From positions 186,001 to 250,000 of the forward strand of contig NZ_JAHXRW010000004.1 of the NCBI RefSeq assembly GCF_019429625.1: a stretch of DNA of 64,000 bases. The letters are read 5' to 3'. Below, in pieces: positions 1 through 64,000 of this stretch (positions within the stretch are counted from its first letter, which is position 1; each line of letters starts with the position of its first letter). Below the pieces are notes generated by a model. That model did not search any database. It worked only from the letters and a program-made list of their open reading frames with translations, and was not told where the DNA came from. The DNA comes from Celeribacter sp. PS-C1 (lineage in GTDB: Bacteria; Pseudomonadota; Alphaproteobacteria; Rhodobacterales; Rhodobacteraceae). Position numbers and translations under genes: made by a program.

Positions 1-129
1 GATCCTGCAGGCAGGGGCCCAGGCCCGGAGCATCTCCAGTCGGCGCTGCACCTCTTGTGGCCCTGCGGTTTGATGCAGCGGGCTCACCAGTTGATAGAGC
101 AGACGGGGGGCGTCCGGCATGTGTCCCAT
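1..129 (-). CDS. Partial CDS, possibly Asp/Glu/hydantoin racemase-like (N-terminal 43 residues)
   Basis: The first 43 codons of a minus-strand gene run off the left edge of the window. The N-terminus reads MGHMPDAPRLLYQLVSPLHQ and continues in frame to base 1. A second in-frame ATG at base 120 is possible. The ribosome site is weak. The LLYQLVSP..QT stretch reminds me of the first beta strand of the Asp/Glu/hydantoin racemase superfamily, but 43 residues are too few to be sure. It lies 33 bp downstream of the ABC permease gene on the same strand, so it is probably the last gene of that transporter operon. Confidence 0.55.
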   Translation of the reverse strand, partial: MGHMPDAPRLLYQLVSPLHQTAGPQEVQRRLEMLRAWAPACRI

Positions 130-162
130 GGCGGTGTCTTTCTTTGAGTGATGGGCGTCGGA

Positions 163-975
163 TCAGAACGCGCGTTGCAATCCGACGAGTTTTTGAACGA
201 GGCCCACGCCTGCAATCGACAGAATGATCGAGATCGTCGCCGCCGCGGCTGCAGTGGGTTTGAACTCGTAGGTCAGGAAGTCGAACAGTGCGAGTGGCAG
301 GGTGTTGCCCCCCAGCGGTTTGAGCAGAAGCGAGATCGTGTAGAGATCGAAACTGTTGATAAAGGCAAAGATCGCCCCCATCGCCAACCCCGGCATGACC
401 AGCGGAAGGATCACCAGCCGGAAGGTCTGCCAGCCCGTAGCGCCCAGAGAGGCGGAGGCCTCTTCCAGCGAAGACGGCACCTGCCGCAGCGCAGCCGAGA
501 TCGAAACATAGGCGTAGGGAAAGGACATCAGGATGTGGCCGAATTGCAGCCCGGCGACGGTTTTGCCCAGTTCGATCTTGTAGAGAAAGAACAGCAAACC
601 GACGGCGGTGAGCAGTTCGGGCACCAGCAGCGGCAAGGTCATGCCCAGCTGGAACACGCCCGACAGTTTACCCGAAAGCGCCTGCCCCGCCAAAGCGGCC
701 ATCATCGCGATCGCGCTCGTCACGACGGCCGTGATGGCCCCGATCCGAAGCGACATCAGAAGACCATCGACAAGATCCTGACGCGCGAAGAATTCCTGAT
801 ACCAGCGCAGGGACAGGCCTTGCGGCGGGAATTCGATCATCAGCCCATTGGTCAGGGAGGCGCCCACGATGGTGACAACCGGCACCAGAAGAAAGACGTA
901 GAGCGCGATGATCAGGACGGCAAAGCCAAGGTTCACGTGGCGTTGCCCGCCAAAGGTTTTCGCAGCCATGCTCAT
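163..975 (-). CDS. ABC transporter permease, PotC-like (polyamine/opine-type uptake)
   Basis: An inner-membrane permease of 270 aa, the normal size for PotC-type subunits. It has about six hydrophobic segments; the first is around residues 15-38. The cytoplasmic EAA loop, which contacts the ATPase, is visible around residues 171-196 (EEASASLGAT followed by LPLVMPG). It overlaps the preceding permease gene by 4 bp, so the two are translationally coupled. With the second permease, the ATPase and the Tat-exported binding protein it forms a complete importer of the spermidine/putrescine/iron/2-aminoethylphosphonate class. The substrate cannot be read from the sequence. An in-frame Met at residue 3 is an alternative start. 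Confidence 0.9.
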   Translation of the reverse strand: MSMAAKTFGGQRHVNLGFAVLIIALYVFLLVPVVTIVGASLTNGLMIEFPPQGLSLRWYQEFFARQDLVDGLLMSLRIGAITAVVTSAIAMMAALAGQALSGKLSGVFQLGMTLPLLVPELLTAVGLLFFLYKIELGKTVAGLQFGHILMSFPYAYVSISAALRQVPSSLEEASASLGATGWQTFRLVILPLVMPGLAMGAIFAFINSFDLYTISLLLKPLGGNTLPLALFDFLTYEFKPTAAAAATISIILSIAGVGLVQKLVGLQRAF

Positions 976-1829
976 GCGCGCGCCCTCTCGTTAAGTTTCC
1001 AGGTGAGGCGCGTGAAGAGCACCACGATCAGCACCGTTGAGACCGACAGGACAATCGCCAGCGCCGAGCCAAAGGGCCATTGGAAGGTTCCGGTCAACTC
1101 GCCGATGATCAAAGTCGGCATGTAGCTGACCATTTGTCCGCCCAGAAGCGCCGGGGTCACATAGGCCGCGACGGCGAGAACGTAGACGAGGATCACGCCG
1201 GGCTGGATGCCCGGAAAGCTCAGAGGCAGGATGATGTCGCGAAACACCTGATAGCGGCTCGCCCCCATCGAGGCAGAGGCTTCGGTCAGGCTCTGTGGGA
1301 TGTTGCGCAGCGCATTGTTGATCGGCAGCACCATGAAGGGCACAAAAACGTGCACAAGGGCGAGGATCACGAGCGACTGGGTAAAGAGCAGACGCAACGG
1401 GCGTTCGATGATCCCCAGCGCCATAAGGCTCTCGTTGAGCGGGCCATTGAGGGCGGCGACGATCATCCAACCGAAGTTGCGCACCAAGACACCGGTCATC
1501 AGCGGTGAGGCGATACAGGCGTAGAGGAAAACGGCTTTAAACCCTTTGGCCCGCGACAGGTGCCAGGCAATCGGATAGCTCACGATCAGGCACAGCAGCG
1601 TTACGATCCCGGCAGTCGACAGCGAGCGCCACAGCACGCCCCAGTAGTACCCGTCGCCCAAGATACGGGTGTAGTGCATAAACGTATAGTCATCGCCGAA
1701 AGGCTCTGAGCTGCCGGGCGTGCGAAAGCTCATCTCGACCATATTCGTGATCGGCAAGATCATGAAGATAAAGATGAGAGCCAGCGCTGGCAGAGCCAGC
1801 GCCCAGGTCAATTTCTTCGAGCGCATCAT
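972..1829 (-). CDS. ABC transporter permease, PotB-like
   Basis: The first permease of the PotABCD-type importer, 285 aa. An N-terminal membrane segment lies at about residues 9-29, with five more hydrophobic segments after it. The EAA loop is at about 182-207 (TEASASMGAS, then LPLSFPG). The N-terminus is Met-Met, so translation may begin at either codon. Its start overlaps the ATPase stop codon by 4 bp and its own end overlaps the PotC-like gene by 4 bp, which shows one tightly coupled operon. PotB- and PotC-type subunits usually form a heterodimer in the inner membrane. Confidence 0.9.
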   Translation of the reverse strand: MMRSKKLTWALALPALALIFIFMILPITNMVEMSFRTPGSSEPFGDDYTFMHYTRILGDGYYWGVLWRSLSTAGIVTLLCLIVSYPIAWHLSRAKGFKAVFLYACIASPLMTGVLVRNFGWMIVAALNGPLNESLMALGIIERPLRLLFTQSLVILALVHVFVPFMVLPINNALRNIPQSLTEASASMGASRYQVFRDIILPLSFPGIQPGVILVYVLAVAAYVTPALLGGQMVSYMPTLIIGELTGTFQWPFGSALAIVLSVSTVLIVVLFTRLTWKLNERARA

Positions 1830-2893
1830 GGCGCGACCTCCGGCATCAGCCAGACATGCGACAGATCAATGGCAACGCCGACCCGATCCCCCACCGAAAC
1901 CGCATGGTTCGGCGGCGCGGTCAGTTTCAGCCGACCGCCTTCGGGCAGCGCGATCTCACAGTGAAGCGACGCGCCCAAGAAAGCGCATTTGATCACCTCA
2001 CCCTCAAAAGTCGCCGCCTCTCCGGTGGTCACAAGGCTCAGGCTCTCGGGGCGCAAAAGCAATTCCGCGGCGGCGCTGTCCGGCAAGCCGGGGACGCCAT
2101 CCACCTCGATATCCGCGCCCGCGACATGCACCGCGTAGCGCCCTTCACCAATCGGCTTGACGCTATTGGCGGTCAAGAAATTCGCTTCGCCGGTGAAATC
2201 CGCGACATAGCGTTCGGTCGGCTTTTGATAAATCTCACGCGGGGTGGCGAATTGCGCCACACGTCCCGCTTTCATCACCGCAACCATATCCGACATGGCC
2301 ATGGCCTCGGATTGGTCGTGCGTAACGTAAAAGGCCGTGATGCCGGATTGCTGCTGCAAATCCCGAATGAGCCAACGCACTTCGTCGCGCAGACGGGCAT
2401 CAAGGTTGGCCAAAGGCTCGTCGAGCAACAACAGGCGCGGTTTGAGCACGAGCGCGCGGGCCAAGGCGACACGTTGCTGTTGCCCTCCGGAAATCTCGCG
2501 CGGCAGCCGATCTTCGAGGCCGGTAAGCCGCACCAGTTTCATCACATCGAAGACACGGGTCTCGATCTCGCTCTTCGAACATTTTTGCAGGCGGAGCCCG
2601 TAGCCGATGTTCTCGGCTACGGTCATGTGCGGAAACAAGGCGTAGTTCTGAAAGACCACGCCGAATTTGCGACGGTTGGAAGGCACATTGAGGATGCTCT
2701 CGCCATCCACCAGAATGTCACCCCCATTCGGCTCGTGAAATCCGGCAAGACACCGAAGCGTCGTGCTTTTGCCACAGCCGGAGGGGCCGAGCAGCGTCAC
2801 GAGCTGCCCGGATTCGGCGGTGAGAGAGACACCATCAAGCGCAAGAAAATCATTGTAGGACTTGCGCAGGTTTTTGACTTCAACCGTCGTCAT
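1826..2893 (-). CDS. ABC transporter ATP-binding protein, PotA-like
   Basis: The 355-aa ATPase of the importer. The Walker A motif GPSGCGKS is at residues 36-43, the signature ISGGQQQR at about 134-141, Walker B LLLLDEP at about 154-160, and the switch His in YVTHDQSE follows. The last roughly 80 residues form the TOBE-type accessory domain typical of PotA/FbpC/MalK ATPases. Length and layout match PotA. It lies 3 bp after the binding-protein gene and overlaps the PotB-like gene by 4 bp. Its function is energising import by ATP hydrolysis at the inner membrane. Confidence 0.93.
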   Translation of the reverse strand: MTTVEVKNLRKSYNDFLALDGVSLTAESGQLVTLLGPSGCGKSTTLRCLAGFHEPNGGDILVDGESILNVPSNRRKFGVVFQNYALFPHMTVAENIGYGLRLQKCSKSEIETRVFDVMKLVRLTGLEDRLPREISGGQQQRVALARALVLKPRLLLLDEPLANLDARLRDEVRWLIRDLQQQSGITAFYVTHDQSEAMAMSDMVAVMKAGRVAQFATPREIYQKPTERYVADFTGEANFLTANSVKPIGEGRYAVHVAGADIEVDGVPGLPDSAAAELLLRPESLSLVTTGEAATFEGEVIKCAFLGASLHCEIALPEGGRLKLTAPPNHAVSVGDRVGVAIDLSHVWLMPEVAP

Positions 2894-2896
2894 TTC

Positions 2897-3928
2897 TTAG
2901 ATCGTCCGTTCCCAGAGGTCGTTCAGAGCCGGCATGATGGACAGGGTCTCATCCCAATCGAACCGGATCGCTTGTGACACCACCTCAGGCTGAAGCGGCC
3001 ATTTTTGCAACTCTTCAGGCAGCTCGACGGTTTTGTTCGTCGGCGCGATGAGCCAGTTCTCTGCCATCCAAAGCTGAATTTCGGGGCTGAGCACGAAGTT
3101 CACGTAGTCCAGACCAAGCTGTTTGTCGGGGCTGTTTTTGAACACGGAGAAGGAGTGGTCGAACACCATCATGCCCTCTTCCGGCACAACGTAGTCGATC
3201 GGCACGCCCTGTTCCTGCATCGCCTTGATTTCCCCGAGGTCGATCGGAGCAACTGCGATCTGGCCCTGCGTCAGAAGCGGCGTCAGCTGTGCGGAGTAAC
3301 CGATCTGCGGGAACGGGCCGAGCTCTTTGAATTTCGCGACAGCGGTTTCGATATCGTCGCGACCGGAACCAAAGTGCTCACCGGCCCAGAGCGCCATCAT
3401 GGTCGCTGCGGAGTTGGTGATTTTGTAGAGCCCCAGAAGGCCGCGGAAGCGTTCGTCCCAGAGATCGGCCCAGCCTTTGGGCGGCTCGGAAATCATATCG
3501 GTGCGATAGGCTAGAACCAGCGGTGCCAGCATGCCGGTCACGGCGGTGTTGCCTTTGAGAACCGCAGGATCAATCACGTTGGCCATGTTCGGCACGAGTT
3601 CCGGGGTCAGCTCCTCGAAATAATCGTCGTTGCGGATCATCGCGGTGTATTTTTCGTTGAGCATCACGGCCGGGAACGGCGGATTCTCGGGACCGGCTGC
3701 GCGGAAGTTCGAAATCCAAGCCATGCCGAGACCGATGTCGAGATCGAAATCCTTGCCGATCTGCTCAGCGAATTTCGGCATCACATATTGGCGCCAGTCG
3801 TTTTCCCAGCGACCGCCAAACATGTTCACGATGAAGGTGTCGGACTGCGCAAAGGCCGGAAGGCCGATGGCGCCAAGGGCGGCGGCCCCGGCGGAGGTTT
3901 TGAGGAAATTGCGTCGCGTTAGACTCAT
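2897..3928 (-). CDS. Tat-exported extracellular solute-binding protein, PotD/FbpA-type
   Basis: The periplasmic binding protein (343 aa) of the PotABCD-type importer and the first gene of that operon. The N-terminus MSLTRRNFLKTSAGAAALG carries a twin-arginine signal (TRRNFLK) and a predicted cleavage near PAFAQ, so it should be exported folded. The rest is a two-lobe binding-protein fold of the spermidine/putrescine, thiamine and iron cluster. A strong GGAG ribosome site precedes the start. The ligand is unknown. The neighbouring ThDP enzyme and the racemase-like fragment suggest a carboxylate or amine rather than iron, but that is inference. Confidence 0.88.
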   Translation of the reverse strand: MSLTRRNFLKTSAGAAALGAIGLPAFAQSDTFIVNMFGGRWENDWRQYVMPKFAEQIGKDFDLDIGLGMAWISNFRAAGPENPPFPAVMLNEKYTAMIRNDDYFEELTPELVPNMANVIDPAVLKGNTAVTGMLAPLVLAYRTDMISEPPKGWADLWDERFRGLLGLYKITNSAATMMALWAGEHFGSGRDDIETAVAKFKELGPFPQIGYSAQLTPLLTQGQIAVAPIDLGEIKAMQEQGVPIDYVVPEEGMMVFDHSFSVFKNSPDKQLGLDYVNFVLSPEIQLWMAENWLIAPTNKTVELPEELQKWPLQPEVVSQAIRFDWDETLSIMPALNDLWERTI

Positions 3929-4036
3929 AGGAGGTCTCCTGTTGGGTTTCTTTGTTGTCGGCCGACAGCAGCACGGGGAAGAAACCGCTGCCGACCGTAT
4001 ATCCCCGCATTTTTGAGAGCGGGATTCTGGGGTGAG

Positions 4037-5680
4037 CTACATCTCGATGTTGTCGGGGTCGAGGTGCAGATCGATCAAAACGGGACCGGTGCGGTTAACA
4101 ATTGCGGCACAAGCCTCGTCGAGACTGTCCGCGTCGGTAACACCCACCGCGGCAAACCCGAGCGTCGCGCAGGTCGCCGCAAAGTCTATGGGGGCGATCA
4201 TCGAGAGCTGGGGGTCCATATTGCGATTGGTGAACTGAACATGCTCGGCGCCATAGCTGCCGTCGTTGCACAGGATGATGATCACATCCGCCTTTTCACG
4301 CACGAGGGTGACGAGTTCGCTCAGCCCGGAGAGGGAAAACCCGCCATCGCCCGCGACGAAAACTGTCGGACGATCCGTGACCGCGGTCGCGGCACCAATG
4401 GTTTCGCCAAGACCGCAGCCAATAGCGCCGAAATGCGAGGTGTAGACCAAATCTGCGGGGCGCGTCACCGGCAGGTTGCGCCACGCGGAGGTGACGAAAC
4501 GCCCGAGATCGGTGACGAGCACGCGCTCCTTGGGTAGCGCTTGATGTAGGCGGCGCAAGGCCGGAACCATATCGACACAGCCGGGGGCCACGTCAGAGGC
4601 ATCTGGGATGCGCGCGAATGTTTCGGCCTCTTGCGCCAGAGGCTCGAAAAGATCATCCGTTGCGCCGGACCCGGGGATTTCCGCGAGGTCCAGAAGCTCC
4701 GTAAACGCGCGCGCCGTTCCGGCAATATCGCCGATCAATCGCAGGGTCGGCGTGTCGAGGCGCGGGTTTTCTTCTGCGTCAGGCAGGATTTGGACGACAC
4801 GCTTGCCGTTGGTATAGGCGCGTTCTTCGGTGGTGTGCTTGCTGAGGCTGGCCCCGAAGGCGAGGATACAGTCAGATTTCATAATCACATCGGTCGCCGT
4901 CGGATGGCTCAGCCCGCCGCAAATGCCGATGTTGAATGTCTCGCCCTCGAACAGGCCCTGCGCTTTGAGCGTGGTCGCCAAGGGCGCCTCGATCCGCTTG
5001 GCCAGCGCGACAAGGGCGTCGCGCGCCTCTGGCGAACATGCGCCCCGACCGGCAAGGATCAAAGGACGGCGGGCGGAGGCCAGCATGCCAGCGGCTTCTT
5101 CGAGAAGCTCCCCCGACGCAGGTGCCGCCACATAGGCCGGCAGCGGTGGGGTAGAGGCGCGGGCCGGAAGGTCTTCCCACATCAAATCGACGCGCATGTT
5201 GAACACGACAGGACAGCGGCGATGCGCCGCGATGCGGAAGGCCCGATCAAGATCGTCGAGAGCTGTCGCAGGGCTGCGCATGTCGACAAACACGGCGCCT
5301 GCGCTTGCCACAACTTCTCTTTGATTGATCTTTTGCAGGTGTTGCAGATCGCCGGGCGCCGTGTCGCCGCAAAGCACAACAAGCGGGATGCCACCGCGCG
5401 CCGCCTCGGCAAGCGCGGTCACCACATTGGTCAGCGCCGGGCCGTGCGTGATCGTCGCAACACCGGTTTGCCCCGTGGTCTGAGCATAGCCGATGGCCGC
5501 CAAAACGACATTTGCTTCATGGGTGCAGGCGATATAGCGACCGATATTGGCATCGATATAGGCCTTGACCATAAAGAGGTTCGCGTCTCCGACGAGACCG
5601 TAAAGATGCGTGGCACCATGGGTCTTCAGCGCCTTGGCCAATCCCTCGTGCAATTTGATGTCTGTGGCCGTATCTCTCAT
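4037..5680 (-). CDS. Thiamine diphosphate-dependent enzyme (acetolactate synthase/benzoylformate decarboxylase-like)
   Basis: A 547-aa three-domain ThDP enzyme, the usual size of the acetolactate synthase/oxalyl-CoA/benzoylformate decarboxylase superfamily. The N-terminal Pyr domain has the catalytic Glu55 in CTHEAN. The central domain is at about 190-330. The C-terminal PP domain has the metal/ThDP motif GDG at 444-446, closed by N472. It should break or make a C-C bond next to a 2-oxo acid. The precise substrate cannot be fixed from sequence. It lies directly upstream of the ABC importer on the same strand and divergent from the TRAP/aromatic operon. That places it across the same regulatory region and makes an aromatic 2-oxo acid a reasonable guess. 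Confidence 0.85.
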   Translation of the reverse strand: MRDTATDIKLHEGLAKALKTHGATHLYGLVGDANLFMVKAYIDANIGRYIACTHEANVVLAAIGYAQTTGQTGVATITHGPALTNVVTALAEAARGGIPLVVLCGDTAPGDLQHLQKINQREVVASAGAVFVDMRSPATALDDLDRAFRIAAHRRCPVVFNMRVDLMWEDLPARASTPPLPAYVAAPASGELLEEAAGMLASARRPLILAGRGACSPEARDALVALAKRIEAPLATTLKAQGLFEGETFNIGICGGLSHPTATDVIMKSDCILAFGASLSKHTTEERAYTNGKRVVQILPDAEENPRLDTPTLRLIGDIAGTARAFTELLDLAEIPGSGATDDLFEPLAQEAETFARIPDASDVAPGCVDMVPALRRLHQALPKERVLVTDLGRFVTSAWRNLPVTRPADLVYTSHFGAIGCGLGETIGAATAVTDRPTVFVAGDGGFSLSGLSELVTLVREKADVIIILCNDGSYGAEHVQFTNRNMDPQLSMIAPIDFAATCATLGFAAVGVTDADSLDEACAAIVNRTGPVLIDLHLDPDNIEM

Positions 5681-6092
5681 GTCTCGTCGCTGGTCTATTC
5701 GATGGGTCTATTTGATTTCTGAATCGACTATACGTCCGAACACATATGGTAAAAAGTTCATTTTACTCCCGCCAATAGTTCCAAAATGGAACTTTATGAA
5801 AGCAACGCCACAAAGACGATTGTCCGGCGCTTTGCCGCTGCCCCACCGACAAACGACCTAAGTCCCTTGTGCCAAAGGGCTCTGCGCCTCCGGCCTCTTC
5901 ATTGTCGCCGACCACCTCCTCCCGCGCATGTCCGCCAGGCGGACACATCAGTCTTCCGCATATCCTTTCGCCCAGCGCGCTCCCTATTTTCGGTTCAAAA
6001 GCGTTTGGGAGGAACGCAATGAAAACGCACCAGACCTGCTTGATTGCGGGCATGAGATCATCCCGAACCGTGACTGCGAAAGGATGGCATCC
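5681..6092. promoter_or_regulatory. Divergent intergenic region with two inverted repeats (candidate IclR operators)
   Basis: This 412-bp gap separates the ThDP enzyme gene from the TRAP operon and must hold both promoters. It contains a perfect 17-bp palindrome at 5777-5793, AGTTCCA-AAA-TGGAACT. A second inverted repeat lies at 5749-5766, with arms GTAAAA/TTTTAC around a 6-bp core. TTCCA/TGGAA-type palindromes are typical of IclR-family operators, and an IclR gene closes the neighbouring catabolic operon. The palindrome lies about 300 bp before the TRAP start and about 100 bp before the ThDP gene start, so it could control either or both. I found no convincing gene in the gap. Confidence 0.5.
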
Positions 6093-6581
6093 ATGCCGCA
6101 ACTGACGTTCAAGACACTCATATCGCATGGTTTCCTGGCGGGTGCCGGGGCCTGTTTCCTGTTTGGCACGGGCGTAACCGTGGGCGATGTCGCCCTGCGC
6201 GCCATCGTCAATAAAAACATCCCCGGCGCGATTGAAATGACCTCGCTCTCCATCGGCCTTGGCGCGCTCTTGTCGATGCCGGTGTGCTACGCCAAGCGCA
6301 CCCATGTCACCGCGAAACTTTTGTCCGAACTATCCCCCAATCGCTTCACCTACCCGCTGGGACTGGTTGGCGCGCTGGCCTCCGCCGTTTTCGCGGCGAT
6401 TCTGGTCTGGATCGTCGCCGAAAATGCGATTGAGAAACTCGGATCGCCGGAAACCACCGCGGATCTCGGCCTGCCGATTCCGGTGTTGATCACGATTGTC
6501 GCATTGGCCTTGGCGGCCAGTCTGGTCGCAGCACTGGCCGGGCTGCGCTTTGCGCTGCGCAATGAGAGGGATTGGGGATGA
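6093..6581 (+). CDS. dctQ: TRAP transporter small permease (DctQ family)
   Basis: The small membrane subunit of a TRAP transporter, 162 aa with four hydrophobic segments (about residues 12-34, 47-66, 86-110 and 126-148), the canonical DctQ topology. I chose the ATG at 6093 because AAAGG sits about 9 bases upstream. An in-frame ATG at 6084 overlaps that site and is less likely. Its stop overlaps the DctM start as ATGA. TRAP systems use ion gradients to import organic acids captured by the DctP protein encoded two genes downstream. Confidence 0.85.
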   Translation: MPQLTFKTLISHGFLAGAGACFLFGTGVTVGDVALRAIVNKNIPGAIEMTSLSIGLGALLSMPVCYAKRTHVTAKLLSELSPNRFTYPLGLVGALASAVFAAILVWIVAENAIEKLGSPETTADLGLPIPVLITIVALALAASLVAALAGLRFALRNERDWG

Positions 6582-7879
6582 GCGGACTTCTTTTGGGCGG
6601 CCTCGGCTTTGCTGCGGCCATCGTCATGATCTTTCTCGAAGTGCCGGTGGCGGTTGCCTTGGGCCTTGTCGGCATCCTTGGGTCCGCGCTGATCATCGGC
6701 TTTGACGGCTCTATGGCCATCGGGGCCACAACCACCTGGGACAGCCTGACGAACTACACTTTGACCATGCTGCCGCTCTTTGTGCTCATGGGCAATATCG
6801 CGGCGCGTTCGGGTCTGTCCTCGCGGCTCTATCAATCTATGTCGGTACTGATCGGTCATCGCCGTGGCGGGCTGGCTTTGGCCACCATCGGCGCCTCTGC
6901 GGGCTTTGGCATGATTTCCGGGTCTTCTCTGGCGACCACCGCCACCATGGGCCGGATCGCCATGCCGGAGATGCAAGAGGCGGGCTATTCACGCTCGCTC
7001 TCCGCAGGGTCAGTCGCCGCCGGTGGCACGCTGGGCATCCTGATCCCGCCTTCGACGGTTTTGGTGATCTACGCCTTCATCGCGGAGCAATCCATTCGCG
7101 ATCTGCTTTTGGCCACCGCTGGTCCGATCTTCCTCGCCGTGCTGCTCTATTGCATGGCGATCTGGGTGCCGATCTGGTTCGGCTGGTCCACCGCGCCGCA
7201 ACGCGACCGCGCGACCGCGCAGGAACGCAACGCAGCGCTCAAGGAGCTTTTGCCTCCCGTCGGAATTTTCGGCCTGATCATGGGCGGGCTCTATACTGGC
7301 GTCTTCACCGCCAATGAGACCGCCGCCATCGGGGCCTTTGTCGTGCTGCTCTACGGCTTCCTGTCGCGGCGCCTGTCGCTTTCAGGGATGATGTCGGCGC
7401 TGATGGACACGGCGATGACCTGTGGCGCGCTCTATCTCGTGCTGATCGGCGCAAACCTGTTCAACTTCTTTCTGGCGCTTTCCGGCCTTCCGTTCTCATT
7501 GACCGGCATGTTCTCCGGCATCCTCGATCAACCCATGTTGGTGATCCTTCTGATGCTGGTGATCTATCTGGCTCTTGGCACGCTGATGGACAGTCTCGCC
7601 ATGCTTTTGCTGACCGTGCCGCTCTTTGTGCCCATCGCACAGGCCGCCGGGATCGACCTTGTCTGGTTCGGTATCTTCGCGGTGATGGTCGTGGAAATGG
7701 GGCTGATCACGCCGCCCGTGGGCATGAACCTCTTTGTCCTCAAGACCGTGCAGGCCGACGTAAAACTCACCGAGCTTTGGAAGGGCGCGACGCCTTTCGT
7801 GATCGCCGATTTCATCCGCGTCGCCATCATCATCGCGCTTCCGGCCATCGTGATCTGGCTGCCCTACAACGCCTTTTAA
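6578..7879 (+). CDS. dctM: TRAP transporter large permease (DctM family)
   Basis: The large channel subunit, 433 aa with a dozen or so hydrophobic stretches. It shows the DctM-type conserved sequences GMISGSSLAT and the proline-rich LIPPST segment in the first half, and a matching LITPPVGMN segment near the C-terminus. The ATG at 6578 overlaps the DctQ stop codon, so the two are translationally coupled. A TTG two codons earlier is an unlikely start. Together with DctQ and DctP it should import an organic, probably aromatic, acid for the downstream ring-cleavage enzymes. Confidence 0.92.
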   Translation: MSGLLLGGLGFAAAIVMIFLEVPVAVALGLVGILGSALIIGFDGSMAIGATTTWDSLTNYTLTMLPLFVLMGNIAARSGLSSRLYQSMSVLIGHRRGGLALATIGASAGFGMISGSSLATTATMGRIAMPEMQEAGYSRSLSAGSVAAGGTLGILIPPSTVLVIYAFIAEQSIRDLLLATAGPIFLAVLLYCMAIWVPIWFGWSTAPQRDRATAQERNAALKELLPPVGIFGLIMGGLYTGVFTANETAAIGAFVVLLYGFLSRRLSLSGMMSALMDTAMTCGALYLVLIGANLFNFFLALSGLPFSLTGMFSGILDQPMLVILLMLVIYLALGTLMDSLAMLLLTVPLFVPIAQAAGIDLVWFGIFAVMVVEMGLITPPVGMNLFVLKTVQADVKLTELWKGATPFVIADFIRVAIIIALPAIVIWLPYNAF

Positions 7880-7898
7880 GAACATAAGGGAGGAAACC

Positions 7899-8906
7899 AT
7901 GTTCAACCGACTGCTGAAATCCACCGCTGTGGCCTTGGCTATGACGACGGCGCTGACCGCCGCCTCCGAGGCCCGCGAGCTGCGCGTCTCGTCTTTCGAA
8001 CCGGCGCAGGGGTTCTACTCCGCGAAAATCCTGCAACCCTGGATCGACGAGCTGAACGCGAATCTCTCAGACAAGACCAGTCTGAAGCTCTATCCCGGCT
8101 CCATCCTCGGCGCGCCGCCCGCGCAGGCCGAATTGGTCAAGGCCGGTGTCGCCGACATCGCGCTGGTGGTGCCGAACTACACGCCGGGCCTTTTCCCTCT
8201 GACGGGTGTGGTCGAACTGCCGGGTCTGGTCGACACAAGCACAACCGGCGCCGATATTCTCAACACGCTGGCCGAGGATGGCGCGCTTGATGCGGAATAT
8301 GAAGACTACAAGGTGATCGCGCTCTTCACCACGCCCGCCTACCGGTTTTTCATGACCGACAAAGCCGCAGAGACGCCCGCCGATCTCGACGGGTTGAAAC
8401 TGCGCTCGCCGTCGAAATTCGGCTCGGAACTCTTCGACATGGTGGGTGCCTCCGGTGTCGGCATCCCTGCCCCGCAAGTTTACGAGAACCTTGAGCGTGG
8501 TGTCGTCTCCGGCGCCGTCTGGGTGATGGACGCCTACCGCACCTTCCGCCTCAACGAGGTCGCGCCGAACATCTCGACCACGGGCTTCATGTCCTCGCCC
8601 ATGTCCATCCTTATGAACAAACGCACCTATGACGGACTGTCTGACGCGGACAAGGCGGTGATCGACGAGATGTCAGGGCGTGCCACCGCCGAATGGATCG
8701 CCTCCATCGTCGATGAGACCGATGCGGAAATCGAAGCGGCGTTTCGCGCTGAGGGCGAGGTGACCTTTATCGACCCGGATGAGGCCGGCATGGACACTTG
8801 GGCCGAGGCCTTTGCAACCGCGCCTCAGCTTTGGGTCTCCGATCAACCCGACCCGGCGGCGGCGCAGGCGGCCTTGGACCGGGCGCATGAGGTGGCGGGA
8901 CAGTAA
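7899..8906 (+). CDS. dctP: TRAP transporter substrate-binding protein (DctP family)
   Basis: The periplasmic ligand-binding protein, 335 aa. The first 25 or so residues form a Sec signal (MFNRLLKSTAVALAMTTALT, cleavage near ASEA-RE). The mature part has the usual DctP features: the early helix-strand unit, the segment GLKLRSPSK carrying the conserved carboxylate-binding Arg, and the aromatic/hydrophobic C-terminal lobe. An AGGGAGG ribosome site precedes the start. It lies 19 bp after DctM. The link to aromatic substrates is inferred from the enzymes that follow. Confidence 0.92.
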   Translation: MFNRLLKSTAVALAMTTALTAASEARELRVSSFEPAQGFYSAKILQPWIDELNANLSDKTSLKLYPGSILGAPPAQAELVKAGVADIALVVPNYTPGLFPLTGVVELPGLVDTSTTGADILNTLAEDGALDAEYEDYKVIALFTTPAYRFFMTDKAAETPADLDGLKLRSPSKFGSELFDMVGASGVGIPAPQVYENLERGVVSGAVWVMDAYRTFRLNEVAPNISTTGFMSSPMSILMNKRTYDGLSDADKAVIDEMSGRATAEWIASIVDETDAEIEAAFRAEGEVTFIDPDEAGMDTWAEAFATAPQLWVSDQPDPAAAQAALDRAHEVAGQ

Positions 8907-9025
8907 CCCTCCCCCCTTTCACCACTGGCCTTGTCCGCTCTTCGGACGGACAGGGATCCCGCCTCGGGGTCAGTGCGCTGGCCGTTTAAACTGAGGCATT
9001 CCGAATTCAACCAATGGAGACAACC

Positions 9026-10018
9026 ATGGCGATCATTGCTCTGGGCTATCTCGGTGTGCGCTCCGACAAGCTCGACGACTGGTCCGATTTTGCCGGCAAG
9101 CTTTTGGGCATGCAGAAAATCGACCGCGGCGGCAAGGCCGTTGCCTTCCGCATGGACGACAAGGTGCAGCGGCTTCTGGTGTCCGATGAACCCGGCGAAA
9201 CGCTGGCGTTTCTGGGCTTTGAAGTAGCCGCGAAAGACGATCTGCAACTCTACGCCGGGCGTTTGGACGCAGCAGGCGTCAAGGTCACGCTGGGGTCCAA
9301 AGAGCTGTGCGACCGGCGCTTTGTCGAGGGGCTGATCTGGTTCGAAGACCCGGGCGGCAACCGCGTCGAGCTTTTCTACAACCCGATGATCGCCTCTGAT
9401 CCCTTCGTGCCGGGCCGTCCGATTGATGGGTTCAACACCGGCCCTCTGGGCATGGGTCACGCGGTTTTGCACGTCAAAGACATCGACGTGATGATGCCGT
9501 TTTACCGCGACCTCTTGGACTTTCACGTATCCGATTACGGTCTCGAACCCTACGGCCTCTATTTCTTCCACCTGAACGACCGGCACCACAGCTTTGCCAT
9601 GGTCGGCTCCGGTCAGCTCGGGTTCCATCACTTCATGGTCGAGTTTCAGAACCTCGACGATCTGGGCCAGGGCTATGACCTCGCCCAGATGGACGAGGGC
9701 CGCGTCGCCTATACGCTCGGGCGGCACACCAACGATTACATGACGTCCTATTACGCCCATTCGCCGTCGGGCTTTTTTGTCGAAAACGGCTGGGGCGGGC
9801 GGTTGATCGACCCGGAAACATGGGAGCCGCATCAGACCCATGACGGGCCGAGCTTCTGGGGCCACGAGCGGCTTTATCTCGAAGAAGACCAAGGGCGCAA
9901 ACGTTTGCGCGACATGCGCTTGGATGCCGCCGAACGCGGTCGCCGCAGCCCGCCGGTCGCGGAGTGTCCGTGGCTTTACGGCGAGCTTGCCAAAAAGAAT
10001 GCAGCAGGGAGAACATAA
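9026..10018 (+). CDS. Extradiol ring-cleavage dioxygenase (VOC superfamily, BphC/HsaC type)
   Basis: A type I extradiol dioxygenase of 330 aa with two VOC domains (about 1-125 and 138-275), the size of BphC. The Fe(II) ligands can be placed at His145 (GMGHAVLH), His202 (FHHFMVE) and Glu253 (FFVENGWGG). Conserved active-site histidines appear at 187/188 and 234. It should open a catechol ring next to the two hydroxyls (meta cleavage). I chose the ATG at 9026 because GGAGA lies just upstream; the ATG at 9014 has no ribosome site. The hydroxylase follows without a gap. The preferred catechol is not determined by the sequence; substituted dihydroxyphenyl acids are likely. Confidence 0.9.
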   Translation: MAIIALGYLGVRSDKLDDWSDFAGKLLGMQKIDRGGKAVAFRMDDKVQRLLVSDEPGETLAFLGFEVAAKDDLQLYAGRLDAAGVKVTLGSKELCDRRFVEGLIWFEDPGGNRVELFYNPMIASDPFVPGRPIDGFNTGPLGMGHAVLHVKDIDVMMPFYRDLLDFHVSDYGLEPYGLYFFHLNDRHHSFAMVGSGQLGFHHFMVEFQNLDDLGQGYDLAQMDEGRVAYTLGRHTNDYMTSYYAHSPSGFFVENGWGGRLIDPETWEPHQTHDGPSFWGHERLYLEEDQGRKRLRDMRLDAAERGRRSPPVAECPWLYGELAKKNAAGRT

Positions 10019-11524
10019 ATGGAGCATTTTGACGTCGTCATCGTGGGCTACGGTCCTGCGGGCGCCACGCTGGCGCATCTCTTGGGGGCCTGCGGGGTGA
10101 AAACCCTCGTGCTGGAACGCGAGAGCGCACATTACCACCTGCCGCGCGCGGTGCATTTCGACGCCGAAGTCATGCGCGCCTTTCAATGGATCGGCATCGC
10201 GGACGAGATGGCGCCCAAAACCCATCGTCACCCCGGCATGCAATTCGTCGACCGGGACGGCAAGATGCTCCTCGATTGGCCGCGTCCGCAAGGCGAAGGA
10301 CCGCAGGCCTGGAACGCCAACTACCGCTTCCATCAGCCCGATCTTGAAGAGCTTTTGCGCAACCATATGGCGGAGCGCTCCGACGTGACCGTGCGGTCGC
10401 GCTGTGAAGTGTTCAACATCGACGATCAGGGCGACAAGGTCGCGCTACGCTACGAGGATATGACCAAGGGCAAGGTGCATCACGTCACCGCCAACTACGT
10501 CGTCGGCTGCGATGGCGCGCGCTCTCTCGTGCGCCGCTACATCGAGAGCGACATGGAGGATTACGGGTTTCACGAACGCTGGCTCGTGGTCGATGTGATC
10601 CTCAATGAGGACAAGCCGGAACTGGGCGATCATTCGATCCAATATTGCGTACCGGAACGTCCCGCGACCTATGTGCGCACGCCGGGGATGCGGCGGCGGT
10701 GGGAGATCACCGTGCTACCCGAGGAGGCCAGCCACGAGATCGCCAAGCCGGAACGCGTCTGGGAATTGCTGTCCGATTGGCTCAAACCCGAAGAGGCTGA
10801 ACTGGAACGCACCGCCGTTTACACCTTCCATTCGCTCGTCGCCGCAGACTGGCGCGAGGGGCGCCTTTTGCTGGCGGGCGATGCGTGCCACCAGACCCCG
10901 CCCTTTATGGGGCAGGGCATGTGCGCGGGCACCCGCGATGTGGTGAATCTCTATTGGAAACTCGCGCTGATCTGCAAAGGTCTGGTCACGGGCGATGCGG
11001 CGGAGGCGCTGCTCGACACCTATGAAAGCGAGCGCAAACCCAATGCCGCAGAATACATCAAAACCGCCGTGCGGCTGGGCGGGCTGATCAACACGGTCGG
11101 CACCGAGGAGGCGCTGCGCGCCGCCCTGCCCTCCGCCGATGGCTCGGCACGCATGGAAAGCATCGCGCCGCCGATCGGGCCGGGGCTGGGTATCGGCGAC
11201 AAGGCTGGGCGTCTGTTCGGTCAGCCGCGCATGTCGGATGGGAGCCGCATGGACGATGTCTTCCCGCATGCTTTCGTCGTCGTGGCCGAGACCGAGCTGG
11301 CCGGAGGTCTCGCGCTTCCGAAAGGCGTGGGTCTCGTGACGACTGAGAATTCCAACGCCGCCGAACACCTCGCCCGTCTCGGTGCGAAGGCCACCGTTCT
11401 GCGCCCCGACCGTCACACCTTGGGCGGGGCCGACACAAAAGCGGAGCTTGAGACGCTCATTGCCCTCATCCTTCCCAACCCGCTTGAACCCTCTTCTGAA
11501 ACGCAACAACCGGAAATGGCTTAA
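10019..11524 (+). CDS. FAD-dependent aromatic monooxygenase (MhpA/PheA-like hydroxylase)
   Basis: A class A flavoprotein hydroxylase, 501 aa. The dinucleotide-binding motif VGYGPAGAT is at 9-17, the DG motif VVGCDGARSLVRR at 161-173, and the second FAD motif LLLAGDACHQTPPFMGQG at 283-300. The length and the C-terminal extension are close to MhpA, 3-(3-hydroxyphenyl)propionate hydroxylase. It would use NAD(P)H and oxygen to ortho-hydroxylate a phenolic acid, making the catechol opened by the preceding dioxygenase. The start follows the dioxygenase stop directly, with GGGAGAA as ribosome site. MhpA activity itself is not proved; resorcinol or phenol hydroxylases share the fold. Confidence 0.87.
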   Translation: MEHFDVVIVGYGPAGATLAHLLGACGVKTLVLERESAHYHLPRAVHFDAEVMRAFQWIGIADEMAPKTHRHPGMQFVDRDGKMLLDWPRPQGEGPQAWNANYRFHQPDLEELLRNHMAERSDVTVRSRCEVFNIDDQGDKVALRYEDMTKGKVHHVTANYVVGCDGARSLVRRYIESDMEDYGFHERWLVVDVILNEDKPELGDHSIQYCVPERPATYVRTPGMRRRWEITVLPEEASHEIAKPERVWELLSDWLKPEEAELERTAVYTFHSLVAADWREGRLLLAGDACHQTPPFMGQGMCAGTRDVVNLYWKLALICKGLVTGDAAEALLDTYESERKPNAAEYIKTAVRLGGLINTVGTEEALRAALPSADGSARMESIAPPIGPGLGIGDKAGRLFGQPRMSDGSRMDDVFPHAFVVVAETELAGGLALPKGVGLVTTENSNAAEHLARLGAKATVLRPDRHTLGGADTKAELETLIALILPNPLEPSSETQQPEMA

Positions 11525-11527
11525 CCC

Positions 11528-12370
11528 ATGAAACTTTGCTCTTTCACCAAAGACGGCGTGTCCTCCTACGGGCTCGTCACGGACGCTGGTATCGTCGATC
11601 TCGGCAAACGCTTTGACGCACCGACGCTTCGCGATTTTCTGACGACGGAGGATCTGGCCTCTGCCGAGAAATTCGTCTCCGCCGAGGCCGATTACGCCTT
11701 TGACGACGTCAATCACGAACCGGTCATCACCAACCCAGACAAGATCATCTGTGTCGGCCTGAACTATCACGCGCATATCAAAGAGACCGGCCGCGAAGAG
11801 ACCCCGAACCCGGTGCTCTTCGCGCGTTACCAAGGCTCGCAGATCGGTCACAATGAGGCGCTGATCAAGCCGCTCGAATCCGACATGTTCGACTATGAGG
11901 GCGAGGTCGCCGTGATCATCGGCAAGGAAGGCCGCCGTATCTCGGAAGCGGACGCGATGGACTATGTCGCGGGCTATGCGCCCTATAACGACGGCTCCGT
12001 GCGCGACTGGCAGAAGCACACGCATCAGTTCATGCCGGGCAAGACCTTTGCCGGCACCGGTGCCTTCGGCCCGTGGATGACCACCGCCGACGAGATTGAG
12101 GATCACACCAAGATGCGCCTGCAAACGCGCCTCAATGGCGAGACGGTGCAGGACACCACGCTCGACATGCTCGTCTGTTCGATCCCGCGTCTGATCTCCT
12201 ATTGCTCGACCATCCTGCCCTTGTTGCCCGGCGACGTGATCGTCTCCGGCACGCCGGGTGGCGTCGGCGCGCGCCGCACCCCGCCGCTATTCATGAAAGA
12301 CGGCGATGTCTGCGAGGTCGAAGTGTCGGGCGTTGGCATCCTGTCGAACCCGGTGAAGGCGGAAGTCTGA
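11528..12370 (+). CDS. Fumarylacetoacetate hydrolase family protein (FAH fold)
   Basis: A 280-aa enzyme with an N-terminal cap (1-70) and the FAH catalytic domain. Metal ligands are visible as Glu124 and Glu126 (YEGE) and Asp155 (NDGSVRD). The loop GLNYHAHIKE (78-87) and the C-terminal GDVIVSGTPGGVG are characteristic. Family members hydrolyse acylpyruvates or isomerise/decarboxylate ring-fission products. Here it takes the place that a hydrolase such as MhpC or a hydratase such as MhpD has in phenylpropionate operons. It lies 3 bp after the hydroxylase stop. Confidence 0.9.
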   Translation: MKLCSFTKDGVSSYGLVTDAGIVDLGKRFDAPTLRDFLTTEDLASAEKFVSAEADYAFDDVNHEPVITNPDKIICVGLNYHAHIKETGREETPNPVLFARYQGSQIGHNEALIKPLESDMFDYEGEVAVIIGKEGRRISEADAMDYVAGYAPYNDGSVRDWQKHTHQFMPGKTFAGTGAFGPWMTTADEIEDHTKMRLQTRLNGETVQDTTLDMLVCSIPRLISYCSTILPLLPGDVIVSGTPGGVGARRTPPLFMKDGDVCEVEVSGVGILSNPVKAEV

Positions 12371-12414
12371 GCTTCGATCTGGTGCAGAGGCGTGGTGTGT
12401 GAAATGGTTTTCCC

Positions 12415-13218
12415 ATGACCAAAGATCACGCCACGTCGACGCCCCGAAAGGCGCTGTCCAATGGCTCCGTGCGATCCCTCGCGCGGGGTCTCTCCATTCT
12501 GCGCCACGTCAACAAAGTCGGCGAAGCGCGTCCCGGCGAGATTGCGAAGGCTCTGGGCATTCCCCGCCCCACCGTCTACCGCCTTTTGGAAACGCTTGAG
12601 GAATTGGGCTATGTCGCCTTTTCCGCCACTTCGAATTATGTCCGCGTAACACGCTTTGCCGCCGCACTTGGCGACGGTTATGCACTGACCTCTGAGATCA
12701 CTCAGGCCGCAGGCCCGATCTTTGGCGAGTATGCCAAACGCGTGGTCTGGCCTCTCGATCTCAGCGTCTACAACAACGCCGCCATGGTGGTGCAGGAAAC
12801 GACCCACGGCCGCTCGCCTTTGTCCATCGACCGGGGCATGACAGGGTTTCGCATGCCGGTGCTGCGGACCTCTGCGGGACGCGCCTATATGGCCTTTTGC
12901 CCCGACGAGGAACGCAACCTAATCCTCGATCACCTGCGTCGTCTGAACGTCGAGGAAGACCAACCCTATCTCGAAGAGCCGATGCTGTCGCATCTTTTGG
13001 ACGACACCCGCGCCCGCGGTTTTGCCATCCGTGACAGTGGCGAGTTCCGACAGGAGACCGCCTCCATCGCTGTGCCGATCCTGTCGCGTGGCGTGGTGCT
13101 GGGCTGTATTTCCCTGATCTGGATCCGCAGCGCCATGACCACTCGGCGGGCCGCCGAAGACTACGGCGCGCCGCTTCGGGAAATCGCCGAGAAAATCGCC
13201 GCGTCGCTTCCCGACTAG
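12415..13218 (+). CDS. IclR-family transcriptional regulator
   Basis: A 267-aa regulator. The N-terminal winged helix-turn-helix is at about 20-80 (SLARGLSILRHV then PGEIAKALGIPRPTVYRLLETL). The C-terminal IclR effector domain is at about 95-260. Similar proteins (MhpR, PcaR, PobR types) sense the aromatic acid whose pathway they control. It is the last gene of the TRAP/meta-cleavage operon. The palindrome at 5777-5793 upstream of the TRAP genes is its most likely target. Its TAG stop shares the CTAG at 13215-13218 with the stop of the convergent gene. Confidence 0.92.
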   Translation: MTKDHATSTPRKALSNGSVRSLARGLSILRHVNKVGEARPGEIAKALGIPRPTVYRLLETLEELGYVAFSATSNYVRVTRFAAALGDGYALTSEITQAAGPIFGEYAKRVVWPLDLSVYNNAAMVVQETTHGRSPLSIDRGMTGFRMPVLRTSAGRAYMAFCPDEERNLILDHLRRLNVEEDQPYLEEPMLSHLLDDTRARGFAIRDSGEFRQETASIAVPILSRGVVLGCISLIWIRSAMTTRRAAEDYGAPLREIAEKIAASLPD

Positions 13219-13772
13219 AGCGGGTTGTCCTCCATCTCGCGAGCAATCCGGTCATCCAGTGGCACCTCATAGGTCATCAGGATCGTGCCCAATACGGTAT
13301 AAAACCCGACCGTGGCGATGATGTCGAAGACGGCCTTTTGCCCGAAGACCTCCGCCAGCCGACGCTCCAGCGCGGGGGGAAGTTTCTGGTGGTCAATGAT
13401 GGCATCCACCGCCTGCACCAAAAGCGCATCCTCGCCTTCGGGCGTGGCCAGAACCGCCTTGATCCGGTCATCCCCCATGCCAAGCGCGCGCGCACGAGAC
13501 ACGTGATGCGCCCATTCATAAGACGAGCCAAGCCGCACACCGGTGCGCAGGATCACGATCTCCGAATTCTGGGCCCCGAGCGTGCTGTCCTTGACGAGAT
13601 GCTGGCGCAACGGCGCCCAAGCCCGCAGGAGCTCCGGGTGATGCGCCATGGTGCGATAGACGTTGAGCGCGCCCGCAAACCCCGCGCGCAACTCTGCGAT
13701 CTCTTCAGGCCAGACGTCATCCGTCAGAGGCGCGATGGGCTCGGGAGTTTTATCGGGCGCGGTGCGTGTCAT
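13215..13772 (-). CDS. Carboxymuconolactone decarboxylase (CMD) family protein
   Basis: An all-alpha CMD/AhpD-fold protein, 185 aa from the ATG at 13772, which has an AAGGAAGAG ribosome site. The active-site-like pattern is Glu71 (NSEIVILR) with Tyr85, Trp87 and His90 (YEWAHH). The CxxC of AhpD-type peroxidase partners is missing, so a lyase or decarboxylase role is more likely than thiol chemistry. It converges on the IclR gene and shares its stop-codon palindrome. CMD proteins often accompany aromatic catabolism, but the reaction here is unknown. Confidence 0.82.
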   Translation of the reverse strand: MTRTAPDKTPEPIAPLTDDVWPEEIAELRAGFAGALNVYRTMAHHPELLRAWAPLRQHLVKDSTLGAQNSEIVILRTGVRLGSSYEWAHHVSRARALGMGDDRIKAVLATPEGEDALLVQAVDAIIDHQKLPPALERRLAEVFGQKAVFDIIATVGFYTVLGTILMTYEVPLDDRIAREMEDNPL

Positions 13773-13920
13773 CTGCTCTTCCTTTTGTTGCGAGAAAGCC
13801 TTGGAAACGTCTTTAGACCAAATGTCTTTTCTCAAATGTCCGCACAATGGACGCCACCCACGCAGGAGATGCGCGCGCAGACCCATTCTGGTCTGATGGC
13901 GACACTCGCAGGAGGGCGTC

Positions 13921-14505
13921 ATGAAATTCTATCACTCACCCGGCTCATGTTCCGAGGGAATTCTGCTTTTGCTCGCGGCCTGCGGCGCCGAATACGAGTT
14001 GATCGTCACTGATCTCAAGTCCGGCGCGCATCGCGATCCGGCCTACCTCGCGATTAATCCGAAAGGCAAAGTCCCCGCGCTCGGGCTCACTGACGGCACG
14101 GTGCTCACCGAATGGCCCGTCATCGCCTATTGGCTGGCCAAAGCCTATCCGGACGCCGGGCTGTTGCCGTCAGGTTTGGCGGAAGAGGTGAAGGTCATGG
14201 CGCTGACCGAACATATCGTCTCGGGCCTCCACATGAGGGGCTCGGTGTTTGCCATGATGCCACAGAAATTCCTGCCCGACATGACGGCACAAGCCGAATT
14301 GCGGCGCTATGGGCAAGAGATCGTGCGTGAGGGCTTCGACGTGTTGGCCGAGCAGCTTGGCGACAAGGAGCACCTCTTTGGCGCGTTCTCTATCGCCGAT
14401 GCCGCCGCATATTATCTCATCTCATGGAAAGAGCGGATCGGGATCGAGCCGCCGGCGGTGCTCGAAAGCTACCACCAGCGGCTCACGTCCATTTCTCCGA
14501 TCTGA
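13921..14505 (+). CDS. Glutathione S-transferase (beta-class-like)
   Basis: A 194-aa GST. The N-terminal thioredoxin fold (1-76) has Cys10 in SPGSC, the position of the catalytic Cys of beta-class GSTs, and the cis-Pro site KVPAL. The all-helical domain follows (about 85-190). Strong ribosome site AGGAGGGCG before the start. It is divergent from the CMD gene. In aromatic clusters such GSTs can isomerise maleyl-type ring-cleavage products or detoxify electrophiles. Neither role can be chosen from the sequence. Confidence 0.85.
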   Translation: MKFYHSPGSCSEGILLLLAACGAEYELIVTDLKSGAHRDPAYLAINPKGKVPALGLTDGTVLTEWPVIAYWLAKAYPDAGLLPSGLAEEVKVMALTEHIVSGLHMRGSVFAMMPQKFLPDMTAQAELRRYGQEIVREGFDVLAEQLGDKEHLFGAFSIADAAAYYLISWKERIGIEPPAVLESYHQRLTSISPI

Positions 14506-14516
14506 TCGATGTCGGT

Positions 14517-15554
14517 TCAGGTCTCCGAGCGCGTGTTGAAACGCAGGGATGAGAAAAATGACAGCGCAATGATCGTGGCACCGAGCAGGCCAGTCACGAC
14601 CTCCGAAATATGCACCACGCTTTGCGCAAACATGATGATCGCAAGCGCGAGGATGGAATAGAAGGCCCCATGCTCGAGAAAGCGGAACTGGTTGAGGGTT
14701 TCTTTCTCTACCAGCATGATCGTCATGGAACGCACATACATCGCGCCGATCCCAAGGCCTATGGCGATCAGGAACAGGTTGTTGGTGAGGGCAAAAGCGC
14801 CAATCACGCCATCGAAGCTGAACGAGGCGTCGAGCACTTCGAGATAGAGAAAGGCACCCAGCCCCCCTGCCCGTGCAGCGCTTTGAATCTCAGATTCTGC
14901 GTCCAGAACATGGCTGAGCGTCTCGACGCACATAAACACCACCAGCCCCATGATCGCCGCTTTGAAAAAGGTTGCCTGATCTTCCGTGCCCAAAAACAGC
15001 CCGAAGCCAAGCACCAACAAAAGCACCGTGCCATAGGTGACGCCCTTGATCGTGCCCATCGAGCGCAGCTTGCGTTCGATGCGGTGAATCCAGTCGATTT
15101 CCTTGGCCTCGTCCATAAAGAACGACAAAGCCACCATGCCGAGGAACGCGCCACCGAAGGCCGCGATGGAGAGGTGACTCTCTGACATGATGCGGGCGTA
15201 TTCCTGCGGCTCACTAACCGACAGGCGCAAGGCCTCAATCGGTCCAACCCGCGCCGCGATCGCCACGATGGCCAAAGGAAAAATGATCCGCATGCCAAAG
15301 ACGGCAATCAGGATACCCCAAGTCAGAAACCTTTGCCGCCAGACGGGCGTCATGGTCTTGAGCTTGTTCGCGTTGACGATGGCGTTGTCGAAGGACAACG
15401 AAATCTCCAAAACGGCAAGAACGGTCCCGATCAACAGAAATGACAGGGCCGCGCTGAGCGTGCCGTCGAACCGGTAGCCAAGCCAAAAGGTCGCCATGAG
15501 GCCCAAGACGGTCACGAGGATCGCCCATTTGAAATAGTGAAGTAGCGTTTTCAT
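14517..15554 (-). CDS. DUF475 family integral membrane protein (TerC-like)
   Basis: A polytopic membrane protein, 345 aa, with about nine hydrophobic segments. The intramembrane acidic motif LEISLSFDNAIVNANK, with its mirror LDASFSFDGVIGAF in the second half, marks the DUF475/TerC group, in which buried Asp residues are thought to handle metal ions. The start at 15554 is preceded by GAGAGGACG; a longer reading frame lacks any ribosome site. It stands alone between the GST gene and the ABC ATPase gene, and its role is unknown beyond a likely link to metal or tellurite tolerance. Confidence 0.85.
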   Translation of the reverse strand: MKTLLHYFKWAILVTVLGLMATFWLGYRFDGTLSAALSFLLIGTVLAVLEISLSFDNAIVNANKLKTMTPVWRQRFLTWGILIAVFGMRIIFPLAIVAIAARVGPIEALRLSVSEPQEYARIMSESHLSIAAFGGAFLGMVALSFFMDEAKEIDWIHRIERKLRSMGTIKGVTYGTVLLLVLGFGLFLGTEDQATFFKAAIMGLVVFMCVETLSHVLDAESEIQSAARAGGLGAFLYLEVLDASFSFDGVIGAFALTNNLFLIAIGLGIGAMYVRSMTIMLVEKETLNQFRFLEHGAFYSILALAIIMFAQSVVHISEVVTGLLGATIIALSFFSSLRFNTRSET

Positions 15555-15576
15555 ATCGTCCTCTCGGAAAATCGTC

Positions 15577-17199
15577 TCAGGCGCCAGCAAGAGCCAGACG
15601 CGCGCGGCGGCGTTCGGCCTGAACATCGGGATCGGAATCGAGCCCCGCGGCCAGAAGCCGTTGCGTGTATCCCTGTTTGGGGTCTTCGAAAATCTGGCGC
15701 ACCGCCCCCTGTTCCACGATCTCGCCACGCTTCATGACAAGCACGCGATCCGCGAAATCGCGCACCACCGGCAGGTCATGGGCGATGAAGATAAACGCGA
15801 TGCCAAGACGGTCCCGCAGTTCGCCCAACAGCGCGATCACCTGCGCCTGAATGGACACATCAAGCGCGGAGACCGCCTCGTCACAGATGATCAGATCAGG
15901 TTCGAGCGCCAAGGCCCGCGCAATCGCGATCCGCTGACGTTGCCCGCCGGAGAATTGATGCGGATAGCGCAGCGCGTGCTCTGGCTGAAGCCCGACCTGT
16001 TCGAGCAATTCCTCGACGCGGCCGCGCCATTTCGCCTTCGGCAGAATGTCGGGATGGATCACCCAAGCCTCGGAAATGATGTCGTAAACCGACATATGCG
16101 GATTGAGGGATTGGGTCGGGTCTTGGAACACCATCTGCAACTGACGCCGCAGCTTGCCCATCTCTTTCGGAGATTTCGTGAGAATATCCTCGCCCTTCCA
16201 CGCGACAGTGCCGCCCGAGGCCTCCTCCAAGCGCAGCATGAGCCGCGCAATCGTGGATTTTCCGGAGCCGGATTCCCCCACAACGGCTAGCGTTTCGCCG
16301 GCGTAGAGATCGAAATTCGCATCCTTGAGCGCGTGAAATTGGCCGTAGTTCTTTTTCAGCCCCCTGACTTCAAGGATCGGCGCCTCGCGCTGCGTGCCAT
16401 CGCGCATCTCGCCCTTTCCGGGGGCAGCGGCCAAAAGCTTGCGCGTATAGGGGTGCTGTGCGTTGTGATAAAGCTCGCGCGGAGTGCCACTTTCGACGAT
16501 CCGTCCGCCTTCCATCACCACCGCGCGGTCGGCGGACTCTGCGACGACGCCCAGATCATGGGTGATCAGCAAAAGCCCCATGCCCGTCTCTTCCTGCAAT
16601 TCCTCCAGCAGAGACAGAACCTCGGCCTGCACCGTCACATCAAGTGCTGTGGTAGGCTCATCCGCGATGAGAATATCAGGCTTGAGCACCAGCGCCATGG
16701 CAATCATCAGGCGTTGGCGCTGACCGCCCGAGAACTCATGCGGATACTTGCCCATCGAGTCCTTGGCATTCGGGATGCCGACACGTTCCATCAACTGCAG
16801 CGCACGCTCGTAGGCCTCGGTTTTGGAGCGCCCATGCGCCATCGCCGTTTCCGCGATCTGCCAACCGACCGGATAGACCGGGTTGAGATGGCCCAGCGGG
16901 TCTTGGAAAATCATCGAAATGCGTTTTCCGTTGAGGCGACGCCGGTCCTCTTCTGAGGCTTTCAACAGGTCCATCCCGTCGAACAGGATTTCCCCGCTGG
17001 TGATCTCGCCGGGCGGCATGTCGATCAAGTTCATGATCGCAGAGGCCGACACCGATTTGCCTGATCCGCTTTCGCCGAGGATCGCGAGGGTTTCGCCACG
17101 GTCCAGATGCCAGGAAATGCCGTTCACCGCGTTAACCATGCCGTTGACGGTGTGAAACCGGACGGAAAGATCACGGACTTCGAGAAGATGATCAGCCAT
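15577..17199 (-). CDS. Dipeptide/oligopeptide-type ABC transporter, fused dual ATPase (DppDF/GsiA-like)
   Basis: Both ATPase halves of a peptide/nickel-type importer in one 540-aa chain. The first half has Walker A GESGSGKS at 42-49, signature FSGGQRQR at about 156-163 and Walker B near ILIADEP. The second half has Walker A GESGSGKS at about 308-315 and its own FSGGQRQR. The linker near 255-275 holds the [10 protein letters not shown] peptide typical of DppD/OppD C-termini. The start at 17199 overlaps the upstream permease gene by 8 bp. It is the last gene of the operon that starts with the binding protein at 20626. Confidence 0.93.
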
Positions 17200-18133
17200 T
17201 CTTTTTTCCTCCGACTTCGAGGCGCCAGCGTTGCGTCGGATTGAGCGCGACACGCATCCAGCTTGACAGCAGATTGAGGGACATGGTGGTCAGGATGATC
17301 GCCAGACCCGGCCAGAACGCCAGCCACCACGCGTTGGTGAGATACTGCCGCCCCTGGCTCACCATGAGACCCCAGGTGATCTCAGGGGCCTGAATGCCGA
17401 TCCCGAGGAAAGACAGAGCGGATTCAGCCAGCATGACAAAGGCGAAATCGAGCGTCGCGATGGTCAAGAGCGTGGGCAGGATCACCGGCAGAATATGTTT
17501 GAACACGATCCGGCGGTGCGAGGCCCCCATGACCTTGGCGGCCTGAACGAACATCCGCTCACGGACCTCCAAAACTTCGGCACGCGTTGTCCGCAGGTAG
17601 ATCGGGATGCGCGTGATCGCGAGCACGAGCACGAGGTTTCCGATCGACGGCTCCAGCATATAGAGCACGATCACGGCCAAAAGCAGCGAGGGAAAGGACA
17701 TGATCACGTCAGCCAGACGCATGATCACCTCGCCCGTCCAGCGCCCGGCATAGCCCGCGATTAACCCGAGGGTTGACCCGACCACGAGAGACCCAAGCAC
17801 CGCGCCCGCCGCGATCACCATGGTGTTCTGCGAGGCGACAATGATCCGGGCCAGCAACGGCCGCCCCAATGCATCCCCGCCGAGAATGTAGAAAAACCCG
17901 CGCGTCAGCTCAAACGGCGGCGCATTGCGCGCCCGCAGGTTGGTTTTCGCGGCCATCTCTTCGAGAAACATCGGTCCGAAGATGGCAGACAACAACACGA
18001 CCAACAAAAACAGGATCGCGACAAAGGCCAGTTTGTCAGCCCAAAGCATGCGCAGAACGCGGCGCAGGCCGGTCGACCCTTTGGGCGCGATGACGGGCGT
18101 GGTGGTGGCGGTATCGGTGGTGGTCTCGCTCAT
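17192..18133 (-). CDS. ABC transporter permease, DppC-like
   Basis: The second permease (313 aa) of the peptide-type importer. A hydrophilic N-terminus of about 30 residues is followed by six membrane segments. The permease signature (EVLEVRERMFVQAAKVMGAS then HILPVILP) lies in the C-terminal half. The ATG at 18133 follows a GGAGGG ribosome site. It overlaps the fused ATPase gene by 8 bp and starts 10 bp after the DppB-like gene. It pairs with DppB to form the pore. Confidence 0.92.
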   Translation of the reverse strand: MSETTTDTATTTPVIAPKGSTGLRRVLRMLWADKLAFVAILFLLVVLLSAIFGPMFLEEMAAKTNLRARNAPPFELTRGFFYILGGDALGRPLLARIIVASQNTMVIAAGAVLGSLVVGSTLGLIAGYAGRWTGEVIMRLADVIMSFPSLLLAVIVLYMLEPSIGNLVLVLAITRIPIYLRTTRAEVLEVRERMFVQAAKVMGASHRRIVFKHILPVILPTLLTIATLDFAFVMLAESALSFLGIGIQAPEITWGLMVSQGRQYLTNAWWLAFWPGLAIILTTMSLNLLSSWMRVALNPTQRWRLEVGGKKNG

Positions 18134-18143
18134 GCGTCCCTCC

Positions 18144-19058
18144 TCAAGCCCGGATACGCGGATCGAGCAGCGCATAGGCGATGTCGATCAGAATATTCAT
18201 GATAAAGATCGCGATAGCTGTGACCATGATGGCCGCCAGGATCACGTTGAAGTCACGCTGAAGGATCGAGTCGATCATCAGTTTGCCCACACCGGGGAAC
18301 CCGAAAATCGTCTCCACCACCACCGCGCCATTCAAGAGCGCCGCCGCCTGATCCCCGATCACGGTGATCACCGGCAGCATGGCGTTGCGCAGCGTGTGGA
18401 CAAAGATGACAGGGCGGTTTTTGACGCCTTTGGCGCGCGCAGTCTTCACATAGGGCGAACCCAGCGCGTTGATCATGGAGCCGCGCACGATCTGGAGGAT
18501 CAAACCGAACGGGCGGATGAACAGCACACAGATCGGCAAGATCCAGTGCCAGACGGTTCCCGTGCCAGAGGTCGGCAACCACCCGAAGTTCACGGAGAAC
18601 AGAACGATGCCCACAATGGCGATCCAGAAATCCGGCGCGGAGGCCCCGATCAGGGACAGCACAGAGGCGAAGCGGTCAAAGGGACGCCCGACATTGAAAG
18701 CCGCGATGGAGCCCACGATGATCGCCGCAACGGTCACAAGCGCCATAGTGATCAGAGCAAGCTGAAGCGTCCAGACAAAGGACTCGAGGACCACATCAAT
18801 AGCAGGCCGTGCTTTGCGCAGGCTGTCCCCGAAATCGAGTTGGGCAAGATCGGAGAGATAGCGACCGAACTGGACCAGAACCGGGTCGTTCAAGCCATGG
18901 ATTTCTCGGAAATTTTCTCGCATCGCTTCAGAGGCATCCACCGGCAGATAAAGCGCGGCAGGATCGCCCGTCAGGCGCGAGAGGAAGAACACGAGGACGA
19001 TCAGGACCATCAGCGAGACGAAACTCGACAAGGCCCGTTTTCCCAGCATCTTTTTCAT
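18144..19058 (-). CDS. ABC transporter permease, DppB-like
   Basis: The first permease of the importer, 304 aa from the ATG at 19058. I prefer that start because GGAGAG lies 6 bases upstream; a longer form would start at 19076. It has an N-terminal membrane segment, the large periplasmic loop of DppB proteins (with YLPVDASEAMRENF), then five membrane segments. The C-terminal signature is the KTARAKGVKNRPV segment. It lies 71 bp after the binding-protein gene. Confidence 0.92.
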   Translation of the reverse strand: MKKMLGKRALSSFVSLMVLIVLVFFLSRLTGDPAALYLPVDASEAMRENFREIHGLNDPVLVQFGRYLSDLAQLDFGDSLRKARPAIDVVLESFVWTLQLALITMALVTVAAIIVGSIAAFNVGRPFDRFASVLSLIGASAPDFWIAIVGIVLFSVNFGWLPTSGTGTVWHWILPICVLFIRPFGLILQIVRGSMINALGSPYVKTARAKGVKNRPVIFVHTLRNAMLPVITVIGDQAAALLNGAVVVETIFGFPGVGKLMIDSILQRDFNVILAAIMVTAIAIFIMNILIDIAYALLDPRIRA

Positions 19059-19129
19059 AGGGCTCTCCGTCATCAAATCGAAACACGCACGGGGGAGGTT
19101 TGCCCCGTGCGTGTCCCGGGAGGCAGGAC

Positions 19130-20626
19130 TTACTTCAGACCGATTTCGGACAGTTGAAGCTGGCTGTTGGTCGCGATGGTCGGGGTGAAGTCGACATTTT
19201 CACCCACGCGGGCATGGCCCACCATGTGGAACAACAGGACGTCGGCGACGACTTCGTCATGCAGGTAGCCGAACAGCTCGGACCAGAGCGCGACACGTTC
19301 GTCACCGGTGGCGGCCGTTGCGCGTTCGATCAAATCATCAGCCTTGGCATCTGCGATGCCCGCCTGACGGCCGTCCGAATGGTATTTGAAATACATCGAG
19401 AAGACCGGATCGCCGCGCGAGTTGTCGTGCTGGGCGCCCACAAGGATCGGCTGATCCTGAACATAGGGCTTCGAGTAATACTGTTCATGCTCGGCCACTT
19501 CGACCATCTGCAGACGGACGTTGAACCCGACCTCGGACAGCATGGACTGGATCGCCTCATAGGTTTCGGTCGCGCCCGGGAAGTTCGCGGTGCGGCCCAC
19601 CAAAAGGATCTCGGTGTCCACCGGAACGCCATCCGCCTTGGCCTCTTCCAACAGCGCCTTTGCGCGGTCCGGATCATAGGCCCAGGCCTTGGTCTCCGGG
19701 TTCCAACCGAGCGTTGTCGGCACGTTGATCGCCGTTGCGATCTGGGTCCCGTCGGCCAGAATGGTTCCGACGAAGGCTTCACGATCGATGCCAAGGTTCA
19801 GTGCTTCGCGCACGCGCTTGTCATTGAGAGGCGCCACGCCGTGGTCGATCCGCAGATAGGTGGTTTCCGAGTTCGGATAGGACCGGTCCATCTCCGTGGT
19901 CGCATCAATCGCGGAAATCGACGGCGCGATATCGGCCTCACCGGTTTCCACCATCGCCGCACGCACGGACGGATCAGAGCGGAAGGCATAGGTGGCTTTG
20001 GTCACCGCGGGCTGCTCGCCCCAGTAATCGTCACGACGCTCAAGCGTGATGCTTTGGCCCGGCTCCCAGTTGGACAGGACATAGGGGCCCGTCCCCACCG
20101 GCTCACGCGTGAATTCGATCGGCGTTTCGGACGGCACGATGGTCAGCAAGGACAACAAAAGCGGCAGGATCGGCTGGGCCGGATCGGTTTTAAAGTCGAT
20201 GGTCAGATCGTCCACCACGCTCGGCGTGATCGAGATGCCTTCGTAATAGCGCGAGATTTCGCAGGTGATCTGATCGCTGCCCGCGCGCTCAAAGGAGTGC
20301 TTCACATCGGCGGCGTCAAATGCGGAACCGTCGGAGAAGGTCACACCCTCGCGCAGATGGAAACGCCAGGTGGTGTCATCCACAAGCTCCCAGCTTTCGG
20401 CCAGACGCGGCTTCAGGCCTTCGTCGCCACGCACATCAAGTTCGGTGAGGGTTTCGCTGATATTGCCAAGAACAATACGGCCGATGTTCGAGCGTGTCGC
20501 CATACAGGGTTCGACGAGATCAGGCTCTTCGCCAAGCACGATGGTTACACTGGCATCCTGCGCAAACGCCGGGCTCAGAGCCGACGTCGCCAGAAGCGCC
20601 CCCGCGAGAAATGTAGTCTGTTTCAT
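19130..20626 (-). CDS. ABC transporter substrate-binding protein, family 5 (DppA/OppA-like)
   Basis: The periplasmic binding protein (498 aa) and first gene of the importer operon. A Sec signal occupies residues 1-22 (MKQTTFLAGALLATSALSP, cleavage near AFAQ). The mature chain has the family 5 hallmarks, including WELVDDTTWRFHLREGVTFSDGS near 85-107. Such proteins bind peptides, but also opines, sugars and oligosaccharides. The divergent sugar-acid genes suggest that the ligand may be a carbohydrate or sugar acid here. A GGGAGG ribosome site precedes the start. Confidence 0.92.
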   Translation of the reverse strand: MKQTTFLAGALLATSALSPAFAQDASVTIVLGEEPDLVEPCMATRSNIGRIVLGNISETLTELDVRGDEGLKPRLAESWELVDDTTWRFHLREGVTFSDGSAFDAADVKHSFERAGSDQITCEISRYYEGISITPSVVDDLTIDFKTDPAQPILPLLLSLLTIVPSETPIEFTREPVGTGPYVLSNWEPGQSITLERRDDYWGEQPAVTKATYAFRSDPSVRAAMVETGEADIAPSISAIDATTEMDRSYPNSETTYLRIDHGVAPLNDKRVREALNLGIDREAFVGTILADGTQIATAINVPTTLGWNPETKAWAYDPDRAKALLEEAKADGVPVDTEILLVGRTANFPGATETYEAIQSMLSEVGFNVRLQMVEVAEHEQYYSKPYVQDQPILVGAQHDNSRGDPVFSMYFKYHSDGRQAGIADAKADDLIERATAATGDERVALWSELFGYLHDEVVADVLLFHMVGHARVGENVDFTPTIATNSQLQLSEIGLK

Positions 20627-20952
20627 GTTTCCTCCCTGAAAGCAGATCGCTTTCCAAAACTTTTGAACGCTTGTGCGCCCATTTTCGTCCGGGTGCTTAT
20701 GAGCACCTCAGATGCGCCACCGCCTCCCTGCGGATTCTGCGCACCTTCAATATTGGTAAAGTTGAAAACTAAAGTCAAACCCAGAAATTATTTACCCCCT
20801 TTATTTGAATTTAATAACTGTTTTTAAACGATTTTAAATGACATTGATTTCCCAAACCTCCCTCCGATGCGCCACGGATATCCTTCTCAACTTGACAAGT
20901 TGTTCACTAATCTGCTCACTTGTTAGCCAGACCACCAGGGGAGGAGACCCGC
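20627..20952. promoter_or_regulatory. Divergent intergenic region with a 15-bp palindrome (candidate GntR operator)
   Basis: This 326-bp gap lies between the binding-protein gene and the sialidase-like gene, which are divergently transcribed. It has a noticeably AT-rich core (about 20755-20840). A perfect palindrome, CAACTTG-A-CAAGTTG, lies at 20888-20902, 50 bp before the sialidase-like start, and a related CACTTGTTA follows about 15 bp later. FadR-subfamily GntR proteins bind short palindromes of this kind and one is encoded at 23338-24072, so this is the best candidate site. No gene is visible in the gap. Confidence 0.45.
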
Positions 20953-22128
20953 ATGACGCCGACCGAAATCGCTGAAAACATGGATGGAAAGCTCACGCCG
21001 CGTCCTGACGGCCACTGGGCGATTCTTCCGGCGGAGACGATTCAGAATCATGCTGCCTTTCTCGCCCGCCTGCCTGACGGGGCGCTTGCCTGCGCCTGGT
21101 TTGGCGGCACACTCGAGGGCAAGTCGGACATCTCGATCTACGCGACCATACTGGACGAAGGCGCCACAGAATGGGGCCCGTTCGCACGACTGACGGACGA
21201 CCCCGACCGCTCGGAGCAGAACCCCATTCTCTTTACCGCACCCGATGGCAAAATCTGGCTTTTCAACACCGCGCAACCCGCTGGAAACCAAGATGAATCT
21301 CGCGTTTTCATCCGCCCCGTGATCCGCGAAGGCGATCACCTCACATCGGGCGCGAAACGCGACATCGGACTTCCGAACGGCACATTCATCCGCGCGCGCC
21401 CCTTTGTCCGCGACGATGGTGCATGGGTGCTTCCCCTGTTCTGCTGTAACCCGCGCGACGGCATCCGCTGGACCGGGGCCTTCGACACTGCGGCAATCGC
21501 GGTCAGCACGGATGACGGCGCAAGCTGGTCTGTGACGGATGTTCCCGACTCGCCGGGCGCGGTTCACATGACCCCTGTGTCTCTTGGCGGAGACGACATG
21601 GCCGCCTTCTACCGCCGCCGCCAATCGGATTTCGTGCATCGCTCCGAAAGCCATGACGGCGGGCGAAGCTGGAGCGCCCCTGCCCCGACAGACGTCCCGA
21701 ACAACAACAGCTCAATCGGGGTCGCCCCTCTGAGCGACACGGTTCTGGGCATGGTGTGCAATCCGATCTCGGCCGCGGAGTCCTCGTCTCGCCGCGCCTC
21801 GCTCTATGACGAACTCGAAGAGGAGGACGACCGCCCCGAGGGCGAAGGCTGTCAGCCGATTTGGGGTGTCGAGCGCGCGCCTCTCTCGCTTTGCCTGTCC
21901 TCCGATGGCGGCAAAAGTTTTCCTATTCGCTACACCGTCGAAACAAGCGCAGGCACATGCCTGTCGAACAACTCGATCGACGGCCACAACAAAGAGCTGT
22001 CCTATCCCGTCCTCCTGCCCCGTGCGGATGGCGGATTGGACATCGCCTATACACTCTACCGCCGCGCCATCCGGCATGTGCGCCTGAGTGCAGAAACCGT
22101 GGCCGACCTCATCGCCCAAACCGCCTGA
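20953..22128 (+). CDS. Sialidase-fold protein (BNR/Asp-box beta-propeller), cytoplasmic
   Basis: A 391-aa six-bladed propeller of the predicted neuraminidase family. Three Asp boxes can be read: STDDGASWS (185-193), ESHDGGRSWS (232-241) and LSSDGGKSF (315-323). There is no signal peptide, so it should act in the cytoplasm, unlike classical secreted sialidases. The ATG at 20953 follows GGGGAGGAG. It starts an apparent operon with the iron alcohol dehydrogenase 12 bp downstream. In a sugar-acid cluster such a protein may be a hydrolase, lyase or isomerase. True sialidase activity is doubtful because no sialic-acid genes are nearby. Confidence 0.8.
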   Translation: MTPTEIAENMDGKLTPRPDGHWAILPAETIQNHAAFLARLPDGALACAWFGGTLEGKSDISIYATILDEGATEWGPFARLTDDPDRSEQNPILFTAPDGKIWLFNTAQPAGNQDESRVFIRPVIREGDHLTSGAKRDIGLPNGTFIRARPFVRDDGAWVLPLFCCNPRDGIRWTGAFDTAAIAVSTDDGASWSVTDVPDSPGAVHMTPVSLGGDDMAAFYRRRQSDFVHRSESHDGGRSWSAPAPTDVPNNNSSIGVAPLSDTVLGMVCNPISAAESSSRRASLYDELEEEDDRPEGEGCQPIWGVERAPLSLCLSSDGGKSFPIRYTVETSAGTCLSNNSIDGHNKELSYPVLLPRADGGLDIAYTLYRRAIRHVRLSAETVADLIAQTA

Positions 22129-22140
22129 AAGGAGCGCATC

Positions 22141-23265
22141 ATGCCCACCATGGATCGCCTCATCACCATTCATCAGCCCAAACGCCTTGAAATCGGCGTC
22201 GGCGCGGCCGCAAAGGTCGGGGATTGGGCCCATTTCGCTCAACGCCCCCTGATCATCGCCTCCGGCCCGACCGCACAATACGTCGATCGGCTCGGCCTCG
22301 CTGGCGAGATCAAAGTCATCGAGAATGTGCCGCCCGAACCGGACCTGCCCGCCTTCGAGGCGGTTCTGGATGAGGCGCGCGCGCACAACCCCGACCTCAT
22401 TGTCGGACTTGGTGGCGGATCGGTTTTGGACATCGCCAAACTTGTCGCAGCACTTTGGAACAGCCCCCAGACGCTCACCGATGTGGTTGGACCGAATAAG
22501 GTCGCAGGCCGTGACACACCGCTTGTGCAGGTCGCAACGACCGCAGGAACAGGCTCCGAGGCCGGTATTCGCGCCCTGATCACCGACCCGGTGTCAAAGT
22601 CGAAGCTGGCCGTGGAGAGCCCGCATCTGATTGCAGATCTGGCCGTCCTTGACCCTGAACTCACCTATTCCGTCCCGCCCGCCGTGACGGCGGCGACCGG
22701 CGTGGACGCCATGGCGCATTGCGTCGAGGCCTTTACCAACATCAAATCCCACGACCTGATTGACAGCTATGCCCGCATGGGGTTTGGGCTTGTCGGGAAA
22801 TACCTCAAACGCGCCGTCGAGGACGGCACCGACAGCGAAGCGCGCGCCGGGATGATGCTGGCCTCCTATTATGGCGGCATCTGCCTTGGCCCTGTGAACA
22901 CGGCGGCGGGGCATGCGCTGGCCTATCCGCTCGGGACACGACTGTCCTTGCCGCACGGACTGGCCAACGCCATCATTTTCCCACATGTGCTGGCCTTCAA
23001 CCAACCGGTCGCCACTGCGAAAACCGCCGAAGTCGCCGAGGCCCTCGGCCTCCGCAATGCCGGAAGCCAGGACGCGCTGAAAGCGGCGGCTTTTGAATTC
23101 TGCCGCGATCTCGGGATCGAAATGCACCTCAAATCGCTTGGGGCAAACGAAGCGGACCTTGGCGCCTGGGCCGAGGAAGCCCACGCGATCCGCCGCCTGA
23201 TGGACAACAATCCGCGCGATATGAGCGTCGATCAGGTGCATGCGATCTACCGCGACGCATTCTGA
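22141..23265 (+). CDS. Iron-containing alcohol dehydrogenase
   Basis: A group III NAD(P)-dependent dehydrogenase, 374 aa. The nucleotide-binding motif GGGSVLD is at 91-97. The metal ligands can be placed at Asp189 and His193 (VDAMAH), His258 (AAGHALAYPLG) and His272 (LPHG). It would oxidise an alcohol or reduce an aldehyde such as lactaldehyde, a semialdehyde or a hydroxyacid. It lies 12 bp after the sialidase-fold gene with a GGAGCG ribosome site. A terminator follows, so these two genes form one transcript. Confidence 0.9.
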   Translation: MPTMDRLITIHQPKRLEIGVGAAAKVGDWAHFAQRPLIIASGPTAQYVDRLGLAGEIKVIENVPPEPDLPAFEAVLDEARAHNPDLIVGLGGGSVLDIAKLVAALWNSPQTLTDVVGPNKVAGRDTPLVQVATTAGTGSEAGIRALITDPVSKSKLAVESPHLIADLAVLDPELTYSVPPAVTAATGVDAMAHCVEAFTNIKSHDLIDSYARMGFGLVGKYLKRAVEDGTDSEARAGMMLASYYGGICLGPVNTAAGHALAYPLGTRLSLPHGLANAIIFPHVLAFNQPVATAKTAEVAEALGLRNAGSQDALKAAAFEFCRDLGIEMHLKSLGANEADLGAWAEEAHAIRRLMDNNPRDMSVDQVHAIYRDAF

Positions 23266-23282
23266 TCGCGACACACGACATG

Positions 23283-23317
23283 AAAAAGGCGCGCCCCACC
23301 AAGGAGCGCGCCTTTTT
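23283..23317. terminator. Rho-independent terminator, usable from both sides
   Basis: A 12-bp perfect stem, AAAAAGGCGCGC on the left and its complement ending in TTTTT on the right, with an 11-base loop. It lies 18 bp after the dehydrogenase stop and 21 bp before the end of the convergent GntR gene. The A-run and T-run make it work in both directions. Confidence 0.85.
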
Positions 23318-23337
23318 CATGCAAACATTTCTGTAGC

Positions 23338-24072
23338 TTACATCGACAGATCAAGCATCCCGCCACCAAACAACCGCTCACGCGAATGGATGATATGCGT
23401 GCGCATGGTCTCACGGGCGCGCTCCGCATCACGGGTCCGGATCGCCTCATAAATCCCGCGATGCTCCCCCAAAACATGCTCAAGCGCCGCCGCCCCATCG
23501 GACATCAGCGCATCGCCGTGCATCTTCATCCCAACGTAAATATGGTCCCGCAGAGCCTTGAGTGTTTCAGCGTAATACTGGTTGTTTGACGCCCGCGCGA
23601 TTGCGAGATGAAAGGTGAAATCCGCGTCCTCACGGTGCAGGCGCGATCCGGTCGCATCAGACAAAAGATCGAGCGCGCGAAGCATCTCGTCGAGACTCTC
23701 ATCATTGCGCCTCTGCGCGGCAAGCCCAGCCGCATCAACTTCGACGGTCAGCCGGAATTCATAGCAGCGCTGAATATCGGCAAAGGTTTCGACCGGCGTG
23801 TAGCCCAGAGCCGGCTCACGCTTGACCCGCACGAAATTCCCGGCGCCTTGGCGCGACACGATCAACCCCTCCTCGCGCAACTGCTCTAGCGCCACGCGCA
23901 GAACCGGGCGCGAGACGCCGAACTGACCAGAGAGATCCTTTTCCGCCGGAAGCTTTTCATTCGCACCGTAATCCCCACGGGTGATGCGATTTTTCAAGGC
24001 GATATAGACCTTTTCCGAGAGAGACGGACGGGAACTCCGCGACGCCCCCTTTTCTACGTTTTGTTGGTCCAT
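23338..24072 (-). CDS. GntR-family transcriptional regulator (FadR subfamily, FCD domain)
   Basis: A 244-aa regulator. The N-terminal winged helix is at about 20-85 (KVYIALKNRITRGDYG, then LSGQFGVSRPVLRVALEQL). The all-helical FCD effector domain is at about 100-230, with the metal-binding Asp/His set suggested by EDADFTFHLAIARAS and LGEHRGIYEAI. It is encoded 7 bp downstream of the acid-sugar kinase gene on the same strand, so it probably senses an intermediate of that pathway. The palindrome at 20888-20902 is a plausible operator. Confidence 0.9.
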   Translation of the reverse strand: MDQQNVEKGASRSSRPSLSEKVYIALKNRITRGDYGANEKLPAEKDLSGQFGVSRPVLRVALEQLREEGLIVSRQGAGNFVRVKREPALGYTPVETFADIQRCYEFRLTVEVDAAGLAAQRRNDESLDEMLRALDLLSDATGSRLHREDADFTFHLAIARASNNQYYAETLKALRDHIYVGMKMHGDALMSDGAAALEHVLGEHRGIYEAIRTRDAERARETMRTHIIHSRERLFGGGMLDLSM

Positions 24073-24079
24073 GCTGCCC

Positions 24080-25114
24080 TCACCGGCGTTCCATCGTTTC
24101 TTTTACAAGTTCTGCCAAAAGCTCCGGCGCACCGAAACCGCCCGACTTCGTGACGATCTGCAGTCTACCCCAGCTCACCTGTACCTCAAAAAGCGGCAGG
24201 CCCGGCCGCAACTCGGCGGTCACTTGTAAACTGTTTACCCCCAGCCGGTCCAGTATCGCCTGCGCACTTTCACCCCCACAAATCAGCAAAGCTGCGGGAC
24301 AAGTGCGCCCCGCGTAACGTGCCACAGTTTCCGCAAAGCGACGCGCGGCCTCTTGTCCTGTGATGTTGCCGCCACCCTCGGAAATCGAAAGAACCAGAGG
24401 CCCTTCGGAAATCTGCTCATCCGGAGCCACCCCATCGGGCGCGTCACGCACCGCAACCCCGTTCGGCAACGCCGAAATTTGCGCCCGCGTCACAGGATCT
24501 CGCGATCCATTGGCGATCATCAGAGGCGCCCGCAAGCGCGCGCGATCAGGCATCTCAACACCTGCGCGACGGGCCAGCGCGAAAGACAGCCCCCGCGCGC
24601 CAATCCAGAGCGCGCGCGCCCCGGCCTCAGCCACCAGTTGATCAAGATCGGCATCCTCCGCACAGTCCGGCACCTCCACAGGGTCCGCGAAACAAGCCGC
24701 CACATCGATGGGGGCCTGAACCCCCTCCCCGACCAGCGCGCCCGCCTCGACCCTGCGCCCCATTTCAGGGATGGCCGGACAGGCGATCGCAGGCGCCGCC
24801 CCGTACCAACGCGCCATCGCAGCGGTCTCAGCGGCAATATTGCCCTTCAACCGCGAGTCGACTTTTTTCATCACAACCTGAAACGCCGAAGGCCTCACCA
24901 GCTCAAGCGCCACAGACACACGTGTTGCCGCCTCTTCTGGCGAAATCTCACGACTGGACGTGTTCACAGCCAAAACATCCGGATTAAGGGCAAGCGCCTC
25001 CGGCACCGCCTCGGGGCTCCGCGCCACGACAACCTTGCGGTGACGCCCCGCAAAGCCGACCGCCGAGTCGAGCGCACCCGTCAAATCATCAGCTATGATA
25101 AGCACTTCCGTCAT
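24080..25114 (-). CDS. Four-carbon acid sugar kinase family protein (DUF1537), short form
   Basis: A 344-aa member of the DUF1537 kinases, which phosphorylate acid sugars such as D-threonate, D-erythronate or 3-oxo-tetronates. The N-terminal motif ADDLTGALDSAV (8-19) and VKKVDSRLKGN binding loop near residues 84-94 are clear. The C-terminal nucleotide-binding part includes LLICGGESAQAIL near 288-300. Typical members have about 410-430 residues, so the C-terminal domain is compact here, but the reading frame is intact. The gene is divergent from the PdxA2-type gene. Kinase plus PdxA2 is the known pair that turns four-carbon acids into dihydroxyacetone phosphate and CO2. Confidence 0.85.
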   Translation of the reverse strand: MTEVLIIADDLTGALDSAVGFAGRHRKVVVARSPEAVPEALALNPDVLAVNTSSREISPEEAATRVSVALELVRPSAFQVVMKKVDSRLKGNIAAETAAMARWYGAAPAIACPAIPEMGRRVEAGALVGEGVQAPIDVAACFADPVEVPDCAEDADLDQLVAEAGARALWIGARGLSFALARRAGVEMPDRARLRAPLMIANGSRDPVTRAQISALPNGVAVRDAPDGVAPDEQISEGPLVLSISEGGGNITGQEAARRFAETVARYAGRTCPAALLICGGESAQAILDRLGVNSLQVTAELRPGLPLFEVQVSWGRLQIVTKSGGFGAPELLAELVKETMERR

Positions 25115-25288
25115 GATATTTTACCAATTTTACAGATATTGACTTCAACCATACACGAGAAAACACAAAATAATATACTGTTTTTATGCGTATAAATTAT
25201 ATTTTCGCCGAGATGGCGCCAAATTGTTGAAACATCTTTACCTATAAGTTATCCCTTGTCGCAAGATCGCCATCCCGAGGAGGCCAAA

Positions 25289-26263
25289 ATGAGCGAACCA
25301 GTTGTGATCACCATGGGAGACCCCTCCGGCGTCGGAGCAGAGGTGACCGTCAAAGCGCTCGCGGATCGCGATGCGGCCATGCGCGCCCAAACCATCGTCA
25401 TCGGCGACCGGGACACGATGGAACGCGCAGCAAAGGTTTGTGGCGTCTCTCTCCCGATCCTCTCGCCCGAAGACGACGGTGACGGCATCCGTGTCGCGCA
25501 TGTTCCGATCGAGGGGCTTCCCGGCGAATTCGGCGTTCTGTCACCGGCCTGCGGCGAGGCCTCATTTCGCTACATCGAGCGCGCCGTCGAGATGACAATG
25601 TCTGGCAAAGCAGCCTGTATTGTCACCGCCCCTATCAACAAAGAAGCGTTGAACGCGGCGGGGCATCATTACGACGGCCACACGGGGATGTTGGCGCATC
25701 TGACCGGCTCGAAATCCTCTTGGATGCTGCTCGCGTCGGAGCGCCTGAACGTCGTGCATGTCTCGACCCATGTTTCGCTCAAAGACGCCATCGCCCGCGC
25801 CACCACCGAACGAGTGCTGGAAACCATCCGCACCGGCCACAAGCATCTGAAACGCATGGGACTTGAGGCGCCGCGCATTGCGGTTGCCGGGATCAATCCG
25901 CATTGCGGCGAGAACGGGTTGTTCGGCAATGAGGATGATCTTTACATCGCGCCCGCGGTCGAAGCCGCCCGCGCCGAGGGGATCAACGTAGAGGGCCCAA
26001 TCTCGGCGGATACGGTCTATCATCGGGCCTATCAGGGCGCCTTTGATCTGGTCATCGCGCAATATCACGATCAGGGACACATCCCGATCAAGCTCGTTGC
26101 CTTCGATACGGCGGTCAATGTGTCGCTCGGCCTGCCGATTGACCGGTGCTCCGTCGACCACGGGACCGCCTTCGACATCGCAGGCACCGGCATCGCAAAA
26201 CACGACAACATGCTCTGCGCCCTCGATTACGCGGCCAAAATGTCCGCAGCCAAAAGGACCTGA
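25289..26263 (+). CDS. PdxA2-type dehydrogenase (4-phospho-D-threonate/erythronate 3-dehydrogenase-like)
   Basis: A PdxA-superfamily oxidative decarboxylase, 324 aa. The substrate loop GDPSGVGAE (10-18) and the three metal histidines can be placed: His161 (STHVSL), His205 (NPHCGENG) and His260 (QYHDQGH). I chose the ATG at 25289 because GAGGAGG lies just upstream. Next to a DUF1537 kinase and far from other B6-synthesis genes, it is more likely to be catabolic PdxA2 than true PdxA (4-phosphohydroxy-L-threonine dehydrogenase for B6 synthesis). It would oxidise and decarboxylate a phosphorylated acid sugar with NAD(P). Confidence 0.88.
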
Positions 26264-26266
26264 TCC

Positions 26267-27151
26267 ATGAGTGAGCACAAAGAAGCCTTCGTCGCGCTTG
26301 TCACCTGCTTCAACGATGACGAGACCATCAATTATGAGGCAACGCGCGCCCAGGTGCGCCGTCAGATCGAAGCGGGCAACAACATCATGTGCGCCGGCAC
26401 AAACGGTGATTTCTCCGCGCTGACCTTTGACGAGAAAGTCCGCCTCTGTGGCGAGGTCGTGGACGAAGTCGGTGGCAAAGCCAAGGTGATCGTCAATGCG
26501 GGCATGCCCGCCACTTTCGAAACCAAACTTCTCGCCCGCGAATTCGACCGGATCGGCGTCGATGGCATCGCGGTGATCACACCGTTTTTCATCGCCTGCA
26601 CGCAAGACGGTCTCATCCGCCATTTCACCTCGGTCGCGGATGCGGTCGAGACGCCGGTCTATCTCTATGACATTCCGGCGCGCACCCAGAACCACATCGA
26701 ACCGGACACGGCCCGCGTGCTGGCCGAGCACGGGAACATCGCGGGCATTAAGGATTCCGGCGGGGCTCAAGACACGCTCGAGGCCTATCTGACGGTCGGC
26801 AAAGAGATCGAAGGGTTCGACGTCTACTCCGGGCCGGACCATCTCGCGCACTGGTCTCTGGGCAATGGCGCAAAGGGCTGTATCTCCGGCCTCGGCAACG
26901 TGTTGCCGGATGTGCTCGCGGAGATTGTGTCCTGTGTGAATGCTGGCGACGAGGCTGGCGCAGCGGCGGCTCAGGAAACCTACACGGCGTTCCGCACGGA
27001 TCTTTACAAGCTCGGTTTCCCGCCGGCTCTCGTGAAACGCGCGCTCTATCTGCGCGATCCATCTGTCGGCGCCTCACGCCAACCGGCGCTTTTGCCCGAC
27101 CCCCAACAGGACGCAGAGATCGACGCCATTCTGAAAAAGTACGGTCGATAA
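26267..27151 (+). CDS. Dihydrodipicolinate synthase/N-acetylneuraminate lyase family protein
   Basis: A class I aldolase/lyase of the DapA-NanA superfamily, 294 aa. The Schiff-base Lys162 lies in AGIKDSGG, and Tyr134 in LYDIPART is the general acid-base residue. The carboxylate-binding loop reads GTNGDFS (44-50), slightly different from the GTTGE of true DapA. It follows the PdxA2 gene by 3 bp. It would cleave or dehydrate a 2-oxo sugar acid. With a sialidase-fold protein in the same locus NanA-like activity comes to mind, but no ManNAc-pathway genes are present. Confidence 0.88.
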   Translation: MSEHKEAFVALVTCFNDDETINYEATRAQVRRQIEAGNNIMCAGTNGDFSALTFDEKVRLCGEVVDEVGGKAKVIVNAGMPATFETKLLAREFDRIGVDGIAVITPFFIACTQDGLIRHFTSVADAVETPVYLYDIPARTQNHIEPDTARVLAEHGNIAGIKDSGGAQDTLEAYLTVGKEIEGFDVYSGPDHLAHWSLGNGAKGCISGLGNVLPDVLAEIVSCVNAGDEAGAAAAQETYTAFRTDLYKLGFPPALVKRALYLRDPSVGASRQPALLPDPQQDAEIDAILKKYGR

Positions 27152-27186
27152 CGCCGACGATCCAAGGCCGACCTTTAAGACCGCAT

Positions 27187-27219
27187 AAATCCGGGGCGAC
27201 ATACCATCGCCCCGGATTT
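27187..27219. terminator. Rho-independent terminator between convergent genes
   Basis: A perfect 13-bp stem (AAATCCGGGGCGA and its complement) with a 7-base loop, followed by T residues. It lies 35 bp after the DapA-like stop and 14 bp before the end of the convergent VOC gene, and can serve both. Confidence 0.88.
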
Positions 27220-27232
27220 TCTCATACCCATC

Positions 27233-28099
27233 TCAGACAAACCGGATGCGTGTGCCCCAGTCATCCTCATAGGAAAGCGGCTCTCCCCCATCGCGACGCA
27301 CAAGTTCGACATAGTCCAGCCCCGCGTCACGGTCGGATCGACGCCCGGATCGCGCGCTGAACCACTCGTTGACCGCGACGTGGTGGTGATAACCACCTGT
27401 CGACAGGAACACGGCATCATTTCGCGTGCTCACTGCATCGAAGCCAAGCACATCGCTCCACCAGTTCCCGGCGCGAGTGGCGTTGCCAACCTTCAGATGC
27501 ACATGGCCAACACTCGTTCCGACAGGGGCGCCTGCCCAGCGCGGCGGGAGCAGACCCAGGGTGCCCATGATCCCATCGACATCCAGCGCAAAGCTGCCCA
27601 TCTGCACCTCACCCGCGACCCATTGCCAGCTCTCTTCCGGTGTGTCGGCGTAAATCTCGACGCCATTGCCCTCCGGGTCGGTGAGATAGATGGCCTCGCT
27701 GACACGGTGATCGGCCGTGCCCGTGACGGGCAATTGCTGTTCGATGGCCATGGCGATCCAATTTGCAAGATCGCGCCGCGATGGCAAAAGAAACGCGGTG
27801 TGAAACAGGCCGGACTGACGATCGTTAGGGAGGCGAAGCCCCTCCTCCTGCGTCAGAGCCAACAGACGATTGCCCCCGACACCAAGCCAGATGGTCGATC
27901 CCTCACGGCTCAGTTCTTCAAGGCCGACGGCCCATTGATACCAGGCAGACAGCGCCTCCGCGTCACGCGCCTTGAGGCCCACGGCGCCAACATGAATAGG
28001 CGCCGAGAGCGGCAGGCTGTTGGACGCCTGCGCGATCATCGGAAGGGAGGCGGCACAGGCCGCACCCCCCATTGCTTTCAAAAGCGTTCTTCGTTGCAT
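27233..28099 (-). CDS. Tat-exported two-domain VOC protein (CatE/catechol-2,3-dioxygenase-like)
   Basis: A 288-aa protein with two VOC domains (about 33-150 and 175-280). The N-terminus QRRTLLKAMGGAACAASLP is a twin-arginine-type signal ending near AQAS, so it appears to be exported, which is unusual for a dioxygenase. Possible metal ligands are the His in LFHTAF and Glu in GVEIYAD, and in domain 2 GHVHLKV with YHHHVAVN. The ATG at 28099 overlaps the DoxX stop as TGATG. It is the last gene of a three-gene operon; the function is unknown. Confidence 0.8.
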   Translation of the reverse strand: MQRRTLLKAMGGAACAASLPMIAQASNSLPLSAPIHVGAVGLKARDAEALSAWYQWAVGLEELSREGSTIWLGVGGNRLLALTQEEGLRLPNDRQSGLFHTAFLLPSRRDLANWIAMAIEQQLPVTGTADHRVSEAIYLTDPEGNGVEIYADTPEESWQWVAGEVQMGSFALDVDGIMGTLGLLPPRWAGAPVGTSVGHVHLKVGNATRAGNWWSDVLGFDAVSTRNDAVFLSTGGYHHHVAVNEWFSARSGRRSDRDAGLDYVELVRRDGGEPLSYEDDWGTRIRFV

Positions 28100-28545
28100 C
28101 ACAGCTCTTTCTTGATCAGCCGATCCAGCGAGAAGCGGCCGCCACCTTTGGTCACAAAGCTCAGGGTCACAGCAGACCAGATCAGCGAGAGTTCTGCGCC
28201 CTTATAGCCCTGATCGAGCTTGATCCAGTGGAAGTAGATGGTGACCAGCAGGATCACCGTGGTTCCAGCAGCAGCAAGACGCGTCAGAAGGCCAAGCGCG
28301 AGAAGCAAGCCGCCCCCGAATTCGGTCACAGAGAGCAGGATGGACCAGAACCAGCCCGGTGCAAAGCCCATGCCGGCGACCATATCTGCGGCGCCAGTCG
28401 GGTTTTGAATTTTCGGCCAGCCATGGACCATCAGGGCCACGCCACAGATCACACGCAACCAAAGCTGTGCGAGCGGTGCGGTGGCGGCATAGACGGGGGC
28501 GAGTGCCGGAATAATGAGAGCGGTGCGGTCGGTTTCGTTAGTCAT
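28099..28545 (-). CDS. DoxX family membrane protein
   Basis: A 148-aa four-helix membrane protein of the DoxX family. The conserved LRVICGVALMVHGWPKI segment is at about 30-46, followed by GFAPGWFWSILLSVTEFGGG and a hydrophobic third helix. The start at 28545 has a GGAGA site 8 bases upstream. DoxX proteins work with oxidoreductases in quinone- or thiol-linked redox steps. It lies between the secreted Cys-pair protein and the exported VOC protein, and is translationally coupled to the latter. Confidence 0.87.
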   Translation of the reverse strand: MTNETDRTALIIPALAPVYAATAPLAQLWLRVICGVALMVHGWPKIQNPTGAADMVAGMGFAPGWFWSILLSVTEFGGGLLLALGLLTRLAAAGTTVILLVTIYFHWIKLDQGYKGAELSLIWSAVTLSFVTKGGGRFSLDRLIKKEL

Positions 28546-28627
28546 AAGTGTATCTCCATAGAATGCGTCCACCACAAAGGCGACGCGAAAAGTCAGGCGC
28601 CGAAGCGCCGCGATAGGGGAATGGAGA

Positions 28628-28933
28628 TCAGGCTCTCGGAGGTCGGAAGTCGGGCGGAACACTCCGATCCGAGAGGTCGAGTTCTTTCTGAGAGAGTGCA
28701 AGTTTGGAGCCAGCATCACGCGGCGACGCAGGATCGCGGGCCTCGGTGATGGTGCAGGTAAAACAGGGTTTCTCTGCCGGAGCCTGGACAGTCATGCCCA
28801 CGCCGGGGGCGTAGCACACGTCTGTGACGACCACTGTGCTTGGACACACAGTTCTCCGCGCCGCCGAGGCGGGCAGAAGTGCGGACATGAGAATGGCCGC
28901 AGCAGTCAGACAAAGGCAAAGGTAACGCAGCAT
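28628..28933 (-). CDS. Small secreted protein with two cysteine pairs, unknown function
   Basis: A 101-aa protein. Residues 1-25 are a Sec signal (MLRYLCLCLTAAAILMSALL, cleavage near ASA-A). The mature part holds Cys30, Cys40, Cys57 and Cys60; the last two form CFTC, a CxxC. The tail is charged and proline-rich. A very good ribosome site, GAGGAGCG, precedes the ATG, which supports expression. It heads the operon with DoxX and the exported VOC protein, suggesting a periplasmic redox or metal-handling unit. I do not recognise the family. Confidence 0.7.
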   Translation of the reverse strand: MLRYLCLCLTAAAILMSALLPASAARRTVCPSTVVVTDVCYAPGVGMTVQAPAEKPCFTCTITEARDPASPRDAGSKLALSQKELDLSDRSVPPDFRPPRA

Positions 28934-29273
28934 TGGCGCTCCTCGGTGAAAACTCGCTTCGAGACTTCTAGCCCTGCAGGAATTTCCACCGCAAGTTTAC
29001 CCCGCGTTGGTAACGCAGATGTTATGAGATGAAACGAAGCAATGACGTTTCAAACGCACGAAGCTGACGCCGCGCATCCCTATCCGCATAAATGGATGCT
29101 TATAAAACCGAGCCGCCGAGCGAACAGCGCCCCCTGCGCCTGCATAAATATAGGGCGAAAGGTCTCAAAACGACGCGTCGAGAGAAGAAAGATCATAGAA
29201 ACATTGCGTGCTGACGCCCTGTTTGATGCCAAATGGTCCCTGACTACACTGCAGAAACAGGAATACGGACGTC
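28934..29273. promoter_or_regulatory. Divergent intergenic region upstream of the glutaminase and the DoxX operon
   Basis: This 340-bp gap lies between two divergent genes and must hold their promoters. An open frame from 29042 runs into the glutaminase gene but lacks a ribosome site and protein-like composition, so I do not call it. No strong palindrome or terminator is seen. Confidence 0.4.
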
Positions 29274-31133
29274 ATGAATACGACACCTCGCGACCTTCAA
29301 CCTCATGCCGTCTCCCCCGTCGAAGGTTACCTCCGCACCCTCCTGTCAGAGCTTGCAGACCATCATGACGGCGAAGTTGCGGACTATATTCCGGAACTGG
29401 CCAAGGCCGACCCTAACGATTTGGCCGCCGTTGTCGTGACTGTCGACGGCAAGATTTATTCTGCGGGCAACTTCGACCAGACCTTTACGATTCAATCCGT
29501 CTCGAAACCTTTCATGTTCGGCTACGCGCTTCAAAACCACGGCATCGACCGCGTTTTGCGCAAGGTGGGGGTGGAGCCAACGGGCGATCCCTTTAACTCC
29601 ATCACGCTGGACGACATGAACAATCGGCCATTCAACCCGATGGTGAACGCAGGCGCCATCGCGATGTCGGAGCTTCTTGTCGGCGAAACCCATGCGGAGC
29701 GCGAAAAATCGCAGCTCGAGTTTTTCAGTCGCTTCGCCGGGCGCGATCTCACAATCGACGAAAAGGTGTACCAATCCGAAAGCGACACCGGACACCGAAA
29801 CCGTGCCATCGCCTACATGATGCTCAATGCCGGTATGATCGACGGCCCCACGGAAGAAGTTCTCGATCTCTACTTCCGGCAATGTTCGATCCTCGTCTCC
29901 ACCAAGGATTTGGCGGTCATGGCCGGAACGCTTGCCGCGCATGGGCGCAATCCGCTCACCGACACGCGTGTGATCTCGCCCGGCGATGTCAGAGATGTGC
30001 TCTCGGTCATGGCGACCTGCGGCATGTATGACTACGCCGGACAGTGGATGTTCGATGTCGGACTGCCCGCCAAGAGTGGCGTCTCCGGGGGGATCATCGC
30101 CGTTTTGCCGGGGCAATTCGGGATTGCCGTCTATTCCCCGCGTCTCGACAGCGTCGGCAACTCCGTGCGAGGCATCGAGCTGTGTAAACGCTTCACCAAA
30201 GATTTCGGCCTGCATGCCTATGCCGACCGCAGCGACACCCGCGCCGTGGTGCGCCGAGTGTATCATGGCGATGCCGTGACCTCGAACCGAGTGCGTTCCA
30301 AACGCGAGGCCGACCTTTTGAAAGAGATGGGCGGCACCATCCGCGTCATCGAAGCCCAGGGCCCGCTGCATTTTGGCACGACTGAGCGTTTGATCCGTCA
30401 GGCGAATATGTCGGATAGCGAGTGCGAGACCCTGCTCATCGATTTCCGGCGTGTCGCCTATGCGGATCGCGGCGCGCGAATGCTGCTCAAGCAATTTGTG
30501 AACGCGCAGGCCGAACGCGGCACCAAAATCGTCTTCGTTGAGGCACAAAACAATCCCAACCTCGGCACTTTTCTTCAGGCCTTTGAGCCCGAGGTCTTGT
30601 CTGGTCAGCTGTCCTTCGTCTCGCATTTCGATGATGCGCTGGAAGAGGCCGAAAATGCCTGCCTCGAAAAACATGGTGTGCATCATGCCGAAGAAAAGCT
30701 GTCTCTTGCCGAACTTGATCTGTTCCAAGGGCTCGACGCCGCAGAAATCGCCGCACTTGAGCCTTTGATCCTGACCTTCGAGTTCAAGGAGGGCGAGACC
30801 ATTTTGACCGCTGGCGACGTGGGTCAGGTGATCTTCGTCGTCGCGCGGGGCTCCGTGGGAATTCACCTCGGTACATCGGAGGATCTGTCGCACCGGATTG
30901 CCGGAATTGGCCCGGGCCAGAGTTTTGGGGAAATGGCGTTGCTGGACGGCGGACTGCGCTCGGCCAATGCGTTCGCCGAAACATCGGTGCTCGCCTATGG
31001 CTTTGTCGTGGATGAGGTGCGTAAGCTCGCGGAGAAACATCCCCGCATTCTGGAGATGATCTTGGCCAATATAGTCCGATCGCTCTCGAACCGGCTGCGT
31101 GCAGCGAATGATGTGATCTTTGCTTTGAAATAG
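29274..31133 (+). CDS. glsA: Glutaminase A fused to STAS and cyclic-nucleotide-binding domains
   Basis: A 619-aa three-domain protein. Residues 1-320 are a serine-dependent beta-lactamase-fold glutaminase: Ser75-x-x-Lys78 (SVSK), Asn125 in NPMVNAGAI, and YSPRLDSVGNS near 287-297. It should hydrolyse glutamine to glutamate and ammonia. Residues 350-460 are a STAS domain in which the usual phospho-Ser position reads ADRGA, so regulation by phosphorylation is unlikely. Residues 485-610 are a CRP-type cyclic-nucleotide domain with an intact phosphate cassette (FGEMALLDGGLRSANAFA; Glu553 and Arg562). Plain GlsA is about 310 aa. The next gene, SulP, carries the same STAS-CNB tail. Confidence 0.92.
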   Translation: MNTTPRDLQPHAVSPVEGYLRTLLSELADHHDGEVADYIPELAKADPNDLAAVVVTVDGKIYSAGNFDQTFTIQSVSKPFMFGYALQNHGIDRVLRKVGVEPTGDPFNSITLDDMNNRPFNPMVNAGAIAMSELLVGETHAEREKSQLEFFSRFAGRDLTIDEKVYQSESDTGHRNRAIAYMMLNAGMIDGPTEEVLDLYFRQCSILVSTKDLAVMAGTLAAHGRNPLTDTRVISPGDVRDVLSVMATCGMYDYAGQWMFDVGLPAKSGVSGGIIAVLPGQFGIAVYSPRLDSVGNSVRGIELCKRFTKDFGLHAYADRSDTRAVVRRVYHGDAVTSNRVRSKREADLLKEMGGTIRVIEAQGPLHFGTTERLIRQANMSDSECETLLIDFRRVAYADRGARMLLKQFVNAQAERGTKIVFVEAQNNPNLGTFLQAFEPEVLSGQLSFVSHFDDALEEAENACLEKHGVHHAEEKLSLAELDLFQGLDAAEIAALEPLILTFEFKEGETILTAGDVGQVIFVVARGSVGIHLGTSEDLSHRIAGIGPGQSFGEMALLDGGLRSANAFAETSVLAYGFVVDEVRKLAEKHPRILEMILANIVRSLSNRLRAANDVIFALK

Positions 31134-31287
31134 CCTCACGCGCGGCCCGCCGATCAGACGGCAATAGGCGTGTATCCCAATAACTTATTCAACCGGAAAA
31201 TGACGTTTCCGGGCGCATAAAAACTTCAAGAGTTGTAAATCATTCCCGCTTTGTCCAAGTTCGTCCGGCAGGAGGATGAGCGCAAAC

Positions 31288-33471
31288 ATGACACATACAA
31301 ATCGGCCTCAGACGGTCCCCACACCGTCAAAGCAGGATGCAATCGTCGGCGCGATCGTCGCCATCGGGGTGATTTCCATTCTGACGGTCACCTTTGCCAT
31401 TGCGGCCGCAACGCTGATCTATTCGGGCCCGCTTGCGCCCTATGCGAACCGTGGGATCGGGCTGGCACTTCTCGGCGGGATCGCGATGCCGATCATTGCG
31501 GCGCTCCTCGGGTCTTACCGTGGGGTCGTCTGTCACCTTCAAGAAGTTCCCGCGATCATTCTTTCGATTTCTGCGGCATCGCTTGCGGCATCGGCGAGCA
31601 GCGGCGAGACCGCCTTTGCAACGGTCGCCGTTTTTGTCGGCCTGTCCTCTCTTGTGACGGGCGGTATTCTCTATCTCGCGGGCGCATTGCGTCTCGGGTA
31701 TCTGGCGCGCTTCGTCCCCTACTCCGTGATCGGGGGCTTTCTCGCGGCCACCGGGCTTCTCTTGGTGCTGGCCGCCCTTGGCATGATGACCAAAAGCGAG
31801 ATGTCCCTCGCCCACCTTGGCCATCTCTTCCATTCCGGCGAAGCGATCAAATGGCTGCCATGGCTCGGTTTTGCCATTTTGCTCGTCGTGATAACCCGCT
31901 TGATCTCGCATCCGCTTGTTTTGCCCGGGCTCATCGTCTTTGGCTGTGCGGCCTTCTACGGCACGCTTGCGGTGCTAGGGGTCGATCTGGACACGGCGCG
32001 AGATCTCGGGCTGCTCCTCGGCCCCTTCAGCAACAGCGGTTTCCTCGACGGCCTCACACCATCTATCGTATTCGAGGCCGACTGGGCGGCGATCCCCAGA
32101 GAGACGGGCGGCATGTTGACCGTCGCCGCGATGGTCGGGCTTGGGTTGCTGTTGAACACCAATGGCATCGAAATGGCGACAGGGCGCGATCTCGACCCTG
32201 AACGCGAGTTGAAGGCGGTTGGCGTGGCCAATGTCGCGGCAGGGGCCACCGGCGGCATCGTCGGGTATCACCTTTTGGGCGAAACCGCGCTGGCCAGCCG
32301 CATGGGGGTCACCGGATTGACCGCAGGCCTCGCCGCCGCCCTGAGCAGCGCCTTGGTCCTCTTCCTGGGTGCCGCTCCAATCGCCTCTGTGCCGGTGGGC
32401 CTCATCGGCGCGATTGTCGCCTATCTTGGCTTTGATTTTCTCTATGAATGGCTCTGGTCGAAACGAAGAAAGCTACCGACCTCTGATCGCCTCATCATGC
32501 TTTTGATCGTCGCGCTTGCGGGCACCGTCGGGTTCCTGACGGCGTTCAGCGTCGGCCTGTTGCTGGCCACCGTGCAATTCGTGGTATCCTACGCCAGCAT
32601 CAATGTGGTGCGCTTGCGGTCCGATGCCGCCTACCGTAGGTCCTCCGTCGAGCGCAGCCCGGAGGATCTTGCCCAGCTCGAACTGAAAGGCGATGACGTC
32701 CTGATTTATGACCTGACGGGGTATCTCTTCTTCGGGTCAGCCAATAGCCTGCTCGACAAGCTGCGGCGTGAAATCGAACCTCCCGCGCATTTTCGCATGG
32801 TCGTTCTGGACTTTGCGCAGGTCAAAGGTCTCGACACCTCCGCGATCTTCGCCTTGTCCCGGATCTCGCGCGTTCTGGACCAAAACGGCATTCGTCTCGT
32901 CCTAACCGGTTTGTCCGACCGTGTCCGGCGACAAATTGTCAAAGCTGCCAGTTTTAGCGAGACCACACAGCTGCGCGACACGCTGGACGAAATCCTGATC
33001 GAAGTTGAAAATGACATCCTCGGACCCGAAAAACCGGGCAAAGATGTCGATGACATTCTGGCAGAACTGGCAAAGCGGCATCCGCACGCCGACATTTCAA
33101 GTTTTACCAAGGTCATTCATTTGGCGCCCGGCGACACCCTGTTCTTGCAAGGCGCGCAATCGAAGGAAATGTTCCAACTTGTCTCCGGTCGATTGCAGGC
33201 CGAAATCGCGCGACGCAATGCGCCGCCCCTTGTCGTGGCCCGCTTTCTTCCCGGTTCGATTGTGGGCGAAATCGCCTATTACGCCGAAATCCCCCGTACG
33301 GCCTCCCTGCTTGCCGAGACGGACACCGTGCTGCTTCGCATCGATCTGGACATCTTGAGCACCAAACCGGACCTCGCCGCTCTTGCCAGCGAATTCCACC
33401 GGGACGCGGCGCGCCATCTGGCCCACCGCCTGACGCGCATGAACCGCATGCTACGCGACGCGCGTTTCTAA
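31288..33471 (+). CDS. SulP-family anion transporter with C-terminal STAS and cyclic-nucleotide-binding domains
   Basis: An inner-membrane transporter of 727 aa. From the ATG at 31276 it would be 731 aa, but AGGAGG touches that codon, so 31288 is likelier. Numbered from 31276, residues 23-440 hold about 12 hydrophobic segments of the SulP (SLC26) fold. Residues 470-580 are a STAS domain keeping the LDTSA phospho-acceptor motif. Residues 605-725 are a CNB domain with an intact phosphate cassette (GEIAYYAEIPRTA; Glu665, Arg674). SulP proteins move sulfate, bicarbonate or dicarboxylates. It lies about 150 bp after the glutaminase on the same strand. Confidence 0.9.
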   Translation: MTHTNRPQTVPTPSKQDAIVGAIVAIGVISILTVTFAIAAATLIYSGPLAPYANRGIGLALLGGIAMPIIAALLGSYRGVVCHLQEVPAIILSISAASLAASASSGETAFATVAVFVGLSSLVTGGILYLAGALRLGYLARFVPYSVIGGFLAATGLLLVLAALGMMTKSEMSLAHLGHLFHSGEAIKWLPWLGFAILLVVITRLISHPLVLPGLIVFGCAAFYGTLAVLGVDLDTARDLGLLLGPFSNSGFLDGLTPSIVFEADWAAIPRETGGMLTVAAMVGLGLLLNTNGIEMATGRDLDPERELKAVGVANVAAGATGGIVGYHLLGETALASRMGVTGLTAGLAAALSSALVLFLGAAPIASVPVGLIGAIVAYLGFDFLYEWLWSKRRKLPTSDRLIMLLIVALAGTVGFLTAFSVGLLLATVQFVVSYASINVVRLRSDAAYRRSSVERSPEDLAQLELKGDDVLIYDLTGYLFFGSANSLLDKLRREIEPPAHFRMVVLDFAQVKGLDTSAIFALSRISRVLDQNGIRLVLTGLSDRVRRQIVKAASFSETTQLRDTLDEILIEVENDILGPEKPGKDVDDILAELAKRHPHADISSFTKVIHLAPGDTLFLQGAQSKEMFQLVSGRLQAEIARRNAPPLVVARFLPGSIVGEIAYYAEIPRTASLLAETDTVLLRIDLDILSTKPDLAALASEFHRDAARHLAHRLTRMNRMLRDARF

Positions 33472-33476
33472 GGTTC

Positions 33477-33510
33477 GGAGAGCCGGGCCTTACGCGCGGT
33501 CCAACTCTCC
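33477..33510. terminator. Weak hairpin between convergent SulP and cyclase genes
   Basis: GGAGAG and CTCTCC form a 6-bp outer stem, with partial GC pairing inside. A short T-rich stretch follows to the right. It lies just after the SulP stop in a 57-bp convergent gap, so a terminator is expected there, but the structure is imperfect. Confidence 0.35.
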
Positions 33511-33528
33511 CTCACCTTTTCTCCGACT

Positions 33529-34344
33529 TTATTTGTTCAAACGCGCCGCACGGACATGCCGGTCGATGCCTTTGAGGGTGTAGTCCTGAACCGAAATACC
33601 TTGCTCGACGAGACCCGCAGCGGCGATGACGGCTTCGCTCAGAAACACCTCGCCCGCGCCCGCCACCGCAGAGAGCCGCGCGGCGAGATTAACGCCCTCC
33701 CCGAAGGCACTGATTTCCTGAAGCGCGCCGTTCGCCGAGGCCACGGTACAGAGGTAGACCGTGTCCGTGTGAACGCCGATCCCCGCCGGGATCTCTTGTT
33801 CTTTGGCTCGTTCCTCGGCAAGTGCATGTGCGATATCTTTCGCCGCCGCCACCGCCTTTTGCGCATGATCCGGCCCCGCAAAGCCCGGCGGCCAGACGCC
33901 GATCACGGAATCCCCCTGAAACTGAAGCACAAAACCGTCGTGCTTCCAGAGCTTCTCCAAAACGATGGCCCGCATTCTCATGATCAGCTGCGTGAAATCG
34001 CGTGGTGTCATCTTTGACGACAGCTCAACGGACCCCCTCAGATCACAGAACAACATACTCAGTTCGACGTCTGCGCCGCCAGGAAAGGCTTCGAGGAAAC
34101 CGTCGCAGGCGTTGCAGTAATTCGGATTGCGTGCCGAAGGATGAAGTTTGGCAAAGCGCATCACCCACCCCCCAAGGCCGCCCATCGGCGCATAGCACAG
34201 ATGGCAACGCGGGCTTCCGGGGAGCATCTGATAGCGTTTCTGTTTCTTGGCCAGAACCGGATGTCCCACCTGGAACACCTGATACCACAGCTCTTCGTTG
34301 CCATCCTGGCGATTGAAATCAATGTTTGAAGCGGTCTGGGTCAT
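33529..34344 (-). CDS. Class III adenylate/guanylate cyclase with N-terminal CxxC pairs
   Basis: A soluble 271-aa cyclase. Residues 92-265 are the catalytic domain: metal Asp101 (FCDLRGS) and Asp145 (QGDSV), and transition-state Asn219 and Arg223 (VNLAAR). The base-recognition pair, Lys and Asp in typical adenylate cyclases, reads Gln141 and Ser212, so the nucleotide is uncertain; Ser/Thr at the second site marks the class IIIb group. The N-terminal 90 residues carry Cys47/Cys50 and Cys77/Cys80, a likely zinc or redox site. It is the last gene of an operon with the unknown protein (4-bp overlap) and the PLP decarboxylase. It converges on the SulP gene, whose product has a cyclic-nucleotide domain. 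Confidence 0.87.
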   Translation of the reverse strand: MTQTASNIDFNRQDGNEELWYQVFQVGHPVLAKKQKRYQMLPGSPRCHLCYAPMGGLGGWVMRFAKLHPSARNPNYCNACDGFLEAFPGGADVELSMLFCDLRGSVELSSKMTPRDFTQLIMRMRAIVLEKLWKHDGFVLQFQGDSVIGVWPPGFAGPDHAQKAVAAAKDIAHALAEERAKEQEIPAGIGVHTDTVYLCTVASANGALQEISAFGEGVNLAARLSAVAGAGEVFLSEAVIAAAGLVEQGISVQDYTLKGIDRHVRAARLNK

Positions 34345-35234
34345 TTCATCAGGGCTTTCGGTGTTTGGCTCATGATCAGCGAGGGGGTGTGGGGCGAGAG
34401 ATCAAGTTCGGCACTGTTGCAGACAGCGGTCGCCGCGAGCACGGTATTCTTGACCGTCACGGTGAGAGGCGTCCCCATGCCGCGGTAGAGCATCGTCAGG
34501 TTTTCTCCGTCTTTGAACGGTTTCTCATCCGGCAGAAAATGCTCCCCAGTCTCCGGATCGTTCAAACGCATGCTGGGCACAGTGACGACGACACCGGCCT
34601 CAAGCAGCGGCTTATCAAGCCATTCAGGCGCCGCCTTCAGGCTCATGACATTGTCATAATCCGGCCCAAAGAGCGGCGCTTCAAATGGCCCGGTCGCAAG
34701 GCGTGCGGTTTGCAGGTTGGTCATATGCGCCTCCTCCCCCTCCCCGAAGAGCAGATAGGTGGCGAATTCCGGCTGGATCATGTGATGTGCAAAGGGCCGA
34801 AAGGTCACAATCCGCTCGACCGTCACTTCGATATCGGCGACGAGCGGCGTGGTGCGTTTCAAATCCCACGGGAAAAAGTGCGGCGCTTCCATATCCACGC
34901 CGCTGAGATCCGGGAGCCCCTGAAAGATGTTGCCCTTAAACGTGACCCGACGCCGGGCAGGCAATTCAGGCACCATGAAGTGGTCTGAATCGTCGTTGCA
35001 AAGCACGAAGGAGTCGAGCGGATATTGCGCCCGCGTCTTTTCCAGCTTCAGCTGCGCCTCGACGGGAAGCGTCACTTTCATCACCAGTTGGTATTTGTGT
35101 TCCTCGTGGTGGTATTGGGTCATGTGAACGCCGAAATGGGCGTCATCCCCGACCAGCAGGAATGCGTGCTGGTGCGGGTGGTTGGAGATGAATTGCGGCG
35201 CTGGCCCGCAATGATCGATGGTTTTGTGATCCAT
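34341..35234 (-). CDS. Conserved-looking protein of unknown family, cytoplasmic
   Basis: A 297-aa protein that I do not recognise. It has no signal peptide or membrane segment. The N-terminal 45 residues are rich in His (NHPHQHAF, HMTQYHHEEHKY), possibly a metal site. The rest looks like a beta-rich soluble domain, with a middle segment (residues 110-150) of alternating hydrophobic and charged residues and several conserved-looking Pro/Gly turns. Codon use resembles its neighbours. It lies 33 bp after the decarboxylase gene and overlaps the cyclase gene by 4 bp, so all three should be made together. It may supply a partner or sensor for either enzyme. Confidence 0.8.
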   Translation of the reverse strand: MDHKTIDHCGPAPQFISNHPHQHAFLLVGDDAHFGVHMTQYHHEEHKYQLVMKVTLPVEAQLKLEKTRAQYPLDSFVLCNDDSDHFMVPELPARRRVTFKGNIFQGLPDLSGVDMEAPHFFPWDLKRTTPLVADIEVTVERIVTFRPFAHHMIQPEFATYLLFGEGEEAHMTNLQTARLATGPFEAPLFGPDYDNVMSLKAAPEWLDKPLLEAGVVVTVPSMRLNDPETGEHFLPDEKPFKDGENLTMLYRGMGTPLTVTVKNTVLAATAVCNSAELDLSPHTPSLIMSQTPKALMK

Positions 35235-35267
35235 TTTACGATTACCTCTTACTGTGCGTTTGCCGGC

Positions 35268-37607
35268 TCAGGGCGCCGTCAGCCCGTATTTCTTGCGCAA
35301 GTCCGCCGCGACGGAATGTGCCATGTCTTTGAGTTCCGAGATCAGCCGCGGCGTCATGTCCCCTTCGGCGGTCGAGGTCATGAACGGGTTTTGCTGGGTC
35401 GAAATGAGAAACTTGATCGGAACATCCGGGACCGTCTCGACACCGATGCGCGTGGCATAGTGTTCGACAAAGGCTTGGCCGTAAGTGCCCGGATCGAATT
35501 GTGAGGCCGTCACAAACAGCGGGGCCTGCGGAACCTGATCGCCGCCGAACTTTTGCACGCTGAGCTTTTGAAACAGCGCATCGTTGAACGCGTTGAGCAA
35601 GTCCACGTCACGATTAAGACCTTCCGCCGTCTTGAAATTCAGCGTGTAGGCAATGATCGTCTGGTCCGATCCAAGTTGGCGGAACAGATCGCGCAACTCG
35701 GGGTCCGCAATGAGTTTTTCGACCAAGGCGTCATCACTCACAGGCACGATTTGATTGGCAATGAGCGCGCGCTCCGCTTCGATCTCCGCCTTTGTGCCGC
35801 CAGCACGCTCCGACGGAAGCCTTTGGAACGGTGTAACCGTGACCTCGTCATCCCGCGAAAATCCCGCAAGGAGGGCTGCGTAAAACCGTTTGGAGTTGAA
35901 CATGCATTTGGCGAGCAAGCGGCCATATCCGGTGCAATCCGTCGGGATGACGCTGTGCGACAGATAGACAGCGGCGGCGGCAGCGCCGGGTTTGGAACCT
36001 TCGATGCCGTACACCCCGACACTCGGCACCGTGCCGCCATGGAACACAACGGGGGCCGCGAAGGCGATCACATCGCGCATCGCACCATTGCGGTAGCACA
36101 GGGCGCCAGCGGCATAGGGAATGAAACCGGCCTTATGCGGATCGACCGTCACCGTGTCGCACCGGCCCAAGGCTTCGTATTGGCGCGTCACATAAGCGTT
36201 CAACTGCATGCCCGGCCCGAGGCCGATATCATGGGCAAAATTCGGGTCACTCGCGTTCGGGTTCTCGTTTTCGCCATCGGGCGCCTCAAAAACGCCAATG
36301 TATTTCGCATAGAGCCGCGCCTCTTCGTCACTCCCCGACAAGCCGTTGTCTTCGATGTACCGATCGAGTTTCGAGGGCCGAAGCATCGACGCAAAGTAAC
36401 CACCCCATGCGGCATCTGCATGGAGTGTGAATTCGAGACCCATCTGGCGATATTCATCGCGAATATCGGCGATCTCGCTCAAGGGATCGACGGCGCTTTC
36501 CTCGGTCGTCCCGATGACCGCCACGACCTCCAGAACCGGCCGCTTTTCGTCGAGGCATCGGTCGAGATGCCGCCGAAGTTCGATCACATCCATACGACCG
36601 TCGAGATCGACCGGGATCGGAAGAACCGAAGACCGGCCCAACCCCACCAAAGACGCCCCTTTTGGCCATGAATAATGCGCCGTCGCCGGCGCGAAGACGA
36701 CCGGGGCCGGCATATCCGGCAGATATTGACGGTAGAAGTCGATCAGCCCCAGATCCTGAACGGTCCGCCCTTTGATCGCCGTTTCAATCGCGCTCGCCTC
36801 GATGCCCGCCGCCGTCGTCATTCTGGACGACAGACCCACAGCCTCGTCCACAGGCAGGTTCAGAAGATCCCAAGTGTCGAGATCCAGCAAACGGCGCCGT
36901 CGACCATCCAAAGTCGTCACCGTCAAGGATTTCGCCGCCGCAAGAGTTTTGTCCTGACGGATCGCCGCGACCAGCGCGAGGGGCAGAAACTTCAGGTTGC
37001 GCGCGGCCCAAAGAGATTCCCCATTGGCGACACTCCCATCGCATGTGATATGCCCCCAAGGACGCGGCAGATCGGAGACTTCTTCGGGATCACGAAAGCC
37101 CAGCATCCGGCAAATGTCGTCGGACACCGCCATTTCCAAGAGGGTCGTCACCGGCGAGGCCTCGGTCGCGACATTGTTTTGGTTGTAGAGCAGACCTGCA
37201 AAATGCCCCACCACGGCGGGCAAGGTGGTGTCCCAATACATATGCGACTGATTGCGATAACTCGACAGCGGGATAGAGCCCTGCATGTGTGCGAGCATCT
37301 CTCCCAGCCTGTCCTCAATCAACGCGATGCCGCGGCTGTAGTGACTGTCCTGATCGGTAGCGAAGGCCTCCGGCGGGGCCATTCTCGGATCGTCCGGCTG
37401 GAAATCCCGACGGGCTTCGATGTTCGAGGAAATCGCCTGTCCGATCAGACGGCGGAGCGCGTCTTCGTTCTCGCCTTTCGGACCAACGAACCATGCGAGC
37501 GGCGACCCCACGGGCGAGAACCGGTCAAGGCTCAAACTGTCCCGATTGTATTTCCGAAACCGATCCATGGATTTGAACAGTGCTTCGCTTCTATGACCAT
37601 CTGACAT
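35268..37607 (-). CDS. Large PLP-dependent group II decarboxylase (glutamate/aromatic amino acid type)
   Basis: A fold-type I PLP decarboxylase, 779 aa. The cofactor-stacking His311 (HYSW), the Asp398 motif (HADAAWGGYF) and the Schiff-base Lys492 (DPHKAGFIPYAAG) are all present, as is the TCDGSVANGES loop (188-198). Typical glutamate or tyrosine decarboxylases have 460-620 residues. This one has an insertion between the His and Asp motifs, a charged insert near 415-465 and a long C-terminal part. The genomic setting with a glutaminase makes glutamate a reasonable substrate (giving GABA), but aromatic amino acids cannot be excluded. It is the first gene of the operon with the unknown protein and the cyclase. 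Confidence 0.88.
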   Translation of the reverse strand: MSDGHRSEALFKSMDRFRKYNRDSLSLDRFSPVGSPLAWFVGPKGENEDALRRLIGQAISSNIEARRDFQPDDPRMAPPEAFATDQDSHYSRGIALIEDRLGEMLAHMQGSIPLSSYRNQSHMYWDTTLPAVVGHFAGLLYNQNNVATEASPVTTLLEMAVSDDICRMLGFRDPEEVSDLPRPWGHITCDGSVANGESLWAARNLKFLPLALVAAIRQDKTLAAAKSLTVTTLDGRRRRLLDLDTWDLLNLPVDEAVGLSSRMTTAAGIEASAIETAIKGRTVQDLGLIDFYRQYLPDMPAPVVFAPATAHYSWPKGASLVGLGRSSVLPIPVDLDGRMDVIELRRHLDRCLDEKRPVLEVVAVIGTTEESAVDPLSEIADIRDEYRQMGLEFTLHADAAWGGYFASMLRPSKLDRYIEDNGLSGSDEEARLYAKYIGVFEAPDGENENPNASDPNFAHDIGLGPGMQLNAYVTRQYEALGRCDTVTVDPHKAGFIPYAAGALCYRNGAMRDVIAFAAPVVFHGGTVPSVGVYGIEGSKPGAAAAAVYLSHSVIPTDCTGYGRLLAKCMFNSKRFYAALLAGFSRDDEVTVTPFQRLPSERAGGTKAEIEAERALIANQIVPVSDDALVEKLIADPELRDLFRQLGSDQTIIAYTLNFKTAEGLNRDVDLLNAFNDALFQKLSVQKFGGDQVPQAPLFVTASQFDPGTYGQAFVEHYATRIGVETVPDVPIKFLISTQQNPFMTSTAEGDMTPRLISELKDMAHSVAADLRKKYGLTAP

Positions 37608-37679
37608 TCACTCGTCTCCCGTTCGCGTCGTCTCCAGCCGGGGAGACAAATCTGATTGCTGAAACCCTCTGTCGCGGGA

Positions 37680-39725
37680 TCAAAAATTCTCTATCTTCGG
37701 CGCTCTGAGGCTCCCTGCGGGCGTGAACCCTAAAAATGTCCCGTAGAAAGACAGTTCTTCCTCCAAGGATTGTCGTATCGTGTCGGCTTTGCGAAAGCCG
37801 TGACTTTCCCCCTCGTAGAACTCATAGGCCAAGGGCAGCTTGCGCGCGTTCATCTCGTCGATCAACACATGTGCCTGCTCCGGCGGCACCACCGGATCGT
37901 TCAACCCCTGAAAGAGAATGATCGGGCACGCGATATCACTCGCATGGAACAGCGGTGATCGGGCGCGAAAGAGCTTTGATGCCTCCGGGTATGGGCCCAC
38001 CAAAAGCTCCGCGTAATGCGCTTCGAGTTTGTCGGTGATCCGGGCAATCATTTCGAGATTAGAAATCCCGTAATAACTCGCGGCAACACTTAGCAAATCC
38101 GTGAAAGCGGCCAGAGCCAAGGTCGTATATCCGCCCGAACTGCCGCCGCGCGAGATGATCCGGTGCGGGTCAATCGCACCCTCTTGCGCAAGGGCTTTGA
38201 CAACCGCGACGCAATCCTCGACATCGACCTCGCCCCAACGTCCATACATGTCGCGGCGATAGCTTCGCCCAAAGCCGGTGCTTCCGCGATAATTGAGATC
38301 GGCGACCGCAAAGCCTCGGCTGGTGAAGAACTGAATGGTCAGATTGAGACTGGCGGAGGCCGCCGCTGTTGGACCGCCATGGACCAAGAGGATCAGAGGC
38401 GGCGCCTCGTCTTGCATGCCGTCATAGCGACTATTGCAAGGGGCGTAGTAAAACGCATGTGCGGTCGCATCCCCATCGGGTCCAGTCGGGAATGTCTTAG
38501 ACTTAGGGATCGAAATGCAGGCTTGAACAGTCTCTTCCAACGCAGGTGCCGTTTCGCGTAGACGCTCAAATTCGCCGGTTTTCGGGTCGAGCAGAATAAG
38601 GGCTGCTGGCTCCTGAAAAGACCCGCCGAGAAAGACGACGCGATCCTGAACAACATGCAGATAAGCGATGTCTGTGAAAGGGCAATCGACCTTTTCCGTC
38701 TCTCCGGTCTCCGGGTCAATGCACATCAGTGACCAAATTCCCGCCTCAGTCATCGCGGCGATGATCCGACCATCCGGAAGAAAATCGAAACTGGAGCCGC
38801 CGAGACGCCAAGGCGGGGCCCCGAACTCCGCAGGACGTTCCGTGATGGGCTGAAGCGTTCCCGAGCGCAGCTCACAGATATTGAGCCAGCGCTCGCCCTC
38901 GATTTCGACCTGATCCGAGAGCGCGCACAAAGTGCCTTCGGGGGACCATGTCGGCTGTCCGATCGCATCGTCCGAATAGCGCATCAGCTTTTTCAGAACC
39001 GGATTGAGGGTCGCGTCGATCTCATGGGCCGGCGCTCCGGCCACATGGGTGACGTCCCGAAGTTCGCCAGATGGGTCGACCTTGGCACACCAAAGCCGCG
39101 TGCCCTCCCATGGCATCGACGGATAGGACCACGACACCCAAGCAAGCTCAGTTCCATCGGGAGACAGGCGCGGCGCGGCGTAAAAGTCTTCGCCCTCCGC
39201 CAGAATGCGCGGCGCCTTAATCCCATCAAGATCCAGCGCGACGAGACTCTGACGCGGTTGCCCGTTTGTCAGCACCGTCTGCTCTTCCATGACGCAATAG
39301 ACGACGCGACGATCCGGATCGATTTCGTAATCCGCATAACTCGCCGCCGCTGGTGGCGTGATCGGGACAGGCACCTCGCCCACGTCCATTTTGTGGACTC
39401 TTTGATCAGAGGTCTTTGGAAAGGTCTCGGGTGAGAAGTGCGTAAACACGACGGTGCCGTTGCGCACCCCCATGGCCGCGCCGCCATAAGAGTTCACCAG
39501 CGCGCGCGCATTGAACCAGCGTGGCAGAATATCCTTCTGAGCGCCATCAGGAGTCTGACACATGATCGCACTGCGCCCCCCCTGATCCGGGCGCGTCTCA
39601 ATCCAGTAGATCGTATCGCGATCCACACAGACCTGTTCGATTTTCCGGCTATCCTCGACCAGCATTTGAGCAGAAATCGGGGACTCCCATGCGCCGTATG
39701 GGCAATGTTCAACACCAGTGCGCAT
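37680..39725 (-). CDS. Prolyl oligopeptidase-family serine peptidase (S9, acylaminoacyl/dipeptidyl peptidase type)
   Basis: A 681-aa peptidase without a signal peptide. The N-terminal 400 or so residues form a beta-propeller with WD/TolB-like repeats (LSPDGTELAWVSW, WSPEGTLCALSD, LPDGRIIAAM). The C-terminal alpha/beta hydrolase domain holds the triad: Ser530 (RGGSSGGY), Asp610 (GLNDPVVP) and His642 (ESHGF). It would cleave short peptides in the cytoplasm. It lies 72 bp upstream of the decarboxylase gene, on the same strand, so co-transcription is possible. Released amino acids could feed the glutaminase/decarboxylase module. Confidence 0.9.
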   Translation of the reverse strand: MRTGVEHCPYGAWESPISAQMLVEDSRKIEQVCVDRDTIYWIETRPDQGGRSAIMCQTPDGAQKDILPRWFNARALVNSYGGAAMGVRNGTVVFTHFSPETFPKTSDQRVHKMDVGEVPVPITPPAAASYADYEIDPDRRVVYCVMEEQTVLTNGQPRQSLVALDLDGIKAPRILAEGEDFYAAPRLSPDGTELAWVSWSYPSMPWEGTRLWCAKVDPSGELRDVTHVAGAPAHEIDATLNPVLKKLMRYSDDAIGQPTWSPEGTLCALSDQVEIEGERWLNICELRSGTLQPITERPAEFGAPPWRLGGSSFDFLPDGRIIAAMTEAGIWSLMCIDPETGETEKVDCPFTDIAYLHVVQDRVVFLGGSFQEPAALILLDPKTGEFERLRETAPALEETVQACISIPKSKTFPTGPDGDATAHAFYYAPCNSRYDGMQDEAPPLILLVHGGPTAAASASLNLTIQFFTSRGFAVADLNYRGSTGFGRSYRRDMYGRWGEVDVEDCVAVVKALAQEGAIDPHRIISRGGSSGGYTTLALAAFTDLLSVAASYYGISNLEMIARITDKLEAHYAELLVGPYPEASKLFRARSPLFHASDIACPIILFQGLNDPVVPPEQAHVLIDEMNARKLPLAYEFYEGESHGFRKADTIRQSLEEELSFYGTFLGFTPAGSLRAPKIENF

Positions 39726-40043
39726 AGTCCCTCCCCCCGAGCTCCAATCGCAACCACCTGATTGATATGCAAAACGCTACAGACAGAGGTGCTTTCGAGC
39801 AAGACCAAGCCCCGAAAGCCGCGCTTTTGAGGGGTGTTTTTTTAAATACGTTAAAAAATGTGCCGTTTGTGACCTGACTTTTATGACATCAGACGCATTA
39901 AACCCGCCGTGACTTGGCCGGTCATACAACCACCCATCAAGCGCAACGGCTGCGGAAACCGGACGGATGGGAATGTTTAAACAGGAAAGGACGCTCCGAA
40001 AAGCGCCCTCCCCTGTTTCGCTTTAATGACGGAGGCGCGCTCT
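39726..40043. terminator. Intergenic region holding a hairpin terminator for the BMP transporter operon (39979-40018)
   Basis: This 318-bp gap lies between two minus-strand operons. A composite hairpin at 39979-40018 has outer arms AAACAGG/CCTGTTT and an inner GC stem around a GAAA-type loop. It lies about 26 bp past the last permease stop and should end the BMP transporter transcript. The AT-rich stretch near 39830-39870 is the likely promoter area of the peptidase gene. No gene is visible. Confidence 0.5.
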
Positions 40044-40976
40044 TTAGCGCTCGCCCCGCACATAGGCCGCGCCAAGCGCCGCCGGCAACTTCGCATTACG
40101 TCCGGCAATCAGCAGGACAAGCATCACGGCGACAAAGGGCAGCATCTGGACCACATCGGTCGGGATCGCGACACCTGCAACCTGAAGCGCCGTCGCCGCC
40201 GACAGGCAGGCCCCGAACAGGACCGCGCCAAACAGAACCCAAAGCGGACGCCCGCGCGCCAACATCGCCAAGACGATACCGATGAAGCCGTTGCCATGCG
40301 TCATGAAAGGCACAAAGACACCCGCGCCAACGATGGACATAAAGGCCCCGCCGAGACCGACCATGCCGCCACAGGCCAGAACGGCAAAGCTCCGGATTGC
40401 CAGCACGTTTTGCCCGGCGGAATCCAGCGCCGCAGGTTTGTCCCCTGCCGCCTGCACAGCAAGTCCAAGATGGGTGCGGCGGTAGACATAGACGAGGATC
40501 GGCACGAGAGCGACGGCGAGATAGACCACGGGTTCGCGGTCAAACAGCGCCGGCCCGATGATCGGAATATCGGCCAAACCGGGGATGCGCCATGTGGCGA
40601 CATCCGACAGCCGCGGATAAAGACGGCTGAACTGCACATGATGCAAAAGCGCCGTGGCACCTTCGGCCCCGAGCGTCAAAGCGATCCCGATGACAATCTG
40701 GTTGAGGCCCATACGGACGCAAAACAGCACCATCAAGGACGAGACCAAGAGGCCCCCTAAAATGCCGCCCAGAAACCCAAGCCCCGTGCTTTCGGTGGCC
40801 CAAGCGATGTAGAAGCCGAGATAGGCGCCGCCGAGCATCATCCCCTCAATGCCAACGTTGAGCACGCCAGCCTTTTCCGAGAGTTGTTCGCCGAGACCCG
40901 CGAGCAAGAGAGGCACGCCGGCGGCGGCAATCCCTGCGATCAGGGCGATCAGGAAAGTATCCGTGAACAGGGTCAT
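40044..40976 (-). CDS. ABC transporter permease, BMP/nucleoside type (NupQ/YufQ-like)
   Basis: The second permease of the importer, 310 aa with about eight to ten membrane segments. The family motif VGIEGMMLGGAYLGF is at about 40-54, with GLGGAFMSI later. This branch of the RbsC/BMP-type permeases works with a large binding protein of the Med/PnrA group and transports nucleosides, purines or related heterocycles. It lies 1 bp after the partner permease gene and is the last gene of the operon. Confidence 0.9.
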   Translation of the reverse strand: MTLFTDTFLIALIAGIAAAGVPLLLAGLGEQLSEKAGVLNVGIEGMMLGGAYLGFYIAWATESTGLGFLGGILGGLLVSSLMVLFCVRMGLNQIVIGIALTLGAEGATALLHHVQFSRLYPRLSDVATWRIPGLADIPIIGPALFDREPVVYLAVALVPILVYVYRRTHLGLAVQAAGDKPAALDSAGQNVLAIRSFAVLACGGMVGLGGAFMSIVGAGVFVPFMTHGNGFIGIVLAMLARGRPLWVLFGAVLFGACLSAATALQVAGVAIPTDVVQMLPFVAVMLVLLIAGRNAKLPAALGAAYVRGER

Positions 40977-40977
40977 A

Positions 40978-42063
40978 TCAGGCTCCCGCTTTCTGGCGCT
41001 TGGCGCTGTAGTATTCGGAGACCGCGAGCATCACGAGCAGGATGCCGATGGTCACAAGAGTAAAGTAGTTTGGCACACCTGTGCGCCGTGCCGCACTTTC
41101 GGCCCCGATCGAGAGGATTGAGAACAGCCCGACAAATCCGATCGCCGCAAAACCGTTGAAGCGCGCAAGGAACACCAAAGGCACGATGGAGAGCGAATAG
41201 GCCGGATTCCAATCGGCCCGCACGTTGCCATATTGGCCGAGGATCGCTACGCCGCCCGAGAGCCCTGCGAGACCGCCCGAGATTGCAAAAACCATGACGG
41301 TCAGAAGCGGCACCGCGAGGCCCGCGTGCACCGCGGCGCTCGCATTGCCGCCGACCACCCTAAGACGGAGCCCGAAGGCCGTGCGGGTCATCACGAAATG
41401 CACCGCCAGAATGGCGACCAAACCAATGATCAGCCCGCTGGAAATCGTCGTGCCGAAGAGCGTTGGCAAACGGTCCTCGACCGCCAGCGTCCGGGTCTGT
41501 GGCACCGTGGTGCTCGGGTCCAGAAAGACGAGTTTCACCAGAACCGAGGCGAGCGAAATTCCGAGGAAATTCATCATCAGCGTTGTGATGATCTCGTTGA
41601 GCCCCTGATAGGCCCGCAGAAACGCAGGCAATAGCGCCCAAAGCCCCCCGAAGATGGCCGAGATGGCCGCCCCCGCCAAAAGTCCGAGCCAGACCGGCAC
41701 ATGTGGTGCCATCAAAGGTGTCGCTGCGGCACAAAACACCGCCCCGACAAGAAATTGCGCGTCGCCGCCCAAGTTCCAGATCCCCGCCCGAAAGGCGACA
41801 ATCAGAGAGGCGGCGATCAGCAACAAAGGCCCCATTCGGGTCAGCGTCGCCTGCACGCCGGTCGGCGACAAAAGTCCGCGCCCGAAGACATATCCGTAGT
41901 AGGAGAACGGATTCACTTTGAGGATCAAAAGGATCACGCCCGAGAGGATGAAGGCCATCAGCACCGGACCGAGGCTCATCAACAAGACCCCCGCGATGCT
42001 GCGCAGTTTCTGACGCATCTCGGTGGTTTGAACCGTGTCATCTGTCATGGTTTGAGTGTTCAT
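40978..42063 (-). CDS. ABC transporter permease, BMP/nucleoside type (NupP/YufP-like)
   Basis: The first permease of the importer, 361 aa. A soluble N-terminus of about 20 residues is followed by about ten membrane segments. The segments WNLGGDAQFLVGA (near 115) and LRAYQGLNEIITTLMMNFLG (near 160-178) are typical of this family. It overlaps the ATPase gene by 4 bp. The substrate is probably a nucleoside-like or pyridine heterocycle, to judge from the family and from the catabolic genes next door. Confidence 0.9.
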   Translation of the reverse strand: MNTQTMTDDTVQTTEMRQKLRSIAGVLLMSLGPVLMAFILSGVILLILKVNPFSYYGYVFGRGLLSPTGVQATLTRMGPLLLIAASLIVAFRAGIWNLGGDAQFLVGAVFCAAATPLMAPHVPVWLGLLAGAAISAIFGGLWALLPAFLRAYQGLNEIITTLMMNFLGISLASVLVKLVFLDPSTTVPQTRTLAVEDRLPTLFGTTISSGLIIGLVAILAVHFVMTRTAFGLRLRVVGGNASAAVHAGLAVPLLTVMVFAISGGLAGLSGGVAILGQYGNVRADWNPAYSLSIVPLVFLARFNGFAAIGFVGLFSILSIGAESAARRTGVPNYFTLVTIGILLVMLAVSEYYSAKRQKAGA

Positions 42064-43643
42064 TTTTCTGCCCCGCTCATCAGCGCCCCAATTTTATGGC
42101 GTGCGCCGTCTTCATTCTCGACAATGCCGGCGACCCGGCCCTGATCCATCACCGCGATGCGGTGACTGAGCTCCAGAAGTTCATCGAGTTCGGTGGAAAT
42201 CAGGATCACGGCAGCCCCGCTCTGCGCCGCCTCGCGAATGCGCATCTTGGTCGCCGCAATATTTGCGAGATCAAGCCCATAGGTCGGCTTCTCGAAAATC
42301 ACCACACGCGCGGCGCCCGCAAGCTCACGCGCCAGAAGCACCTTCTGGATATTGCCGCCCGAAAGTTTTCCAACGGGCGTGTCGATCGATGGCGTGCGAA
42401 TGTCGAATTCCTTGACCTTCTGGCGCGCATTTTCGCGGATCGCCTCGGGTTGTTCGATCCCGCCACGCCAATAAGGCGTCTGGCCGATTTCTTTCAGCAA
42501 GAGATTGATCGACATCGGAAATGTCCCGACCGTCCCTTCGCCGAGCCGATCGTCGGTGACGTATCTGAGGCCCTTTTCCCGGCGTTGCCCGATGGTCATT
42601 TTGTCAATGTAAGCGCCATCCAGAATGATCCGACCATCAGAGACCGGCGCCTGTCCGGCAATCGTCGAGGCCAGTTGCTTTTGACCGTTGCCATCAATTC
42701 CGGCGATGCCGAGAATCTCCCCCGGCCAGACCTTGAACTCGATATTCTCAAGCGGCACACGGCCCGATTTGGCATAGAGCGCCAACAATTCGAGCGTCGG
42801 CTTCGCGGATCGGTCCACCGTGGTCGCGTCGGGACGATCCCGTTCGCCAGTCGAGGCCTCGCGGGTGCCGAACATGAGCTGCACCACCGCATTCGTCGCC
42901 TCTTGCGGGTCAAGCGATTTGAGCTCCTCGGGGGAAAGCCCGCCAACCTTCTTGCCCAGACGCAGAACCGAAACCCGGTCCCCGTAGGCCACGGCCTCGT
43001 TGAGCTTGTGGGTGATAAAGACCACCGCCATCCCTTCGGCCGCCAGACGACGCATCAACTCGCCAAGACGTGCCGCATCATCGGGCGTGAGCATCGCTGT
43101 CGCCTCGTCGAGGATCAGAAAGCGCGCGCCGCGCATCAAGGCACGGGTGATTTCCGCTTGCTGGCGTTCGCCAAGCGAGAGATCCCCGGTCAGCGCCATG
43201 GGATCAAGGCGCACACCAATCCGCTCGGCGGCTGCGTTCATCACCTGGGCGGTGCCTTCGCGATCCGGCTTCTGCCACCACTTCCGTCCGAGCGTCGCAT
43301 TTTCAACCAACGTCAGACTCGGCACCAACATTGAGTGCTGGAACACCGTGGAAATCCCGATCTCAAGCGCCTCCCCCGGCGAACCGATCGGCTTCTCAAC
43401 CCCGTCGATCAAAATACGTCCGTCATCGGGCTGTTGCAGCCCGGAGAGCATGGAGACCAAGGTCGATTTTCCGGCGCCATTTTCCCCGAGAAGCACATGC
43501 ACCTCGCCAGCGCGGAACTCCATGTCGATGCTGTCATTGGCAATGATGCCCGGATAGCGCTTGGTCACCCCTTCAAAGGTGACAATCGGCGGGGCCTCCG
43601 TGCCGGAGGGAATATCGGTTGCGCGGGGATGTGCGTCTAACAT
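42060..43643 (-). CDS. ABC transporter duplicated ATPase, BMP/nucleoside type (NupO/YufO-like)
   Basis: A 527-aa chain with two ATPase domains. The N-terminal half has a full Walker A (LLGENGAGKST, 51-61), signature LSLGERQQ and Walker B near ILDEA. The C-terminal half has the degenerate Walker A GIDGNGQKQ and signature LSGGNIQK, the asymmetry usual for the sugar/nucleoside importer ATPases. It lies between the binding-protein gene (78-bp gap) and the first permease gene (4-bp overlap). Confidence 0.92.
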   Translation of the reverse strand: MLDAHPRATDIPSGTEAPPIVTFEGVTKRYPGIIANDSIDMEFRAGEVHVLLGENGAGKSTLVSMLSGLQQPDDGRILIDGVEKPIGSPGEALEIGISTVFQHSMLVPSLTLVENATLGRKWWQKPDREGTAQVMNAAAERIGVRLDPMALTGDLSLGERQQAEITRALMRGARFLILDEATAMLTPDDAARLGELMRRLAAEGMAVVFITHKLNEAVAYGDRVSVLRLGKKVGGLSPEELKSLDPQEATNAVVQLMFGTREASTGERDRPDATTVDRSAKPTLELLALYAKSGRVPLENIEFKVWPGEILGIAGIDGNGQKQLASTIAGQAPVSDGRIILDGAYIDKMTIGQRREKGLRYVTDDRLGEGTVGTFPMSINLLLKEIGQTPYWRGGIEQPEAIRENARQKVKEFDIRTPSIDTPVGKLSGGNIQKVLLARELAGAARVVIFEKPTYGLDLANIAATKMRIREAAQSGAAVILISTELDELLELSHRIAVMDQGRVAGIVENEDGARHKIGALMSGAEK

Positions 43644-43721
43644 GTTAGTCTCCAGTGTTGAGGACGGGCCCCGAAGGCAGGGCCCGCCCGTTTTCTTTCG
43701 CGGAGGAACGTCCGCCTGGCG

Positions 43722-44759
43722 TTACTCGCCTGTCACCAAGGCATGTACAGACTCCGCGTCGAAATGCGGCTCAACCACGACCTCGCCGGACACGATCTGA
43801 TCTTTCACGGCCATGACTTCGCCCCAGATGTCTTCGGGGATATGCGGGGATTTCAACAGAGCAACGGAACCGTCCTCAAGGTTGATGCCATAGTTGCGCG
43901 TGCCGAATTTGTCAGCGCGTATATCTTCGATCATCGCCTCGTAGACCGGGGTCAGATTCCAGAGCACGGAGGACAGGAGATACCCCTTGTCGATCGGAGT
44001 CTTGTCACCGATGACGTCGATGAACATGACCTTGCCACCGTCAGCAGCCGGGGTCGTCTCAACCGCCTGAAGCATCCCGAAGGACGAGCCGTTCCCCTGG
44101 CCAAAGATGATGTCGGCACCAGCAGCGATCAGCGATTCGGTGACGCGTTTGCCACCAGCCGCATCGGAATAGGCAGCCGGCCCGATCACCGCATAGCGGA
44201 TGACCAGTTCAGGATTCGTCGCCTTCACACCCTCGGCAAAGGCTGCGGACTGCGAGTTCCACGACGGCGGCTCACCGGAGGTTACGATGCCGACTGTGCC
44301 CGAACGGGTCATCTTCGCGGCCAGAACACCGGCCAGATAAGCCCCCTCGTGACCGGAAGCGGTGTAATCCACGACGGACCCTTCGGTCAGCGCACTCGGA
44401 CTGTCGACGATTGCCACTTTGACACCCGCCTCTGCCCCAATCTCGGGAGCGGCCGTGTTGTAGCCGCTGGCATGGGCGACGATCAGCCCCGGCTCTTCTT
44501 CGGCCAGTTCACGCAGGGTCGGACGCACATCGCCGTAGCCAAGGTTTTCGGCCACGATCACTTCGACACCAAGCGCCTCACCGGCCGCCACAGCGCCGTC
44601 GATCCCTTGTTGGTTCCAGCCGAAATCTGTGCCCGTCTCTGGCGTCAGAATGGCCAGAGAGGTGATCTCCTCGGCCAGCACAGCCGTGCTCATCCCGGTC
44701 GTAAAGGCAAGCGCGGTCATCAACCGCAATGCGCCCTTCGTGGTCTTTGTCATCATCAT
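43722..44759 (-). CDS. BMP family (Med/PnrA-like) substrate-binding protein
   Basis: The periplasmic binding protein of the importer, 345 aa. The N-terminus begins with three Met codons; GGAG lies 8 bases before the first at 44759, which I use. The Sec signal ends near VLAEE. The mature chain has the BMP pattern: an opening TDFGWNQQGIDGA segment, GHEGAYLAGVLAA and FGQGNGSSFG. Members bind nucleosides, purines and similar ligands. It is divergent from a small secreted protein. Proximity to the pyridine/B6 genes makes a B6-type vitamer a possible ligand. Confidence 0.9.
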   Translation of the reverse strand: MMMTKTTKGALRLMTALAFTTGMSTAVLAEEITSLAILTPETGTDFGWNQQGIDGAVAAGEALGVEVIVAENLGYGDVRPTLRELAEEEPGLIVAHASGYNTAAPEIGAEAGVKVAIVDSPSALTEGSVVDYTASGHEGAYLAGVLAAKMTRSGTVGIVTSGEPPSWNSQSAAFAEGVKATNPELVIRYAVIGPAAYSDAAGGKRVTESLIAAGADIIFGQGNGSSFGMLQAVETTPAADGGKVMFIDVIGDKTPIDKGYLLSSVLWNLTPVYEAMIEDIRADKFGTRNYGINLEDGSVALLKSPHIPEDIWGEVMAVKDQIVSGEVVVEPHFDAESVHALVTGE

Positions 44760-44864
44760 ATTTCGCTCCATCTGTTGACAAATTTTGTTTTTAGCTTTCC
44801 GTTTCCGTCGCACTCGCCCTGCTTTCGCCCGGCGAATTTCTTTCCCCCAATCGAGGATTCCATC

Positions 44865-45335
44865 GTGTCCCATCTCATCCGCTCGCTTGTGCCCGCCACC
44901 CTCTGCCTGTCGCTCATTGGCGCTTCCGCCATGGCACAAGGGCACGGTCCGACACCCAAGCGCGGCACCGAGGGGCTCGCTCCTGTGGTCTTTGATGTCG
45001 CCAACACCGGTGAGGTGGAATTGTCCTGCACGGCGAAATTGGCGCATTGGTATTCTTTGGAACTCGGTCGCGCCGCACATGGCGTTTCGCTGTCCGCCAC
45101 CTTCTGGTCGAACCCCGAGACGGGTGAATTTTTTCTGCTCAATCCGATCGGCGACCAGATGCCGGTCGAACGCCTCTGGTGCGGCGTGAGCGGCCGAAGC
45201 TGGGAGACGCGTTTCGAAATGCCCTTGGCCCGGACCGTCGGCCAATCTGAGACAGATCTCATCTTTGACTGCGCGGCACAGCCGAAAGGCGCCGTTCCCG
45301 AAGACGTCACCGAAACACGGTGCACCACACGCTGA
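44865..45335 (+). CDS. Small secreted protein of unknown function
   Basis: A 156-aa protein with a GTG start at 44865 preceded by GAGG 8 bases upstream. Residues 1-24 are a Sec signal (VSHLIRSLVPATLCLSLIGA, cleavage near AMA-Q). The mature part has four Cys (LSCTAKL, LWCGV, FDCAAQ, TRCTTR), probably two disulfides, and looks like a small beta-rich periplasmic domain. It is divergent from the BMP transporter operon, and a small hairpin overlaps its stop codon. I do not recognise the family. Confidence 0.7.
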   Translation: MSHLIRSLVPATLCLSLIGASAMAQGHGPTPKRGTEGLAPVVFDVANTGEVELSCTAKLAHWYSLELGRAAHGVSLSATFWSNPETGEFFLLNPIGDQMPVERLWCGVSGRSWETRFEMPLARTVGQSETDLIFDCAAQPKGAVPEDVTETRCTTR

Positions 45336-45579
45336 CGCAGGTCAGCGCCCCCATATTCCTCTCCGGGCGCCTTGCCCAACGAGGAGGATGGCAACAAGAC
45401 GACAGCATCTCCGGCCATTGGCCGGTTTTGCGCGTGTCTCGGGTCCAGCACTCTCTGGTTCACCATTGTCTTCCCTGAAAATATCGAACGCGCAGCGCGC
45501 GCCCTGATGTGCGTGTGCCTGTTGACCTGTCTGCCATCTCTCTAAGGAGCGATCAGCCGCCGGGCGATCCCGACCAAAT

Positions 45580-45847
45580 CAACCGATTTCGACTCAACCA
45601 TACCGGCAACCAAATTACCGTCAACAAATCTCAACCGTTTTATTGGTTGTTTTTAGCACACCCCTTCAACCACCAGAGCAAAAGCACAAAATTCAGACAG
45701 ATGGTGAACTTTTCCCTTGATTTAGAGTGCTTTTTCATCGTTTTGAGAAAAACCCGGCGCCAAACCTGCCGCTATTCTGAGCAATCTTCCATCGTGAATT
45801 CGAAAACTTTGTCTCAACCATTTTTTTTGGTTGCACTCTCTTGGTTG
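45580..45847. promoter_or_regulatory. Array of CAACC/GGTTG half-sites upstream of the pyridine/B6 operon
   Basis: The gene-free stretch 45336-45938 (about 600 bp) carries nine copies of the pentamer. CAACC is at 45580, 45595, 45607, 45632, 45667 and 45815, and GGTTG at 45645, 45829 and 45843. Two form inverted pairs: 45632-45649 (8-bp spacer) and 45815-45833 (9-bp spacer, CAACCA..TGGTTG around a T-run). The same motif precedes the GntR gene of the locus, so these are probable operators of that regulator. The last lies about 90 bp before the hydroxylase start. No convincing ORF lies here. Confidence 0.6.
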
Positions 45848-45938
45848 ACCGATCTAGCGTGACTCATCACTCGGCGATCCGACATGCACCGCGTCTCGGA
45901 TAACCACGCCACCCGCAACAGGGACTTCAGGAGAAGCT

Positions 45939-47432
45939 ATGACAGTGCAAGAAACATCCAAGACCGCGAGCAAACCCGCGCACCGGCTCAAAACCGGCGC
46001 CGAGTTCAAAGCCTCGCTCGACGACGGTCGCAACATCTGGATCGGCAAACGCAAACTCGACAAAGTGACAGATGAACCGGCGCTCGGCGCAGGTGTCGAA
46101 CTGCTGGCTGAGATGTTCGATGACCAGTTCAAGCCGGAATTCGAAGACGCGACCACATATCTCGATCCCAAAACCGGGGAAGTCGTGAGCCGCGCCTGGC
46201 AATTGCCGACCACGGTCGAAGAACTCGCCGATCGCCGTAAGATGATCGAATACACCAGCCTCAAGACCGCTGGCACCTTTGGGCGTCCGCCGGATCTTTC
46301 CCCAGCCATCGTCGCAGGCCTCATGGCCTATCAGGATGTTTTCAAAGAGAAAAAATCCATGATTGACGGATGTAATCCGGACTTCGCCGAGAACATCGAA
46401 GCCTATATGGACTTTGGCCGGAGCACCAACCTCACCGCCTCGGAGAGCCTCGCAGGCCCGCAAACCGACCGCTCAAACCCGAAGGCGGCCGAGATGGCCT
46501 TCCTCCGCGTGACCAAGGCACAGGCCGACGGCATCTATGTCTCGGGCGCGAAAACCGTGGGCTCGATCGCGGCGCAAGCCAATGACATCTTCTTCACCAA
46601 CCTCGGCGGTCTGACCACCACCCCGCCGGAGGCCTGTGTCTGGGGCGCCGTCCCGATCAACGCCGATGGCATCACCATGATCTCCCGCGAGATGGTGTCG
46701 CAACCGGGCGCCAACAAGTTTGATCACCCTGTGTCTTCCATGGGCGAAGAAGCCGACCAATTTATCGTCTTCGACAATGTTTTCGTCCCGAAAGAGCGCA
46801 TCTTCAACCTCGGCGACCCGGATGGCATGTCCTGGTATGGCCGTGCCACGGTCTTTGCCCACTGGCATGTGCTTACCCGTATGGCCGTGAAATCCGAGCT
46901 GTTCGTGGGCGCGGGCCAAATGGTCCTAGACGTCCTTGGCACCGGCAAAATTCCGGCCGTTCAGCAGATGCTCGGTGAGTTGATCCAGTATTCCCAGACG
47001 CTGCGCGCCTTTGTCGTCGCCGCTGAAGCCAAGGCAACACAGCTGCCGTCCGGTGTCGTAACCCCCGATGTCTCCATGCTCACCGCGGGTCGCCTCTACT
47101 CGATCGAACATTATCCGCGGATCATCCACATCCTGCAAGAAATGTGCGGTCAGGGTCTGGTCATGCGCTTCGGCAAAGACGCGTTTGAGAACCCCGAAAT
47201 TGGTCATTACCTCAATGACTTGCTTCCGGGTCACGGCGTCTCCGCCATGCAGAAAGAACTGTTGATGAACTTCATCTGGGACATGACTAGCGGCTCTTTG
47301 GCCGGTCGCGTCGCGCTCTTTGAGAACGTCAACTCCTCGCCTGCCCCGCGCCTGCGCGCCCGCCTCTTTGACGAGGTGAGCCGCGAGAGCTTTGTCGATC
47401 AGGTGAAAACCATCGCAGGTATGGACTGGTAA
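45939..47432 (+). CDS. HpaB-like flavin-dependent hydroxylase (4-hydroxyphenylacetate 3-hydroxylase family)
   Basis: The oxygenase component of a two-component flavin monooxygenase, 497 aa, in the acyl-CoA-dehydrogenase-like fold of HpaB. Family landmarks include a N-terminal helical domain, GPQTDRSNPK (about 172-181), the central beta domain with VSGAKTVGSIAAQANDIFF and the C-terminal helical bundle. It would use reduced FAD and O2 to hydroxylate a phenol-like ring, here probably a 3-hydroxypyridine. The partner reductase is encoded at 51728. Ribosome site GGAGAAG. It heads an operon of seven genes ending with the NicX-like dioxygenase. Confidence 0.88.
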   Translation: MTVQETSKTASKPAHRLKTGAEFKASLDDGRNIWIGKRKLDKVTDEPALGAGVELLAEMFDDQFKPEFEDATTYLDPKTGEVVSRAWQLPTTVEELADRRKMIEYTSLKTAGTFGRPPDLSPAIVAGLMAYQDVFKEKKSMIDGCNPDFAENIEAYMDFGRSTNLTASESLAGPQTDRSNPKAAEMAFLRVTKAQADGIYVSGAKTVGSIAAQANDIFFTNLGGLTTTPPEACVWGAVPINADGITMISREMVSQPGANKFDHPVSSMGEEADQFIVFDNVFVPKERIFNLGDPDGMSWYGRATVFAHWHVLTRMAVKSELFVGAGQMVLDVLGTGKIPAVQQMLGELIQYSQTLRAFVVAAEAKATQLPSGVVTPDVSMLTAGRLYSIEHYPRIIHILQEMCGQGLVMRFGKDAFENPEIGHYLNDLLPGHGVSAMQKELLMNFIWDMTSGSLAGRVALFENVNSSPAPRLRARLFDEVSRESFVDQVKTIAGMDW

Positions 47433-47494
47433 TCGGTCCTCACGGGCGCGCCTCGCCCCCTCTTGGCGCGCCCCTCAACAGCAAGAGCAGACTT

Positions 47495-47896
47495 ATGACC
47501 GACTTCCCTCTCGTAGACGCCTTTTACGCTGCGTATAATCGCCATGATGCGGATGCCGCCACCGCCCTTTATGCACTCGAAGGGCGTCACGACGAGATCG
47601 CCATGGGCAAGTCGCGCAGCGGGCACGACGCCCTGCGTGACGGGTTGAACGGGTTCTTCAGAATGCTCCCCGATGTATCATGGACCCCGCGTGAGAGCGT
47701 GCGCTCTGCTGAACACATCGCAATCTTCTACTCAATGACCGGCACGTTTACGCCACGCCCGACAGAGGCCCAGCCCGCTCCCGCCCCCAAAGCGGTGGAG
47801 CTGGACGGAATGCATCTGTTCAAATTTGACGGCGATGAGATCGTGCTGACGCAAGACTACTGGGACAAAGACCAGTTCATGGCCCAGATCGGATAA
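47495..47896 (+). CDS. SnoaL/NTF2-like protein
   Basis: A 133-aa alpha+beta barrel of the NTF2/SnoaL superfamily, opening with the usual helix (VDAFYAAYNRHDADAATALYA) and followed by beta strands with YSMTGTFTPR and LFKFDGDEIVLTQDYWD. Such proteins can be small cyclases, isomerases or accessory subunits. It lies between the hydroxylase and the first amidase, in the same operon, so it may act on the unstable ring-hydroxylation or ring-opening product. No reaction can be named. Confidence 0.8.
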   Translation: MTDFPLVDAFYAAYNRHDADAATALYALEGRHDEIAMGKSRSGHDALRDGLNGFFRMLPDVSWTPRESVRSAEHIAIFYSMTGTFTPRPTEAQPAPAPKAVELDGMHLFKFDGDEIVLTQDYWDKDQFMAQIG

Positions 47897-47899
47897 GAC

Positions 47900-49339
47900 A
47901 TGCTAGACAATTACGACAGGCTCGACGCCACCGCGATCGCCGAACTGGTGAAGAGCGGTGAGGTCAGCGCGAAAGAGGTTTTCGAGAGCGCCATGGCGCG
48001 CATTGAAAAACTCGAACCGCATCTCAACACCATCGTGCATCCGCATTTCGATCTGGCAGAAGCCGATATTGATGCAGGCCTTCCCGACGGCCCATTCAAG
48101 GGCGTGCCCTTTCTCGTCAAAAACACCGGCATTGCCGTGCGCGGCATGGAAATGTCGACGGGTTGTCGTTTGTTCAAGGGGCATGTGGATCAGACGGACT
48201 GCACGCTTGTGGCGCGCTACCGCGCCGCCGGCATCACCATTCTGGGCAAATCCAACACGCCCGAATTCGCTCTGAGCTTTGCGACCGAGCCACGCGAATT
48301 CGGCGTCACGCGAAACCCCTGGAACCTCGCACATGGACCGGGCGGCTCCTCCGGCGGCTCAGCGGCAGCCGTTGCCGCCGGTCTCGTGCCCTTTGCCAAC
48401 AGTTCCGATGGGGCGGGATCGACCCGCCTCCCCGCCGCGCATACGGGCTTGTTCGGCTTCAAACCGAGCCGGATGCGCAATCCTTTGGGGCCGGTTGCGG
48501 TCGAAGGGATCGCAGGCATGTCGACGCCACATGCGCTCACCAAGTCGGTACGCGACAGCGCCGCATTACTGGATATTTCCGGCGGCGCGGATATTGGTGA
48601 CCCCTACGCCCAGCCCGCGCAGACCGAGAGCTACCTCGCTTCGGTTGCACGCGATCCGAAACCTCTCAAGATCGGGCTGACACTTGCCTCGCCGCTCGGC
48701 ACGCCGGTCGATCCCGAGATTCTCGCGCGAACGGAAGAGGCGGCCAAACTCATGGAGAGCCTCGGCCACCATGTCGAGATCGTTGAAAGCGCCGGCTATG
48801 ATGCGCAAGCGCTCAAGACCGCATGGCAAGTCATCCCCGGCGTCAATGTCGCCAGTGCCGTTCTGGCGCGCGGCAAGGCGCTTGGAATCAGCGACCCGAT
48901 TGCCGAACTTGAACCCGCCAATGAGGAATGGATCCGCAAAGCGCTTACGCTGATGGGCATGGACTATCTTGCCTCGGTCAACCAGCTTCACGCCACTGCG
49001 CGCGGACTTGGACAGTTCTTTGAGCGGTTCGACATTCTGATGTCTCCGACAAGCGCCGAATTGCCGCCGAAACTCGGCATCATGTCGAGCCAGTCACAGG
49101 GACTCGATGCGTTCTATGACCAATTCTGGGCGCACAGCCCCTTCACCTGCGCCTTCAACGCCTCCGGCTTCCCGGCCATGAGCCTGCCATTCGGACTGTC
49201 GACATCCGGCCTGCCAATCGGTGTGCATTTCGGTGCGGCACTGGGCGGTGAGAACCTGCTTTTCTCGCTCGCAGGCCAATTTGAACGCGCAGCGCCCTGG
49301 GCTGACATGCGCCCCGACCTTTCGGAGTTTCTCTCATGA
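47900..49339 (+). CDS. Amidase (amidase signature family), first of a tandem pair
   Basis: A 479-aa AS-family amidohydrolase. The Ser-cisSer-Lys triad can be placed: Lys74 (FLVKNTG), the cis-Ser in GGSSGGS (148-154) and nucleophile Ser174 in DGAGSTRLPA. The usual GGSIR is GAGSTR here. It would hydrolyse a linear or cyclic amide. It starts 3 bp after the SnoaL-like gene and overlaps the second amidase gene by 4 bp. In this locus it probably acts on the N-acyl amide formed by ring cleavage. It may instead be the second step. Confidence 0.88.
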   Translation: MLDNYDRLDATAIAELVKSGEVSAKEVFESAMARIEKLEPHLNTIVHPHFDLAEADIDAGLPDGPFKGVPFLVKNTGIAVRGMEMSTGCRLFKGHVDQTDCTLVARYRAAGITILGKSNTPEFALSFATEPREFGVTRNPWNLAHGPGGSSGGSAAAVAAGLVPFANSSDGAGSTRLPAAHTGLFGFKPSRMRNPLGPVAVEGIAGMSTPHALTKSVRDSAALLDISGGADIGDPYAQPAQTESYLASVARDPKPLKIGLTLASPLGTPVDPEILARTEEAAKLMESLGHHVEIVESAGYDAQALKTAWQVIPGVNVASAVLARGKALGISDPIAELEPANEEWIRKALTLMGMDYLASVNQLHATARGLGQFFERFDILMSPTSAELPPKLGIMSSQSQGLDAFYDQFWAHSPFTCAFNASGFPAMSLPFGLSTSGLPIGVHFGAALGGENLLFSLAGQFERAAPWADMRPDLSEFLS

Positions 49340-50628
49340 GTGATCTGATCAAACTCGACGCCACCGATCTCATCGCAAAGGTGTCCTCGGGCACCGTGAA
49401 ACACCGTGACGTGGCCGAAGCCTATCTGGAGCGGATTGCCGAGAAAGACGGTGCAATCGGAGCCTATATCCATACCGACCCCGACCTCGTCCGCAAAAGC
49501 GCGGATGCGCGCGACAAGGCCGAAGCGGGTCCGCTCGCGGGGCTTCCAGTGGGCGTGAAGGACGTGATCGACACGGTGGACATGCCGACGGGATATGGCT
49601 CTGAAGCCTATGCCGGGCGGCAGCCCTATTGGGATGCGCCTTGTGTGGCGCAGTCCAAAGCGGCTGGCGCATTGATCATGGGCAAGACCGTCTCGACGGA
49701 ATTTGCCATGGCCAGTTCAGGCAAGACCCGCAACCCGTGGAACCTCGCGCACACGCCGGGTGGCTCCTCGTCGGGCTCCTGTGCCGCCGTGGCTGCGGGC
49801 TTGGCGTTGATGGCTTTTGGCACCCAAACGGCCGGTTCTATCATCCGGCCCGCCTCCTTCTGCGGCGTGGTCGGCTACAAACCCACGTTTGGACTGCTCG
49901 AACCGGCCGAGGTCAAGGTTCTGGCCCATTCTCTTGATACGCTCGGGTTGGTGACGCGCAATGTGCGCGATGCGGCGCTTGCGGCCTCCGTGCTTGCCGG
50001 GAGACCGTCTCTCAAATTGCCCGAAGATCTCCCTGCGGCGCCGAAAATCGGCCTGTTCCGCACCCCGCCCTTTGACAGCGCAGATCCCGCGACCGTAGCA
50101 GCGCTTGATCTTGCGGTCCAACGGATTGAGGCCGCCGGCGGCTCCGTGGTCGAGATCGACGTGCCTGAGAGTTTCATCACGACCCACGCTCTGCATCTCG
50201 CCATCATGGGATGGGAGGTCACGCGCGCCCTGTCCTTTGAGCGCACCGTGCTCTGGGATCAGCTCACCCCCGTAACGCGCGATTTCCTGACCGAAAAAGC
50301 GCTGGTCGATGCCCCCGCCTATGACGCCGCCTGCGCCGCGCTGCCCAAGGTCGCAGCCGAACTGGCGGAGGCCATGACGGACGTCGATGTGCTCTTGGCC
50401 CCCTCGGCGCCGGGCACCGCCCCAGAAGGATTTGCAAGCACCGGCGCACCGATGTTCAACACGCCTTGGACGCTGCTTCACATGCCCGCTCTGAGCGTTC
50501 CGGCGATTGTCCACGACGGTCTTCCCGTTGGCGTTCAAGTGATCGGGCGGGTCGGCGAAGACGCTAAAACATTGGCCATGGCAGCCTTTGTCGAAACCTG
50601 CCTCGATGCACCGCGAGAACTTCAATGA
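49336..50628 (+). CDS. Amidase (amidase signature family), second of a tandem pair
   Basis: A second AS-family amidase, 430 aa and clearly diverged from the first. The triad is Lys75 (VGVKDV), cis-Ser in GGSSSGS (142-148) and Ser168 in TAGSIIRPA. It overlaps its neighbours on both sides by 4 bp. In nicotinate catabolism two different amide bonds are cut after ring opening (N-formylmaleamate, then maleamate) by unrelated enzymes. Here two AS amidases may share those roles. Confidence 0.88.
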   Translation: MSDLIKLDATDLIAKVSSGTVKHRDVAEAYLERIAEKDGAIGAYIHTDPDLVRKSADARDKAEAGPLAGLPVGVKDVIDTVDMPTGYGSEAYAGRQPYWDAPCVAQSKAAGALIMGKTVSTEFAMASSGKTRNPWNLAHTPGGSSSGSCAAVAAGLALMAFGTQTAGSIIRPASFCGVVGYKPTFGLLEPAEVKVLAHSLDTLGLVTRNVRDAALAASVLAGRPSLKLPEDLPAAPKIGLFRTPPFDSADPATVAALDLAVQRIEAAGGSVVEIDVPESFITTHALHLAIMGWEVTRALSFERTVLWDQLTPVTRDFLTEKALVDAPAYDAACAALPKVAAELAEAMTDVDVLLAPSAPGTAPEGFASTGAPMFNTPWTLLHMPALSVPAIVHDGLPVGVQVIGRVGEDAKTLAMAAFVETCLDAPRELQ

Positions 50629-51731
50629 AGGGACAAAACCCACTTGAACGCCTGAGCAGCCAAGACGTGCGCCAGAGCCTGCAATGGGCGGCGCTTCTGG
50701 CGGCGGCCATCGGGCTTGCCACCCTGCTCGGGCTCATTCACTTCCCTGCGGCGCCGCTTTTGGGCGCGATGATTGCGGGCATCGCGTTTGGCGGCAGCGG
50801 CAGCCATCTGCGCGTGCCCCGCCCCGCCTATGTGTTGGCTCAGGGCGCTGCGGGTGTCTTCATCGCCACCTCCATGTCCCCGGCCATTTTGGTGGATGTC
50901 GCTCAGGACTGGCCACTTTTGCTGGCGATGACCTGCGCCACGTTGTTTGTTGCCTTTAGCATCGGCTGGGTTCTGAACCGAACGACCGGAATTTCCGAGG
51001 ATGTCGCGGTCTATGGCAGCCTGCCCGGCATGTCTGGTGCCATGGTGATCATCGCCAACGAACGCGGTGCAGACGCTCGGATCGTGGCCCTCATGCAATA
51101 TGTGCGCCTCGCTGCCGTGATCCTGTCCGTCGCCCTGTTCGCCGCGCTCCTGCCAGACAGCCCCGAAGCCAGCCTGCCGCCGCGCGACATCTCACCGCTC
51201 TCTCCGATCCTCGCCCCGCTGCTTGCGGCGATCTCTCTGATTGCCGTCAAGATCAAACGCCTTCCGGCGGCGGGCATGCTCATTCCGCTGATCCTTTGCG
51301 CCGTGATCGAAGCGACAGGCCTTTTGCACCTCCATGTGCCAAACCTCATGATCCTCGCCACTTTCGGCATCATCGGCCTCGAAGTCGGGCTGAAATTCAC
51401 GCGCGAAGTGCTGGGGCACGTGATCCGCCTGATCCCGGCCGTCTTGGTTTCGACCGTGATGCTCATCCTGATCAGCGCCGGGCTGGGACTGCTGCTCTAT
51501 GCGTTCACAGACATCGACATCAAGACCGCCCTTCTGGCCTCTGCCCCCGGCAGCATCGAAACCGTTGCTCTCGTGGCGATCGCCACCAAGGCCAATGTCG
51601 CCGCCGTTATCGCCTTTCAAACGGTGCGGATGTTCACCGTCGTATTGTTTGGCCCATTTCTCGTAGACCTGCTGATGCGTCTGCCGATCTGGGCCTTTCC
51701 CGGAAAAACCGCTTCACGGAGAGAAACATGA
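50625..51731 (+). CDS. AbrB-family (PF05145, ammonia monooxygenase-annotated) membrane protein
   Basis: A polytopic inner-membrane protein, 368 aa with about ten to eleven hydrophobic segments arranged as two similar halves. LIHFPAAPLLGAMIAGI and GSLPGMSGAMVIIANERGAD in the first half are mirrored by LHLHVPNLMILATFGIIGLEVG and SAPGSIETVALVAI in the second. This is the AbrB duplication family, often mislabelled ammonia monooxygenase. It is probably a transporter. It overlaps the second amidase gene by 4 bp and the flavin reductase gene by 4 bp, so uptake of the substrate or export of a product of this pathway is likely. Confidence 0.85.
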   Translation: MKGQNPLERLSSQDVRQSLQWAALLAAAIGLATLLGLIHFPAAPLLGAMIAGIAFGGSGSHLRVPRPAYVLAQGAAGVFIATSMSPAILVDVAQDWPLLLAMTCATLFVAFSIGWVLNRTTGISEDVAVYGSLPGMSGAMVIIANERGADARIVALMQYVRLAAVILSVALFAALLPDSPEASLPPRDISPLSPILAPLLAAISLIAVKIKRLPAAGMLIPLILCAVIEATGLLHLHVPNLMILATFGIIGLEVGLKFTREVLGHVIRLIPAVLVSTVMLILISAGLGLLLYAFTDIDIKTALLASAPGSIETVALVAIATKANVAAVIAFQTVRMFTVVLFGPFLVDLLMRLPIWAFPGKTASRRET

Positions 51732-52246
51732 TCATGCCAATGGTTTATCCTCAAGCCGACGCCGTCGAGGGCCTCAAGGCCGCCATGCGCGCCTACCCAG
51801 CAGGCGTTACCGTCATCACCGCCGGAAAGGGTGAGGCGCGCCGCGGTCTCACGGCCACGGCATTTACCTCGGTCACGATGGAGCCCCCGACCGTGCTCGT
51901 CTGCGTCAACCGCAATGGAGAAGCGCATCGGGCGATCACCGAGAATGGGCATTTCTGCGTGAATATCCTATGCCAAGAGGCCCTCGACGTCGCAGAAAGC
52001 TTTGCCGGAATGACCGGCAAGACCGGCGCCGACCAATTCGAAGGGTTCGAATGGGTTGAGACCAACGTCGGCGCCCCCGCTTATGCGTTTGCTCAGGCTT
52101 CGGTTGCCTGTGAACTCAAAGAGGCGATTGAAACCGGATCACACAGCATCTTCATCGGGGAGGTGCGTGAAGCCGCACTCAACCCGGACCGCCAACCGCT
52201 ATTGCACTACAACCGCGGCTTCCACGCCGTCGGCGCCGTCAGATAA
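51728..52246 (+). CDS. Flavin reductase (HpaC/DIM6-NTAB family)
   Basis: A 172-aa FMN-binding split-barrel reductase. The pattern AMRAYPAGVTVITAG (17-31), GLTATAFTSVTMEPPTVLVCVNR (38-60) and HFCVNIL is characteristic of HpaC-type NAD(P)H:flavin oxidoreductases. It would supply reduced flavin to the HpaB-like hydroxylase at the head of the operon. The start at 51728 overlaps the AbrB-family stop (ATGA), with GGAGAG upstream. An in-frame ATG two codons later is possible. Confidence 0.88.
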   Translation: MIMPMVYPQADAVEGLKAAMRAYPAGVTVITAGKGEARRGLTATAFTSVTMEPPTVLVCVNRNGEAHRAITENGHFCVNILCQEALDVAESFAGMTGKTGADQFEGFEWVETNVGAPAYAFAQASVACELKEAIETGSHSIFIGEVREAALNPDRQPLLHYNRGFHAVGAVR

Positions 52247-52259
52247 AACAGGAGCCCCC

Positions 52260-53303
52260 ATGTCCATCAGCAACGCAGATTTTGTCCTCGCGTGGAAAAA
52301 CGTGTTGGAACAATGCCAACTCAAGCCCGGCGAACAAGTGGCCATCCTGACCTCAGACGACAGCAATATGCAGATCGTCGAATGCGCGCGCACCGCCGTG
52401 GGTCTTTTGGGCGGCATCATCACCATGATCAACCTGCCGATGATCAATGGCGACAAGGCCCTGTCGCGTGACAAATCCGGCTATGTCGGCCAAACCACCC
52501 AGCTTGGCCTTGGGGTCAACACTGCGGCACTTGCGGCCCTGAAGGCCTCCGATCTGGTGATCGACACGCTTCAGCTGCTCTTTTCCCACGAACAGGAAGA
52601 GATCCTGAAAACCGGCACCCGCATGTTGCTGGCGGTCGAGCCGCCGGAGACCATGCTGCGGATGATCCCCTCGCCCGAAGCGAAGAACAAGGTCATCGCG
52701 GCAAACAAATACATGGAACCGGCAAAAGAGATGCACGTCACCTCGAAGGCCGGCACCGATTTCCGCTGCAAACTCGGGCAATATCCGGTGCTGTTGCAAT
52801 ATGGTCTGGCGGACGAGCCGGGTCGCTGGGATCACTGGCCGAGCTGCATGATCGCCCGATGGCCCGACGAAGGCTCTGCCGAAGGCACCATCGTCATTGA
52901 CGAAGGCGACATCCTTTTGCCGTTCAAGCGCTATGCGGCAGACAAAATCTATCTCACCATCGAGAAAGGCTTTGTCACCAAGATCGAAGGCGGCTGGACT
53001 GCGGAATACATGAAGAGTTTCATGGACAGCTTCAACGATCCGGATGCCTTCGCCATGGCCCATGTCGGTTGGGGGCTTGAGAATCGTGCAAGCTGGACGA
53101 CGCTTGGGCTCTATGACCGCGAAGCGGCCCTGTCGATGGATGCGCGCTGTTTCGCCGGGAACTTCCTGTTCTCGACCGGTCCGAACACCGAGGCCGGTGG
53201 CAGCCGAGACACGCCCTGTCACATGGATATCCCGCTGCGCGGCTGTTCGCTTTCTCTCGATGGCGTGCCAATGACCAAGGATGGCGTTGTCGTCCACGAC
53301 TGA
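52260..53303 (+). CDS. NicX-like 2,5-dihydroxypyridine 5,6-dioxygenase family protein
   Basis: A 347-aa member of the Fe(II) ring-cleavage dioxygenases related by fold to M29 aminopeptidases. As I remember NicX of Pseudomonas putida (about 350 aa), the two are similar along the whole chain, including EQEEILKTGTR (111-121), LAVEPPE and ADEPGRWDHWPS (184-195). The residues reported for NicX metal binding (His265, His318, Asp320) match His268, His321 and Asp323 here (AHVGWGL and CHMDIPL) with a constant offset of 3. It should cleave a dihydroxypyridine to an N-acyl maleamate-type product. Start at 52260 with GGAG upstream. Last gene before a terminator. Confidence 0.87.
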   Translation: MSISNADFVLAWKNVLEQCQLKPGEQVAILTSDDSNMQIVECARTAVGLLGGIITMINLPMINGDKALSRDKSGYVGQTTQLGLGVNTAALAALKASDLVIDTLQLLFSHEQEEILKTGTRMLLAVEPPETMLRMIPSPEAKNKVIAANKYMEPAKEMHVTSKAGTDFRCKLGQYPVLLQYGLADEPGRWDHWPSCMIARWPDEGSAEGTIVIDEGDILLPFKRYAADKIYLTIEKGFVTKIEGGWTAEYMKSFMDSFNDPDAFAMAHVGWGLENRASWTTLGLYDREAALSMDARCFAGNFLFSTGPNTEAGGSRDTPCHMDIPLRGCSLSLDGVPMTKDGVVVHD

Positions 53304-53325
53304 GATTTTCGACGACAGTACATAC

Positions 53326-53355
53326 AAAAAAGGCGGCCCTTTGAGCCGCCTTTTT
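53326..53355. terminator. Bidirectional rho-independent terminator
   Basis: A stem of AAAAAGGCGGC and its complement with a 7-base loop, flanked by an A-run on the left and a T-run on the right. It lies 22 bp after the NicX-like stop and 17 bp before the end of the convergent aminotransferase gene, so it can end both transcripts. Confidence 0.87.
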
Positions 53356-53372
53356 CATTTCTTTTCTGTTAT

Positions 53373-54566
53373 TTAACCTCGGATGACGGCTTCTGCCGCC
53401 GCGACCGCCGCTCCAATATCAAGCGGCTTGCCGAGCAGTTCCCCCATCGCGCCACCAAGTGCAGTCAAAGCAAGAACCGTGTAGAGCGGAAATGCCGTCG
53501 GCCCCATATGTCCAACGCGCACCAGCTTGTTGAATGTTTCCGCCCGCCCCGAAGAGATCACCACGCCATATCGTGCCTTCATCAGGTTTCGCAGGACGGT
53601 TTCGTCGATGCCCTCGGGCAATTTGATCGTGGTGCAGGTCGGAGAGGCGATGTCTTCTCTTGCGACCCAAAGCTCGAGCCCCATGGCTTTCACGCCCGCG
53701 CGCATGGCTTTCGCCGTCTTGGCATGACGCGCCCACACATTTTCCGGCCCCTCTTCCAAGTAGCGATCAATTCCTGCTTCGAGGCCGTAAATTTCTGAGA
53801 CGGAGGGGGTAAAGGGGAAGCCCTCGGATGCTTTCCATGCGTCTTTCCAATCCAGAATGGAGAGAATTGAGGCCCGAGGGGCGACAGGATTGGCCTCCAT
53901 TTTGGCCCATGCCCGCTCGGACACTGTCAGAATTGAGAGAGCTGGCGGGCAACCGAGACATTTATTGGGGCCCGTGACCAAAAGATCGATATGACAGGCC
54001 TCAACATCCACCTCGACACCGGCCCAGGCCGAAACGCTGTCGACCACATAGAGCGCCCCATGTTTGCGGACCACCTCGCCGATGTCTTTGATCGGGTTAA
54101 TCGTCCCTGAGGGCGTATCGTGGTGACAGACCGCAACCAAATTGATTTCCGGGTGGTTGGCTAGGAATTCATCAACCACAACCGGATCAACCACATCGTT
54201 ATAGACGACGCGGATCTCGTGGAATTGACCCGCGCGAGGCTTGAGCCATTCCCCATATCCGGCCCCGTAGACACCCGACGCCAGATTGAGCACGGCATCA
54301 TCGGGCGCGACCAGAGAATAGGCCGCCGCTTCGAGGCCCAGCACAGGTTCCCCCTGCAGAACAATTGGGATGTCAGAGGTCCCGAGTGCCGTGGAAAGTT
54401 TGCGCATGACCTTTTCGTAATAGGCCATAAATGACGGATCATAGTCATAAAATACTGGCTTTCCGAGCGCGGAGAGAACTTCTGGATAGCAGTTGACCGG
54501 TCCGGTCGTAAGGGTGAAGAGCGCGGGGGCGTCCGCCGCCGCCATCATATCTTTCATCGTGGTCAT
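53373..54566 (-). CDS. ppat: Pyridoxamine-pyruvate aminotransferase
   Basis: A fold-type I aminotransferase, 397 aa from the ATG at 54566, which follows AGGAAACAGGA. It closely resembles, from memory, the Mesorhizobium loti enzyme (TTGPVNCYPEVL, GEPVLGLEAA, ASGVYG, CHHDTPSGTINPI). Key residues of that enzyme (Lys197, Arg336, Arg345) match Lys202, Arg341 and Arg350 with a constant offset of 5, and Glu68 matches Glu73. The enzyme uses pyridoxamine as substrate with pyruvate, giving pyridoxal and L-alanine, and does not bind PLP as cofactor. It is divergent from the GntR/GMC genes and belongs to vitamin B6 degradation. A serine-glyoxylate aminotransferase label would be the generic alternative. 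Confidence 0.88.
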   Translation of the reverse strand: MTTMKDMMAAADAPALFTLTTGPVNCYPEVLSALGKPVFYDYDPSFMAYYEKVMRKLSTALGTSDIPIVLQGEPVLGLEAAAYSLVAPDDAVLNLASGVYGAGYGEWLKPRAGQFHEIRVVYNDVVDPVVVDEFLANHPEINLVAVCHHDTPSGTINPIKDIGEVVRKHGALYVVDSVSAWAGVEVDVEACHIDLLVTGPNKCLGCPPALSILTVSERAWAKMEANPVAPRASILSILDWKDAWKASEGFPFTPSVSEIYGLEAGIDRYLEEGPENVWARHAKTAKAMRAGVKAMGLELWVAREDIASPTCTTIKLPEGIDETVLRNLMKARYGVVISSGRAETFNKLVRVGHMGPTAFPLYTVLALTALGGAMGELLGKPLDIGAAVAAAEAVIRG

Positions 54567-54629
54567 TCCTGTTTCCTGACGCCTATGGCTGTGCCGGATC
54601 GCACGGAGTCGGCGTGAACCTCCTTCATG

Positions 54630-54688
54630 CAACCACAGCTCCGCGACCACACGCAACCAAAGTTTCACCATTTTCCAGTTTTTGGTTG
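54630..54688. promoter_or_regulatory. CAACC/GGTTG operator sites in the divergent aminotransferase-GntR promoter
   Basis: The 190-bp gap between the divergent aminotransferase and GntR genes carries CAACC at 54630 and 54654 and GGTTG at 54684. The last two form a wider palindrome, GCAACCAAA (54653-54661) and TTTGGTTGC (54681-54689). The same half-sites recur nine times upstream of the hydroxylase operon. This places both transcription units under one regulator, most simply the adjacent GntR protein. Confidence 0.6.
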
Positions 54689-54756
54689 CATGATGCCGCT
54701 ATTTCACTCAAATTCAGGGAAACACGTTTAAAGGTTTATTGGAGGGTAAGGGCAGA

Positions 54757-55464
54757 ATGAACGACAAGGCGACATCAGATCAGAGTGTAAAGCGCACAGA
54801 CCGGGAGGAAGATCTGGTCGAACACCTTCGTGGTCTTCTCAAGGCCTCGGAAGACCTGCCCCCCGAGCGCATCCTTGCAGAGACGCTCAAAGTGTCCCGT
54901 CACAGCCTGCGCAAGGCGCTCAAGGTGCTGCGCGACAATGGTGAATTAACGCCCGCGAAAAGCGGTCGCCGCGCCCATTCCGAGACCAGCAGCCCAGCCC
55001 CCAGCAGTGCGAAACTGGTGCAATCCACCAATCCGCTGGAAGTCATGGAAATGCGCCTGATGATCGAACCCGCACTGGCGCGATTGGCTGCGCTGCGCGC
55101 CTCTCCCGACGAAATCGCTCATATTTTGCAAACCGCGCATTCCCCCGCCGACCTGAGCCCGGCTCAGGCGGACCAGGACTTCCACCGCGCGGTTGCGGCA
55201 GGGTCACGCAACAGCCTCGCGTCCGAACTTCATATCCTTTTGCACAGGGTCCAAAACGATGCCCGCCTGCGATTTACGGATGCGGACAGCGATGAACACA
55301 CGACGGTTGAGCGCGTGAAAGCGCGCGACCTCGAACATCAAAGAATTGCGGCGGCGATTGCCTCCCGCGACCCGCTGACGGCGGAACGTGCCATGTTCGA
55401 TCACCTCGAGCGCACACAGAGAAAACTTATGGGATTGGGAATGAGGCCGGGCGATGCCGCATAA
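54757..55464 (+). CDS. GntR-family transcriptional regulator (FadR/FCD type) of the pyridine/B6 locus
   Basis: A 235-aa regulator. The winged helix is at about 15-75 (EDLVEHLRGLLKASEDLP, then LAETLKVSRHSLRKALKVLRDNGE), and the FCD effector domain at about 90-225 (LEVMEMRLMIEPALARLAALRA, DQDFHRAVAAGSRN). It lacks the aminotransferase domain of PdxR/MocR-type B6 regulators. The ATG at 54757 follows GGAGGGTAAGGG. It overlaps the GMC oxidoreductase gene by 11 bp. The CAACC/GGTTG sites on both sides of the locus are its likely targets. Confidence 0.9.
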   Translation: MNDKATSDQSVKRTDREEDLVEHLRGLLKASEDLPPERILAETLKVSRHSLRKALKVLRDNGELTPAKSGRRAHSETSSPAPSSAKLVQSTNPLEVMEMRLMIEPALARLAALRASPDEIAHILQTAHSPADLSPAQADQDFHRAVAAGSRNSLASELHILLHRVQNDARLRFTDADSDEHTTVERVKARDLEHQRIAAAIASRDPLTAERAMFDHLERTQRKLMGLGMRPGDAA

Positions 55465-57034
55465 CACTGACGAACTGACGAGCGACCTTCTTATTTTGGG
55501 AGGTGGCTCGGCAGGCTGCATTCTGGCCAACCGCCTCAGCGCCGATCCGAAAGTCAAAGTGACCCTGCTTGAAGCGGGCGGATGGGCGAAAGATCCCGAC
55601 ATCGCGAAACCGGATATGTGGCCTTTTATTCAAGGCCGCGCGTTCGACTGGGATTTCGAAACCACACCACAAGCTGGCACAGCCGACCGGGTCCATCGTT
55701 GGGCGCGCGGCCGAGTCCTCGGCGGATCGAGCAACCTCCATGCTATGTTCCATGTGCGCGGCCACCGCGAGGATTTCGCCCGCTGGGCTGAGGTGTCGGG
55801 GGACGACCGCTGGAGCTACGACGGTCTTTTGCCGGCATTCAAGGCCACCGAGAACTGGAACATTCCCGAAGATGCTCTTCATGCCAGCGACGGTCCGATG
55901 CCGATTATGCTACCGGACGAAACGCAGAGCCATCCTCTGGTGAAGGACTATATCAAGGGATGGGTCGCGCTTGGCATGCCGCGCCTGCGCGATCACTGCG
56001 GCGAGCACCTGATCGGCACCGCCCCCAACGCGCTGATGATCCGCGACGGCAAACGCGTCACGACAGCAGATGCATGGCTGACACCGGAGGTCCTCGCGCG
56101 TCCGAATCTGACGATCATCGAGAATGCCCCCGTGCAGCGATTGATCCTCGACGGCACCAAGGTTATCGCCGTCGAAGTCGCCTCAACCAATGGCCCGATC
56201 CGTTACGAGGCCGATGAGATCATCCTGAGCCTCGGAGCGATCGGAAGCCCGACCACCTTGATGCGCTCCGGCATTGGTGATCCCGCGCGCCTTGCCGCAG
56301 CGGGCGTGGACTGTGTGATCGAACGGCCGGAGATCGGCAAGAACCTGCACGACCATTTGTTGGCCGCAGGCAATATCTACCGTGCGAAACGCGAGATTGT
56401 GCCCTCGAAACTGCAAATCTCGGAGTCCTTGAGCTATCAGGCCGAAGACCCCACCCGGACCGAAGGCCGCCCTGACATCGTAGTCGGCTGCGTCGCGGCC
56501 CCCAGTGCTTCGGAAATGTTCGACAACGCACCCGCTCCCGGCGAAGGTTTCACGCTGCTCTTTGGCGTCACCAATCCGACCAGCCGGGGCGAGTTGACGA
56601 TCACCGGACCGAACCTCTCCGATCCTGTAAAGATCGACCCGAATTACCTCGCCACGGAACACGACCGACATATGTTCCGCGTCGCGCTCAAACGGGCACG
56701 CAGCATCGGCCAGAGCGACGCGCTTGCGCCGTGGATCGCGGAGGAGATTCAGCCCAGCCCCGAGGATTTGGTCGACGATGATGCCATGGATGCCTTCATC
56801 GCGAAGGCCGCGATCACACATCACCACCCGGTCGCGACCTGCCGGATGGGCGCGGATGACGATGCCATCGTCGATGCGGATCTGAAAATGCGCGGGCTCG
56901 ACAATCTCTGGATCGTTGACTCATCCATCATTCCGGAAATCACCGCAGGCCCCATCCATGCCGCCGTGATGGCCATCGCCGAGAGCTTTGCCGCGTCACG
57001 AATGGGGAACGCGCCGCGTGCAGCATTGGGTTAA
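55454..57034 (+). CDS. GMC flavoprotein oxidoreductase, pyridoxine 4-oxidase-like
   Basis: A 526-aa GMC oxidoreductase. The FAD motif LILGGGSAGCILANRLS starts at residue 13, and the second signature GRVLGGSSNLHAM follows near 90. In most family members the second catalytic residue near the C-terminus is His or Asn. Here it is Pro500 (TAGPIHAA), with His456 and His458 in THHHPVATCRMG. As I remember, Mesorhizobium loti pyridoxine 4-oxidase has His460, His462 and Pro504, a constant offset of 4. It would oxidise pyridoxine to pyridoxal with O2, next to the aminotransferase that makes pyridoxal from pyridoxamine. A choline dehydrogenase label would be the generic reading. Confidence 0.85.
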   Translation: MPHNTDELTSDLLILGGGSAGCILANRLSADPKVKVTLLEAGGWAKDPDIAKPDMWPFIQGRAFDWDFETTPQAGTADRVHRWARGRVLGGSSNLHAMFHVRGHREDFARWAEVSGDDRWSYDGLLPAFKATENWNIPEDALHASDGPMPIMLPDETQSHPLVKDYIKGWVALGMPRLRDHCGEHLIGTAPNALMIRDGKRVTTADAWLTPEVLARPNLTIIENAPVQRLILDGTKVIAVEVASTNGPIRYEADEIILSLGAIGSPTTLMRSGIGDPARLAAAGVDCVIERPEIGKNLHDHLLAAGNIYRAKREIVPSKLQISESLSYQAEDPTRTEGRPDIVVGCVAAPSASEMFDNAPAPGEGFTLLFGVTNPTSRGELTITGPNLSDPVKIDPNYLATEHDRHMFRVALKRARSIGQSDALAPWIAEEIQPSPEDLVDDDAMDAFIAKAAITHHHPVATCRMGADDDAIVDADLKMRGLDNLWIVDSSIIPEITAGPIHAAVMAIAESFAASRMGNAPRAALG

Positions 57035-57040
57035 ACTCTT

Positions 57041-57078
57041 TGCCACCAAACTGCGCTCATAAGTGCGGTTTGGTGGCA
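57041..57078. terminator. Long hairpin terminator between convergent GMC and nadC genes
   Basis: TGCCACCAAAC and its exact complement form an 11-bp stem, extended by about five more pairs (two G-T wobbles) to a 6-base loop. It lies 6 bp past the GMC stop and 20 bp before the end of nadC. The flanking T-run is short, so it may work mainly as a transcript barrier for both sides. Confidence 0.75.
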
Positions 57079-57098
57079 GGAGAAACACGTGACGGCCC

Positions 57099-57953
57099 TC
57101 ACGCCGGCACGAAATCCAGCCCGATGTCCAGCACTGGCGCACTATGGGTGATCCAACCCAGAGAGATCAAATCCACGCCAGAAGCCGCCACCGAAGCCGC
57201 CGTCTTCGGCGTGATCCCGCCCGAGGCTTCGGTGATCGCGCGCCCGTCAACCATGGCCACCGCCTCGCGCAACATCTCCGAAGACATGTTATCCAGCAAC
57301 ACGGCGTCCGCCCCGATCTCAAGCACCTGGGCCAACTGATCCAGCGTGTCCACCTCGATCTCGATCTTCACCAGATGCCCCGCCACAGCCCGCACGCCTT
57401 CAAGCGCCGGACGGATACCACCGGCCAGCGCGATATGGTTGTCCTTGATCAGAACCGCGTCGGCGAGAGAGTAGCGGTGGTTCATCCCACCGCCCGCGCG
57501 CACCGCATATTTCTCCAAGGCCCGCAGCCCCGGCGTGGTCTTGCGGGTGCAGGTGATCGCCGCTTTCGTGCCCGCGACCGCCCGCACCAGCTCCGCCGTG
57601 ACAGAAGCGATGCCGGACAGATGCCCCATGAAATTAAGCGCCGTGCGTTCGGCAGTCAGCAAGCTGCGGGACGGACCTTCGAAGGTGGCGACATGAGTGC
57701 CGGGCGACACCATCTCGCCATCTTCGACAAGGCGGGTGAACTTGATCTTGGGATCGACGAGGTGACAGGCAATCTCGGCACAATCAAGGCCGGCAATGAC
57801 GCCTTCCGTGCGGGACACGGCAGTCACAACCGAGCGATGCCCGGCGGGGATTGCACCCATAGACGTGATGTCCCCGGCAAGGCCGAGATCCTCTTCAAGC
57901 GCACGGCGCACAACGGGTTCGATCATCAGGTGAGGCAGAGGAGAAAGGGTCAC
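57099..57953 (-). CDS. nadC: Nicotinate-nucleotide pyrophosphorylase (quinolinate phosphoribosyltransferase)
   Basis: The last enzyme of de novo NAD synthesis, 284 aa. It converts quinolinate and PRPP to nicotinate mononucleotide and CO2. Family sequences are clear: ERTALNFMGHLSGIAS (142-157), TCTRKTTPGLRALEKYAVRAGGG (174-196) and HRYSLADAVLIKDNH. The C-terminal barrel holds ADAVLLDNMS and ASGGI. It overlaps nadB by 4 bp, the third gene of nadABC. Confidence 0.95.
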   Translation of the reverse strand: MTLSPLPHLMIEPVVRRALEEDLGLAGDITSMGAIPAGHRSVVTAVSRTEGVIAGLDCAEIACHLVDPKIKFTRLVEDGEMVSPGTHVATFEGPSRSLLTAERTALNFMGHLSGIASVTAELVRAVAGTKAAITCTRKTTPGLRALEKYAVRAGGGMNHRYSLADAVLIKDNHIALAGGIRPALEGVRAVAGHLVKIEIEVDTLDQLAQVLEIGADAVLLDNMSSEMLREAVAMVDGRAITEASGGITPKTAASVAASGVDLISLGWITHSAPVLDIGLDFVPA

Positions 57954-59512
57954 GTCATATACTCCGAAACGAGGTGGGGCTTGGCCGGAACCAGATCAGC
58001 GGTCGCAGCCAGAATGTCATCAAGGGTCATCCGGTGGCGGATGGCATTGCTCAGAAGGTTCGGGAAATCGCGCCGCGCATGTCCGCCCCGCGTTTCAAGA
58101 CGCAGCGCGGCAAATCCCGCAATGGCGAGCGCAACGAGGGCGGGATCAGACGCCGGGCCGTCGCCCAAGGCGAGCGGACGCAAACGGCGGATCGCCTCTT
58201 CAAGCCCCGCCTTGTCACGGATCAGCCCGAGATGACGCGAGACGATGGGTCGAACGGCGTCCACATCGGAGCGTGGCAATGGTCGAGGAAGAGTTGTGCG
58301 AATAGACACTTTTGTTGAGTGTACCGGAGTTTCGTCCAAGGCCTTCGCCGCACGGCGCGCCATGACCACCGCCTCCAAGAGAGAGTTGCTGGCGAGCCGG
58401 TTGGCGCCGTGCAACCCCGTCGCGGCGCATTCTCCAACCGCCCAGAGGCCCGCAAGACTTGTGCGCCCAAAGGCGTCCGTGGCCACGCCACCCATGTGGT
58501 AATGCGCTGCCGGGCGGACCGGGATCGGGTCTCGCGCGGGATCAATCCCCGCCTCACGGCACAGTCGGTCGATGGTGGGAAAGGCTGTGGCAAATCGCGG
58601 ACCGAGCACGCGGGACGCATCGAGATAAACACGTTGCCCATGCTCGATCTGGGCATGGATCGCACGGGCCACCACGTCACGCGGGGCCAACTCCGCCCCT
58701 TCGGTGTCCAGCATAAACCGCTCTCCTGCCCCATTGAGCAGCCACGCCCCCTCACCCCGGACCGCTTCGCTGACGAGGGGCAGCGGCGTGCGCGGGACAT
58801 CGAGCGCGGTGGGATGGAACTGCACAAATTCCATATCGGCGAGAAGCGCGCCTGCGCGGGCGGCCATCATGACGCCCTGCCCGACATTGCCGGAGGGGTT
58901 TGTCGTGGCATCGAAGAGACCGCCAAGACCGCCGGTCGCCAGCACCACCTGCGTCGTAGGCAGAATGCCCGCATCTGTTTCCGTCTGAAGCAAAAGCCCG
59001 GTGACACGACCTTCCTCGGTGAGCACGCGGCGCGCCTCCACCCCGGTCAACAGCGTGATCGAAGGCGTCCGGCGCACGGCTTCGGCCAAGGCCAATGTGA
59101 TCGCGGCACCCGATCCGTCGCCACCTGCGTGAAGGATGCGGCGTCGACCGTGGGCCGCCTCGAGACCGAGGGAAAAGGTCCCATCGGGCTTGCGGTCGAA
59201 CCGCACACCATAGTGTTCGAGAGTCGCGATTGCATCGCGCGCGTCTGAGAGAATCCCACGCGCCACGTCCTGATCGCAAAGCCCCGCTCCGGCCGCGAGC
59301 GTATCGGCAAGATGCAGGTCGGGATCGTCATCGGGCCCAAGGCTTGCGGCAATGCCACCCTGCGCCCAAAGACTTGAGCTTTCGCGGCCAAGTTCGGCGC
59401 GGGTGACCAGCACCACGGGCCGAGGCGCCAGTTCGAGCGCGGTGATCAGACCGGCAATGCCGCTCCCGACAACGGCGATCTGACCCGCCAGAGGATCAAG
59501 GGACTGCATCAC
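57950..59512 (-). CDS. nadB: L-aspartate oxidase
   Basis: The FAD enzyme that oxidises L-aspartate to iminoaspartate for NadA, 520 aa. The dinucleotide motif [15 protein letters not shown] is at 14-28, the family block [19 protein letters not shown] at about 46-64, and the catalytic region with HFHPTALD-like ([11 protein letters not shown]) and HYHMGGV follows. The C-terminal helical domain closes the chain. Typical bacterial NadB is 510-540 aa. It overlaps nadA by 4 bp and nadC by 4 bp. Confidence 0.95.
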
Positions 59513-60477
59513 ACTGCGAGCATACGTTCGACGGCGCGGCGCGCATCATCGGCGATGGCCGGGTCGATAGTCACTTCATGCAGTCCGGTCTCAAGCGTCT
59601 CGCGGATGTTGCGCAGGCTGATCCGTTTCATATGCGGACAGAGGTTACAGGGCCGCACGAACTCCACATCCGGGTGGTTCACCGCCACATTGTCGCTCAT
59701 CGAGCACTCGGTCAAAAGCAGCACGCGCGCTGGCTTCTCATCCCCGACATAATTCGACATCACTGCCGTCGAGCCAGAAAAATCCGCTTCTGCAACGACT
59801 TCGGGCGGGCATTCGGGATGCGCGAGGATCGTCACGCCGGGATAGGCCTCGCGCATGCTGCGCACATCTTGCGGGGTGAACAGTTCATGGACTTCGCAGT
59901 GGCCTTTCCACGCGATCAGTTCGACATCCGTGTCCCGCGCAACGTTTTGCGCCAGATATTCGTCAGGCAGCATCAAGACCTTCGGCACACCGAGGGATTC
60001 GACGACCTGCTTGGCGTTGCCGGAGGTGCAGCAAATATCGGAGGCGGCTTTGACTGCGGCGGAGGTGTTCACATATGTCACCACCGGCACATCCGGATGC
60101 GCAGCCCGCAAAAGCGCGATGTCTTCCGGCGTGATCGAATCCGCCAGCGAGCATCCAGCGCGCATGTCCGGGATCAGAACGGTCTTTTCCGGGTTCAGCA
60201 GCTTGGCCGTTTCCGCCATGAAATGCACGCCTGCCAGCACGATGACATCGGCCTCGACGTCCACGGCTTTACGAGCAAGCGCCAGACTGTCGCCCACGAT
60301 GTCCGCCACCCCGTGAAAGATTTCGGGGGTCTGGTAATTATGCGCGAGGATGACCGCGTTTTTCTCTTTTTTCAGTTCGAGAATGGCCGCGATGTCATCC
60401 TCAAACAGCATCCAGTCCGGGTGCGGAATGATCTTGGAAACGCGGTCGTAAAGCTCAGGCAAGCGCATGGTCGTCAT
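59509..60477 (-). CDS. nadA: Quinolinate synthase
   Basis: Condenses iminoaspartate with dihydroxyacetone phosphate to quinolinate using a [4Fe-4S] cluster. 322 aa from the ATG at 60477, which has AAGGAGG just upstream; a longer frame begins at 60531 but lacks support. Cluster cysteines can be placed at Cys109 (RAGCSLAD), Cys194 (GHCEVHE) and Cys277 or Cys280 (PCNLCPHMK). The [21 protein letters not shown] block and [11 protein letters not shown] are typical. First gene of nadABC, downstream of the NrtR/NadQ-like regulator and an operator palindrome. Confidence 0.95.
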
Positions 60478-60489
60478 AGGGTCCTCCTT

Positions 60490-60546
60490 GTACTCGATTT
60501 GAGTACATCCGAGGCATGACTTATTCTCCATCTGAGTTTATGTCAA
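60490..60546 (-). promoter_or_regulatory. nadA promoter with candidate NAD-regulator operator
   Basis: On the minus strand a perfect -35 TTGACA (60541-60546) is followed after 17 bp by a moderate -10, TAAGTC (60518-60523). Just downstream lies a perfect palindrome, GTACTC-N5-GAGTAC (60490-60506), ending at the AAGGAGG ribosome site of nadA. The position suits a repressor operator. The regulator gene upstream is the natural candidate. Confidence 0.65.
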
Positions 60547-60557
60547 GACCATGACAG

Positions 60558-61442
60558 TCAGTGCCGTGAATATGGAAGGCGCGCGCCCGAAAGGCTGCTC
60601 GCTTCGACGACGGCGGGCCGGTAGCGGAACAGCTTGGCAGGCCGCCCGCCCGTCTCACTCGACATCTCGCCGGTTTCCTCGATCAGGTTCTGCTGATCGA
60701 CCTGCCGACGGAAGTTCGATTTATGCAGTCTCACCCCCGCCAAGGCCTCGGTCATCCGCTGAAGATCCAAGAGCGTAAAGCTATCGGGCATCAACTCGAA
60801 GACCACCGGATAGTATTTGATCTTGGCCCTGAGCCGCGTGATCCCGGTGGCCAGAATACGCCGATGATCGCTCGCCATTTGACGGCCAAACCCCGCCTCC
60901 TTCTCAAGCTCGGCCTCATAGATCAGCTCATAGCGCTGCAAGACCAGATCTTCGTTCCAGAGCTGACCATTGAGCCCGAAAAGAAAGTCGACCCTCTGCC
61001 TACGGACCTCGTGATCGCCAGCCCAGTCCAAAAGCCGCTCAGAGAGACCCGTCAACAGATCAGGACGGCCGTCCCGGTGGTCTTCCCAAGGGAAATATTC
61101 ATACCAGCTGCGCCACTCCGGGCGCCCTGCCCCAAGCGTCACCTGTTCGCGCACAAGACCCAGATAGCCAATCGAAATATGTCGCGTTTGCGCGGCACCG
61201 GTCCCAGCATCAAGCGCCCTGTCACGATCCGCAAAGGTATAGAGTTGCTCCAGATATCCGACGGGGTGCCCGGTCTGGCTTTCCACCCAGGCGCGCAGAC
61301 CACTTTGCAGCGTGCGATGGCTGGTCTCAAATGGCCCGGACGGCAAGGCCTCACCGGCATCAATCGTCATGACACGCGGTTCATTATCCGTCACGGCGAC
61401 GAGAACAGCGATCAGTTCGGCGTATGCGAGGCTCTCGGACAC
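60558..61442 (-). CDS. NrtR/NadQ-like Nudix-related transcriptional regulator of NAD synthesis
   Basis: A 294-aa protein with an N-terminal Nudix-like domain (about 8-160; GYLEQLYTFADRDRA, SIGYLGLVRE) and a C-terminal winged helix (about 210-285; FTLLDLQRMTEALAGVRLHKSNFRRQV). The Nudix box needed for hydrolysis is not evident, as expected for a member that senses rather than cuts nucleotides. It lies directly upstream of nadABC on the same strand, with an operator-like palindrome between them. Rodionov and colleagues described such Nudix-related NAD regulators; NrtR versus NadQ (COG4111 type) cannot be settled here. Confidence 0.85.
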   Translation of the reverse strand: MSESLAYAELIAVLVAVTDNEPRVMTIDAGEALPSGPFETSHRTLQSGLRAWVESQTGHPVGYLEQLYTFADRDRALDAGTGAAQTRHISIGYLGLVREQVTLGAGRPEWRSWYEYFPWEDHRDGRPDLLTGLSERLLDWAGDHEVRRQRVDFLFGLNGQLWNEDLVLQRYELIYEAELEKEAGFGRQMASDHRRILATGITRLRAKIKYYPVVFELMPDSFTLLDLQRMTEALAGVRLHKSNFRRQVDQQNLIEETGEMSSETGGRPAKLFRYRPAVVEASSLSGARLPYSRH

Positions 61443-62029
61443 GAATATTTTCCTACGTCAATGAATGTCTTGTGTCTTTGCGGGACTGTCGGACTTTCAT
61501 TTACCGCGTCATGTCTGGTTCCGATAGCTCTAAGACGCGGAAATTGACCTTTTAGTCTATTCTTGCGGCGCACCTGCTTCGGTTCTCGGTAAAAGGGAGT
61601 TGCTAGAGAAGTTACTCTTCCCCAAGGTTTGGCGGGGGGGGTCCTCTCTGCCGCGCAGGGTCCGCCGCAAGCGGTGACAGCGGCATCACAGTTTCGTCTG
61701 ATGCTTGATCTTTAAATGAAGCAATTATGAGTTGGACAGTTTGGAAATGGAAGCGTGTCCGACGGAGAATTGCTTCAAACTTCGCATGTAGCGAAAAAGA
61801 AGCATCTGAGCACCGGACCACATCTGTTCCAACAAGATTGAACGGTTTTATTGCTCACATCTACACGCAGCTTGTGCATAAGATCCTCGACATTTCGAAG
61901 CGAAAGCCGGAACAGCACTTAGAGCAAAAGGCTAGGCGAATGATCTCGGGGCGCGTTTGGTTATGGCAGAAGGCAAAGAAACTGGCTGACCTGCTCAATC
62001 GAATGCCTCTATCTCCGCCGCCCTTGCCA
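61443..62029. other. Gene-free stretch of about 590 bp, possibly degenerate sequence
   Basis: No supported gene is present. Two weak frames exist (minus 61612-61821, and a plus frame from 61727 that runs into the antisense of the regulator gene). Neither has a ribosome site or recognisable motifs. Base composition is uneven, with a run of nine G near 61633, and lower GC than the neighbours to about 62000. It may be the remains of a decayed gene or mobile element, but there are no terminal repeats that I can see. Confidence 0.4.
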
Positions 62030-63661
62030 CTACCTCTGAGGAAATCCCAAAGATTTCAGAGCGCCATGCAATTCCTGGTACTTGCGCGGGTTTTTGATTG
62101 GAAAGGCCTTGAAGAAAGCGTCGATCGTCGCATCGCTTCTGCGCGCCCGGGTCTCACTGGCCCAGTAAAGGGCTTTCTCCTCATGTCCCGCTACCTGATG
62201 GATCGCCGCGGCAAAGGCGCTGATCAGATAGTGTGCGCCGGGTGTGCGGGCGCCCTGCTCGGCCCAATAGGCGCCCTCTTCCATATTATCTTGATGAAAA
62301 TGCGCGATCCCCTTTGCGCTGAGCATCGCATACCGGAACGGATCAAGCGGGCTCAGCGTGACCGACCGTTTGAGATTGCCCAGCGCCTGCCCTCCATCTC
62401 CGGCCATGATGTCCGCCCACACATGAGCATAGAACCCCTGTGCAAAGCTGGGGCTCAGGCTGACCGACCGCTCGAGCCAGGACTGTCCCGCCAAAGGATC
62501 TCCGCGTAGCCAGTTGGCGCGACCAAAGGTGAAATTGGCGAAAGGATCCAGAGGATCAAGTTCAAGGCTGCGCTCCGCGTGCCTCTGGGCATCCTCGATG
62601 GATTTTGGCCGATCATTGCTATAGCGCAGGAAAGCGTCCTGAAAGCTAACGAAAGACCGGGCCGCGTGGGCGCGGGCGAAATGCGGGTCAAGCTCGGTCG
62701 CGCGCCGAAAATAATCGGCGGCAGTGGCATTGTCTGCTTTGTTAAAACGGTAAGCGTGCTGCAGGCCCAGATGATAAAGAGACCAAGCGTCCAAGTCCGA
62801 AGGTGAGCGGAGATGCGCCAACTGGGCCTCGTGCTGGGGCACATGCAGCTCCAAGGCCGAGACAACAAGCGCTACGATCCTCTCCCGAATTTCATGAACA
62901 TCGTCGATTTTACCCGACAGCCGATCCCCCCAGACCACTTGAGCGGTCTCGGCATCCACAAGCTCCACCGCGATGCCTAAGGAGCGGCCGAGCAGTTCCA
63001 CTTCGCCCGACAGGACATAGGTGACACCAAGCGCAGCACGGATCGTGTCGATATCTTGTGCAGGCGGTCGAAAACGGAAACTCGACCCACGCGCGATGAC
63101 CGAGAGCCAGCGCAGGCGGGAGAGCGTCGAAATCAGTTCACCGGGGATCGCATCTGCGATGGTGCCAAAGGCTTCGGATATACCGATCAGATCGAAGGGC
63201 AGCACCGCAAGCGTCGGTTTGCGATCAACAGGCCCAGCCGTCTCTGACGGCCCCTCCACCTCGTGTTCCTCGACGCTGACCAACGTCGTGCGAGTCGTCG
63301 GGATAACCCGCACCTCCGTCCCAAATCGAAATCCTCGCCCGTGCACGGTTCGAATGTAGCGCTGCTGTTTGCCATCGTCGCCAAGCGCACGGCGCAGGGA
63401 TTTGATGACGGTTGAGACGGCGGCATCCGAAATGAAACGCCCTTCCCAGACCTTTTCGATAAGCTCATCCCTTGCGACCAGCCGCTCGGCGTTCTGCACA
63501 AGATGACCGAGGACCGCGTAAGCCATGGGTTCCATCGACACGGCTTCTTCGCCGTGGCGCAACTCGCCACGGTCGAGATCCAATACGAAGTCATCGAAAG
63601 CGTAGTGCACCTCGTCACCACCAGCCAAACCCCAAGTATCCTCATAAAATACCCACGCCAT
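62030..63661 (-). CDS. CadC/HilA-like winged-helix regulator with TolB-like and TPR domains
   Basis: A soluble regulator of about 543 aa. An OmpR/PhoB-type winged helix is at about 20-110 (FDDFVLDLDRGELRHGEE, then VSTVIKSLRRALGDDGKQ and IRTVHGRGFRF). Residues 165-275 resemble the TolB-like/adenylate-cyclase-associated domain (TLAVLPFDLI, WLSVIARGSSFRF). The rest is TPR-like helical repeats (AADYFRRATELDPHFARAHAA, HAERSLELDPLDPFANFTFG, LKRSVTLSPLDPF). The start is uncertain because GAGG touches the ATG at 63661; a TTG two codons upstream or a later GTG is possible. It is divergent from the OsmC-family gene, a possible target. Confidence 0.85.
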   Translation of the reverse strand: MAWVFYEDTWGLAGGDEVHYAFDDFVLDLDRGELRHGEEAVSMEPMAYAVLGHLVQNAERLVARDELIEKVWEGRFISDAAVSTVIKSLRRALGDDGKQQRYIRTVHGRGFRFGTEVRVIPTTRTTLVSVEEHEVEGPSETAGPVDRKPTLAVLPFDLIGISEAFGTIADAIPGELISTLSRLRWLSVIARGSSFRFRPPAQDIDTIRAALGVTYVLSGEVELLGRSLGIAVELVDAETAQVVWGDRLSGKIDDVHEIRERIVALVVSALELHVPQHEAQLAHLRSPSDLDAWSLYHLGLQHAYRFNKADNATAADYFRRATELDPHFARAHAARSFVSFQDAFLRYSNDRPKSIEDAQRHAERSLELDPLDPFANFTFGRANWLRGDPLAGQSWLERSVSLSPSFAQGFYAHVWADIMAGDGGQALGNLKRSVTLSPLDPFRYAMLSAKGIAHFHQDNMEEGAYWAEQGARTPGAHYLISAFAAAIHQVAGHEEKALYWASETRARRSDATIDAFFKAFPIKNPRKYQELHGALKSLGFPQR

Positions 63662-63892
63662 CCTCAAGACGACAAGAGAATTCTCCAGCTATTGCTAGGT
63701 CATCGGAACACACACCGAGATCACAACAAGGGAGAAAGACCTCAAAACCCGACGAACGACGCTCAGCGCACCGTGCAGAATCACGGGCCAATTCGCGAGG
63801 TTCGGCACCAGCACAAAGTGGCGGGATCGCCGTCACAACTTACCCAACCCAACCAAACACCCATCAAAAAAATCCATCAGGAAGGACATCCA

Positions 63893-64000
63893 ATGCAAAC
63901 CACCACCACAGTTTCAAACGGCGTCGACACCGAAGCCCTCATCGGCGCACGCGGCGCATTCGAACAAATGCCCGAAGCGGCCGCCTTCAAATTCCGCAGC
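63893..64000 (+). CDS. OsmC-family protein, N-terminal fragment cut by the window edge
   Basis: The first 36 codons of a plus-strand gene (MQTTTTVSNGVDTEALIGAR, then an FEQMPEAAAFKFRS stretch) continue past the right edge. GGAAGGAC precedes the ATG by 7 bases. The opening and the FKFRS strand match the N-terminus of OsmC-like thiol peroxidase-fold proteins. That reading rests on few residues. It is divergent from the CadC-like regulator across a 231-bp gap. Confidence 0.65.
   Translation, partial: MQTTTTVSNGVDTEALIGARGAFEQMPEAAAFKFRS

Follow-up and report, generated by a model that had tools for sequence, protein, structure and literature searches.

A Celeribacter gene cluster that probably degrades vitamin B6 by a third ring-opening route

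Introduction

Two bacterial pathways for the degradation of vitamin B6 are commonly described. Here we ask whether a gene cluster of the marine bacterium Celeribacter sp. PS-C1, in which likely B6 entry enzymes stand beside an HpaB/HpaC-like hydroxylase pair, a NicX-like dioxygenase and two amidases, opens the pyridine ring in another way. The window that we analysed is a 64,000-nt stretch (assembly GCF_019429625.1, contig NZ_JAHXRW010000004.1, positions 186,001-250,000 of the forward strand), and feature coordinates are counted from its first letter. We conclude that the cluster is probably a B6 catabolic locus using a third ring-opening route, whose substrates, step order and products we infer from the genes. 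Such a route was not reported among the matches listed from open-licence papers on B6 degradation and pyridine cleavage (for one topic, the best 40 of 608).

Results

Extent and content of the locus

A preliminary description, made from the letters of the window, had placed the locus at 45939-57034. Every gene that it named is open at the position given, and for nine of the ten the family was confirmed by Pfam or NCBIfam models; the exception, the NicX-like protein, matched none of these models. The left boundary had to be moved: it was set too far right, because 40044-45335, which holds four importer genes and the gene of a secreted protein, is part of the conserved locus, and the true extent is 40044-57034 (Table 1). 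Adjacent genes reading as nadC-nadB-nadA lie outside the conserved gene set, and a tie to the locus was rejected.

Table 1. Features of the conserved locus, in window coordinates.
Feature	Position	Strand	Basis
ABC importer permease 2	40044..40976	-	67% to L035 locus protein
ABC importer permease 1	40978..42063	-	67% to L035 locus protein
ABC importer ATPase	42060..43643	-	60% to L035 locus protein
BMP/PnrA-type substrate-binding protein, candidate B6 vitamer importer	43722..44759	-	Pfam PF02608; 72% to L035
Small secreted protein, unknown family, four invariant Cys	44865..45335	+	Alignment; GTG start likely
Operator-like inverted repeat CAACC-N8-GGTTG	45632..45649	none	
Operator-like inverted repeat CAACC-N9-GGTTG	45815..45833	none	
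HpaB-like two-component flavin monooxygenase, predicted 3-hydroxypyridine C6 hydroxylase	45939..47432	+	Pfam HpaB_N, HpaB
SnoaL/NTF2-like protein	47495..47896	+	Pfam SnoaL_2
Amidase A, predicted N-acyl amidase (acetate release)	47900..49339	+	Pfam Amidase
Amidase B, predicted primary-amide amidase (ammonia release)	49336..50628	+	Pfam Amidase
AbrB-type membrane protein, possible transporter	50625..51731	+	TIGR03082 over cut-off
HpaC-like flavin reductase	51728..52246	+	Pfam Flavin_Reduct
NicX-like Fe(II) ring-cleavage dioxygenase	52260..53303	+	393 bits to 7cn3
Pyridoxamine-pyruvate transaminase (PPAT)	53373..54566	-	NF046070
GntR/FCD regulator	54757..55464	+	Pfam GntR, FCD
GMC oxidase, predicted pyridoxine 4-oxidase	55454..57034	+	574 bits to 4ha6, 3t37

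We compared 81 related loci. One hydroxylase clade (class A) comprises 50 loci, 47 of them uncut, and 27 uncut sister loci belong to classes B and C. The HpaB-like, NicX-like, PPAT and GMC genes are all present in 47/47 uncut class A loci, a joint conservation that the preliminary description had advised checking; because of this constancy, the association is no chance. Of the other genes, the BMP protein and the small secreted protein each occur in 46 of the 47, the SnoaL/NTF2-like gene in 45, the HpaC-like flavin reductase in 42 and the AbrB-type membrane protein in 16. The importer is complete, with a BMP/PnrA-type binding protein (PF02608 at 106 bits, gathering score 24.1), an ATPase and two permeases, and is a candidate for the uptake of B6 vitamers. 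A Pfam search with the small secreted protein gave zero matches. Counts over upstream stretches leave out L107, whose match begins at base 1.

Entry enzymes

The PPAT, so named in the preliminary description, exceeded the cut-off of the NCBI curated model NF046070 (626.7 bits against 600). Its score to the solved structure 2z9u was 520 bits, compared with 146 for the next solved relative, and a serine/alanine-glyoxylate aminotransferase was rejected on this difference. The active site of the Mesorhizobium loti enzyme, which we take to consist of Glu68, Tyr95, Asp171, Lys197, Phe247, Arg336 and Arg345, is kept in full in the window protein, where alignment gives Glu72, Tyr99, Asp175, Lys201, Phe251, Arg340 and Arg349 as counterparts; across 48 sequences six of these residues are invariant and Phe251 is found in 90% or more. 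The retained residues of a free-pyridoxal enzyme speak against the case that had been named as refuting, an enzyme preferring glyoxylate or serine. A Haematobacter plasmid carries a PPAT relative with no other locus gene within 14 kb, which counts against our best explanation.

The GMC protein is a predicted pyridoxine 4-oxidase. It scored 574 bits to the solved pyridoxine 4-oxidase (4ha6/3t37) and 254 to the next solved enzyme, a wide margin in line with its first reading as pyridoxine 4-oxidase-like; the NCBIfam search of the protein returned no model of that name. The PPAT cut-off, the affinity of the GMC protein, an importer common to textbook loci and the 47/47 conservation together lend good support to B6 as the substrate originally suggested.

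Ring-opening enzymes

The NicX-like protein scored 393 bits to the 2,5-dihydroxypyridine (DHP) dioxygenase of Pseudomonas putida (7cn3) and is about 51% identical to NicX of strain KT2440 over its full length. NicX binds iron through His265, Ser302, His318 and Asp320 and contacts its substrate through His105, Glu177 and His189 (PMC7910607). All four iron ligands are kept in 49/49 class A dioxygenases, the window protein included. Of the substrate contacts, His189 is kept, whereas His105 is replaced by Phe and Glu177 by Gln in all 49. We therefore class the protein by its residues as NicX-like and not as a DHP dioxygenase. The two changes are no B6 signature, since most class B relatives have them too. 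We rejected a plain pathway for 2,5-dihydroxypyridine or nicotinate on two grounds, the altered contacts and the lack of a nicotinate entry enzyme among the locus genes.

The HpaB-like protein fell below both HpaB equivalog cut-offs (TIGR02309, 223.3 against 480.2 bits; TIGR02310, 141.9 against 885.2 bits), and an ordinary HpaB pathway was rejected for that reason. In the flavin phenol monooxygenase HadA, His290 is the catalytic base (PMC8342789). Its counterpart, His308, is present in 50/50 class A hydroxylases, and judged by this alignment the protein retains the catalytic base of para-hydroxylating phenol monooxygenases. Identity to the HadA/TcpA/TftD-type enzymes is about 30%; the flavin residues are retained along with the base, but Thr193 of HadA is Ser in the locus hydroxylases, and the substrate-cage residues Phe206 and Phe286 are not kept, being Gly and Cys/Thr in class A. 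In the HadA work the His290 base goes with enzymes that can take off halide or nitro substituents as well (PMC8342789). C6 of B6 bears hydrogen and neither of these groups, an observation that runs against our best explanation.

By their nearest solved relatives, amidase A resembles acyl and cyclic-amide hydrolases (6-aminohexanoate cyclic dimer hydrolase, 295 bits, then aryl acylamidase, 177) and amidase B resembles malonamidase (malonamidase E2, 283 bits; next 165). Each is found in 45/47 uncut class A loci; in the class A loci L052 and L053 both are missing within 21 kb, a further point against our best explanation.

Substrate and relation to pathway I

The locus might instead degrade another substituted 3-hydroxypyridine, a natural product or pollutant, in which case PPAT and the GMC oxidase would have been co-opted for an amine and an alcohol of similar structure. 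Related hydroxylase/dioxygenase pairs do occur without these two enzymes in classes B and C, in which 0/27 uncut loci have a PPAT or GMC gene, so the ring-opening module alone is not tied to B6. However, all 48 aligned PPATs score above the cut-off of the PPAT equivalog, each with E <= 1e-180, and the hydroxylase pocket positions of classes A, B and C are unlike one another. The same importer and PPAT, often with the oxidase, also sit with pathway I enzymes: in all seven other sampled genomes with a PPAT over the cut-off the importer adjoins PPAT or the lactonase, and in four of these seven a relative of the GMC pyridoxine oxidase lies beside PPAT. We consider another 3-hydroxypyridine unlikely, and prefer B6.

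The preliminary description had found pathway I enzymes missing from the window, and for three of them the genome-wide search agrees: the best scores were 184.4 bits for pyridoxal 4-dehydrogenase (NF047923, cut-off 325), 23.4 for 4-pyridoxolactonase (NF047925, cut-off 325) and 172.5 for FHMPC dehydrogenase (NF042925, cut-off 500). Conversely, relatives of HpaB, HpaC and NicX were absent from ten comparison stretches (L144-L153), not all of which are textbook loci: L144 has three pathway I enzymes over cut-off, L147 and L148 are without the three marker enzymes nearby, and L153 is under the PPAT cut-off. Textbook loci have the same importer and PPAT with other downstream enzymes, and therefore one uptake-and-entry module appears to be joined to two ring-opening modules.

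A hybrid with pathway I is likewise an unlikely reading. In such a hybrid, pathway I enzymes encoded elsewhere would first carry the substrate to a downstream intermediate, such as 3-hydroxy-2-methylpyridine-5-carboxylate, and HpaB/NicX would stand in for the MHPCO ring-opener alone. Subtype A2 lends it some colour: an SDR and an MBL protein adjoin hpaB and share the folds of pyridoxal 4-dehydrogenase and 4-pyridoxolactonase. Yet these proteins reach 129 and 51 bits where each model has its cut-off at 325, close relatives of the three pathway I enzymes are absent from the 50 class A loci, and none passes its cut-off in the Celeribacter genome, where unrelated enzymes could nevertheless perform these steps.

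Two unrelated neighbours, one for B6 uptake and interconversion (importer, PPAT and GMC) and one a separate pyridine pathway (HpaB, NicX and amidases), are very improbable: PPAT and GntR-GMC form transcription units apart from the hpaB operon and vary in position relative to hpaB, but linkage holds in 47/47 uncut loci although gene order is rearranged, the hydroxylases of PPAT loci are a single clade apart from the outlier L104 (in which PPAT is paired with a hydroxylase from outside class A), and CAACC/GGTTG boxes resembling one another are found both upstream of hpaB and in the PPAT-GntR interval.

Discussion

We consider it fairly likely that the third route combines an entry module shared with pathway I, hydroxylation at C6, cleavage between C2 and C3 and release of acetate and ammonia by the amidases, served by the first B6 importer of the BMP family and a secreted accessory protein. 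The importer would take up B6 vitamers, and the GMC oxidase and PPAT would convert pyridoxine and pyridoxamine, respectively, to pyridoxal. The HpaB/HpaC-like pair would then add a hydroxyl group at ring C6, para to the 3-hydroxyl, of either pyridoxal or 4-pyridoxate derived from it; a dedicated enzyme for that conversion was not found within the locus, and the two pathway I enzymes that perform it stay below their cut-offs in the genome, which speaks against this reading. Cleavage by the NicX-like Fe(II) dioxygenase between C2, which bears the methyl group, and C3, which bears the hydroxyl, would give an N-acetyl amide, from which amidase A may free acetate and amidase B then ammonia, so that a small carboxylate carrying a hydroxymethyl group would remain. 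This ring chemistry, much as first proposed, agrees with the residue and homology evidence, and its reactions are ones that we infer. Subtypes A2 and A3 have additional enzymes that may act on the carboxylate; in the strain studied here the AbrB-type protein may export it, or general metabolism may take it up. When the same genome was searched for the PrpD and the hydroxyacid dehydrogenase of subtype A2, paralogues alone were found (28% and 31%).

If this is correct, the gene set that defines a third route would allow the loss of B6 in soil and in sea water to be followed through genome sequences. For the open question of bacterial B6 uptake, an importer common to two catabolic routes offers a candidate that can be tested directly, and the loci suggest a modular swap, with a single entry module and two differing ring-opening modules.

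Compared with pathway I of Mesorhizobium loti and Pseudomonas MA-1, the locus has PPAT and the BMP-type importer in common, and acetate and ammonia are expected products of both, here by prediction. It differs in having HpaB/HpaC, a NicX-like dioxygenase and two amidases, whereas the pathway I dehydrogenases and lactonase are under cut-off. Only three characterised prokaryotic B6 transporters are named in the excerpted text of PMC9997740: PdxU, PdxU2/HmpT and P5PA. The importer of this locus is like them in its predicted uptake of B6 vitamers but, set against those named in that text, belongs to another family, the BMP/PnrA-type ABC importers.

A candidate alternative locus for vitamin B6 catabolism

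The proposal of an alternative B6 catabolic locus in the preliminary description stands, and we extend it with an importer, a secreted protein, a regulatory repeat, conservation counts and a link to textbook B6 loci. The surrounding genome (3.87 Mb) is 99.96% complete, and the locus has its closest relatives in Celeribacter species (hydroxylase 97% identical to that of C. ethanolicus). All ten genes of the region first described are open reading frames, and nine were placed by Pfam or NCBIfam. The aminotransferase, read earlier as pyridoxamine-pyruvate transaminase (PPAT), is borne out by 626.7 bits against the NCBI equivalog for that enzyme (cut-off 600) and 520 bits to the M. loti enzyme 2z9u, with the next distinct solved protein at 146. 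Likewise, the GMC protein, described as pyridoxine 4-oxidase-like, matched that enzyme best (4ha6, 3t37; 574 bits, next 254). Amidase A is closest to 6-aminohexanoate cyclic dimer hydrolase (295 bits), then aryl acylamidase (177), and amidase B to malonamidase E2 (283, next 165). The NicX-like protein matched no Pfam or NCBIfam model and scored 393 bits against P. putida NicX. The HpaB-like hydroxylase fell below both NCBIfam cut-offs for HpaB, and we rejected that identity; its best solved matches (201–216 bits) were trichlorophenol, 4-hydroxyphenylacetate/nitrophenol and chlorophenol monooxygenases.

To define the extent of the locus, we used tblastn with the 20 proteins of L035, a plasmid locus of Rhizobium daejeonense; all 20 also occur in plasmids of Rhizobium sp. 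ACO-34A and Ochrobactrum quorumnocens. Thirteen matched at 42–72% identity: eight of the ten genes first described, four importer proteins and a small secreted protein. The ten genes remain in place and the boundary moves outwards, as 40044–45335 belongs to the locus too. The regulator type differs between the two loci, and SDR1, SDR2, MBL, CMD, hydroxyacid dehydrogenase and PrpD of L035 had no tblastn counterpart in the window. Paralogues of the importer substrate-binding protein (BMP) elsewhere in the genome are only 25 and 28% identical. The secreted protein family has four cysteines; the window's member had no Pfam match, and a search of 72,556 plasmids with it returned only the three from class A at E ≤ 1e-5.

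After the GMC gene, on the opposite strand, lie putative nadC, nadB and nadA genes and a NUDIX/NrtR-like gene, named by reading rather than model search; the conserved set does not include them. The nicX and PPAT genes converge, and a GC-rich inverted repeat between them, flanked by A and T runs, is likely to be a two-way terminator.

Features and members of the compared loci
Feature	Position or members	Strand
Four importer proteins, matched by L035 proteins	40044–44759	
BMP protein	43722–44759	-
Small secreted protein, matched by an L035 protein	44865–45335	
Region first described	45939–57034	
GC-rich inverted repeat	53326–53356	
PPAT	53373–54566	-
GMC protein	55454–57034	+
nadC, nadB, nadA, NUDIX/NrtR-like gene	57099–61442	
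PPAT locus of Komagataeibacter rhaeticus	L104:4589–17362	
Counted class B loci	L036, L037, L040, L084–L087, L089–L093, L097–L099, L115	
Class C loci	L039, L102, L103, L105, L106, L108–L113	

The gene set is conserved as a unit

We scanned one genome per species (84,980 species) with an alignment of five hydroxylases. The best 80 of 92 relatives were kept and gave 73 distinct loci, to which we added the window and seven loci from plasmids for a comparison of 81 in total; L035 and L100 come from two strains of a single species. A clade of 50 loci in the hydroxylase tree, class A, is mostly alphaproteobacterial and includes two MAGs labelled Enterobacterales. PPAT is present in 47 of the 50; the three others (L049, L063 and L107) are all on cut contigs. 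The preliminary description had asked whether the genes are conserved together, and HpaB, NicX, PPAT and GMC proteins each occur in 47/47 uncut class A loci. The BMP protein, ATPase and secreted protein each occur in 46, the SnoaL-like protein and both amidases in 45, HpaC in 42, CMD and hydroxyacid dehydrogenase in 31, each importer permease in 29 (the flank stops short of the permeases in several), MBL, both SDRs and PrpD in 21, and the AbrB-type protein in 16. All 48 aligned PPATs (47 from class A and that of L104) matched NF046070 at E ≤ 1e-180. The locus is rare and patchy, as NicX relatives in the other genomes of the sampled class do not exceed 55% identity and the next hydroxylase among 295 sampled family genomes is at 63%.

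An inverted repeat first seen in the window, CAACC-N6-10-GGTTG, was tallied across 49 class A loci, leaving out L107. Of 39 copies, 30 lie within 500 bases upstream of hpaB, against 0.9 expected by length. It precedes hpaB in 19/27 A1 (the window's subtype) and A3 loci versus 0/22 A2 loci; the GntR of A2 loci is of another type. In the window, the interval between PPAT and GntR also contains single boxes, and we infer that the GntR protein controls both parts of the locus.

There are exceptions. In L104, PPAT is paired with a hydroxylase outside class A; alongside both amidases, this locus has a permease of the purine/cytosine type, an aldo/keto reductase, an MFS protein, and a NicX and an isochorismatase that are class-B-like. 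Neither amidase nor HpaC was found within 21 kb in the class A loci of Neorhizobium (L052, L053). In N. lilium (L052/L092) and N. alkalisoli (L053/L090), one contig holds loci of both classes, A and B, ~25 kb apart, and the class B locus carries the amidases missing from the class A locus. A PPAT relative (63%) also lies on a Haematobacter plasmid, and no other locus gene was found within 14 kb of it except a weak GntR match. The amidase-less loci, this lone PPAT plasmid and dioxygenase residues shared between classes weigh slightly against B6 catabolism.

Active sites and a proposed route

According to PMC8342789, HadA His290 is the base that acts on the phenol substrate, with the para position turned towards the flavin; the equivalent His308 is present in 50/50 class A hydroxylases. 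The same paper ties this histidine to enzymes whose activities also include elimination of halide or nitro groups, which argues against an easy reading of His308. Arg250, Asp273 and Arg457 are likewise found in 50/50, and Arg116 in 49 with one gap. HadA Thr193 is replaced by Ser, and the cage residues Phe206 and Phe286 by Gly and Cys/Thr. At the Arg208 position, class A hydroxylases have Ile/Leu, class B Tyr (19/20) and class C Arg; given these differences, the three classes probably use different substrates. In the B6 ring, C6 is unsubstituted and para to the 3-OH.

The four NicX iron ligands named in PMC7910607 (His265, Ser302, His318 and Asp320) are present in 49/49 class A dioxygenases. 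All 49 also keep the substrate contact His189 and change His105 to Phe and Glu177 to Gln, and with two contacts changed we rejected a 2,5-dihydroxypyridine dioxygenase. Neither change is a signature of B6 use, since Phe also replaces His105 in 17/18 class B, 11/11 class C and 20/29 sampled relatives, and Gln replaces Glu177 in 17/18 class B; the residues indicate only that the site is not of the dihydroxypyridine type. The seven M. loti PPAT active-site residues are kept in the window and nearly throughout the aligned PPATs. Glu72 stands where PLP enzymes bind phosphate, which fits free pyridoxal as substrate.

In the proposed route, B6 vitamers would first be taken up, and pyridoxal would be formed from pyridoxine by the GMC protein and from pyridoxamine by PPAT. 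HpaB/HpaC may then convert pyridoxal or 4-pyridoxate to a 6-hydroxy derivative, the NicX-like protein would cleave C2–C3 to leave an N-acetyl amide, and amidases A and B could release acetate and ammonia, respectively. The main gap in A1 is the step after pyridoxal. Downstream, A1 has only the AbrB-type protein; A2 has SDR1, SDR2, MBL, CMD, hydroxyacid dehydrogenase and PrpD; and in A3, CMD is joined by an alpha/beta hydrolase, a member of the enoyl-CoA hydratase family and a dehydrogenase. With 129 and 51 bits against pathway I models (cut-offs 325), A2 SDR2 and MBL are not orthologues of those enzymes; they may belong to another line that catalyses these steps, or their substrate may be a ring-opened lactone.

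Comparison with sister and textbook loci

Class B comprises 20 loci, of which 16 were counted (L088 and L116 are cut; the outliers L096 and L104 were left out). PPAT and GMC occur in 0/16, and an isochorismatase-like and a FAD-synthetase-domain protein in 16/16. With a related hydroxylase (~60–66%) and a more distant NicX relative, these loci probably encode a sister pyridine pathway. The 11 class C loci, all from Bacillales, have no PPAT or GMC; they carry a hydroxylase (47–49%), a NicX relative (45–47%) and an isochorismatase. Most also have a protein of the Asp/Glu racemase family, and the set resembles nicotinate-type lower steps.

Among the matches listed, open-licence papers on B6 degradation or pyridine cleavage gave no description of this route; PMC6253932 sets out the textbook pathway, and PMC9997740 names three characterised prokaryotic B6 transporters. 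In the window's genome, pyridoxal 4-dehydrogenase, 4-pyridoxolactonase and FHMPC dehydrogenase are all under cut-off (best 184.4/325, 23.4/325 and 172.5/500 bits). Across the 50 class A loci, dehydrogenase relatives do not exceed 38% and lactonase relatives 29%, and FHMPC dehydrogenase had no match.

Among 385 sampled alphaproteobacterial genomes scored by cut-off, eight carry PPAT, the window's included, and five carry the lactonase, all of them PPAT carriers. We fetched stretches from the seven other PPAT genomes and from one under the PPAT cut-off (G328), whose stretch held no importer genes. HpaB, HpaC and NicX relatives were absent from the ten fetched stretches at E ≤ 1e-8. Class A is separated from the comparison rows of these stretches in the GMC tree (support 100, starred) and in the BMP tree (92–93, not starred); the PPAT tree sets the comparison rows apart (97, starred), with class A needing a second change because of L104. 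In two stretches, L147 and L148, PPAT and a BMP importer lie beside a CoA-ligase and a PanE-like protein, and neither pathway I markers nor HpaB/NicX were found nearby; the L144 relative of this ligase is nearest to oxalate-CoA ligase. This is perhaps another arrangement.

In the fetched stretch L144, three neighbours over cut-off are pyridoxal 4-dehydrogenase, 4-pyridoxolactonase and FHMPC dehydrogenase, and relatives of these occur in 4/7 (at least 74%), 5/7 (at least 61%) and 4/7 (at least 63%) of the PPAT genomes. A GMC relative adjoins PPAT in 4/7, and importer genes adjoin PPAT or lactonase in 7/7 (in G580 the contig stops before the BMP gene): textbook B6 loci share this uptake and entry module.
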